From contig NZ_CADIJW010000055.1 in the NCBI RefSeq assembly GCF_902859745.1, positions 1 through 35,192 of the forward strand: 35,192 nucleotides of DNA. Direction: 5' to 3'. Of the stretch, positions 1 through 35,192 are shown one piece after another. This stretch comes from Achromobacter dolens (GTDB lineage Bacteria; Pseudomonadota; Gammaproteobacteria; Burkholderiales; Burkholderiaceae_B). Position 1 is the stretch's first letter, and each line of letters opens with the position of its first letter. The notes beneath the pieces are model-generated. The model ran no database searches, was not told the DNA's origin, and saw only the letters and a program-made list of their open reading frames with translations. The translations under genes were made by a program, and so were the position numbers.

Positions 1-107
1 GGCATTGCGGAGCCAGGCGCGCCGCCGGATCGCTGTACCAGGGTTCCGTGCGCATGGCCCCGGATGCTGTCGCCTTGTCTGCCGGCCAGCGTTCTCGCAT
101 TTGCAGT
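1..107 (-). pseudogene. Detached second tail-fibre tip fragment
   Basis: On the minus strand, bases 107 to 1 read ANARTLAGRQGDSIRGHAHG and onward, without a stop to the window edge. This closely resembles the tip of the adjacent fibre gene, ANARALGSRQVDQFRSHTHN. The two copies share an identical 15-bp DNA stretch, CTCGCATTTGCAGTG, at 94–108 and 314–328 in the same orientation. The fragment begins right after the fibre stop codon and has no start of its own. I read it as an alternative or displaced fibre C-terminus. Whether it extends further left is unknown. Confidence 0.6.
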
Positions 108-117
108 GAGGAGGACG

Positions 118-1458
118 TCAAGCATGGATACGTGGGTGGAAGGCAGCATTTATGGGGCGAGTCTCAGCTCCACCAGCGCCCAGCGTGTTTACGCCGGAGG
201 GGCCACCCCCATCAAGCACAGCTTGATTGGCTCCCGACGGCGTCGCGTTGTTTGAGTACCTGATGTTGTGAGTGTGGCTCCGGAACTGATCGACCTGGCG
301 GCTACCGAGCGCCCTCGCATTTGCAGTGTCAGCGTCAGTTCCGGTGAAACGGCGAAACATATCCCGCAAGTCGGGCACCCGGAAGTTGGCTGCGTCCACG
401 TCCACAAAGTAGTGTCCGCCGCGCCTTGTCTCCCAAACCGCCTGCGTCAAGACAAGCGAATTTTCCTGGGCGTAGCCCCAAAGGCCTGGGTAATCTGCCT
501 TGGGAACCGTGCCACCCGTGGCGTCCAACTCGCTCGCGAGCGGCGAGATGGTGTGTCCGTCCAGCGGGCGTCCGCAAAGCGGGGAGCGATATCCGGTGTA
601 GAAGGCGGTTTGGGTCCAAATCCAGACCTCCCCACATTCGGCGACGATGATTGGGCCGACGTTTTCCCGTGGCAGGGCGGTAACGGAGAAGATGAGCGGG
701 TAGCGACCGTCCGGCGGGAGAGTTCCCAAGGCGGCCGCGCGGAGCTTTCCATCCTGCGCACCGACCAATAGATGCCCTTCGGCGACGGCGGCCAGGCCCG
801 TTCCCCCGCGAGACACCGCGAGGGTGCCTTTGCTGGCCTTGTCCATGTCCAAGCTACCGAGCACCAAATCTACGTCGGCCTGCCCGTCAAAGGGCTTGGG
901 CGCCGCGGTGCCCGCGCCAGATATCGAAAGTTGGCGCGCAACCGCCAGCTTCTTGGCGGCCGCTGCCGTTTCATCTTTGCCCAGGCGCTTGGCGGTTTCC
1001 TCATCGACGTACTCGCGCGTGGCCAGCACCACGTCAGGATCAATCTTGAGCGTGAAATTGCTGGTGCTGGAAACCTGCAGCACCATGCGTACCACCTGCG
1101 TGCGTGCCGAACCTTCGGCCATCTGCGGCTTGTAGGTGGGCGGACAATTGGATACCGCGATCAGGTCGCCGTCCGCGTCCCGCAGTCCCAGCTCACGCGC
1201 CCACCACCCACCGAACTGCTCCGGGATGACCTGTTCCACTACCAGCCACGCCGGATTGTTCGGGTCAACGAATTTGCGATTGATCGGCGCGCGGTGCTTG
1301 GAGCCGATCAGCGAGGTTTGCTCGCGGCTCGGTACGGGCAGCACGCCGCCGCCGTCGCCGACTTCCAGCTCGGTGATGTTCACGGGGATGCCGAGCGCCT
1401 TGGCGTTGGCTTCCTTGGCTTCGCCGATCTTGGTCAAGATTCCGAAATAGGTAGTCAT
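118..1458 (-). CDS. H: Tail fibre protein (P2 gpH-like)
   Basis: This 446-aa protein is the probable receptor-binding tail fibre. The N-terminus (TTYFGILTKIGEAKEANAKA) is the baseplate-attachment domain seen in P2 gpH-type fibres. The C-terminal third has the tail-collar pattern, with FRVPDLRDMFRRFTG followed by SHTHNI, and ends in the ETRPINAAFHPRIHA motif common to fibre tips. It is shorter than P2 gpH (669 aa), so the shaft is reduced. Its ATG overlaps the stop of gene I (ATGA junction), which implies translational coupling. No tail-fibre assembly gene follows directly. Instead there is a second tip fragment. Host range cannot be inferred from the sequence. Confidence 0.9.
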   Translation of the reverse strand: MTTYFGILTKIGEAKEANAKALGIPVNITELEVGDGGGVLPVPSREQTSLIGSKHRAPINRKFVDPNNPAWLVVEQVIPEQFGGWWARELGLRDADGDLIAVSNCPPTYKPQMAEGSARTQVVRMVLQVSSTSNFTLKIDPDVVLATREYVDEETAKRLGKDETAAAAKKLAVARQLSISGAGTAAPKPFDGQADVDLVLGSLDMDKASKGTLAVSRGGTGLAAVAEGHLLVGAQDGKLRAAALGTLPPDGRYPLIFSVTALPRENVGPIIVAECGEVWIWTQTAFYTGYRSPLCGRPLDGHTISPLASELDATGGTVPKADYPGLWGYAQENSLVLTQAVWETRRGGHYFVDVDAANFRVPDLRDMFRRFTGTDADTANARALGSRQVDQFRSHTHNIRYSNNATPSGANQAVLDGGGPSGVNTLGAGGAETRPINAAFHPRIHA

Positions 1459-2075
1459 GGGTATACCGTCAGGGTGTCGATGATGTGCGTGGCCAGGGCG
1501 GCCGGCGTGGCGGCCGCGACTTCCACGGGTTGAGGTTGATAGGGGTATACGGTCATCTCGTCGCCGTCATAGGACGCGACGCAGTGATTCAGGGGCGCCC
1601 GCACTTCCACCGCGATGGCCAAGCCGGTCATGTGCTGGCTCAGGCGCTTGGTGCTGTCGATGAGGCGGCCCAGCTCGTAATACATTGCTTCGGAAATGCC
1701 GCCATCGAGAACGCCGATAGTGAGCCGGAACGTTCCGCGCCGACCTTCTGGCACCATCTGGTGCCATTCGGTCACTTCCAGTAGATAGCCCAGCGGCTCC
1801 ACCACGCGGCGCAGCGCGCCGATGGTGCCTTTCAGTTGGTGAATCTTGAAAGAATTGGCAATGGCCTTACGCTTGGCCGCCTCTGACCAGGCATCGTCCC
1901 AGCGGTCCACCGATCTTTCCCACGCCAGCCAGGGCAGCAGCGGGGCGGGCGTGGTGCTCGCGCGGCGCAGCTTGCGCAGGGGCAAGGGGATTTCCTCGAT
2001 GTCGGCACCGACCTGGGCAAGCTTGCGCTCAACCGGGGTGGATGAGGGCGGCAGCAGAGTGGGCTTGTTCGCCAT
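1455..2075 (-). CDS. I: Baseplate/tail protein I (P2 gpI-like)
   Basis: A 206-aa homologue of P2 gpI, a baseplate wedge component that links the baseplate to the fibres. The segment LLPWLAWERSVDRWDDAWSE and the following HQLKGTIGALRRVVEPLGY are typical of the phage tail protein I family. I chose the ATG at 2075 (MANKPTLLPPSS) over an upstream in-frame start because it lies 1 nt beyond the stop of gene J, as is usual in this operon. The C-terminus overlaps the H start by 4 nt. P2 gpI is 176 aa, so the length is slightly above that reference. Confidence 0.92.
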   Translation of the reverse strand: MANKPTLLPPSSTPVERKLAQVGADIEEIPLPLRKLRRASTTPAPLLPWLAWERSVDRWDDAWSEAAKRKAIANSFKIHQLKGTIGALRRVVEPLGYLLEVTEWHQMVPEGRRGTFRLTIGVLDGGISEAMYYELGRLIDSTKRLSQHMTGLAIAVEVRAPLNHCVASYDGDEMTVYPYQPQPVEVAAATPAALATHIIDTLTVYP

Positions 2076-2076
2076 T

Positions 2077-2994
2077 TCAACCGCCGGGCGCAATGGAGAC
2101 TTCCACCGCCAAGCATGTGGCGGCCTGCGTGGCGTCAAGCACCAGGTTGTCCGCCGGCTCGATCAAGTCGAGATGCGCGACGCCTTCGACATGCAGCGCG
2201 GCATTGATCGCGGATCGCCAGACTGATACGCCGGCACGGCGGGGCCGGTTGACGTAGGCGTGACACGCGCGCGTGGCGGCCTCCAGCGCGACCGACCGGC
2301 CCGGGCCTTCGCCTTTCATGTGGAGAACCGCCCGCACGCTGTACGTGATGATGCTGCTGGATTGGACGGTCAAGCGGTCGCCCATGGGGCGGATGTCCTC
2401 GTCACTGAGCTTGGCGCGTACCTTGTCCAGCAGTTCGGCCGGCGCGGTGCCGTCGCCATCACGGGCGAGTACGCAGATGCGCACATCGCAAGGCTCGGGG
2501 CTGGTGGCGGACGCGTCCGCGACCTGCCCGTCTGCGGTCAAGGCATGGAAGACGTAGCCATCGCGCGGGCCTGCGGTTGACAGGCCTTCCCACGCCAGCT
2601 GCGCGCGCTCGCGCAGTTCGTCGTCACTTTCATAGACGGCTTCGACCGGCGGCACGGCGGCTGGGTCGGCAGGCCGGATGACCAGGCGGCTTACACCATA
2701 CTCGGCTGCAATGTGTTCCAGGTCGGAGCCACGCGCGAATGCCAGCAAGACGGACCGCGCAGCGTCGTTGATACGTTGGCGCAAGATGACTTCGCGCTCG
2801 GCGTTTTCCTGCAACGTGATTACCAGCGGCTCCGACTCCAGCGCCAGCGCCTTGGCCACGGCGTTACGGTCTTCTTGCGCGAACAGGGCGAGATACCGCG
2901 CCTTGCGCGTTTCCAGGATTCGTTCGTAGTCCAGGGTCTCCACCACGTCCGGCGCGGGAAGCTGGGAAAGGTCGATGATGTTCGGGCTTGCCAT
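2077..2994 (-). CDS. J: Baseplate assembly protein J (P2 gpJ-like)
   Basis: This 305-aa protein matches the gpJ family, which forms the outer baseplate wedge in P2-like tails. The start MASPNIIDLSQLPAPDVVE and the middle segment YESDDELRERAQLAWEGLST followed by GPRDGYVFHAL are characteristic of the family. It lies between W (1-nt gap upstream) and I (1-nt gap downstream) in the V-W-J-I order of P2. No truncation or frameshift is visible. Confidence 0.94.
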   Translation of the reverse strand: MASPNIIDLSQLPAPDVVETLDYERILETRKARYLALFAQEDRNAVAKALALESEPLVITLQENAEREVILRQRINDAARSVLLAFARGSDLEHIAAEYGVSRLVIRPADPAAVPPVEAVYESDDELRERAQLAWEGLSTAGPRDGYVFHALTADGQVADASATSPEPCDVRICVLARDGDGTAPAELLDKVRAKLSDEDIRPMGDRLTVQSSSIITYSVRAVLHMKGEGPGRSVALEAATRACHAYVNRPRRAGVSVWRSAINAALHVEGVAHLDLIEPADNLVLDATQAATCLAVEVSIAPGG

Positions 2995-2995
2995 G

Positions 2996-3352
2996 TCAGG
3001 CGCTCAAGGTGGTGGAGAGGGACACGCTTTCGGTGCGGTCGCCGGTGTCGGCTTCGCCGACGATGTTCAGCACGACGGCGCCGGGCCGGTTTGCGTTGAC
3101 GTTGGCCGACAAGCTGCGAACACGCAGCCGGGGTTCCCACAGCATCAGCGCCGTAGCCGCCGCTGCGTAGAGCTGCAGGACGGCGGCGCCATTGGTGGGG
3201 GTGTCGATCAGGTCGGCGGCCAGGGCGCCGAAGGGGCGCCGGCGAATGCGCGTGCCTATCGAAGTCGTGAGTATCTTGGTCACGGACTGATTCAGGTGTT
3301 GGCGGCCACTGATCCGCAGGCCTGTGTTGGCGTCCATCCCGATGTAGCTCAT
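2996..3352 (-). CDS. W: Baseplate protein W (P2 gpW / T4 gp25-like)
   Basis: A 118-aa member of the gpW/gp25 baseplate family, which anchors the wedge to the central hub. The segment TKILTTSIGTRIRRRPFGAL is the family signature (the usual pattern is ILTT..G.R..RP.FG). The ATG overlaps the stop of V by 4 nt, and the stop is followed after 1 nt by the start of J. Its length is close to that of other gpW proteins. Confidence 0.95.
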   Translation of the reverse strand: MSYIGMDANTGLRISGRQHLNQSVTKILTTSIGTRIRRRPFGALAADLIDTPTNGAAVLQLYAAAATALMLWEPRLRVRSLSANVNANRPGAVVLNIVGEADTGDRTESVSLSTTLSA

Positions 3353-3993
3353 GCGCCTGCCCCCGGCCCTTGGGTACGCGCGCCGCCCTGCAGCACGCCG
3401 CCATGGGTGTGCGTGTGCAAGACGACGCCGTTGGACGAAAGCGCGCCATCGGTGTGGCGAAGGTCACCGGTGATAGTTGTGTTGTTCCCCTTGCCGTTCT
3501 TGCCGCTCATGCCGGCCTGATAGGTAAACAGACCCGTCACGGTCACATTGCCGTCAAGGGTGATTTCCGGGCATTTGAGGGTGGCCGACTCGCTGGCGGT
3601 GACCGTTGCCGTCTTGATGCCTTCGGCCGTGAGCCGGCCCGCCTGGTGGTCGTAAACGATGCGGGCGCCGTCCGGGTAAAGCGTGACGTGTTCTGCGGCG
3701 CTGGCGGACGGGGCGGGGATGGCATCCGAGTTCAGGCCCATCAGCACCACGCCGGCGGCGGGGTCTCCGTCAGGACACAGCAAAACGACTTGTTCGCCGA
3801 CGGTCGGCGGGTTCCATGTCGTTGTCGTGCCAGCACGCAGCTCCAGCCACGGCAACCAGTTGCTTTGAAGGTCGCCCGATGCGACGCGAACGCGCGCCGG
3901 CTGGCTGGACAGATCGACGGCGAAAACCGTACCGATGCGGATCAGGTTGGAGATGAGGCGGAAGAGTTCGGCGATTTCATGCATAGCGGCCAT
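3349..3993 (-). CDS. V: Baseplate spike protein V (P2 gpV-like)
   Basis: This is the membrane-puncturing spike at the tip of the P2-type tail tube. The N-terminal OB-fold region reads RIGTVFAVDLSSQPARVRV, then the typical W-rich segment with WLPWLELRAG and TWNPPTVGEQVVLLCPDG. The C-terminus carries an HTHTHGG motif, the histidine pattern that coordinates iron in P2 spike apices, ahead of a short tail. I took the ATG at 3993 (MAAMHEIAELF). An ATG at 3984 or a GTG at 4020 are alternatives that the sequence does not exclude. A 52-nt gap separates it from S. Confidence 0.92.
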   Translation of the reverse strand: MAAMHEIAELFRLISNLIRIGTVFAVDLSSQPARVRVASGDLQSNWLPWLELRAGTTTTWNPPTVGEQVVLLCPDGDPAAGVVLMGLNSDAIPAPSASAAEHVTLYPDGARIVYDHQAGRLTAEGIKTATVTASESATLKCPEITLDGNVTVTGLFTYQAGMSGKNGKGNNTTITGDLRHTDGALSSNGVVLHTHTHGGVLQGGARTQGPGAGA

Positions 3994-4045
3994 GTTGCCG
4001 GGCCGCCTTCGCGCGCGCACGGGGCGCGCCTTGTGCTTCGGCGTG

Positions 4046-4507
4046 CTACAGGCCTTGGCCGGCCAGATGCCGCGCCAAGGTGTCGAGTACCATTTCTCGG
4101 GTGCGTTCGGTGAATCCCAGCAGCTTGCGGCGCGGGTAGCGCACGGGCTTCTGGCCGCGCGCCGGGCGGTCGCTGCGGCCTTCCTGGTGAACCAGGGCCA
4201 GGCGCGCTACGCGGCCGCTGTAGCCGACCACCGCGTCGGTGTCGCTGGCCTCTACGCGCAGGTATCGAGCGGTGCGCAGCCGGGTGAACATCTTGCGACG
4301 GATGGCGCCGCGCTTGCCACGCAGGTTCTTGGTACGCCTTGGGGCGTAGGGCGTGCCGTCCGGGTTCTGCTGGGCCGCAATCCGCTGGCCTTCGGTGCGG
4401 CGTAGCTCCACGGCGACAGCGCGATTCACGCGGCGGCGCTCGGCGGGCCGGAGCTGCGCGAGCAGCGCCGCCGCCCAGGCCTGGACGTCCGAGAAATCGT
4501 CACTCAT
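4046..4507 (-). CDS. S: Tail completion / virion morphogenesis protein S
   Basis: A 153-aa protein of the P2 gpS (phage virion morphogenesis) family, needed to finish the tail so that it can join the head. It is very basic and contains DGTPYAPRRTKNLRGKRGAI followed by KMFTRLRTARYLR, the typical core. The start MSDDFSDVQAW at 4507 was chosen because it overlaps gene R by 8 nt. A longer in-frame reading would extend deep into R. Confidence 0.9.
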   Translation of the reverse strand: MSDDFSDVQAWAAALLAQLRPAERRRVNRAVAVELRRTEGQRIAAQQNPDGTPYAPRRTKNLRGKRGAIRRKMFTRLRTARYLRVEASDTDAVVGYSGRVARLALVHQEGRSDRPARGQKPVRYPRRKLLGFTERTREMVLDTLARHLAGQGL

Positions 4508-5003
4508 TGGGATGGCGCCACGCCGGGACGGTGACGGTAACAGGGGCCGCGCCCGGGATGACGATGGTGATTTCCTCATCGTCGGCCGGCAGTTCGGCGT
4601 CGGTGGGTTCGTCCACATGCTCGGCCATCAGGGCGCCGCCGGCGCCCGATGGCTTCACTACTACGCGCTCGGTGAGCGGCAACTTGATTTCAATGTCCGC
4701 CGACTCATGGTTCAGCAGCTCAACATCAAACTGGATCGCGTTGGCGCGCCGGTCGGGATTGATCAGCAGTTCGGGTTGCTTGACGCGAAGCCAGGCCAGC
4801 AGCGGCAGCATGATGGTGTCGGCCTGGCCTGCGTAGTCGGTCACCACGATGGTGAGGGTGTACCGATATTCATGCGAGAGGTTGCGCGTTCCCGTGCAAT
4901 GGACGCTGCCGTCGTCAACGAAAACATGCAGCCTGTCGGGGTTCGTGGACAGAAACTCATTGTGCCGCGTCAGGTATTCGCGCAACTCATTGGCCTTTCG
5001 CAT
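4500..5003 (-). CDS. R: Tail completion protein R (P2 gpR-like)
   Basis: A 167-aa protein matching P2 gpR, which acts with S in tail completion. The N-terminus (MRKANELREYLTRHNEFLST) and the central YRYTLTIVVTDYAGQADTIM segment are family hallmarks. The C-terminus is rich in Glu/Asp and ends beyond the start of S. Its 5' end overlaps the 3' end of lysC by 17 nt, so lysis and tail genes are tightly packed here. Confidence 0.92.
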   Translation of the reverse strand: MRKANELREYLTRHNEFLSTNPDRLHVFVDDGSVHCTGTRNLSHEYRYTLTIVVTDYAGQADTIMLPLLAWLRVKQPELLINPDRRANAIQFDVELLNHESADIEIKLPLTERVVVKPSGAGGALMAEHVDEPTDAELPADDEEITIVIPGAAPVTVTVPAWRHPNE

Positions 5004-5259
5004 GGCTCGCCTCGTCCTGGCATTTGATGATGGTGTCCACCTTGGCCGCGCACATAGCCCAGGAGGTCTCCAGGCGGTCTATCAACAGGTTCAGATCGCC
5101 GTCAGTCCTTGGCGCCGCCGCCGGCAGACTGCACGGGGTTACGGGTGCGCAGGTATTCAGCGTAAGCCGCGGCCCCGGTGAGGGCAGGGCGCTGGCGCAG
5201 CCTTGCAACAGGATCAGGCAGCACAGTATCAGCCCAGCTGCGAACTTGCGGATTTTCAT
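4987..5259 (-). CDS. lysC: Outer-membrane spanin lipoprotein (Rz1/LysC-like)
   Basis: A 90-aa lipoprotein predicted to be the outer-membrane half of the spanin complex that fuses the two membranes at the end of lysis. It has a basic start (MKIRK), a hydrophobic stretch, and the lipobox LLQGC with Cys21 as the lipidation site, followed by a Pro-rich segment. The first 158 nt of the gene lie inside lysB in another frame, the classic embedded Rz/Rz1 arrangement. I chose the ATG at 5259. A start 5 codons upstream is possible. The tail beyond the Pro-rich part is longer than in P2 LysC. Confidence 0.85.
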   Translation of the reverse strand: MKIRKFAAGLILCCLILLQGCASALPSPGPRLTLNTCAPVTPCSLPAAAPRTDGDLNLLIDRLETSWAMCAAKVDTIIKCQDEASHAKGQ

Positions 5260-5524
5260 TCTTGAGCCTTTCAAGGTCGAACGTGCGCTGGTCTAGCGCG
5301 TTGCGGAAGTCGTCTTGCGTGCGCTCCAGTTGCGCCAGGTCCAGGCGCTGGGTGGTCATGCGGTTTCCCAGGTCCGCCAGGTCGCTGGCTTGGCGCTCGA
5401 TCACCTGGCCATAGGCGGTGATGGCGACATCCTGGCGCGCGATGTCGCCACGCTGGAACCAAACCACCACGGCCAGGATGGCGGTTGCCGCATAGGGCGC
5501 GATGGCTCGCAGGAACGTGTTCAT
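5102..5524 (-). CDS. lysB: Inner-membrane spanin (Rz/LysB-like)
   Basis: A 140-aa protein of the phage LysB family. A single N-terminal transmembrane segment (about residues 9–23, YAATAILAVVVWF) is followed by a long polar, coiled-coil-like stretch rich in Gln, Arg and Asp. The C-terminus contains ADTVLPDPVARLRQRPALTG, the LysB signature. Its start overlaps the endolysin stop (ATGA). It presumably pairs with the lipoprotein encoded within its 3' half to span the periplasm. Confidence 0.9.
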   Translation of the reverse strand: MNTFLRAIAPYAATAILAVVVWFQRGDIARQDVAITAYGQVIERQASDLADLGNRMTTQRLDLAQLERTQDDFRNALDQRTFDLERLKNENPQVRSWADTVLPDPVARLRQRPALTGAAAYAEYLRTRNPVQSAGGGAKD

Positions 5525-6330
5525 GCTGCCTGCCCCGCGTCTTCTTCGGAGAATCGCGCGTAGGCGCGCTCCAGCTTCACGTCATAGAGGTTTTCAGCGT
5601 AGGCCGGGCCGTTGTAGCCGCGCGCGAATGCCGCCCACTTGCGGCCGACTAGGGCTTTATGCAGGCCCGGGTCGGTCTCGATGAAGCCGACGAAGGCGGC
5701 GAGCTGCGCGCCCTCGCTTTCCTGCTGCGCGGCAACGAATGCTTCCACGCTTTCAAACCCCAGCCGGCGCCAGTGGTAGCCCATGATTTGAAATGCGCCC
5801 CAGCTCGCGGCCTCCAGCGCCGCAGGGCGGCAAATCTGGATCGCGGCTGCGAGGCGGACGTACTCGGCCGCGCCGCCCGCGTAGCCGCCGCGCTTGGGAT
5901 TGACGATGGCGGGAAGGCGCGCGGTGTGCGGTGCCGGGTCGATGCCATGCTCGCGCAGGCGTTCATGGAAGACATGCCGCTCGAACAGGATTGCGGGGCG
6001 CCCATCGGGCAGAAAGCCGCGCCCGCTCGCTTCCACCTCGTTCACTGCCTTGATGCTGGCCAGGGGGACGCCCAGGCGCTCGGCGGCCGCGATCAGGTCG
6101 GGTTCCCGCAGATAGCGCGTCACATCGTGGTGTGCCAGCGCGGCGCGGCTTTTCGGTCCATAGACGCCATCGACCACCAAGCCGGTGGCCCGCTGCAGCG
6201 CTGCCACCGCGCCGCGCGTGGCGTCGTCGTAGATCGCCGTGCGCTCAACCTTGTAGCCGGCGCGCTGCAGATCAGATTGAAGATCGGCCACGGCCTGGCC
6301 GATGGCGCCCTTACGCAAAATTTCAGACAT
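5521..6330 (-). CDS. Endolysin, N-acetylmuramidase with peptidoglycan-binding domain
   Basis: A 269-aa cell-wall hydrolase that releases progeny phage. Residues about 5–66 form a PG-binding-1 domain (LQSDLQRAGY, then VVDGVYGPKSRAAL). Residues about 75–265 match the N-acetylmuramidase (DUF3380) family, with NEVEASGRGFLPDGRPAILF around the likely catalytic Glu100 and RGYNGPAY near the end. The ATG at 6330 (MSEILRKGAIG) was chosen because the domain starts right after it and it overlaps the upstream holin-like gene by 8 nt. No signal or SAR sequence is visible, so export should depend on a holin. This enzyme type replaces the P2 gpK endolysin. Confidence 0.92.
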   Translation of the reverse strand: MSEILRKGAIGQAVADLQSDLQRAGYKVERTAIYDDATRGAVAALQRATGLVVDGVYGPKSRAALAHHDVTRYLREPDLIAAAERLGVPLASIKAVNEVEASGRGFLPDGRPAILFERHVFHERLREHGIDPAPHTARLPAIVNPKRGGYAGGAAEYVRLAAAIQICRPAALEAASWGAFQIMGYHWRRLGFESVEAFVAAQQESEGAQLAAFVGFIETDPGLHKALVGRKWAAFARGYNGPAYAENLYDVKLERAYARFSEEDAGQAA

Positions 6331-6622
6331 CGGGATTCCCTCGGGTGAACGTCGCCAAGTTGCCGCGCGCGCGCCAGGCGCCGGCGAACAGCAGCGCGGC
6401 GATGACCAGTTCGGACAGGCTGGCCGGCGAGTGCAGCAGCAGGATTTCGACGGCCCGGCAGAACAGCGCCGCAATCAGTGCGGTGGCCAGACACGACAGC
6501 ACGCGTCGATGGCGCGCGCCATTGGGCTGATACCAGAGGAAGCGGCTGGCCGTGCCGGCGTACAGAAGCGCGCAGGCCACCGCGATGAGGGACAGCGCAG
6601 GGGTAGGGTGCAGGTCGGTCAT
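6323..6622 (-). CDS. Small membrane protein, putative 3-TM holin
   Basis: A 99-aa membrane protein with about three hydrophobic segments: ALSLIAVACALLYAGTA, VLSCLATALIAALFCRAVEI, and LSELVIAALLFAGAW. It is encoded directly upstream of the endolysin and overlaps it by 8 nt. Its ATG overlaps the stop of the preceding holin-like gene. Position and topology suit a class III-type holin or an antiholin partner. The function is inferred from topology and context only. Confidence 0.75.
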   Translation of the reverse strand: MTDLHPTPALSLIAVACALLYAGTASRFLWYQPNGARHRRVLSCLATALIAALFCRAVEILLLHSPASLSELVIAALLFAGAWRARGNLATFTRGNPDV

Positions 6623-6981
6623 TTCTTTTCCCCAAAGCCTCGGAAAATGCTTCCGAGGTCGAAGTCCGGCGCCTTGGCCAGCAGCTTGAGGGCCAGCGGC
6701 ACGATGACGACCGCGCCGATCAGCGCGGGCAGAAAGGATTCCTTGGCCAGCTCGCGGGCGACGATTTCGCCGGCGCCGCCGTAGCCGCACAAGCCCGAGA
6801 CCAGGAAGGAAACGAAGCGCTTCCAGGCGGTGAGGTCTTTCTTGGTACTCGCCACCAGGGCGGCGCCCATGACGGCGCCGAAGGCCGCGTTTGCATCGAT
6901 CAGCGGCAGGATTTGCGACAGGGCCGCGCCAGATACCAGCGTGGTGGCCACGGCGCCCGATACGGTCGAGGGTTCGGCCAT
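6619..6981 (-). CDS. Putative phage holin (position of P2 gene Y)
   Basis: A 120-aa hydrophobic protein that occupies the place of P2 holin gene Y, between X and the endolysin. It has three hydrophobic stretches (around ALSQILPLIDANAAFGAVMG, RFVSFLVSGLCGYGGAG, and LPALIGAVVIVPLALKLLA) and a charged C-terminus ending in GFGEKK. Holins form inner-membrane lesions that let the endolysin reach the wall. Two adjacent small membrane proteins suggest a holin/antiholin pair. Which one is the effector cannot be told from the sequence. Confidence 0.8.
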   Translation of the reverse strand: MAEPSTVSGAVATTLVSGAALSQILPLIDANAAFGAVMGAALVASTKKDLTAWKRFVSFLVSGLCGYGGAGEIVARELAKESFLPALIGAVVIVPLALKLLAKAPDFDLGSIFRGFGEKK

Positions 6982-6986
6982 TGGGT

Positions 6987-7193
6987 TCAGTCCCAGAGTT
7001 TGACGGCAGGCGCCGCCGTAGGTTGAGGGGCGGCATCCGGCAGGACAACCACATGGCCATGCGGCAGCACCGCGCCGAGGTCGGCCAGGCCGGGATTGAG
7101 TTCGTAGGTGGCTTCCACCACGTCCCGCGTGGTGCCTAGGTGGCGCCAGCAGAGCGCATCCACGGTGTCACCTTGTTGGGCGCGGACTTTCAT
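6987..7193 (-). CDS. X: Tail protein X (P2 gpX-like, LysM-like)
   Basis: A 68-aa protein matching the P2 tail protein X family (P2 gpX is 67 aa). It has a LysM-like fold with QGDTVDALCWRHLGTT near the start and TYELNPGLADLGAVLPHG in the middle. It acts in tail assembly. The start codon overlaps the L stop by 1 nt (TGATG), which fits coupled translation. Confidence 0.92.
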   Translation of the reverse strand: MKVRAQQGDTVDALCWRHLGTTRDVVEATYELNPGLADLGAVLPHGHVVVLPDAAPQPTAAPAVKLWD

Positions 7194-7663
7194 CAGATGA
7201 GGTCCACGATATTGCGCTTGGCGCCGACGACATCGGCGATGGCCCAGCGCGCATTGCGGCGGTGGTCGCTGGGCGCCTCGTCCAGCCATTCCGCCCGCTT
7301 CTGGCCGGCGGCCGTGGTGTCGTAGTCGGTCATGCGCTCGATCAGGTCGGCTTTGGCCAAGCTGTAGACGGCGCGGCGGTAGGCGTGCTCCAGGCGGGTG
7401 GCGCCGTCGATCTTTGCGGCTGGGACGTCCTGGAGCTGTGTGTAGCCGTTGGCGCGCTGGACGGCCTTCCACGCGGCCAGGCTGTTGCCGGCTTCCAGCA
7501 TGGCGCCAACGAGCGCGAAGCGCAGGCGCGGTTCGGTCACAGTTCCATCCAGGCGCAACGTCTCGCGGGCGTTGGCCAGGTCGATATCCGGGAAAAAGCC
7601 ATCATTCCCGACCGTCTGCGGCGGTTCGGTGCGGGGCGCGGGTGCGGTTGCGATGAAGCTCAT
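7193..7663 (-). CDS. L: Head completion protein L (P2 gpL-like)
   Basis: A 156-aa protein of the gpL family that plugs or stabilises the filled capsid and forms the head–tail connector. The N-terminus contains NDGFFPDIDLANARETLRLD, and the C-terminus RRNARWAIADVVGAKRNIVDL, both typical of the family. It follows M after a 92-nt gap that carries a large hairpin. Its length is close to the usual size. Confidence 0.93.
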   Translation of the reverse strand: MSFIATAPAPRTEPPQTVGNDGFFPDIDLANARETLRLDGTVTEPRLRFALVGAMLEAGNSLAAWKAVQRANGYTQLQDVPAAKIDGATRLEHAYRRAVYSLAKADLIERMTDYDTTAAGQKRAEWLDEAPSDHRRNARWAIADVVGAKRNIVDLI

Positions 7664-7681
7664 GGCCTGTTCTCATGAAAT

Positions 7682-7736
7682 CGGCGGTGGGCGGGCATCC
7701 AGCCGGTCTGTGACAGACCTTCCGCCCGCGCCGCCG
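7682..7736. other. Long interrupted hairpin between genes M and L
   Basis: Three nested arms pair with each other: CGGCGG (7682–7687) with CCGCCG (7731–7736), GCGGGC (7691–7696) with GCCCGC (7724–7729), and GGTCTGT (7705–7711) with ACAGACC (7713–7719), whose arms are separated by one base. No T-run follows on either strand, so this does not look like an intrinsic terminator. It could be an RNA processing or stability element within the O-N-M-L transcript. Confidence 0.5.
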
Positions 7737-7755
7737 TGCGCTTGGGGGCACTCGG

Positions 7756-8451
7756 TTAGCCGGCGTCGCCGGCGTTCTTGATCTTGCGTTCCAGCTGTTC
7801 GATGAGCTTTTTCGCGCCCACGCCGCTGTGCAGCTCCACGGCGCGGCGCAGTTGTGCGACGCTGGCCCGCGCCATTTCCAGCTGCGGGCCGCGCGGCTCT
7901 TCGCCGGCCTGGGCCGCCAGCGTCTTGCCTAGAGCCAAGTGCAGCTTCGCGCGGGCTTGGTCCGGCGCGTCCTGGCCGTCCACCAGGCGCGCGACTTCCT
8001 GCAGCACCTGCATGGCCTCCTCGGGCTTGGACACTGCGCCGTTGGCGACGTGGCCGGCCACCTCGTCCAGCAGCAGGGTGGCCGTGTTGCGCTTGAGCCG
8101 TTCCGGCAGTTGCAGGTCATGGCGCAGTACGTAGTCGGCGAGCTGCAGGCCGGGCGCGAATGCGCCGATGTCGAAGTGCCACACCATCAGCGTGGTCACC
8201 ACCTCATCAGGCTGGCCGCCGTCGCCCGCCAATACACCTTGCAGGTAGTCGGCGTACTCGGGAACCAGCTCGCGTTTCACGGCTACCTTGCGCTCCACGG
8301 ACTGGATATCGTGCAGGCGGCGCCGGTCCTGGGTGAGCTTGGCCATCATCTGGCCGTAGATGCCGCCCATGACTGCGGGCGCGTCGCCGTCGGCCGCGCT
8401 CGCGCGGGCGGCCAGCACCCGCGTGCGGTGTTGTTGTGCGGGGCTGGTCAT
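7756..8451 (-). CDS. M: Terminase small (endonuclease) subunit M
   Basis: A 231-aa protein matching P2 gpM, which cuts cos DNA together with the ATPase P. The N-terminus includes MGGIYGQMMAKLTQDRRRLH, then KVAVKRELVPEYADYLQGVL, both typical of the family. The C-terminal half is helical and charged. The stop of N and the start of M are 2 nt apart. The length is near that of P2 gpM (247 aa). Confidence 0.92.
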   Translation of the reverse strand: MTSPAQQHRTRVLAARASAADGDAPAVMGGIYGQMMAKLTQDRRRLHDIQSVERKVAVKRELVPEYADYLQGVLAGDGGQPDEVVTTLMVWHFDIGAFAPGLQLADYVLRHDLQLPERLKRNTATLLLDEVAGHVANGAVSKPEEAMQVLQEVARLVDGQDAPDQARAKLHLALGKTLAAQAGEEPRGPQLEMARASVAQLRRAVELHSGVGAKKLIEQLERKIKNAGDAG

Positions 8452-8453
8452 GG

Positions 8454-9461
8454 TCAGGCCTGCACCAGCTCGATGTTTTCGACCATGGCGGCTTGGCCGT
8501 AGTCTTCCACCACGTAGTCGTCGTTCGAGCTTTCGTAGGTCTCCACGCGGCTGCGCTTGGCGTTTTCATCGATGTGACGGCGGCGTCCGCCAATCTGCCA
8601 GTACAGCGACAGGTTATCCAGCGGGGTGATGAGCACCTTCTTTTCCGGGAAGAAGGGCGCCTGCACCGCTGGCAGGCCGCCGATACGCTTCTGACTGATG
8701 ATGAGGTCTGCCGCCAGCGTGTCGGTGGCGCGGCTGTCCTGGTTGACCAGCGGGAAATACTTGTCGTGCATGAGGCCACGGCCGACGATGGCGACCAGGC
8801 CGGCGTTTTCGCGGTGCCACGGGTCCAGCAGCGTGATGGCGTCGTAGACCAGGGCGTCCAGGTTCTTGTAGTCGCCGGTGGCGCCCACTTGGACCTTGCC
8901 CGCCGTCTTGCCCTCGTTCATGACGCGCTCTTCCGCGTATTCGCGCATCTTCTGCAACCAGCCCTTGTTCACGTCCTGCAGCAGCGGGTTGGTGTTGGGG
9001 TTGGTCGTGGTCGCCACGCTGTTGCCATTGAAGCCGATCATGATGCGGTCGAGCGCCTGTCGCTGGATCAGCAGATCGCGGATGCGGATCTCGAAGTCCT
9101 TGAAATGCGCCCAGGCGTCGAGCTTGGCGTAGGGGATGAAGGAATCGAAATCGGTATGGCGGCAGTAGTAGCCGTTCGCGTCCAGCGTGGTCAGGTCGCG
9201 CGGTTCGCGGTCCTTGACCTTGGTGTCGGTACGCGAGGCGATGGGGCCGGAGAGGTTCAGACCCAGCTTTTCGCCCTGCTGCTCGGTGACGCCGATCATG
9301 TTGATCTTGGTCAGGAAGGCCGAGCTTTCTTGAATCTTGGTCTCCATCGTCTGTTGCACGGACGGCACGACGTTGAAGGTCTGCGTGACGCTGTCGACGC
9401 CGTTGAGTTCGGCGAGGTTGTGCAGGTAGGCGTTGAAGAGGACGCGGGTATCGTTGCGCAT
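8454..9461 (-). CDS. N: Major capsid protein N (P2 gpN-like)
   Basis: A 335-aa HK97-fold capsid protein, slightly shorter than P2 gpN (357 aa). Family stretches are visible: MRNDTRVLFNAYLHNLAELN at the start, FEIRIRDLLIQRQALDRIM in the middle, and a C-terminus ending in YGQAAMVENIELVQA. In P2 the N-terminus is cut by the gpO protease after assembly, and the protease with its triad is present next door, so the same processing is likely. Confidence 0.95.
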   Translation of the reverse strand: MRNDTRVLFNAYLHNLAELNGVDSVTQTFNVVPSVQQTMETKIQESSAFLTKINMIGVTEQQGEKLGLNLSGPIASRTDTKVKDREPRDLTTLDANGYYCRHTDFDSFIPYAKLDAWAHFKDFEIRIRDLLIQRQALDRIMIGFNGNSVATTTNPNTNPLLQDVNKGWLQKMREYAEERVMNEGKTAGKVQVGATGDYKNLDALVYDAITLLDPWHRENAGLVAIVGRGLMHDKYFPLVNQDSRATDTLAADLIISQKRIGGLPAVQAPFFPEKKVLITPLDNLSLYWQIGGRRRHIDENAKRSRVETYESSNDDYVVEDYGQAAMVENIELVQA

Positions 9462-9505
9462 TTGGTGGTTCCGGTTTGGGTTTGAAGGGTCGGGATCGGC
9501 CCGCG

Positions 9506-10369
9506 TTAGCAGTCGGTTTTCACGCGGCCGTCGCCACCGGCCGCCGGCGGACGCTGGGAGAAGTTGCCGGGCGTTTTGTCGAGCTGGGCGCGCAGGTCGG
9601 CCAATTCCTTGGCCGTCGCAGCGTTCTTCTTGAATTCCTCCATCTCGGTCCTGACCTTGGTCACGGCGTCGGCCAGGTCGCCGGTGGTTTTCTTGATCGC
9701 AGCTTCCAGCGCGTTGAAGGCTTGTGTTGCGGCGGCCACGTCAACGGGCGCGGTGGCCACCTGCGGGGGCTGCGGTGCTGCGGCTTGCGACTGGCCCGGC
9801 AGCAGGGAGCGGAAGAAGGCGGCGAACCCTTGCAGGGCCTTGGCGGTTTCGTCGGTGGGCTTGGCGTCTTCGTCGAAGTTCAGGGGCGTTTCCAGCAGGC
9901 TGGAGAACAGGTTTTCCGGCGACTGCTTGCGGCCAGCAAGCGGGTTGGATGCGGGATTCTTGGCGGCGAATTGCAGGATGGAGGTCCCCAGGCTGGCCGG
10001 GCTGTCGGTGACGCCCAGGCCGACCAAGCCGCACTTGCCGGTGCCGGCGAAGTCTTCTTGAAGTTCGATGGACGTATAGATTTTCTGGCGGCCCTTCGTC
10101 ATGGACACCAGCGCGGGAGTGGGGTCGAGCTGCGCTTGCAGCGTGAGCTTGCCTTCATCGTTTTCTTCGGTGCGCACGGCCAGGACATCGCCGTAGGCGC
10201 AGAACGGACTTTCCGGCACGACGCCGCGAATATGTTCCATCCAGATGCGCGCGCCGTACTTCTCGCGGTTGTAGGTCGCCGCGATCTCTTCCAGCCAGGT
10301 GCGCTGGATGTTGCGGCCATCGGTGGTCTGGCCTTCGGTGGCCACGGTAAACCAGCGGTCTTTATTCAT
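9506..10369 (-). CDS. O: Capsid scaffold and maturation protease O (P2 gpO-like)
   Basis: A 287-aa protein matching P2 gpO (284 aa), which is both a head protease (N-terminal half) and an internal scaffold (C-terminal half). A candidate Asp-His-Ser triad sits in family context: Asp17 in TTDGR, His46 in WMEHIRG and Ser100 in IYTSIE. These correspond to Asp19, His48 and Ser107 of P2. The region after about residue 180 is low-complexity and helical (many Ala, Gln, Lys), as expected for the scaffold. The ATG at 10369 (MNKDRWFTVATEG) is the family start. An earlier in-frame start would add 20 unrelated residues. Confidence 0.94.
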   Translation of the reverse strand: MNKDRWFTVATEGQTTDGRNIQRTWLEEIAATYNREKYGARIWMEHIRGVVPESPFCAYGDVLAVRTEENDEGKLTLQAQLDPTPALVSMTKGRQKIYTSIELQEDFAGTGKCGLVGLGVTDSPASLGTSILQFAAKNPASNPLAGRKQSPENLFSSLLETPLNFDEDAKPTDETAKALQGFAAFFRSLLPGQSQAAAPQPPQVATAPVDVAAATQAFNALEAAIKKTTGDLADAVTKVRTEMEEFKKNAATAKELADLRAQLDKTPGNFSQRPPAAGGDGRVKTDC

Positions 10370-10509
10370 AGGGTTTGGCTCGTCGGTGGTGTTCGGGTGT
10401 TGCCATACTGGCCCCCGCTGCCCGGCCACTCAACGGCGCGGCGTTGTGCGCGTGCGATCCAGAAGAGACGGCTTCACGCGCGCGCGGAGAAGCCCGGCAG
10501 GATGGCGGC

Positions 10510-12264
10510 ATGTTGCAATCCACCGACCACATCGACCCGCGCCGCGTCGCCCGTGACCTGTATTGGCAGGGCTGGCGCATCTCGTCCATTGCGCGCCACC
10601 TGAGCGAAAAGCGCACCACTGTTCACAGTTGGAAGACGCGCGACGGCTGGGACAAGGCTTCGCCCGTTGAGCGCGTAGAGACCGCGCTTGATGCGCGCCT
10701 GTGTACGCTCATCGCCAAGACTGAGAAGGACGGGCGCGACTTCAAGGAAATCGACCTGCTGGGGCGCCAGCTTGAGCGCACGGCGCGCGTGCGCAAGTTC
10801 GATGAGGACGGGCGCGATTCCACGTTGAACCCCGCGCTTGACCGGCGTAATGCTGGGCCGAAGCGCAAGCCCGAGCGCAACGCGATCAGCGACGAACAGG
10901 CGCAAAAGCTGTCACAGGCGTTCCGCGATTCCCTCTTCGAGTATCAGAAAGTCTGGCTTCGCAACGGCGATCAGCGCACCCGGATGATTCTCAAGTCGCG
11001 GCAGATCGGGGCCACCTGGTACTTCGCGCGCGAGGCGCTGGACGATGCGATCAGGACGGGCCGAAATCAAATCTTCCTGTCCGCGTCGAAGGCGCAGGCA
11101 CACGTCTTCAAGCAGTACATCATTCAATTCGCGCGAGAGGCCGCGGACATCGATCTCAAGGGCGATCCCATCGTCTTGCCGAACGGCGCGCACCTGTACT
11201 TTCTGGGGACGAACGCACGCACCGCGCAGAGCTATCACGGCAATTTCTACTTCGATGAGTTCTTCTGGGTGCCGAGGTTCGCGGAGCTGAACAAGGTGGC
11301 CAGCGGCATGGCGCTGCACAAGCATTGGCGCAAGACCTATTTTTCTACCCCTTCCAGCATGGCCCACGAAGCCTATCCACTTTGGACCGGCGACGTGTTC
11401 AACAAGCGCCGCGCCAAGCGCGATCAAGTCGCCATTGAGCTGGCGCACTCGGTCTTGAAGAATGGCCACCACTGTGATGACCGTATCTGGCGGCAGATCG
11501 TCACCATCCTGGACGCCGAGGCGGGCGGCTGCAACCTATTCGACATCGATGAGCTGCGGCTTGAGTACAGCCCCGATCAGTTCGAAAACCTGCTGATGTG
11601 CGGTTTCATCGATGACACCGCATCCATCTTCCCGCTGTCTGTGTTGCAGGGCTGCATGGTGGATTCGATGGTCGAGTGGGTCGATGTGCAGAAATTTCTG
11701 CTGCGGCCCTACGGACACTGGCCGGTGCTGGTGGGCTATGACCCGTCGCTGTCGGGAGATTCCGCCGGTTGTGTCGTGTTGGCCGCGCCGCGCACCCCCG
11801 GCGGCAAATTCCGCGTGCTGGAGTATCACCAGTTCAGGGGGATGGACTTCGCAGCGCAAGCCAAAAAGATTGAGGAAATCACGAAGCGGTACGCCGTGGC
11901 TTACATCGGTATCGACGCCACCGGCATGGGCCAAGGCGTGTTCCAGCTGGTCAAGCAGTTCTTTCCCGGTGCCCGGTCTTACAGCTATTCGCCCGAGGTC
12001 AAAGGCCGCCTGGTACTCAAGGCGGGGGACGTGATCCGCAACAAACGCCTGGAGTTCGACGCCGGCGCCACCGACCTGGCGCAGTCGCTCATGGCAATTC
12101 GCAAGACCACAACCGCCAGCGGGCGCAGTGTCACATACGACGCCGGCCGGGCCAGCGAGACCGGACACGCTGACCTGGCCTGGGCGCTGATGCACGCGCT
12201 GGATTGGGAACCCCTGGAAGGCGCCGCAGGCGTCGGAAAAAGCTTCATGGAGATTTACGGATGA
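10510..12264 (+). CDS. P: Terminase large (ATPase) subunit P
   Basis: A 584-aa packaging ATPase (P2 gpP is 590 aa). The N-terminus has a helix-turn-helix-like segment, DLYWQGWRISSIARHLSEKR. The ATPase core shows the Walker A-like LKSRQIGATWY and Walker B FYFDEFFW. The C-terminal nuclease-like half includes GYDPSLSGDSAG and YIGIDATGMGQGVFQLV. The ATG at 10510 (MLQSTDHIDPRR) has an AGGA sequence upstream. Longer readings overlap the divergent O gene. The 140-nt O–P spacer must hold the late promoters. The stop overlaps the start of Q (ATGA). Confidence 0.95.
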   Translation: MLQSTDHIDPRRVARDLYWQGWRISSIARHLSEKRTTVHSWKTRDGWDKASPVERVETALDARLCTLIAKTEKDGRDFKEIDLLGRQLERTARVRKFDEDGRDSTLNPALDRRNAGPKRKPERNAISDEQAQKLSQAFRDSLFEYQKVWLRNGDQRTRMILKSRQIGATWYFAREALDDAIRTGRNQIFLSASKAQAHVFKQYIIQFAREAADIDLKGDPIVLPNGAHLYFLGTNARTAQSYHGNFYFDEFFWVPRFAELNKVASGMALHKHWRKTYFSTPSSMAHEAYPLWTGDVFNKRRAKRDQVAIELAHSVLKNGHHCDDRIWRQIVTILDAEAGGCNLFDIDELRLEYSPDQFENLLMCGFIDDTASIFPLSVLQGCMVDSMVEWVDVQKFLLRPYGHWPVLVGYDPSLSGDSAGCVVLAAPRTPGGKFRVLEYHQFRGMDFAAQAKKIEEITKRYAVAYIGIDATGMGQGVFQLVKQFFPGARSYSYSPEVKGRLVLKAGDVIRNKRLEFDAGATDLAQSLMAIRKTTTASGRSVTYDAGRASETGHADLAWALMHALDWEPLEGAAGVGKSFMEIYG

Positions 12265-13286
12265 AACGAAAAACCAAGGCGGCCAGCGCTGCGCCTGCGC
12301 TCATGCCTGAAAAGGTCGAGGCCTTCACCTTCGGTGACCCGGTGCCGGTGCTTGATCGCCGCGAGATACTGGACTATCTGGAGTGCTGGCGCAATGGACG
12401 CTGGTATGAGCCGCCCGTCAATTTCGGCGGCCTGTCCAAGACGTTCCGGGCCAGCCCGCACCATAGTTCGGCCATCTACTTCAAGGCCAACATCCTGGCC
12501 TCCACGCTGCTGCCGCATCCCGCATTTGGCCGTGATACCTGCCTGAAAATGGCTATCGATTTTCTGACCTTCGGCAACACCTACGCGGAGCGGCTGGACA
12601 GCATGACGGGCAAGCTGATCATGATGAAGCACGCGCTTGCCAAGTACACGCGGCGCGGCGTTGAACCTGGCCGCTTCTTCTTTCTGCCCAGCTCTGGCCA
12701 GGAGCATGAATTCCGCGCCGGCACGGTGTGTCAACTGATGCAGCCGGACATCAACCAGGAAATCTATGGCCTGCCCGAGTACCTGGCCGCGCTCAATGCT
12801 GCATGGTTGAACGAGTCCGCGACGCTGTTCCGGCGCAAGTACTACCACAACGGCAGTCATGCGGGATTCATCATGTACGTGACGGACACCCTGCCTGACG
12901 GTGGCTATGTCGATGACATCCGCGAGGCGATGAAGAACTCGAAGGGGCCGGGCAACTTCCGCAACCTCTTTGTCTATGCGCCCGGCGGCAAGAAAGACGG
13001 CATGCAGATCATCCCGGTTAGCGAGGTGGCCGCGCGCGATGACTTTTTCAACATCAAGAACGTGTCGCGCGATGACGTGCTCGCCGCGCATCGGGTGCCG
13101 CCGCAGCTCATGGGTCTGGTGCCGACGAACTCGGGCGGATTTGGCACGCCGATATCGGCGGCGAAGGTGTTCGCGCGTAACGAGCTGGAGCCGCTGCAGG
13201 CCAAGTTCCTGGAAATCAATGACTGGCTGGGCGATGAGGTTGTGCGTTTTAAGCCTTACGCGATCCCAGGAGAAGGCGACGAGTAG
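12261..13286 (+). CDS. Q: Portal protein Q (P2 gpQ-like)
   Basis: A 341-aa portal vertex protein (P2 gpQ is 344 aa) of the PBSX/P2 portal family. It forms the dodecameric ring through which DNA enters the head. Family stretches include NFGGLSKTFRASPHHSSAIY, FRRKYYHNGSHAGFIMYVTD, and AHRVPPQLMGLVPTNSGGFG. The start at 12261 overlaps the P stop by 4 nt. The gene is followed 22 nt later by a strong terminator hairpin, so P-Q form a two-gene transcript. Confidence 0.96.
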   Translation: MKRKTKAASAAPALMPEKVEAFTFGDPVPVLDRREILDYLECWRNGRWYEPPVNFGGLSKTFRASPHHSSAIYFKANILASTLLPHPAFGRDTCLKMAIDFLTFGNTYAERLDSMTGKLIMMKHALAKYTRRGVEPGRFFFLPSSGQEHEFRAGTVCQLMQPDINQEIYGLPEYLAALNAAWLNESATLFRRKYYHNGSHAGFIMYVTDTLPDGGYVDDIREAMKNSKGPGNFRNLFVYAPGGKKDGMQIIPVSEVAARDDFFNIKNVSRDDVLAAHRVPPQLMGLVPTNSGGFGTPISAAKVFARNELEPLQAKFLEINDWLGDEVVRFKPYAIPGEGDE

Positions 13287-13308
13287 CGCGCCCGAGCCAC
13301 AGGCATAC

Positions 13309-13334
13309 GCCCCGCATCAGCGGGGCTTTTTTTT
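13309..13334 (+). terminator. Intrinsic terminator after portal gene
   Basis: A perfect 7-bp GC stem (GCCCCGC / GCGGGGC, loop ATCA) is followed directly by eight T residues. It lies 22 nt after the stop of Q and would end the P-Q transcript. It could also act weakly on the opposing small gene. Confidence 0.92.
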
Positions 13335-13368
13335 GGCCGCGCCGCGCGGTGGTTTGCAGGCCTGGCCC

Positions 13369-13656
13369 TTACCGACGCTCGCCGCGCTTGCGCCCCTGTT
13401 TGACTGCCAGCGGCTCGGTCAGACAGGGTTCGCCCTGGATGTATTCCAGCAGGCCGGTGACGTGGTCAATCACATCCTGGCGATGGCGCAGGCTTGCCGC
13501 GTTTCGCATACCAGCTTCCAACGCGATCAGGACGCGCTGCAGGCGCCAGATTTCCCAGGCCAAGGCGCACCCCTCTGGCGTGGGGTTTCGGGCGTACAGC
13601 TCGCGTATGCGAGCCGCAGACATGGGGGTGGGCGGGGGACGGTCGAGCATGGTCAT
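13369..13656 (-). CDS. Small protein of unknown function under a LexA box
   Basis: A 95-aa protein that I do not recognise. It is helical in character, with SAARIRELYARNPTPEGCAL followed by IWRLQRVLIALEAGMRNAAS, and has a basic C-terminus (KQGRKRGERR). The ATG at 13656 is preceded by GAGG at a good distance. A consensus-like LexA box lies only 16 nt upstream of the start codon, so expression should rise on DNA damage. In coliphage 186 a LexA-controlled gene (tum) triggers prophage induction. No similarity to Tum is visible here, so an induction role is only a hypothesis. Confidence 0.75.
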   Translation of the reverse strand: MTMLDRPPPTPMSAARIRELYARNPTPEGCALAWEIWRLQRVLIALEAGMRNAASLRHRQDVIDHVTGLLEYIQGEPCLTEPLAVKQGRKRGERR

Positions 13657-13672
13657 GATGGCAACCTCAAAG

Positions 13673-13692
13673 TACTGTATAAATATACAGTA
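13673..13692 (-). promoter_or_regulatory. LexA (SOS) box
   Basis: TACTGTATAAATATACAGTA matches the E. coli-type SOS box CTGT-N8-ACAG with a symmetric AT-rich core and full TACTGT/ACAGTA arms. The site stands just upstream of the 95-aa gene on the minus strand, where LexA would block its promoter. Confidence 0.88.
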
Positions 13693-13873
13693 AACCGATC
13701 CGTCACCACCTCTGGCGCGCAGTCTTCCCCCCTCCACGCCTGCCCGCTAAATGTGCGAGAAAAGACTCAACCTGCGCCACGCCGCGCTGGCAGCGTTGGC
13801 GCGCCCCTGGCGGCCGCCAGGAGGGCTTGGCAGCTGACGCAAAGCGACGCGCCTGAGACGCAGTCGGGGACTT

Positions 13874-15475
13874 TCACTCGATAGCCGACAGCCCCTCGCC
13901 GCCATCTCCCTCCATCAACGAGTGAGCGTGGAGCGTTAAGGCCATGGCTCTTGACGACACGAAGTCCTCGTAAGACAGGGCGTCGATGCCTGTCGGACAC
14001 AGAGCTGATTTTAAATATTGGTCTCGGAACTGCGAGTCTATCTGCGCTACGTAGTCAGCAGGGGCGCGATCTTTAATCTTGTTGTTGTCTGACCGAGTCA
14101 GGAAACAGATGTTGGCGAGGACATTGATGTCAGCCGCTGGGACTCCCTGCTTAAGTAAGAAACTGCGGGGGAATATATGGTGGTACTCATGCTTACTGCC
14201 TTTCTTCAGTACTTTGCTCGTATCAATCTTTGCCCCGCTCAGAAGGGACTTTGGAGACAGGGTGTTCAGCATGAGGATGAGCACGCCAGAATTAGCGTTG
14301 GCGACCGAAAAGTTGCTCGTGGCGAAGCTGAATCGAACCTCAGGCGTGGGGAGTTTCATCTCGTAGTTCTCGTCCCCTTTCAGCTTTCGCAATTCGATGA
14401 TATCGCTAGCTTGCCGCTGGTTCACATCGGAGGAGAATCTACGGGTGAATAGGGCGCGCCAGAACCACTTAAGTAGCTGTGCGCGTTGCTTCGCGGAATA
14501 GTTGAAACCGTCTTTTAGTTCGGTGGCGAAGAACGTGCTGAGGGGCACGAGCAGCCCAGGAAAGGGAAGAATTTTGTAATGGGTGACTCCTACTTCTCGT
14601 TTCAGGAAGTCGAGCGCGCCGATGATTCCTCGCTGGATTTCATCAAAGCGGCGTCTGATTTCTTCGCCCTTCAACTCAAGGATTTTGTCGGGGGTGGTCT
14701 CCCCGCTGATTATCCCCGCACATATTCGCAGTTGGAGGTCTTTGTCATTGCAAAAGTCCTCGAACCCATGCTCCGCAATAGCGTCCTGCAAATCGCTAAA
14801 CTTCTCAACTAGGTCGAAGTCTTCGGACCAGCTCCATGCCGAAAGTAGCTCAAAGACGTTCAGCTCCGTGCCTGCACGGTTGATTCGCTCGAAGACGATT
14901 GCGACCTTGTTCCGATCGTCCGTCTCGAACACTTCATTAGGGATGTGATATTCCTTAAAGCGCTCCTGTAAATCGTCGATGAGCACGAGCTGCTCATCGC
15001 TAAGATCCTTCGTAGCGCGTCGGAATGCACCGATGTCAAAGAGGGTCCGAGCAGGGAAGTGCCGGGAGGGGTCTACCTCTCCATCCTCAAGCGCAACAAA
15101 TGCGGGATCTTGGTGCCCCTCCTGGGCTTGCATGTCAAAGTAGATGTCGGTCCAGGACCCGCCTTCGGGCCTAAGGTCGGTTTGAAAGGTGCTGAACAAG
15201 CTTGTGATTCGCTGCTGGCCGTCAAGGACGTAGTTGACGGGATAGTTTTTCGACGGTTCCGGCAGCGTAAAGCGACCCAGCTTTTTCTCTGTTGGCATGC
15301 GTGTATCTGTGCGCCAGAGAATGATCGTGCCGATTGGAAATTTCTTGTAGATGCTGTCTAGCAAGAACGCAACTTGGTCTGGCTCCCACACGAAATCACG
15401 TTGAAATGCAGGAATACGAATATCTCCCGCAGTGATGCGTTCGATAAGTCGGCGAATCGGTAATGGGTCGCTCAT
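13874..15475 (-). CDS. DUF262/HNH (GmrSD/BrxU-like) putative anti-phage nuclease
   Basis: A 533-aa protein with an N-terminal DUF262 domain: FQRDFVW at 24–30, PIGTIILW at 47–54, the ParB-like DGQQR at 85–89, and VFERINRAGTELN at 193–205. The C-terminal region has HHIFP at 431–435 and N/K residues at 454–465 (NICFLTRSDNNKIKDR), the HNH-type DUF1524-like nuclease site. This single-chain layout is that of type IV restriction enzymes such as GmrSD and BrxU, which use nucleotides and cut modified DNA. The gene looks AT-richer than its neighbours and sits next to Q, where P2 carries old/tin. I infer a prophage-encoded defence function. The ATG at 15475 is preferred over a GTG 14 codons upstream. 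Confidence 0.85.
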   Translation of the reverse strand: MSDPLPIRRLIERITAGDIRIPAFQRDFVWEPDQVAFLLDSIYKKFPIGTIILWRTDTRMPTEKKLGRFTLPEPSKNYPVNYVLDGQQRITSLFSTFQTDLRPEGGSWTDIYFDMQAQEGHQDPAFVALEDGEVDPSRHFPARTLFDIGAFRRATKDLSDEQLVLIDDLQERFKEYHIPNEVFETDDRNKVAIVFERINRAGTELNVFELLSAWSWSEDFDLVEKFSDLQDAIAEHGFEDFCNDKDLQLRICAGIISGETTPDKILELKGEEIRRRFDEIQRGIIGALDFLKREVGVTHYKILPFPGLLVPLSTFFATELKDGFNYSAKQRAQLLKWFWRALFTRRFSSDVNQRQASDIIELRKLKGDENYEMKLPTPEVRFSFATSNFSVANANSGVLILMLNTLSPKSLLSGAKIDTSKVLKKGSKHEYHHIFPRSFLLKQGVPAADINVLANICFLTRSDNNKIKDRAPADYVAQIDSQFRDQYLKSALCPTGIDALSYEDFVSSRAMALTLHAHSLMEGDGGEGLSAIE

Positions 15476-15562
15476 GGGTATCTCGTGTGGTGAAGGTAAC
15501 GAAATAGTACCGCGCACCGTCTGAATCTACTCGGACCCGTTGGGGGGAGTGAATGCAGTTTG

Positions 15563-15874
15563 GGGAGGGGCTGGGAAAAACCTAACCTTCCTAACCGGGC
15601 CTGAAAATGATGCGTAAGGCATTGATTTGCATGAGTAATATTGGTTAGGTTCAAAACCTAACCTGACCTAACCTGAAACCTAACCTCCACGTAAGTGTTT
15701 GATTTACATGCATATCTATTTTTCATAAGGTTAGGGTATAGAAACCTAACCGGGTTAGGCCTTGGTTAGGAAAAGGTTAGGTTTCCCGAAACGTCGGAAA
15801 CCCGCATGAATAAAGGCGATCCGCCCGATTCGCCATGCCAGGTTAGGAAGGTTAGGTTTTTCCCAGCCCCTCCC
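15563..15874. repeat. 34-bp inverted repeat enclosing 13 GGTTAGG motifs
   Basis: The arms 15563–15596 and 15841–15874 are perfect inverted copies. Within and between them the heptamer GGTTAGG occurs seven times (starting at 15643, 15729, 15753, 15764, 15775, 15841, 15850). Its complement CCTAACC occurs six times (15581, 15590, 15657, 15667, 15679, 15745). Many neighbours are 9–12 bp apart, close to one helical turn. The layout resembles an iteron array or multi-site operator. The binding protein is unknown. Confidence 0.9.
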
Positions 15875-15969
15875 GAAATATTGAAATGGCCCTCAGTCGC
15901 GCCGGTTGCTGGTGCGCTTGCCGTCGTCGCTCTGGATCCTCGATCGCGCTCCAGCACCGGCGGGTCCGC

Positions 15970-16250
15970 TGGCCAAGTGCTGGCGCTGCAGGTGGTGGCG
16001 GACGTAGTGAGCAGCGCGCGGCGGCCGCCGGCGGCGCGCTGGGCAGGCGTTGGCGCTGCAGGTCGCGGTGGACGTGGCCAGCAGCTCGCGGCGGCCGGTG
16101 GCAGCGCACTGGCCAGGTGTTGGCGCTGCAGGTGGTGGTGGTGGGTGGTCGGCAGCGCGCGGCGCACGCCGGCGGTGCGCTGGCCTGGCGCCAGTGCTGC
16201 AGGGCGCGGTGATCGACATCTGCAGTTTGCGGCGGTGGCCGATGCGCCTG
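15970..16250. repeat. 70-bp tandem repeat, about four copies
   Basis: Units begin at 15970, 16040, 16110 and 16181. Each starts TGG-C--G-G-TGGCGCTGCAGG or a close variant and contains a CAGC-CGCGGCGG segment. The fourth copy is degenerate. The period is not divisible by three, so a translated frame would rotate from copy to copy, which argues against a coding role. Confidence 0.8.
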
Positions 16251-16545
16251 CCAGCATGTAGCAAACGCGGCGATGTCACGGCGCGGACATACCGCGCTGC
16301 GGGGGATAGAAAAAAACGGGGAAGGGCGGGCCGACGCTACTACTACAAAACTACTACAGCAGATCGCAGAAACCTAGTGTTTATGCGGCTCTCCGGCCTG
16401 TAGGATTCGCCGTTAACTACGGCGAGACGGGCACGCGGGCTTTGCGCTGGAATTGCGCAGGGCCCGCGGGGAGCCTAGTGCCTTGATATTCCAGGGAAAG
16501 ACCAGGGGGGCAAGTGTAACACCATTGGGTCGCTGCAGAAATTTA

Positions 16546-16576
16546 GTGGATTTAATCAACTATATGCCCTATATTT
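16546..16576 (+). promoter_or_regulatory. MarR-type operator and promoter of the crotonase operon
   Basis: GTGGATTTAATCAAC (16546–16560) is a near-palindrome almost identical to two other sites in this cluster. It overlaps a candidate -35 (TGGATT, 16548–16553). A 17-bp spacer leads to a -10 TATATT (16571–16576). A repressor bound here would block the polymerase. Transcription would begin near 16583. Confidence 0.7.
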
Positions 16577-16636
16577 CCTGGCATGGCCGGACGCCGCAAG
16601 CGGCTGGCCCCATACCTAGAACATCCAGGAGCAGGC

Positions 16637-17401
16637 ATGACCCCGACTTTTCACACGATCCTGCTGGACGTGCAGGACCGTGTCGCCACGGTGACGCTGA
16701 ACCGGCCCGATAGCCGCAATGCGCTCAATTCCCTCATGTGCGCCGAACTGGTGCAGGCCATGCAGCACCTGGCGGATGATCCGGATGCGCACGTGGTGCT
16801 GATCGCCGCGGCGGGCGCCGCGTTCTGCGCAGGCGCCGACCTCAAGGAACGCAAGACCATGTCGAACGCCGAGATGACGGCGCGCCGGGTGCAGGGCTTC
16901 GCCGCCTATGCCGCCATCGAGCGCATGCCGCAGCCGGTGATCGCCGTGGTGCAGGGGGCGGCGTTCGGCTCGGGTTGCGAGATCGCCGCGGCCAGCGATT
17001 TCGTGCTGGCCTCGTCCGAGGCGACGTTCTGCTATCCCGAAGTGGGTTGGGGCACCGTCGGCGCCACGCAGCGGTTGCCGCGGGTGGCCGGCGCGCGCAA
17101 GGCCAAGGAACTGCTCTTCACCGGACGTCGTTTCGACGCGGCCGAGGCGCGCGAGATCGGCCTGGTGAACCAGGTGTACGCGCCCGAGGCGCTTGCCGCC
17201 GAAGCCGCGCAGATGGCCGCGGCCATCGCGCGCGCCGCGCCGCTGACGGTCAGGCTGACCAAGCGCAGCATCGACCAGGGGCTGGCGACGACGCGCGAAG
17301 GCGCGATGGCGATCGAGCTGCTGGCGATCGAGGAGAATTTGCGCGGCACCGACTGGAAGCAGGCCATCGCCGGCTTCGGCACGGCGGGAGACAAGGCATG
17401 A
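16637..17401 (+). CDS. Enoyl-CoA hydratase/isomerase family protein (two-Glu crotonase)
   Basis: A 254-aa crotonase-fold enzyme that should hydrate a 2-enoyl-CoA. The CoA/oxyanion loops are AAFCAGADLKE (61–71) and QGAAFGSGCEIAAASDF (106–122). Both catalytic glutamates of true hydratases are present, Glu115 in GCEIA and Glu135 in YPEVGWGTVG. The ATG at 16637 has AGGAG 6 nt upstream. An in-frame ATG at 16583 coincides with the predicted transcription start and would add 18 residues. It is the first gene of an ATGA-coupled operon with an acyl-CoA ligase and an HMG-CoA-lyase homologue. Methylglutaconyl-CoA hydratase-like chemistry would fit, but the substrate is unknown. Confidence 0.9.
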   Translation: MTPTFHTILLDVQDRVATVTLNRPDSRNALNSLMCAELVQAMQHLADDPDAHVVLIAAAGAAFCAGADLKERKTMSNAEMTARRVQGFAAYAAIERMPQPVIAVVQGAAFGSGCEIAAASDFVLASSEATFCYPEVGWGTVGATQRLPRVAGARKAKELLFTGRRFDAAEAREIGLVNQVYAPEALAAEAAQMAAAIARAAPLTVRLTKRSIDQGLATTREGAMAIELLAIEENLRGTDWKQAIAGFGTAGDKA

Positions 17402-19020
17402 TCGGCCCGACAACCCTGTCGCAGGCGCTGGCGCGCCAGGTGGCCGAACGCGGCGCCGCCGAAGCCTTCGTCGCGCCCGGCGAACGCCTCACCTGGGCCG
17501 CGCTGCAGGACGGCGCGCGAGCCATCGCCCGCAGCCTGCATGCGGCCGGCGTGCGCCGTGGCGACCATGTCGGCGTGCTGTTGGGCAATGGCGGCACCTG
17601 GGTGCAGGTGTTCTATGCCTGCGCCATGCTTGGCGCCGTGACGGTGCCGGTCAACACGCGCTTCAAGACCGATGAACTCGCGTTCTGCCTGAAGCAGGCT
17701 GACGTCAAGGTGCTGCTGACGGCGGAGTCGTTCCTGGGCATCGACTTCCTCGACCTGCTCACGCAGGTGGAACCGGCGCTGGACCAGGCGCTGCCGGGCG
17801 CGGCGTTGCCGCTGCTGCGGCAAGTGGTGGTGTTGGGCGAGCGCTGCCCGCGGGGCGCGGGCAGATGGACCGATTTCCTGGGGGCGGGCGAGGCCGTGGA
17901 TGACGCGACGCTGCAGGACCGCATGCGCGCGGTGGCGCCGGACGATGTGCTGCTGATTCAGTACACCTCGGGCACCACGTCGTTTCCCAAGGGCGTGATG
18001 CTGACGCACGCCAACATGCTGACCAATGCCTGGGCCGCCGCGCAGCGCATCGGCGTGCGGCCGGACGACCGCTATTTCAGCATCCGTCCTTACTTCCATG
18101 TGGCCGGGACCACGCTGTCGATCCTGGTCAGCCTGATGAGCGGCTGCTGCCTGCTGACCCTGCCCAAGTTCGACGTGGCCGACGCCTTGCGCATGCTCGA
18201 CGAAGAACGCTGCACCCTGACATCCGGCAACGACACCATCTTTCTCATGCTGATGGGCCATCCCGATTTCGACCGCGCGCGCATCCATCTGCGCGGCGGC
18301 TGGGCGGCGGCCGGCCCGCAGGTGATGCAGAAGATCCGCGACGTGATGGGGGTGCCGGGCATCTGCAATGCCTACGGCCAGTCCGAAGCCTCGCCCAACA
18401 TCACGCTGTCGGCGCACGATGATCCCTTTGAACTGCGCGCCATGGGCTGGGCGCTGCCGCATCCCGGCATGCAGGTGCGGGTGGTGGACCCGGGAACGGG
18501 CGAGCCGCTGCCGGCCGGCATGCAGGGCGAGATCCAGGCGCGCGGCTGGAGCGTGATGAAGGGCTACTACAAGATGCCTGAGGCCACCGCCCGCGCGCTC
18601 AGCGCGGACGGCTGGCTCAGCACGGGCGACCTGGGCGAAATGGACGCGGCGGGCCGGTTGCGCATGGTGGGCCGCCTGAAGGACATGTTCCGCGTGGGCG
18701 GCGAGAACGTCGCGCCGGCGGAGGTGGAAGAGACCCTGCACGGCCACCCCGCCGTGCGCATGGCGCAGGTGGTCGGCGTGCCCGATGCGCGCCTGGGCGA
18801 AGTGCCGGCGGCGTTCGTGCTGCTCAAGGACGGCCAGGACTGCACGGCCGAGGAACTGACGGCCTGGTGCAAGGCGCGCTGCGCCAACTTCAAGGTGCCG
18901 CGCTATGTCGAGATCGTCGACAGCTTCGAGCACATCGGCATGACGGGCAGTTCCAAGGTGCAGAAGAACAAGCTGCGCGCCCATGCGCTGGCGCTGTTCG
19001 GACTGGAGCGACAGGCATGA
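17398..19020 (+). CDS. AMP-dependent acyl-CoA synthetase/ligase
   Basis: A 540-aa ANL-superfamily enzyme that adenylates a carboxylic acid and joins it to CoA. The P-loop YTSGTTSFPKG is at 189–199, the GWLSTGDLG hinge region is at about 405–413, and the C-terminal catalytic lysine is Lys520 in GSSKVQKNKLR. The length is typical of medium-chain or aryl acyl-CoA ligases. It starts inside the stop of the crotonase gene (ATGA) and ends in the same way with the lyase gene, so the three proteins are made together. It is the natural entry step of the pathway. The substrate cannot be told from the sequence. Confidence 0.93.
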   Translation: MIGPTTLSQALARQVAERGAAEAFVAPGERLTWAALQDGARAIARSLHAAGVRRGDHVGVLLGNGGTWVQVFYACAMLGAVTVPVNTRFKTDELAFCLKQADVKVLLTAESFLGIDFLDLLTQVEPALDQALPGAALPLLRQVVVLGERCPRGAGRWTDFLGAGEAVDDATLQDRMRAVAPDDVLLIQYTSGTTSFPKGVMLTHANMLTNAWAAAQRIGVRPDDRYFSIRPYFHVAGTTLSILVSLMSGCCLLTLPKFDVADALRMLDEERCTLTSGNDTIFLMLMGHPDFDRARIHLRGGWAAAGPQVMQKIRDVMGVPGICNAYGQSEASPNITLSAHDDPFELRAMGWALPHPGMQVRVVDPGTGEPLPAGMQGEIQARGWSVMKGYYKMPEATARALSADGWLSTGDLGEMDAAGRLRMVGRLKDMFRVGGENVAPAEVEETLHGHPAVRMAQVVGVPDARLGEVPAAFVLLKDGQDCTAEELTAWCKARCANFKVPRYVEIVDSFEHIGMTGSSKVQKNKLRAHALALFGLERQA

Positions 19021-19967
19021 GCGCGCGCGACGTGGTGCTGTGCGAATGCTTCGCGCGCGATGGGCTGCAGCACGAGCCCGATTTCATCGGCACGGCGGTC
19101 AAGGCCGACCTGATCGACCGTTTCGCGGCGCTGGGCTTTGAACGGATCGAGGCGACCTCGTATTCCAATCCCAAGGTCGTGCCGCAATTCGCCGACGCCA
19201 CCGACCTGCTGGCGGCGCTGCCGCGGCGCGCGGGCGTCTGGTACAAGGCCACCTGCGCCAACGCGCGCGCCGTCGAGCGCGCGCTGGTTGACCTGGATGC
19301 CGGTATCGGCGCCAACGAGATCAGCCTGCTGGTCTCGGCCAGCGAATCGCATTCGACGCGCAACCTGAAGCGCGAACGCGCCGCCCAGTGGGACAACATT
19401 GCCGAGATGGCGCGGCTGGCGAACGGCCGCTTTCGCCTGATCGGCACGATTTCGGTGGCGTTCGGCTGCCCCTTCGAAGGCGCGGTCGACCCCGACGTGG
19501 TGATGGCCGACGTGCGGCGCTTCGCCGCGCTGGGCGTGCGCATCGTCACGCTGGGCGACACCACCGGCATGGCCACGCCCGCCTCGGTGCGCGACCTGTA
19601 TGGCCGGATGGCGCGCGAGGTGCCCGAGGTGACGCCGGTGGCGCATTTCCACGACACGCGGGCCACCGGCCTGGTGAACTACGTGGCCGCGCTGGAGGCG
19701 GGCGTGACGCACTTCGATTGCGCTTTCGGCGGCGTCGGCGGCCATCCGGCCAAGGTGCGCTACGGCGGCGGTCATACCGGCAATGTGGCGACGGAAGACC
19801 TGGTGAATCTGTTCGAGTCCATGGGCGTGCGCACCGGCCTGGATCTGGCGGCGATGGACGCGGTGTCGCGGCATTGCGAGGCGGTGCTGGGGCGCGCGCT
19901 GCACAGCCGCGTGGCGCAAAGCGGCTTGAACCCGCTGCTCGGCATCGCGCGGGAGGCGGCCGCATGA
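19017..19967 (+). CDS. HMG-CoA lyase family protein lacking the catalytic Cys
   Basis: A 316-aa TIM-barrel protein of the HMGL/DRE metallolyase family. Core residues are present: Arg14-Asp15 in ARDGLQHE, Glu45 in IEATSYSNPK, His210/His212/Asp213 in HFHDT as metal ligands, and Asn256 in GNVATEDLV. Genuine HMG-CoA lyases have a catalytic Cys in a mobile loop, GGLGGCPYA. Here the equivalent is GGVGGHPAK, with His243 (codon CAT) instead. The loop also carries an unusual Gly/His-rich segment (RYGGGHTGN). I infer a C–C bond lyase acting on a CoA thioester, possibly with altered chemistry or substrate. It overlaps the ligase by 4 nt. Confidence 0.88.
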   Translation: MSARDVVLCECFARDGLQHEPDFIGTAVKADLIDRFAALGFERIEATSYSNPKVVPQFADATDLLAALPRRAGVWYKATCANARAVERALVDLDAGIGANEISLLVSASESHSTRNLKRERAAQWDNIAEMARLANGRFRLIGTISVAFGCPFEGAVDPDVVMADVRRFAALGVRIVTLGDTTGMATPASVRDLYGRMAREVPEVTPVAHFHDTRATGLVNYVAALEAGVTHFDCAFGGVGGHPAKVRYGGGHTGNVATEDLVNLFESMGVRTGLDLAAMDAVSRHCEAVLGRALHSRVAQSGLNPLLGIAREAAA

Positions 19968-20055
19968 GGACCGCCGAGCGTGTTTGTATATCATGCGGGC
20001 AGCGGCGCGCGACCCGCGCGCACGCCGTTTTTCTCCGCATCTGAAGAGTCCGCCC

Positions 20056-20592
20056 ATGGCCACCCGAACCGCATCCAAGTCAGCCACCGCCGCGCGTCCC
20101 GCACCCCGGGCGTTGAAGGAACTGTTCTCGTACCGCCTGAACCGGCTGGCCTACGTGTCGAGCCGCATCGCCGCCGGCCTGAACGAAAGCCGCTACGGCG
20201 TGGGCCCACGCGAGTGGCGCATCATCGCGCTGCTGGGCGCGGCGCCGGACATGTCGCTGAACGCGGTGGCGCGCGAGGCCAACATCGACAAGAGCCAGGC
20301 CAGCCGCACCGTGTCCGAACTGATCGAGCGCGGCCTGATCCAGCGCAGCGCCGACAGCCAGGACGGCCGAGGCGTGAGCCTGGACCTGACGCGCAACGGC
20401 CGCGCGCTGTACGAGGAGATATTTCCGGCCGCGATCGAGCGCAACGAGGACATGCTGTCGGTGCTGTCGGAGTCCGAGCGCGAGGCCATGGAGCGCATGC
20501 TGGACAAGCTGACGACGCACGCGCTGGAGATGCTGAATGAATGCAAGGCGGAGGTGCCGGCGCGTCGCGGCCGCGGCGTGCAGCCGCGCTGA
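20056..20592 (+). CDS. MarR-family transcriptional regulator
   Basis: A 178-aa winged-helix regulator. The N-terminal helix contains RLNRLAYVSSRIAAGLNES. The recognition helix is at about 78–95 (IDKSQASRTVSELIERGLI), and the wing at about 98–112 contains SADSQDGRGVSLDLT. MarR proteins bind palindromes as dimers and usually release DNA on binding an aromatic or acyl-CoA ligand. The gene lies between the two crotonase operons. GTTGATTTAATCAAC-type sites stand upstream of the first operon, right after this gene before the second, and before the NMO/MFS pair, so it is the obvious regulator. No such site precedes its own start, 88 nt after the lyase stop. Confidence 0.93.
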   Translation: MATRTASKSATAARPAPRALKELFSYRLNRLAYVSSRIAAGLNESRYGVGPREWRIIALLGAAPDMSLNAVAREANIDKSQASRTVSELIERGLIQRSADSQDGRGVSLDLTRNGRALYEEIFPAAIERNEDMLSVLSESEREAMERMLDKLTTHALEMLNECKAEVPARRGRGVQPR

Positions 20593-20630
20593 ACGCCGGG
20601 CGCGAACTCGCGCCTTTTTTTACCTATATT

Positions 20631-20645
20631 GTTGATTTAATCAAT
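20631..20645 (+). promoter_or_regulatory. MarR-type operator upstream of second crotonase
   Basis: GTTGATTTAATCAAT contains a perfect TTGATT-T-AATCAA palindrome (20632–20644) preceded by CTATATT. It lies 37 nt before the start codon of the second crotonase gene and matches the sites at 16546 and 25561. A good -10 in the usual position is not obvious here. Confidence 0.72.
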
Positions 20646-20681
20646 CACTTTGCTTGTCGCCATTGGAAGAGGATATGCGTG

Positions 20682-21416
20682 ATGTCGGAACTGATCATTG
20701 AAGACCTGGATGCGGTGCGGTTGCTGCGCCTGAACCGTCCGGAAAAGCACAACGCGCTGAACACCGCGTTGACCACGGCGCTGCTGGACGCGCTGCGCCA
20801 GGCCGACCGCGACGACGCGGTGCGCGCGGTGGTGCTGACGGGCAATGGCAAGTCGTTCTGCGCGGGCGCCGACACCGGCGAGTTCTCGGCCCTGACGCCG
20901 GAACAGCCGGACGCGGTGCTGCGCCGCGCCGACCTGACGACCGACCTGCACCTGGTGTTCTCGCGCATGGTCAAGCCGGTGATCGGCGCGGTCCATGGCA
21001 ATGCGCTCGGCGGCGGCGCCGGCCTTGCGCTGGCCTGCGACCTGACGGTGATGGCCGAGGACGTGCGCTTCGGCTATCCGGAACTGCGCCACGGCATCGT
21101 GGCCGCGGTGGTCATGGCCAACCTGGTGCGCCAGGTCGGCCGCAAGCATGCCTTCGAGCTGGTGGCGATGGCCGAGCCGATCGATGGCGCGCGCGCATTG
21201 CAACTGGGCATCGCCAATCGCGTCGCGCCCGCCGCGCAGGTGCTGGACCAGGCGCTGGCGATGGCGCGGCGCCTGGCCGGCTGGGAACCGGCCGCGATGG
21301 GGCTGACCAAGCGCGCCTTCCACCGCGCGGCCGACCAGGGGCTCGGCGAGGCGCTGGGCGTGGGCCGCGACGCCAACGTCATCATGCGGGGTTTTCGCCA
21401 GGGAGCGGCGCGATGA
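20682..21416 (+). CDS. Crotonase-family protein (single-Glu type)
   Basis: A 244-aa enoyl-CoA hydratase/isomerase family protein. The oxyanion-hole loops KSFCAGADTGEF (57–68) and HGNALGGGAGLALACD (105–120) are present. The first hydratase Glu is replaced: Gly114 aligns with Glu115 of the other crotonase in this cluster. The second, Glu134 in YPELRHG, is kept. One-Glu crotonases often act as isomerases or on other CoA substrates, so simple hydration is less likely. The ATG at 20682 follows an AAGAGGA sequence. The stop overlaps the CoA-transferase start (ATGA). Confidence 0.88.
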   Translation: MSELIIEDLDAVRLLRLNRPEKHNALNTALTTALLDALRQADRDDAVRAVVLTGNGKSFCAGADTGEFSALTPEQPDAVLRRADLTTDLHLVFSRMVKPVIGAVHGNALGGGAGLALACDLTVMAEDVRFGYPELRHGIVAAVVMANLVRQVGRKHAFELVAMAEPIDGARALQLGIANRVAPAAQVLDQALAMARRLAGWEPAAMGLTKRAFHRAADQGLGEALGVGRDANVIMRGFRQGAAR

Positions 21417-22609
21417 GGCCGCTTGAAGGCGTCACCATCCTGGACCTGTCGCGCGTGCTGGCGTGCCCGTTCGCCTCGATGATCCTGGCCGAGCTGGGCG
21501 CCGAGGTCATCAAGGTCGAGCAGCCCGGCGGCGGCGACGAGACGCGCGGCTTCGAACCCAAGGTGCAAGGCGAGGGCGGCACCGAGTCGGCCTACTACCT
21601 GGCCTTCAACCGCAGCAAGCAGTCGGTCACGGTGAACTTCCGCCACCCCGAGGGGCAGGCGCTGATCCGGCGGCTGGCGCAGACCTGCGACGTGGTGGTC
21701 GAGAACTTCCCGGTCGGCACGCTCGCCAAGTACGGCCTGGACCGCGAGCACATCGCGCCGGACAACCCCGGCCTGATCTATTTCTCGTGCACCGGGTTCG
21801 GCATGACCGGACCGTACGCGCCGCGCAAGGGCTATGACACCGTGTTCCAGGCCATGGGCGGGATCATGAGCCTGACCGGCGAGCGCGGCGGCGGTCCGGT
21901 CAAGCCGGGCCTGCCGGTCAGTGACCTGACCTCGGGCCTGTGGGCCGCCATCGGCATTCTGTCGGCGCTGGTGGGACGGGCGCGTTCGGGGCAGGGCTGC
22001 CATATCGACTTTTCGATGCTGGACGGGCAGGTGGGCCTGCTGTCGCTGGCGGCGGCGCGCTATTTCGCGTTGGGCGAAGTGCCGCCGCGGCTGGGCACGG
22101 AACACCCCGGCCGGGTGCCGTCCGCCGCGTTCGAGTGCGGCGACGGCCGCTGGGTGCAGATCACCGGCAGCGACCAGCACTGGAAGCCGCTGTGCGAGGC
22201 GCTCGACCTGCCGCAGTGGGCCGACGATCCGGAGCTGGCGCGCAACGCCGTGCGCGTGGCGCGCCGCGACGAAGTCATGGCCGGCCTGTCGGCGGCCGCC
22301 GCGCGGCTGACGCGCGACGAACTGTGCCGCCGCTGCGATGCGCGCGGCGTGCCGGCCGGCCCGATCCTGGATGTGGAGGAGATCCTGCACAACGAGCACG
22401 TGCTCGCGCGCGGCATGGTGGCCAGCTACGAGCATCCGTCCATCGGCCGCTTCGGCGCGGTGCCGGTGCCATTCAAGTTCGACGGTTTCGACGATCCGAG
22501 GCTGGAGCGCCCGCCCTTGCTGGGCGAGCACACCGACAGCGTGCTGGCCGGCCGGCTCGGCCTGTCGCCTGCGCAGATCGAGGCGTTACGCGCGCAGGGC
22601 GCGATCTAG
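21413..22609 (+). CDS. CaiB/BaiF family (type III) CoA-transferase
   Basis: A 398-aa class III CoA-transferase, which moves CoA between carboxylates without a free acid intermediate. The N-terminal core has LEGVTILDLSRVLACPFAS and LAELGAEVIKVEQPGGGDE. The catalytic aspartate is Asp171 in GLPVSDLTSGLWAAIG. The C-terminal part includes DARGVPAGPILDVEEILHN. It is translationally coupled to the single-Glu crotonase. In this cluster it offers a second route to CoA activation beside the ATP-dependent ligase, perhaps by recycling CoA from a product. The substrate is unknown. Confidence 0.93.
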   Translation: MRPLEGVTILDLSRVLACPFASMILAELGAEVIKVEQPGGGDETRGFEPKVQGEGGTESAYYLAFNRSKQSVTVNFRHPEGQALIRRLAQTCDVVVENFPVGTLAKYGLDREHIAPDNPGLIYFSCTGFGMTGPYAPRKGYDTVFQAMGGIMSLTGERGGGPVKPGLPVSDLTSGLWAAIGILSALVGRARSGQGCHIDFSMLDGQVGLLSLAAARYFALGEVPPRLGTEHPGRVPSAAFECGDGRWVQITGSDQHWKPLCEALDLPQWADDPELARNAVRVARRDEVMAGLSAAAARLTRDELCRRCDARGVPAGPILDVEEILHNEHVLARGMVASYEHPSIGRFGAVPVPFKFDGFDDPRLERPPLLGEHTDSVLAGRLGLSPAQIEALRAQGAI

Positions 22610-22680
22610 CCATCGGGGCCATGAGCCCCGGGGCCTTTCCCCGCACCACACATAAAACACAATATCCCAGGAGACAAACC

Positions 22681-23652
22681 ATGAAGACTCTGAAGCGCCT
22701 GCTGTGCGGCGCGGCGGTGGCCGGCGCGTTGTGCGCCCCTGCCGTCGCCGCCGATTCCTATCCCTCGCAGCCGATCACGCTGGTCAACCCGTATGCCGCC
22801 GGCGGTCCCGCCGACGTGCTGGGGCGGGCGCTGGCGCGCGAGCTGGAAAAGCAGTTGGGCAAGACCATCATCGTCGAAAACAAGGCCGGCGGCGGCGCGG
22901 CCATTGGCGCCAACTTCGTGGCGCGCGCCAAGCCGGACGGCTACACGCTGCTGCTCGGCACGTCGGCCGCCCACGTGGTGACGCCGCTGATGCAGCAGAC
23001 GCCGTACGACGGCATCAAGGACTTCGCCTTCGTCTCGATCGTCGCCAATCAGCCCAACATGCTGGTGGTGCGGCCCACGCTCAAGGCCGACAGCGTCGAG
23101 CAGTTGATCGCGATGGCGCGCAAGGAACCAGGGCGCATCAACTATGCCTCGGCCGGGCCCGGCAGCTCGCCGCACCTGGGCGCCGAGCTGTTCCGGGAAC
23201 GCGCCGGCGTGGACATCGTCCACATCCCCTACAGCGGCGCGGCGCCCGCCATCAACGATCTGGTCGGCGGGCAGGTGGACATGGCGGTGCTGAACCTGGC
23301 CGCCAGCCTGCAGTTCATCCGCAGCGGCCGGCTCAAGGCGCTGGCCTACGCCAACGACCACCGCTCGCCGCTGCTGCCCGACGTGCCGACGCTGGCCGAA
23401 TCCGGCGTGAAGGGCGCGGAGTCCGCCTCCTGGTACAGCCTGGCCGCGCCCAAGGGCACGCCGCCGGAGGTCCTGCAGCGCCTGAACGACGCGGTGGCCA
23501 AGGTCAACGCCAATCCGGAGTACAGCAAGCTGATGCAGGCGCAGGGGGTGGACCTGTGGAACATGACGCCGCAGGAAGCGACGGCCTTCGTGGAAAAGGA
23601 CCAGGCGGCCATGCGCAAGCTGGTGAAGGCGGCGGGGTTGATGAAGAAATAG
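22681..23652 (+). CDS. Bug-family (TctC-like) periplasmic solute-binding protein
   Basis: A 323-aa secreted binding protein. The N-terminus is a signal peptide (MKTLKRLLCGAAVAGALCAP) with likely cleavage after AVA at about residue 23. Family stretches are YPSQPITLVNPYAAGGPADV, YASAGPGSSPHLGAELF and HIPYSGAAPAINDLVGGQVD. Bug proteins bind small carboxylates for tripartite tricarboxylate transporters and are greatly expanded in Bordetella and relatives. No membrane TctA/B partner is nearby, which is common. An AGGAGACA ribosome-binding site precedes the ATG. It lies 71 nt after the CoA-transferase and probably belongs to that transcript. Confidence 0.95.
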   Translation: MKTLKRLLCGAAVAGALCAPAVAADSYPSQPITLVNPYAAGGPADVLGRALARELEKQLGKTIIVENKAGGGAAIGANFVARAKPDGYTLLLGTSAAHVVTPLMQQTPYDGIKDFAFVSIVANQPNMLVVRPTLKADSVEQLIAMARKEPGRINYASAGPGSSPHLGAELFRERAGVDIVHIPYSGAAPAINDLVGGQVDMAVLNLAASLQFIRSGRLKALAYANDHRSPLLPDVPTLAESGVKGAESASWYSLAAPKGTPPEVLQRLNDAVAKVNANPEYSKLMQAQGVDLWNMTPQEATAFVEKDQAAMRKLVKAAGLMKK

Positions 23653-23756
23653 GACGATTCTGGCTGGGTGCGAGGGCGCTTGGTCGCCCTTGGCTGATCC
23701 TGACGCGCGGGAGAATTCCTGGGCGGCCTCGGCTGCCGGGGGTTGTCCCGCCACTG

Positions 23757-23784
23757 TTAATGTAGTAACGTTACTACACATTAA
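23757..23784. promoter_or_regulatory. Palindromic operator of the toxin–antitoxin pair
   Basis: TGTAGTAACGTTACTACA (23761–23778) is a perfect 18-bp palindrome. The flanks TTAA/TTAA extend the symmetry with small gaps. It lies about 25 nt upstream of the antitoxin start, where Phd-type antitoxins repress their own operon. Confidence 0.8.
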
Positions 23785-23805
23785 GCAAGGATCAAAGGAT
23801 GCGCG

Positions 23806-24060
23806 ATGTCCATCACCACACTTTCCAGCCGCGAACTCAATCAGGACGTGACCAAGGCGAAGAAGGCGGCCCTCAAGGGGCCCGTGTTCATCACGGATCG
23901 AGGCAAGCCGTCCCATGTCCTGCTCGCCATCGAGGACTACTGGCGCCTGGTCGGCAAAAAGCGAAGTATCGTCAGCGCGCTGTCGATGCCCGGCCTTGCC
24001 GACATCGAACTCGATGCTCCCCGCTCACGCGAGCTGCCTCGCCCGGCGGACGTCGCGTGA
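23806..24060 (+). CDS. Phd/YefM-family antitoxin
   Basis: An 84-aa antitoxin. The N-terminal DNA-binding half follows the Phd/YefM pattern, with LSSRELNQDVTKAKKAA and then GPVFITDRGKPSHVLLAIED. The C-terminal part (SMPGLADIELDAPRSR) is the likely toxin-binding tail. It should neutralise the PIN toxin encoded right behind it and repress the operon through the adjacent palindrome. The stop overlaps the toxin start by 1 nt (TGATG). Confidence 0.93.
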   Translation: MSITTLSSRELNQDVTKAKKAALKGPVFITDRGKPSHVLLAIEDYWRLVGKKRSIVSALSMPGLADIELDAPRSRELPRPADVA

Positions 24061-24485
24061 TGTTCCTGCTGGATACCAACGTGCTTTCCGAACTGCGCAA
24101 GGTGGGCGACGGCAAGGCCGACAAGAACGTGACCGCCTGGCTCTCGGATGAGGATGCGGCGAATTTCTACGTTTCCGCGATAACGCTCATGGAGCTGGAG
24201 ATCGGCATTCTGCGCATGGAACGACGCGATGTCGGGCAAGGCGCGCGGTTGCGCGAGTGGATGCGTGATCGCGTCCTGCCGGAGTTCTCCGACAGGACGC
24301 TGCCGCTCGATGGGGCGGTGGCATTGCGCTGCGCCAGGTTGCACGTGCCGGATATGCGTCCCGAGCGGGATGCGTTCATTGCCGCCACCGCCCTGGTGCA
24401 CGGCATGACGCTGGTCACCCGGAACGTGTCTGATTTTTCGGGTTGTGGCGTGGTCATCGTCAATCCCTGGGAAGCCGGCGCGTGA
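24060..24485 (+). CDS. PIN-domain (VapC/FitB-like) toxin ribonuclease
   Basis: A 141-aa PIN-domain RNase. The acidic metal site is complete: Asp5 in LLDTNVLSE, Glu45 in LMELEIG, Asp104 in ERDAFIAATA and Asp125 in RNVSDF. VapC-type toxins cleave tRNA or rRNA and stop translation when freed from antitoxin. The spacing and length are standard, so the module looks functional. It sits between the Bug gene and the convergent nitronate monooxygenase gene, interrupting an otherwise co-regulated catabolic set. Confidence 0.94.
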   Translation: MFLLDTNVLSELRKVGDGKADKNVTAWLSDEDAANFYVSAITLMELEIGILRMERRDVGQGARLREWMRDRVLPEFSDRTLPLDGAVALRCARLHVPDMRPERDAFIAATALVHGMTLVTRNVSDFSGCGVVIVNPWEAGA

Positions 24486-24566
24486 ATCGCGCCGCCGCCC
24501 GGGCGATACCGGGGCAGGGCTGAAACCGCGGCGACCTTCGTGCGGATGTGGGGCTCGATCCGCGCT

Positions 24567-25520
24567 TCACTCCGCCAGCAGCGCCGCGCGCCTGAGCGCT
24601 TCGCGCGTTTGCGCCACCAGTTGCTCGACCACCGCGCCCGCCGGCTGCAGGCTGTCGATCAGGCCCGCGCTCTGGCCGGCCTCGACCTTGCCGCCCTGCA
24701 CGTCGCCGTCGAAGGCGGCCTGCTTCAAGGAACTGCCGGCGAACAGGGTCTCCAGCATGGCCTGATCGCCGCCGTGTTCGGCCGCGAGATAGTCGCGGGC
24801 GAAGGCGTTGCGCAACATTCTCACCGGCGAACGGCCGCGTCCCACCAGCGTGGTGTCGGCCACGCCCGCCGCCAGCACCGCGTCCTTGTAAGCGTCGCAT
24901 ACGCCCGCCTCCGGCGTCAGCAGGAAGCGCGTGCCCAGTTGCGCGCCGGCCGCGCCCAGGCATAGCGCGGCCGCGATGCCGGCGCCGTCGGCAATGCCGC
25001 CGGCCGCCACCACCGGCACCGACACGCGTCGCACCACCGCGCGCAGCAACACCTGCAAGCCGATCTCGTCGGGGCCTGGGTGGCCACCGGCTTCCAGGCC
25101 GACCGCGATCACCGCGTCCACGCCGGCCGCTTCGGCCTTGGCGGCATGCTCCGGACTGGCGATCACCTGCAGCCATTTTGCGCCAGCGTCGCGCGCGCGC
25201 CCAATGTGTTTCTGGGGGCCGCCCTGCGAGGCGATGATGACCGGCACGCCTTCGGCCAGGGCGATGTCCATGTGTTCCTGCGCCCGCTTGTTGTAGAGCG
25301 GGATGTTGACGGCGTAAGGCGCGTCGGTGCCGGCGCGAACCGCGCGGATGGCGGCCCGCAGCGCCTCGGGATACATGGGGCCGGCGGCGATCACGCCGAG
25401 CCCGCCGGCGCGCGATACGGCCAGCGCCAGCGCCGCGTTCGACGAGGCCCAGCTCATGCCGCCCTGGATGATCGGATAGCGCGTGCCCAGCAGGCGGGTC
25501 AGCGGAGTTTGCAGAGTCAT
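24567..25520 (-). CDS. Nitronate monooxygenase / NPD-family flavoprotein
   Basis: A 317-aa FMN-dependent TIM-barrel protein of the 2-nitropropane dioxygenase family. The N-terminus has the typical YPIIQGGMSWAS motif. The FMN and catalytic region contains VGLEAGGHPGPDEIGLQVLL with His147, then VPVVAAGGIADGAGIAAALC and GAAGAQLGTRFLLT. Members oxidise alkyl nitronates, such as propionate-3-nitronate, or act as enoyl reductases (FabK). It is read divergently from the MFS gene. A MarR-type palindrome overlaps its candidate -35 (minus strand 25574–25569), with CAGAAT 17 bp further at 25551–25546. Its link to the CoA pathway is by regulation only. Confidence 0.9.
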   Translation of the reverse strand: MTLQTPLTRLLGTRYPIIQGGMSWASSNAALALAVSRAGGLGVIAAGPMYPEALRAAIRAVRAGTDAPYAVNIPLYNKRAQEHMDIALAEGVPVIIASQGGPQKHIGRARDAGAKWLQVIASPEHAAKAEAAGVDAVIAVGLEAGGHPGPDEIGLQVLLRAVVRRVSVPVVAAGGIADGAGIAAALCLGAAGAQLGTRFLLTPEAGVCDAYKDAVLAAGVADTTLVGRGRSPVRMLRNAFARDYLAAEHGGDQAMLETLFAGSSLKQAAFDGDVQGGKVEAGQSAGLIDSLQPAGAVVEQLVAQTREALRRAALLAE

Positions 25521-25560
25521 GGCTGATCAGGATGGGGAAAATCCCATTCTGAAAGAATTG

Positions 25561-25575
25561 GTTGATAAAATCAAC
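25561..25575. promoter_or_regulatory. MarR-type operator between NMO and MFS genes
   Basis: GTTGATAAAATCAAC is a palindrome (GTTGAT / ATCAAC arms) followed by TATATTG. It matches the sites at 16546 and 20631. It lies 40 nt from the nitronate monooxygenase start and 157 nt from the MFS start, in the divergent promoter region. Confidence 0.75.
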
Positions 25576-25732
25576 TATATTGTTGGGCGCGGCGCGCGCC
25601 GTGGCGACATACGCGATGCGGCGACACGGGTATTGCGGGCGGCTCCGGGTTATTTGTTTATGATGTGCGCGTCTGGCCCACGGCCAGGCCGTCCCGAGGA
25701 GGGGGCGCCTTTCTCCATCAATAAGAACAATC

Positions 25733-26932
25733 ATGTCGAGCACTACCGATACGCGTTACGTGCGCACCGTCATCCTGGGTACCCTGGTGGTGCTGCTGGC
25801 CATGGGCGTGCGCGCCACCTTCGGCCTGTTCATGCAGCCGATGGGCCTGGCGCACGGCTGGAGCCGCGAAGTGTTTTCCATGGCCTTCGCGCTGCAGAAC
25901 CTGGTCTGGGGCGTGGCCTGCATTTTCATGGGCATATTGGCCGACCGTTATGGCTCCGGCCGCACCATCGCGCTGGGCGCGCTGCTGTACATGCTGGGCA
26001 TGATCGGCACCCGCTTCGCCACCGACGAAACCACGCTCTACCTGAGCGCCGGCCTGCTGGTCGGCCTGGGCCAGGCCGGCACCACGTTCCCGGTGATCCT
26101 GCCGGTGGTGGCGCGTGCCGTGCCGCCCGCCTATCGCAGCACCGCCATGGGCATCGCCAGCGCCGGCGGCTCGCTCGGCCAGTTCGCGGTGGTGCCGACC
26201 GGGCAGGCGCTGATTACCGGCCTGGACTGGCCGGGCGCGTTGTGGGTGCTGTCGCTGTTCGTCGCTTGCGCGGCGCCGCTGGCCTATTTCCTGCGCGGCC
26301 GTCCGCAGGCCCACGGCGGGCCGCAGCAATCGCTGACGGCGGCGGTGCGCCAGGCGGTGCGGCATCCGTCGTTCCATTTCCTGTTCTGGAGCTATTTCGT
26401 CTGCGGCTTCCACACGGCCTTCATCACGCTGCACCTGCCGGCCTACGTCACCGACGGCGGGCTGACGCCGGGGCAGGGCGCCACCGCGATCGCGCTGATC
26501 GGGCTGTTCAACGTGCTGGGGTCGTTCTACGCCGGCAAGCTTGGCGGCCAGTACAGCAAGAAGCGCCTGCTGGCGGTGGTCTACGGCATGCGCGCCTTCG
26601 GCATCCTGCTGCTGTTGTGGCTGCCGCTGTCGCCATGGGTGCTGTACGCGTTCGCGGCCTGGATGGGGCTGTTCTGGCTGGGCACGGTGCCGCTGACGCA
26701 GGGGCTGATCGGCCAGATCTATGGCCTGCGTTATGCCGCGACCCTGTCGGGCATCGTCTTTTTGGGACACCAGGTTGGCAGTTTCATCGGCGTCTGGCTG
26801 GGCGGTTATGCCTATGCCAAGACCGGCAACTACGACCTGGTCTGGTGGCTGGGCGTGGCGCTGGCGGTGGCCGCCGCGCTGCTGTGCCTGCCGGTGCGCG
26901 AGCAGCCGCTGGCGCAGCCGGCGACTGCCTGA
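25733..26932 (+). CDS. MFS transporter
   Basis: A 399-aa major facilitator with about 12 hydrophobic segments. The first helix contains VILGTLVVLLAMGVRATFGL, followed by FMQPMGLAHGWSREVFSMAF. The loop between helices 2 and 3 reads GILADRYGSGRTIALGALL, the MFS motif A region. The second half includes YAGKLGGQYSKKRLL. The overall look is that of monocarboxylate/oxalate-formate-type carriers. Being divergent from the nitronate monooxygenase with a shared operator, it is the probable uptake or export system of the regulon. The substrate is unknown. Confidence 0.9.
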   Translation: MSSTTDTRYVRTVILGTLVVLLAMGVRATFGLFMQPMGLAHGWSREVFSMAFALQNLVWGVACIFMGILADRYGSGRTIALGALLYMLGMIGTRFATDETTLYLSAGLLVGLGQAGTTFPVILPVVARAVPPAYRSTAMGIASAGGSLGQFAVVPTGQALITGLDWPGALWVLSLFVACAAPLAYFLRGRPQAHGGPQQSLTAAVRQAVRHPSFHFLFWSYFVCGFHTAFITLHLPAYVTDGGLTPGQGATAIALIGLFNVLGSFYAGKLGGQYSKKRLLAVVYGMRAFGILLLLWLPLSPWVLYAFAAWMGLFWLGTVPLTQGLIGQIYGLRYAATLSGIVFLGHQVGSFIGVWLGGYAYAKTGNYDLVWWLGVALAVAAALLCLPVREQPLAQPATA

Positions 26933-26948
26933 TACGCGGGTGGCCCTG

Positions 26949-27110
26949 ATGACCGACTCGCCCTCCGCATCGCCCGCCCGCCGCCATCGCGTCTGGCGCC
27001 TGGCGGGCTGGGGGGCGCTGGCCCTGGTGCTGGGCCTGGCCTTCTGGGGCTATACCCAGCCCGACATGCAGATCCATTGGGAAAACCTGGCGTCGCTGTG
27101 CGGTTTCTAG
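26949..27110 (+). CDS. Small single-pass membrane protein
   Basis: A 53-aa protein with a basic N-terminus (SPARRHRVWR), one transmembrane helix (AGWGALALVLGLAFWGY) and a short polar tail ending in ENLASLCGF. It begins 16 nt after the MFS stop. There is no clear family. It may be a small partner of the transporter or an independent protein. Its reality rests on the start position and the clean helix only. Confidence 0.6.
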   Translation: MTDSPSASPARRHRVWRLAGWGALALVLGLAFWGYTQPDMQIHWENLASLCGF

Positions 27111-27194
27111 CCACGCGGGCGGGGCGGGGGCGCGGTATCCTACGGCGGTAATCGTTTTGACACCGCGTTTCCGTATCGCGTTTTGACGCCGCCC

Positions 27195-29858
27195 ATGCAG
27201 GACGACCCGCTTTCCTACCCCGACCTGAGCCTGTCCGCCATCGGCGACATGCCCGCCGCCGACATGCTGGTGCTGACGGTCAACAACCGCCTGTCGCGCC
27301 GGCTCACGCTCGAGCTGGCCGGGTTGCTGCGCCAGGAGCGCCAGGTCAGCGAACTGCCGCGCATCCTGCCGTTGTCCGCCTGGCTGGCCGAATCCGCCAA
27401 TGAACTGGCGTTCGAGGCCGATGACGACGTGCCGGCCTACCGGCTCGACGGCTTCGCCACCCAGTTGGTCTGGACCGAAGCCATCCGCGCCGAAGAGGCC
27501 GAGCGCGTGCTGCTGGACGCGAGCCAGGCGGCGCGCCTGTCGATGGACGCGGACCAGCTCATGGACGAGTGGGCGCTGCGCGTACCGTCCGGCGCCGACA
27601 CTGACGAGTACCGCGGCTTCGCCCGCTGGCGCGAACGCTACCGCCAGGCCCTGGCCGCCATCGACGCCGAGGACGCCAACCAGGGCTATGCCCGCGTGCT
27701 GCGGGCGCTCGAGGATGGCCGGCTGGCCGTGCCCGGCCATCTGGTGTTGGCTGGCTTTACCGACATGTCGCCGCGTTTTCGGCGCCTGCTGCGGGCATTC
27801 GAGGAACAGGGCTGCCTGATTGCGCAATGGCGCGACACGCAGCGCGCGCCCGCCGCGCCGCGCCGCTACGAGGCGCCGGACCAGGGCGCCGAATGGCGCG
27901 CGGCGGCCGAGTGGGCCGCCAGCCAGCTCAAGCGTCATCCCGGCGGCCGCTACGCCATCGTCTCGCCCCAGCTCGAAGCCGAGTCGCCGTTCGCGCGGCG
28001 CATTCTCAGCCAGGCGCTGGCGGGCCATGACGGCGCGCCGGCGTTCGCCTTCAACGTGGCGGTCGGCCGTCCGCTGGACGAATGGCCGCTGGCGCGCGCC
28101 GCGTTGGCGTGGCTGCGCGCGCTGGCCGAGTGCGCGGCCGGCAACGGCTCCGGCGTCGAGGTGTTGGGCGCCGCGCTGCTGGCGGGCCACTGCGCGGGCG
28201 ATGTCAGCGAACGCGCCGGCCTGGCCGCCCTGGACGCGCGCTGGCGCCGTCGTAGTCAGATCCACCTGTCCGCGACGGAATGGCGCAAGCAACTGTCGCA
28301 GTTGCCGCCGCTGGCGCAGGCCTGGGACCAGGCCATGGAGATCTGGACGAAGGGCGGCGCGCGCGCCACCAGCGATGTCTGGATGCTGCGCATGAAGGCG
28401 GCGCTGACGGCGCTCGGCTTTCCCGGCGAGGGCGCGCTGGACAGCGTCGGCTACCAGGTGCTGGGCGCGTTCGGCGAGGCGCTGGGCGGCTTCTCGGCGC
28501 TGGCGCCGGCCGCCGGCAGGCTGGGCGGCGTGGCGGCGGTCAACCTGCTCCAGAGCGTGGCGCGCTCGGCCGCGTTCCAGCCGCAGCGCGACCCGCTGGC
28601 GCGCCTGGATGTGCTGGGCCTGCTGGAAGCCGAAGGCGGTTTCTGGGACGGCGTCTGGATGCTGGGCCTGACCGACGACGTGCTGCCGGCCTCGCCCAAG
28701 CCGAACCCGCTGCTGCCGCTGGCGGTGCTGCGTCAGGCCAAGGCGCCGCGCGCCACGCCCGAGCGCGAACGCGAGTGGGCCGAGGGCATCTACGCGGCGC
28801 TGTGCCGCTGCGCGCCGGAGGTCATCGTCAGCCACGCGCATATGGATGGCGAACGCGAGTTGCGGCCGTCGCCGCTGATCGCCGGAGCTGCCCTGACCGA
28901 TTGGCGGCCGGCGCCGGCCGCCGCCGTGGCCGCCTTGCCGCAGGAAACCCTGGACGACGTGCAAGGGCCGCCCTTGACGTCCGACGACCATGGCGGCGGC
29001 GGGCTGGATGTATTGGACACGCAGGCGCGCAACCCCCTGTGGGCGTTCGTGCGCCACCGGCTGGGCGGACGCGAACTCGCGGCCTATGCCGACGCGGCCA
29101 CGGTGAACGTGCGCGGCCAGTTCCTGCACAAGGCGTTGGAACTGGTGTGGGGCATGCTGCCCGACCAGGAGGCCTTGCATGACACGCTGGCCGGCGGCCG
29201 CCTGCCCGCCTTGCTGGAGCAGGCGGTGGCGCAGGCCGCCGAGGAAGAACTGCAGCAGTATGCGCCGGCGCTGAAGGCGCTGGAATGCGCCCGCGCGCGG
29301 ACGGTGCTGGCGTCGTGGCTGGACATGGAAGCCCAGCGCCTGCCGTTCGCGGTGGCGCAGGTCGAGAAGAACCACGAATGGCGCCATGGCCCGCTGCACC
29401 TGAAGCTGCGGCTGGACCGCATCGACACGCTGGCCGACGGCCGCAACGTCATCGTCGACTACAAGACCGGCGTGGCCGCCGCCAAGCCCGAGCCCGATTG
29501 GTCGCGTAGCCGCCCTGTGAACGTGCAGTTGCCGTTCTACGCCTCGGTGCTGGCCGATGCCGCCGGCGGCGAAGTGGCCGGCCTGGTGCTGGCCCAGATC
29601 CATGCGCGCCAGGTGGCGGCGCAGGGTCTGGCCGACGAAGACCTGGGCATGGAAGGCGTGACGCTGGCGGCCGAGAGCAAGTACTTCGACGGCCTGTCCT
29701 GGCCCGAGATCCGCCAGCGCTGGCGCGCCGCGATCGAGTCGCTGGCCGATGAATACGTGGCGGGCCATGCCGCCAACGTCGCCTACCGCCGCGACGACCT
29801 GAAATACTGCGACGCGCTGCCTTTCCTGCGCCTGCACCTGGATGACGAGGACGCCTGA
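27195..29858 (+). CDS. AddB-like PD-(D/E)XK nuclease (probable DNA repair protein)
   Basis: An 887-aa protein of the AddB/RecB-nuclease type. The N-terminal part has a degraded helicase-like layout (MLVLTVNNRLSRRLTLELAG) with no Walker A, as expected for the inactive helicase half in many such proteins. The C-terminal nuclease domain contains Asp741 in LRLDRID and Asp755-x-Lys757 in IVDYKTG. It precedes an AddA-like helicase-nuclease gene by 3 nt, and the pair probably forms a double-strand-break end-processing complex. The ATG at 27195 was chosen over a TTG 4 codons upstream. Confidence 0.87.
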   Translation: MQDDPLSYPDLSLSAIGDMPAADMLVLTVNNRLSRRLTLELAGLLRQERQVSELPRILPLSAWLAESANELAFEADDDVPAYRLDGFATQLVWTEAIRAEEAERVLLDASQAARLSMDADQLMDEWALRVPSGADTDEYRGFARWRERYRQALAAIDAEDANQGYARVLRALEDGRLAVPGHLVLAGFTDMSPRFRRLLRAFEEQGCLIAQWRDTQRAPAAPRRYEAPDQGAEWRAAAEWAASQLKRHPGGRYAIVSPQLEAESPFARRILSQALAGHDGAPAFAFNVAVGRPLDEWPLARAALAWLRALAECAAGNGSGVEVLGAALLAGHCAGDVSERAGLAALDARWRRRSQIHLSATEWRKQLSQLPPLAQAWDQAMEIWTKGGARATSDVWMLRMKAALTALGFPGEGALDSVGYQVLGAFGEALGGFSALAPAAGRLGGVAAVNLLQSVARSAAFQPQRDPLARLDVLGLLEAEGGFWDGVWMLGLTDDVLPASPKPNPLLPLAVLRQAKAPRATPEREREWAEGIYAALCRCAPEVIVSHAHMDGERELRPSPLIAGAALTDWRPAPAAAVAALPQETLDDVQGPPLTSDDHGGGGLDVLDTQARNPLWAFVRHRLGGRELAAYADAATVNVRGQFLHKALELVWGMLPDQEALHDTLAGGRLPALLEQAVAQAAEEELQQYAPALKALECARARTVLASWLDMEAQRLPFAVAQVEKNHEWRHGPLHLKLRLDRIDTLADGRNVIVDYKTGVAAAKPEPDWSRSRPVNVQLPFYASVLADAAGGEVAGLVLAQIHARQVAAQGLADEDLGMEGVTLAAESKYFDGLSWPEIRQRWRAAIESLADEYVAGHAANVAYRRDDLKYCDALPFLRLHLDDEDA

Positions 29859-29861
29859 GCC

Positions 29862-32800
29862 ATGGCCGATATGGAACGCCAGCCCCAGGACCATGCCGCG
29901 CGCGCGGCGGCGCTGGACCCCGCACGCTCTTTCCTGGTGCAGGCGCCCGCCGGCTCCGGCAAGACGGAACTGCTGACCGACCGCATCCTGGCGCTGCTGG
30001 CCACCGTCAACCGCCCCGAGGAAATCGTCGCCATCACCTTCACGCGCAAGGCGGCTTCTGAGATGCATGCGCGCGTGCTGAGCAAGCTGCGCCGCGGCCT
30101 GGACGCGCCGCCCGAGGCCGCGCACGAACGCCGTAGCTGGGAACTGGCGCGCGCCGCGCTGTCGCGCAACGCCGAACAGGAATGGCACCTGCTTGAACAC
30201 CCGGCGCGGCTGGCGATCCGCACCATCGACTCGTTCTGCGCCGGTCTGGTCCGCAGCATGCCGTGGCTATCCGAACTGGGCGGCATGCCCGAGATCACCG
30301 ACGACGCCCGCGCCCATTACGAAGCGGCGGCGCGCGCCACGCTCGATCTGGCGGACGACTACGACGCGGTCCGCATCCTGCTGCAGCACATGGACGTGGA
30401 CGTACAGGCGGCCAAGGACGCCATCGCCGACATGCTCGGCCAGCGCGACCAGTGGCTGCCGCTGCTGCGCCATGGTTCCGACCGCGAGGCGCTGGAGGAA
30501 ACCCTGGCCGAGGCCATCGGCGAAGACCTGGACGCGCTGTGCGAGGCCATGCCCTACGGCTGGGCCGACGCGCTGTGCGGCCCGGCGCGGCAGGCCGCGG
30601 CGCAATTGCAGGACGGCGGCGAGGACGACCGCCTGGCGGCCTTGCTCGACTGGACCGAGGAACTGCCGGCCGACGCCGAAGTGCTGGAGCAATGGCGCGC
30701 CGTGGCCCATCTGCTGCTGACCGGCACCGGGTCGCTGCGCAAGACCGTCAACAAGAACCTGGGCTTTCCCGCCAAGTGCGCGCACAAAGAACCGTTCGTC
30801 GCCTGGCTCGAGAGCGCCGATGGCGACGCGCCGTGGGTGCGGCGCCTGGCCGCGGTGCGCGACATTCCCGCGCCGCGCTTGAGCGACGCCCAATGGGAAG
30901 TGCTGGGCGCGCAGTTGATGACGCTGGCGCTGGCCGTGGCGCAATTGCGGCTGCGCTTTGCCGACACCGGCGAGGTCGATTTCATCGAGATCTCGCAGCG
31001 CGCCGCCTCGGCGCTGGGCAGCGCCGACGATCCGGGCGAGCTGCTGCTCAAGCTCGACGCGTCCATCCGCCATCTGCTGATCGACGAATTCCAGGACACC
31101 AGCCAGACGCAGCTCGATCTGTTGAAAACGTTGACCTCCGGCTGGCAGGAGGGCGACGGCCGCAGCCTGTTCCTGGTGGGCGATCCGATGCAGTCGATCT
31201 ACCGTTTCCGCAAGGCGGAGGTGGGGCTGTTCCTCGAAGTCGCGGAAACGGGCGTGGGCGAACTGCAACCGGGTTTCCTCAACCTGACCGACAATTTCCG
31301 CTCGCAGGCCGGCATCGTCGACTGGGTCAACCAGTCGTTCGCGCAACTCTTGCCCAAGCGCAGCGACGCCGCCGCGGGCGCCATCAAGTACAGCCCGTCC
31401 ACGGCTTTTCACGAGGCCTTGCCGGATGCGGCCGTGCGCTTCCATCCCGCCTGGTCGCGCGCCGGCGCCGCGCCGGCCGAGGAACAGGCCGAGGACATCG
31501 CCGTCGGCCTGGTGCGGCAGGCGCTGGCCGAACACGCGGGCAGCAAGCACCCGGTCGCCATCCTGGTGCGGGCCCGCAGCCACCTGGGCAACCTGACGCG
31601 TCGGCTGGCGCAGGAAGGCATCCGCTGCCGCGCGGTGGACCTGGTGCCGCTGGCGCTGCGGCCGGTGGTGGCGGACCTGGTGCAACTGGTGCGGGCGCTG
31701 TCGCATCCGGGCGACCGGCTGGCGTGGCTGTCGGTGCTGCGCGCGCCGTTCTGTGGCCTGACGCTGGAGTCGTTGCAGCGCCTGTTCGGCGCCGACCACG
31801 TGACGCCGGTGCCGGTGCTGCTGGAGCGCTTGTTGCGCCCGGCGCCGGCGAAGGCCGTGGCGGCGCCCTTGGCCACCGCGCCGGCGGCGCGTCAGGGATC
31901 GCTGTTCGACGACACCGAGAACCCGGCGCAAGGGGCCTTGTTCGCCGATGCGGCGCCTGATGCCTCGCGTGTTGATCCGGCGTTGACGCCGATCGCGGCG
32001 AGCGATGGCGAGCCCTCGTTCAGCGGCGCCGATACTCCGCGTTCGGCCGAGACCTTGCTGCGCCCCGATGAATACGCGCGCCTGCGGCAGGTGGCGGCGA
32101 TATTGCTGGATACGCGCAATGCCTCGGGGGCGATGCCGTTCGCGGCCTGGGTCGAGACGCTGTGGCGCCGCCTGGGCGGGCCGGCGCTCTACAGCGGTCC
32201 GTCGGTCGCCAACGACGCCGAAAGCCTGTTCCAGTTGGTCGAGCGCCTGGCGCCGCACGGGGCCATCGACGCGGCCGCGCTGGATACCGGCATCGCGCGC
32301 CTGTTCGCGGCGCCCGACGCCGCCGACGAAGAGGCCGCGGTCGAGATCATGACCATGCACAAGTCCAAGGGCCTGCAGTTCGAAACCGTGATCCTGTACG
32401 GCCTGCATCGCGCGCCGCGCGGCGACCAGCCGCCGCTCGTGCGCTTCGAGCAAAGCGGCGGGCGCGTGCTGTTCGGCCCGGTCAAGCCGCGCGCCGAAAC
32501 CGAGGCCGATCCCGTGTCGCGCTACCTGGGCGCGCGCGAGGCCCGCCGCGCCTCCTATGAGATTGACCGCCTGCTGTACGTCGCCGCCACCCGCGCCCGC
32601 AAGCGCCTGCATCTGGTCGGCCACGTCAGCGTCGACGAGGCCAGCGGCCAGCCCAAGACGCCATCCTCCGCGAGCCTGCTGGGCCGCCTCTGGCCCTGCT
32701 TGGCGACACCGGTGCCGCCGGCCGCCGACGGCGACACGGCCGAGCCCGTGGCCGACGCGCCCGAGTGGCAGGGCGAACCGCTGCGCCGGCTGCACCGCGA

Positions 32801-33419
32801 CGGCCTGGCGCAATTGGCGCGGCAGGCAGACATCGCCATCAGCCCCGGCTTCGCCGCCGCCGCGCGCGGCGCCTGGGGCGACAGCGCCGAACATCCGGCC
32901 TGGCAACTCGAATCCGGCTACGACGCCGCCATCGGCACCCTGGCCCACGCCTGGCTGGCCCGCATCGGCCAGGACGGCATCGCGGCCTGGCCGGCCGACA
33001 CCCTGGCCCAGCGCCTGCCCGCCATGCGCCGCCAACTGACCCGCGCCGGCATCCCCGCCAGCCAGGCCGACGCCGCCGCCGAAGCCGTCCTGGACACGCT
33101 CCAGTCGACCCTCGCCGACGACCGCGGCCTCTGGCTCCTCTCCCAATCCGGCGCCCGCCGCGAATGGCCCCTCATCGACGCCGCCGGCAAGGTCTCCGTC
33201 ATCGATCTGGCCCTCAGCACCGAAGACGGCTGGCTCATCGTCGACTACAAGACAGGCCGCCCCCAACCCAACGAATCCCCCGCCGCCTTCGCCCAACGCA
33301 TGCGCCAACGCCACGGCGACCAACTCCTGCGCTACTGCGCCCAAGTCACCGCCCTGGACGGCCGCAAAGCCCGCGCCGCCCTCTACTTCCCCCGCGCCCG
33401 CGCCTGGATCGACCTGTAG
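29862..33419 (+). CDS. AddA-like UvrD-family helicase/exonuclease
   Basis: A 1185-aa ATP-dependent helicase-nuclease. Walker A is APAGSGKTELLTD with Lys34. Motif Ia is AITFTRKAASEMHARV. Motif II is LLIDEFQDTSQTQ around 406–418. Motif IV/V contains TMHKSKGLQFETVILYG, and RLLYVAATRARKRLHLVG is motif VI. The C-terminus carries a PD-(D/E)XK nuclease with Asp1128-x-Lys1130 in LIVDYKTGRP. Together with the AddB-like neighbour it should resect double-strand ends for RecA. Length and domain order match AddA. Confidence 0.93.
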   Translation: MADMERQPQDHAARAAALDPARSFLVQAPAGSGKTELLTDRILALLATVNRPEEIVAITFTRKAASEMHARVLSKLRRGLDAPPEAAHERRSWELARAALSRNAEQEWHLLEHPARLAIRTIDSFCAGLVRSMPWLSELGGMPEITDDARAHYEAAARATLDLADDYDAVRILLQHMDVDVQAAKDAIADMLGQRDQWLPLLRHGSDREALEETLAEAIGEDLDALCEAMPYGWADALCGPARQAAAQLQDGGEDDRLAALLDWTEELPADAEVLEQWRAVAHLLLTGTGSLRKTVNKNLGFPAKCAHKEPFVAWLESADGDAPWVRRLAAVRDIPAPRLSDAQWEVLGAQLMTLALAVAQLRLRFADTGEVDFIEISQRAASALGSADDPGELLLKLDASIRHLLIDEFQDTSQTQLDLLKTLTSGWQEGDGRSLFLVGDPMQSIYRFRKAEVGLFLEVAETGVGELQPGFLNLTDNFRSQAGIVDWVNQSFAQLLPKRSDAAAGAIKYSPSTAFHEALPDAAVRFHPAWSRAGAAPAEEQAEDIAVGLVRQALAEHAGSKHPVAILVRARSHLGNLTRRLAQEGIRCRAVDLVPLALRPVVADLVQLVRALSHPGDRLAWLSVLRAPFCGLTLESLQRLFGADHVTPVPVLLERLLRPAPAKAVAAPLATAPAARQGSLFDDTENPAQGALFADAAPDASRVDPALTPIAASDGEPSFSGADTPRSAETLLRPDEYARLRQVAAILLDTRNASGAMPFAAWVETLWRRLGGPALYSGPSVANDAESLFQLVERLAPHGAIDAAALDTGIARLFAAPDAADEEAAVEIMTMHKSKGLQFETVILYGLHRAPRGDQPPLVRFEQSGGRVLFGPVKPRAETEADPVSRYLGAREARRASYEIDRLLYVAATRARKRLHLVGHVSVDEASGQPKTPSSASLLGRLWPCLATPVPPAADGDTAEPVADAPEWQGEPLRRLHRDGLAQLARQADIAISPGFAAAARGAWGDSAEHPAWQLESGYDAAIGTLAHAWLARIGQDGIAAWPADTLAQRLPAMRRQLTRAGIPASQADAAAEAVLDTLQSTLADDRGLWLLSQSGARREWPLIDAAGKVSVIDLALSTEDGWLIVDYKTGRPQPNESPAAFAQRMRQRHGDQLLRYCAQVTALDGRKARAALYFPRARAWIDL

Positions 33420-33789
33420 CAGCCCCCCTGCCCAACCAGGGCAAGCCAAGCCAAAGCAAGCGAGGCAGGCAAAGCGGAGCAAGCCAAGCGAAGTAAAAGC
33501 AAGGCAAGCCAAGGCAGAGCCAGGCAAAGCGAAGCGAGCCAAGCGAAGTAAAGGCAAGGCAAGCCAAGGCAGAGCCAGGCAAAGCGAAGCGAGCCAAGTG
33601 AAGTAAAGGCAAGGTAAGCCAAGACAGAGCCAGGCAAAGCGAAGCGAGCCGCCAAGACAAGCGAAGCAACGTCTTCTCCCCCTCCCCCTCGGGGGGAGGG
33701 CCGGGGAGGGGGCGCACATACAGCCCCCCGGGGCCCGCCAAGCAAGAGGCTAGCCGAGCGAGCAACGCGAAGCTCTGCTAGAATCTTGC
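33420..33789. other. Repeat-rich spacer between addA-like gene and ffs
   Basis: About 370 bp without a gene. It holds a purine-rich AAGC/AAGG track with a 55-bp tandem repeat. A C-rich/G-rich palindromic stretch (about 33673–33714) follows, the kind of GC-rich hairpin that may end the upstream transcript, although no T-run is seen. The promoter region of the SRP RNA completes it. Open frames on the minus strand here are repetitive Leu/Ala/Ser translations of the repeat and are not credible genes. Confidence 0.75.
33479..33658. repeat. 55-bp tandem repeat, three copies plus a partial
   Basis: Units start at 33479, 33534 and 33589, with a partial fourth at 33644. Copies differ by only a few bases (for example CAAGCGAAGTAAAAGC, CAAGCGAAGTAAAGGC and CAAGTGAAGTAAAGGC). 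The consensus is made of AAGC/AAGG steps with almost no T on the plus strand. The period is not a multiple of three. Confidence 0.9.
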
Positions 33790-33800
33790 TTGGCGGGCCC
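33731..33800. repeat. 17-bp perfect inverted repeat across the ffs promoter
   Basis: GGGCCCGCCAAGCAAGA (33731–33747) is the exact inverse of TCTTGCTTGGCGGGCCC (33784–33800). The right arm includes the first 11 nt of the SRP RNA. The 36-nt loop between the arms ends right at the candidate -10 TAGAAT (33779–33784). Confidence 0.85.
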
Positions 33801-33890
33801 CTTCGCATGGTTCGACGGTGAACCTGGTCAGGTCGGGAACGAAGCAGCCATAGTCGTTTAGGGTCAGTGCCGGAGTAAGGCTCGCCAACC
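33790..33890 (+). ncRNA. ffs: 4.5S signal recognition particle RNA
   Basis: A ~100-nt bacterial small SRP RNA. The conserved domain IV is visible: GAACCTGGTCAGGTCGGGAA followed by CGAAGCAGCC, the apical loop and internal loop that bind Ffh. The ends TTGGCGGGCC (33790–33799) and GGCTCGCCAA (33879–33888) pair to close the long stem. TAGAAT, 6 nt upstream of the 5' end, is a plausible -10. A position right before dnaX is common in betaproteobacteria. The exact ends are estimated from the pairing. Confidence 0.95.
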
Positions 33891-33897
33891 GGTTTTC

Positions 33898-33959
33898 GCA
33901 AAGGGGACGGGGTTGTTTTCCAAGGGGATTTCCCCGGAAGATGATTCCGTCCCCTTTGC
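33898..33959. repeat. REP/BIME-like palindromic element
   Basis: GCAAAGGGGACGG (33898–33910) and CCGTCCCCTTTGC (33947–33959) form a perfect 13-bp inverted repeat. A second small hairpin, GGGGATTTCCCC, lies at 33923–33934 inside the loop. The AAAGGGGACGG terminus is reminiscent of dispersed palindromes associated with REP-type transposases. It lies between ffs and dnaX and could also act as a terminator for ffs, although no T-run follows. Confidence 0.65.
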
Positions 33960-34010
33960 ATTTCGCGCCGGCAATCGCATCGGCTCTTGCAAAGGCTCTA
34001 CAATCCCGCC

Positions 34011-35192
34011 ATGACTTATCTGGTACTGGCCCGCAAGTGGCGGCCGCGATCGTTCGATACCCTCGTGGGACAGGATCACGTGGTGCGCGCGCTGACGCAT
34101 GCGCTCGACACCCAGCGCCTGCACCACGCCTGGCTGTTCACCGGCACCCGCGGCGTCGGCAAGACCACGCTGTCGCGCATCCTGGCCAAATCGCTCAACT
34201 GCGAAACCGGCATCACTTCCAAGCCCTGCGGCGTCTGTCGCGCCTGCACCGAGATCGATGCCGGGCGTTTCGTCGACTACCTCGAACTGGACGCGGCCTC
34301 CAACCGCGGCGTCGAGGAAATGACCCAGTTGCTGGAGCAGGCCGTCTACGCGCCGGGCGCGGGCCGCTTCAAGGTCTACATGATCGACGAAGTGCACATG
34401 CTCACCGGGCACGCGTTCAACGCGATGCTCAAGACGCTGGAAGAGCCGCCGCCGCACGTCAAATTCATCCTCGCCACCACCGATCCGCAGAAGATCCCGG
34501 TCACGGTGCTGTCGCGCTGCCTGCAATTCAATCTGAAGCAGATGCCGGCCGACTCCATCGTGGGCCACCTGCAGGCGGTGCTGGGCGAGGAACAGGTCGG
34601 CTTCGAAGTGCCCGCCCTGCGGCTGATCGGCCAGGCCGCGTCGGGCTCGATGCGCGATGCGTTGTCGCTGACCGACCAGGCCATCGCCTATAGCGCCGGC
34701 AATCTCACCGAGGACGCCGTGCGCGGCATGCTCGGCACCATCGACCAGCGCCACCTGGTGCGCCTGCTGGACGCGCTGTCCACCGGCGACGCCAAGGGCG
34801 TGCTGGCGGTGGCCGACGAACTCGCCACCCGCGGCCTGTCGTACGCCGGCGCGCTGGCCGACCTGGCGGTGCTGCTGTCGCGCGTCGCCATCGAGCACCG
34901 CGTGTCCGGCGTGATGCCGGCCGAGGATCCGCTGGCGGCCGACATCGCCCGCCTGGCGCAGACCCTGCATCCCGACGCGGTGCAACTGTTCTACTCGGTG
35001 GCGGTGCACAGCCGCGGCGAACTGACGCTGGCGCCGGACGAGTACGCCGGTTTCATCATGGCTTGCCTGCGCATGCTGGCGCTCAACGGTGACGCCGGTC
35101 CGCAGACCGCCATCGAAGCGCCCGCCACGCCGGCCCGCCAGACGGCCGAGCCCGCCGTGGCCGCCGCGCAGCCGCCGCAAGCGGCGCCGGTC
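34011..35192 (+). CDS. dnaX: DNA polymerase III subunits gamma/tau (5' part)
   Basis: The first 394 codons of the clamp-loader ATPase, open to the window edge. The start MTYLVLARKWRPRSFDTLVG is the classical DnaX N-terminus. Walker A is GTRGVGKTT, the zinc module begins LNCETGITSKPCGVCRACTE, Walker B is YMIDEVHML, and the sensor region contains LKTLEEPPPHVKFILATTD, then VLSRCLQFNLK. Domain III follows, and the Ala/Pro-rich linker of tau begins at about residue 375. In the cell it loads the sliding clamp and tethers polymerases. The frameshift site that makes gamma, if present, would lie beyond the window. Confidence 0.97.
   Translation, partial: MTYLVLARKWRPRSFDTLVGQDHVVRALTHALDTQRLHHAWLFTGTRGVGKTTLSRILAKSLNCETGITSKPCGVCRACTEIDAGRFVDYLELDAASNRGVEEMTQLLEQAVYAPGAGRFKVYMIDEVHMLTGHAFNAMLKTLEEPPPHVKFILATTDPQKIPVTVLSRCLQFNLKQMPADSIVGHLQAVLGEEQVGFEVPALRLIGQAASGSMRDALSLTDQAIAYSAGNLTEDAVRGMLGTIDQRHLVRLLDALSTGDAKGVLAVADELATRGLSYAGALADLAVLLSRVAIEHRVSGVMPAEDPLAADIARLAQTLHPDAVQLFYSVAVHSRGELTLAPDEYAGFIMACLRMLALNGDAGPQTAIEAPATPARQTAEPAVAAAQPPQAAPV

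Follow-up and report, generated by a model that had tools for sequence, protein, structure and literature searches.

A predicted MarR operator at three promoters of a CoA-thioester gene cluster in Achromobacter

Genes of the cluster

The window, i.e., the whole 35,192-nucleotide stretch of Achromobacter dolens DNA that was analyzed, contains a cluster of genes encoding mainly CoA-related enzymes. On the forward strand, ech1 (16637..17401; crotonase-family enoyl-CoA hydratase/isomerase, Pfam PF00378, 2.3e-50) is followed by lig (17398..19020; AMP-forming acyl-CoA ligase, PF00501, 1.9e-82), hmgl (19017..19967; HMG-CoA-lyase-like enzyme, PF00682, 9.5e-35) and marR (20056..20592), which encodes the proposed regulator of 178 aa. 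Further downstream on the same strand lie ech2 (20682..21416; crotonase-family protein, PF00378, 1.2e-51), coat (21413..22609; class III CoA-transferase, PF02515, 1.4e-117; PDB entry 9br6, 2.5e-89) and bug (22681..23652; TctC-type periplasmic binding protein, PF03401, 3.1e-80), while nmo (24567..25520; NMO-family flavoenzyme, PF03060, 7.1e-59, 200.3 bits against a cut-off of 28; PDB entry 5gvh, 6.4e-69) is encoded on the reverse strand. We take ech2 to start a separate unit, based on a terminator-like hairpin with a T-run 3' of marR (20598..20615, forward strand). This hairpin is weak by itself, since the whole scan gave 3 terminator-like sites vs. 6.8 in shuffles; a hairpin-like stretch with a T-run after marR is seen again in the alignment of 21 sequences.

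The nearest PDB relatives of the hmgl and coat products are HMG-CoA lyase and succinate-hydroxymethylglutarate CoA-transferase, respectively, yet both proteins differ from them. In the PDB alignment, hmgl has GGVGGHP where 6nds has GGLGGCP, and thus lacks the G-loop Cys which we take to be catalytic in HMG-CoA lyase; GGVGGHP is found in 43/43 sequences, including that of the window. The protein scores 246 bits with NCBIfam PRK05692, the subfamily cut-off being 246 as printed, and coat reaches 330.4 bits with the NCBIfam model, below its cut-off of 750. For nmo, the nearest PDB relatives are FabK-type enoyl-ACP reductases, but its score with the FabK model TIGR03151 (282.7 bits) lies below the equivalog cut-off of 453.1. 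All 43 nmo sequences share EAGGH with a conserved His, presumably the catalytic His of the NMO family. A catalytic His is described for this family in the available part of PMC8626469. Among the literature matches listed (titles and beginnings of abstracts), none described this gene combination.

The marR product matches PF12802 (52.0 bits, cut-off 27) and PF01047 (40.5 bits, cut-off 24.6). Its AlphaFold model, built from 19 sequences (mean pLDDT 70, pTM 0.60), retrieves MarR structures as top matches; the PDB entry of CouR is absent among the best 50, which proves nothing. A predicted helix (79-91) begins with NIDKSQASR, a sequence that is near constant among relatives. The first-pass annotation regarded MarR as the only regulator present, and this stands for the 30 ORFs of the window that were searched against Pfam (some are rival frames of the same DNA), save for a Phd-type antitoxin at 23806-24060. 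In a search reaching past its bacterial family, the protein was detected in 3/349 genomes of the order (E<=1e-30), one being this genome and one belonging to the same genus, and the comparison therefore stays within one family. To our knowledge, no role has been assigned to this MarR protein in Achromobacter, Bordetella-like or Pigmentiphaga genomes.

Three dyads and their conservation

The three 15-bp palindromes noted at first pass are all present. They are given here without strand as predicted operator 1 (GTGGATTTAATCAAC, 16546..16560, 76 bp upstream of the ech1 start codon), operator 2 (GTTGATTTAATCAAT, 20631..20645, 36 bp upstream of that of ech2) and operator 3 (GTTGATTTTATCAAC on the nmo strand, 25561..25575, 40 bp upstream of that of nmo). 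The spacing TTGA-N5-TCAA is found at all three sites, with GTGGA as one half-site of site 1. At <=3 mismatches, GTTGATTTAATCAAC gives 6 strand matches in the window, i.e., the three dyads counted on both strands, vs. 0.15 expected (0/100 shuffles reached 6), and the looser TTGATTNNATCAA at <=2 mismatches gives 13 vs. 1.84. A further 1-mismatch match to TTGATTNNATCAA lies within a GmrSD-type gene (14634-14646), and the core motif occurs once inside bug, at 23209. The proposed scan of the whole 6.29-Mb genome with GTTGATTWAATCAAC at <=1 mismatch returned three places, all of them the window dyads; at <=2 mismatches there were five (reversed control: 1), the two additional ones being C2:189704 and C30:37107. 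A literature search with three exact 13-mers gave no match on MarR by title.

Two of the three dyads overlap a -35-like hexamer with a 17-bp spacer to a -10, as first described; the positions are correct and the hexamers weak. At site 1 the arrangement is TGGATT-17-TATATT on the forward strand (16547-16552 and 16570..16575), the -10-like element of the ech1 promoter being TATATT, TATAGT or TAAAGT in relatives. At site 3 it is TTGATT-17-CAGAAT on the reverse strand (25574-25569 and 25551-25546), and AGAAT/AAAAT is kept at the nmo promoter of relatives. The dyad/-35/-10 arrangement is seen again when the regions upstream of ech1 and nmo are aligned (for nmo, among the rows listed). A stricter promoter scan of 15400-26300 found 0 promoters vs. 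0.9 expected by shuffling, and no good -35/-10 pair was detected upstream of ech2.

We found marR and nmo in the same 21 of 43 Achromobacter genomes. Among 29 genomes of the genus, sites at <=1 mismatch occur in 15/15 with a MarR orthologue (E<1e-80) and 0/14 without; such co-occurrence counts do not represent independent events and in part record how the entire cluster was acquired or lost as a unit. All 38 sites in the 15 marR-bearing genomes fall inside the cluster; a wider regulon at this motif was ruled out, as no <=1-mismatch site lies outside it. Beyond the cluster, <=2-mismatch sites amount to a background of ~2.2 per genome whether the cluster is present (47 sites in 21 genomes, calculated as the total minus 62 cluster sites) or not (49 in 22). 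In 20 Achromobacter loci, the core motif is found upstream of ech1, ech2 and nmo in 60/60 cases and upstream of internal genes in 0/100; G240, with its cluster split across two contigs, is omitted from this count. The site window forms the most conserved 15 columns in each of the three upstream alignments of 21 Achromobacter sequences (1st/115, 1st/75 and 1st/95 for operators 1, 2 and 3). Alignment A1 omits L121, whose translation contains a stop, and the L094 "ech2" row, a cross-hit on ech1, was not counted as a site but entered the matrix, where it slightly weights the ech1 site. The distance from the dyad to the nmo start codon is 40-42 bp in 21/21 loci, and in G168-type loci 17 bp separate the end of the ech2 site from the start codon.

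The dyad is also found where the gene order has changed. In nmo-first loci, the core motif precedes nmo in six of seven cases and the six internal genes in 0/41 slots; in the seventh locus, TTTGATTTTATCAAC lies 96 bp upstream of nmo. Other lineages encode an NMO (53-58% identity to that of the window) at the head of a gene row that includes pathway genes, with a dyad ahead, and in G063 marR and nmo are divergent with one dyad between them. Bordetella-like and Pigmentiphaga loci keep the dyad pattern only in part. Five Bordetella-like loci have the strict core before ech2 in 0/5 and before nmo in 1/5, with weaker matrix matches there. Nine Pigmentiphaga loci (L071, at a contig end, omitted) have it before ech2 in 9/9 and before ech1 and nmo in 0/9 each, although their MarR proteins are 60-68% identical to the one studied here. 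In G049, the core stands upstream of ech2 and of coat, which is internal in the other loci, and is absent upstream of ech1 and nmo.

The MFS gene and a promoter element shared with marR

The first-pass annotation tied a flavoenzyme and two transport proteins to the CoA pathway. Comparison supports this for NMO, by its co-occurrence with marR, its constant distance to the dyad and the nmo-first rows, and also for Bug. The MFS transporter gene, whose start codon lies 157 bp from operator 3, does not seem to belong to the regulon and is presumably a neighbor, leaving one transport protein tied in rather than two. It is present in 43/43 Achromobacter genomes, the cluster in 21. Of these 21 genomes, MFS and the dyad are within ~220 bp in 11, whereas in five MFS is unlinked to nmo and in another five it lies ~5 kb away, the dyad staying with nmo. 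In the 24 MFS loci examined that have no adjoining cluster (three of 22 cluster-less genomes, G137, G257 and G260, left out), no dyad was found at <=2 mismatches. Membership of MFS in the regulon was rejected on these grounds. The gene has a conserved promoter-like element of its own, TTGTTTATGATG (25654..25665, forward strand), 78 bp downstream of the dyad, and a TTGTATATGATG-type element stands between dyad and gene. That the MFS leader belongs to a known RNA family was also rejected: Rfam gave no match for 25500-25800 at E<=1.

A conserved promoter-like element without dyad, TTGTATATCATG (19984..19995, forward strand), lies 60 bp before marR; TATATCAT or TATATGAT is found there in 21/21 Achromobacter genomes, and exact TTGTATATSATG occurs only once in the genome, at this element. 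The exact 12-mer TTGTWTATSATG, a pattern written after both promoters had been seen, has two copies in this genome, one upstream of marR and one upstream of MFS. Of 65 exact matches across 43 Achromobacter genomes, 58 fall at marR (21/21) or MFS (37/43), as assigned by coordinates, vs. 1 for the reversed control, and in the five genomes where marR and MFS are unlinked both carry it. Bordetella-like G141 has the exact 15-mer TTGTWTATSATGTGC at both genes, 140 kb apart. At <=1 mismatch the 12-mer has 31 genome matches vs. 8 for the control, and copies or near copies precede three further genes, which we take to be argD-like, NYN-domain-like and LysR-type. Such copies point to a strong type of -10 element and not to an operator. 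It is unlikely, by our estimate, that the 12-mer marks a second factor or promoter type controlling marR and MFS, with MarR and the dyads controlling the three catabolic promoters; if true, this would restore a link between MFS and the regulator, though not through the dyad.

Proposed regulation and its alternatives

MarR probably acts as a local, ligand-released repressor at the three promoters. A dimer would bind (A/G)T(T/G)GA-N5-TCAA(C/T) ahead of the putative units ech1-lig-hmgl(-marR), ech2-coat-bug and nmo. The dyad covers the -35-like hexamer at ech1 and nmo, and hence bound MarR would exclude RNA polymerase there; the ech2 site, just after the terminator-like hairpin, lies a short way from the start of the gene. 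MarR may be released by a CoA thioester that the pathway's ligase or CoA-transferase forms; the evidence for this is circumstantial, i.e., both genes fall in the proposed regulon. As the fourth gene of the ech1 row, marR is probably in part self-controlled, and it may also be served by its own dyad-free element.

As far as the accessible parts of the sources go, comparable systems exist. CouR of Rhodococcus jostii RHA1, also a MarR-family regulator of CoA-ester catabolism, is a repressor released by p-coumaroyl-CoA; its box cATTGA-N5-TCAATg matches GTTGA-N5-TCAAC here in half-site and spacing, and its boxes overlap the -35 at four promoters of one small regulon (PMC4737184). In contrast to CouR, the genes studied here are not assigned to hydroxycinnamate breakdown, include an NMO-family flavoenzyme and have marR in line with the first operon, not divergent. 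BhbR2 of Pigmentiphaga kullae H8, a MarR-family protein from the same bacterial family, uses TTGATT/AATCAA half-sites over the -35, but with a spacing 4 bp wider, as an activator of bromohydroxybenzoate genes (PMC12016517). BadR (Aromatoleum sp. CIB/R. palustris) is a MarR-type repressor whose operator likewise overlaps predicted -35 boxes, yet reads CAA-N4-TTG, with half-sites arranged oppositely; the Aromatoleum protein responds to cyclohexanecarboxyl-CoA (PMC9795900). A review (PMC5487221, consulted as an excerpt) was also met in the MarR literature search.

Extending the dyad at 25561 to MFS, as first proposed, draws on their proximity in this window and in 11 of the 21 cluster genomes; it is highly improbable given the ubiquity of MFS in the genus, the dyad following nmo wherever the two genes separate, the 24 dyad-free loci and the intervening element. 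AT-rich intergenic DNA often contains short AT-rich palindromes, and one could imagine that the dyads arose by chance or act at the RNA level, with no regulator involved; with all three <=1-mismatch places of 6.29 Mb within 9 kb, and conserved above their flanks in 21 genomes, this has almost no chance of being correct.

Two other explanations keep the dyads as operators and differ on what binds them or how. That another regulator does so, with marR only a neighbor, could account for the motif drift in Pigmentiphaga despite MarR proteins of 60-68% identity; we judge it quite improbable against the co-occurrence and rearrangement data, the lack of any other regulator save the antitoxin among the scanned ORFs, and the identity of TTGA-N5-TCAA with a published MarR-type box (PMC4737184, in its accessible part). 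The same MarR could instead activate from the same sites, or switch between both modes, as the weak -35 hexamers and the binding of BhbR2 to TTGATT-N5-AATCAA over the -35 would allow (PMC12016517, excerpt). This is rather improbable: BhbR2 sites are spaced 4 bp wider, the distance between half-sites here is that of the box of a repressor, CouR (PMC4737184, same part), and the G168-type ech2 site is close to the start codon for a usual activator site.

Local repression by MarR would probably place three neighboring gene groups of an acid-breakdown pathway under one regulator, an ordinary kind of bacterial switch, and the link of NMO and Bug to the CoA genes through one MarR and three predicted operators is supported by comparison. 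Excluding a neighbor 157 bp from an operator via genomes with the cluster elsewhere offers a way to remove a false regulon member. For a MarR of Achromobacter, Bordetella-like and Pigmentiphaga genomes, the analysis provides a well-supported predicted operator together with its regulon; it would also link an NMO/FabK-type flavoenzyme to a CoA-thioester pathway.

Palindromic sites and their surroundings

Three 15-bp palindromic sites (dyads) are found in the window, and their number and conservation exceed chance. Dyad 1 (16546-16560) lies 76 bp upstream of the crotonase gene ech1, which is followed by lig, hmgl and marR; dyad 2 (20631-20645) lies 36 bp upstream of ech2, followed by coat and bug; and dyad 3 (25561-25575) lies 40 bp upstream of nmo on the reverse strand. 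According to Pfam, the first group encodes a crotonase, an AMP-forming CoA ligase, an HMGL-like lyase and MarR, the second group another crotonase, a class III CoA-transferase and a TctC/Bug protein, and the remaining genes an NMO-family flavoenzyme (nmo) and an MFS transporter. MarR has its closest named relatives in Achromobacter (A. ruhlandii, 98% identity; A. pulmonis, 96%). In the 6.29-Mb host genome, of which the window constitutes contig C55, GTTGATTWAATCAAC occurs with up to one mismatch in 3 places, all in the window, and with up to two mismatches in 5 places (reversed control, 1). When the three upstream regions were each aligned across 21 Achromobacter sequences, no other 15-column stretch was as well conserved as the dyad, whose mean identity was 0.98, 0.96 and 0.95 (flanks 0.62, 0.70 and 0.57). 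The first-pass annotation placed the three sites correctly. A terminator-like hairpin separates marR from ech2 (20598-20615), the scan total being 3 such sites versus 6.8 in shuffles, i.e., fewer than chance.

To the left of the cluster lie P2-like prophage genes (118-13286; tail fibre, baseplate, muramidase, holin, terminase, capsid and portal) and a GmrSD-type gene (13874-15517). Between the latter and the cluster we found a 45-nt inverted repeat (93%; 15559-15878) with AACCTAACC/GGTTAGGTT repeats, and immediately left of the cluster four imperfect GC-rich repeats with 70-71 bp spacing (15934-16235). A Phd/PIN-domain toxin-antitoxin pair (23806-24485) separates bug from nmo; of the other Achromobacter genomes that were mapped, only G214, G222, G252 and G263 have the PIN gene at this position.

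Distribution of the dyad and marR

Our sample of 250 family genomes included 29 of Achromobacter. At up to one mismatch, sites are present in the 15 that have a MarR orthologue (E<1e-80), 1-3 per genome and 38 in total, all inside the cluster, and in none of the 14 devoid of it. A comparison of all 43 genus genomes detected MarR (E<=1e-40) in 21, and exactly these 21 carry NMO (E<=1e-60). Outside the cluster, two-mismatch sites number about 2.2 per genome, equally in genomes with and without the cluster. The degenerate core (A/G)T(T/G/A)GA-N5-TC(A/C/T)A(C/T), sought up to 200 bp upstream of genes in 20 Achromobacter loci, precedes ech1, ech2 and nmo in 60/60 slots and lig, hmgl, marR, coat and bug in 0/100, counts which, like the co-occurrence, reflect shared ancestry and not independent events. 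One copy of the core is also present within bug of the window, at 23209.

Seven loci from other lineages have the gene order nmo-ech2-coat-bug-ech1-lig-hmgl-marR, except for G063, where marR is divergent, hmgl was not found and a single dyad lies between marR and nmo. The nmo genes of these loci are 53-58% identical to that of the window. The core precedes nmo in six of the seven, the best dyad of the seventh being TTTGATTTTATCAAC, 96 bp upstream of nmo, and is absent from all 41 slots upstream of internal ech1, ech2, lig, hmgl, coat and bug. Among five Bordetella-like loci, ech1 is preceded by the strict core in 5/5, ech2 in 0/5 and nmo in 1/5, but in all 15 slots a matrix derived from the Achromobacter sites gives a match that none of 200 single-base shuffles reached. 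The core precedes ech2 in all nine Pigmentiphaga loci, and ech1 and nmo in none; there, a different crotonase gene lies upstream of nmo. G049 carries the core upstream of ech2 and coat and none upstream of ech1 or nmo; instead, a dyad with a 17-bp spaced TATATT precedes a signal-peptide-like gene upstream.

Four of the five Bordetella-like loci (L065, L067, L068, L069) possess a divergent bug-CoA-transferase pair beside ech1 with an additional dyad (ATTGAT...TCAAC), after which GTTGATTTATGCAAC-like copies occur. In G139 (L070:9519-12480), a further MarR of 62% identity is encoded close to a bug/CoA-transferase pair whose bug gene is preceded by GTTGATATTATCAAC and GTGGATTTCGACAAC.

Co-occurrence, slot counts and rearranged loci support one regulon comprising MarR, ech1, ech2, Bug and NMO, which upholds the proposal of a single MarR regulon over about 9 kb in all but its inclusion of the MFS transporter.

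The MFS transporter and an element shared with marR

An MFS orthologue of at least 88% identity is encoded in 43/43 Achromobacter genomes. In all 24 examined MFS loci without the cluster alongside, it adjoins the same PDDEXK-domain nuclease gene as in the window, which we take to be AddB, and none of them carries a dyad at up to two mismatches. In the 21 cluster genomes, the distance between the MFS gene and the nmo dyad is at most about 220 bp in 11 and about 5 kb in 5, the remaining 5 having the gene elsewhere in the genome; the dyad is beside nmo in every arrangement. A TTGTATATGATG-type element is found 56-104 bp upstream of the MFS start in 36/40 loci (strict pattern). Because the transporter is present in all 43 genus genomes, occurs apart from the cluster and has its own element, and because the dyad keeps to nmo, we rejected it as a regulon member and regard it as a mere neighbour; its suggested control by the dyad does not agree with the 10 of 21 cluster genomes where it is unlinked or about 5 kb off. 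The MFS leader (25650-25732) contains a short hairpin-like stretch recurring in Achromobacter, GTCCC-GAGGA-GGGGAC or similar, which spans a Shine-Dalgarno-like GAGGAGG; no Rfam match to the leader was obtained at E<=1.

Read-through from ech1 would be one source of marR transcription. Upstream of marR, 21/21 Achromobacter sequences carry a TTGTATATCATG-type element, TATATCAT or TATATGAT, containing no dyad and positioned 22-62 bp from the start (22 in a relative with a shifted aligned start). The search pattern retrieved it in 4/5 Bordetella-like loci, the fifth carrying TTGTTTATGATG. The exact 12-mer TTGTWTATSATG has two copies in the genome, upstream of marR (19984-19995) and MFS (25654-25665). 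Across the 43 Achromobacter genomes, 58 of its 65 matches are at marR or MFS, as assigned by coordinates (reversed control, 1), and it precedes both genes in 5/5 genomes where these are unlinked. Among the matches listed, Bordetella-like G141 has the same exact 15-mer at both genes, 140 kb apart. Since the pattern was chosen post hoc and similar elements also precede other genes, the common element is a lead, not a finding.

Predicted control and pathway chemistry

The dyads match in half-site and spacing the CouR box, cATTGA-N5-TCAATg, which is described as overlapping -35 boxes, with CouR released by p-coumaroyl-CoA (PMC4737184). The claim that two dyads overlie a -35 holds in that 2/3 cover a -35-like hexamer. 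Given this coverage and the CouR-like architecture, our best guess is that MarR would repress and that a CoA thioester would relieve the repression. BhbR2, by contrast, is described as an activator that acts through a related box (PMC12016517).

The nearest structures, SUGCT for the CoA-transferase (PDB 9br6) and HMG-CoA lyase for the lyase (hmgl, 19017-19967; PDB 6nds), hint at a C5-C6 dicarboxyl-CoA type of substrate. Against this hint counts the lyase's missing G-loop Cys, replaced by His and an insertion in 43/43 sequences examined. As NMO is nearest to FabK-type enzymes and its family includes FabX, an acyl-ACP dehydrogenase (PMC8626469), acyl-thioester redox chemistry may be a fair alternative to nitronate oxidation. 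The proposed MarR regulon is a further case of an already known type.
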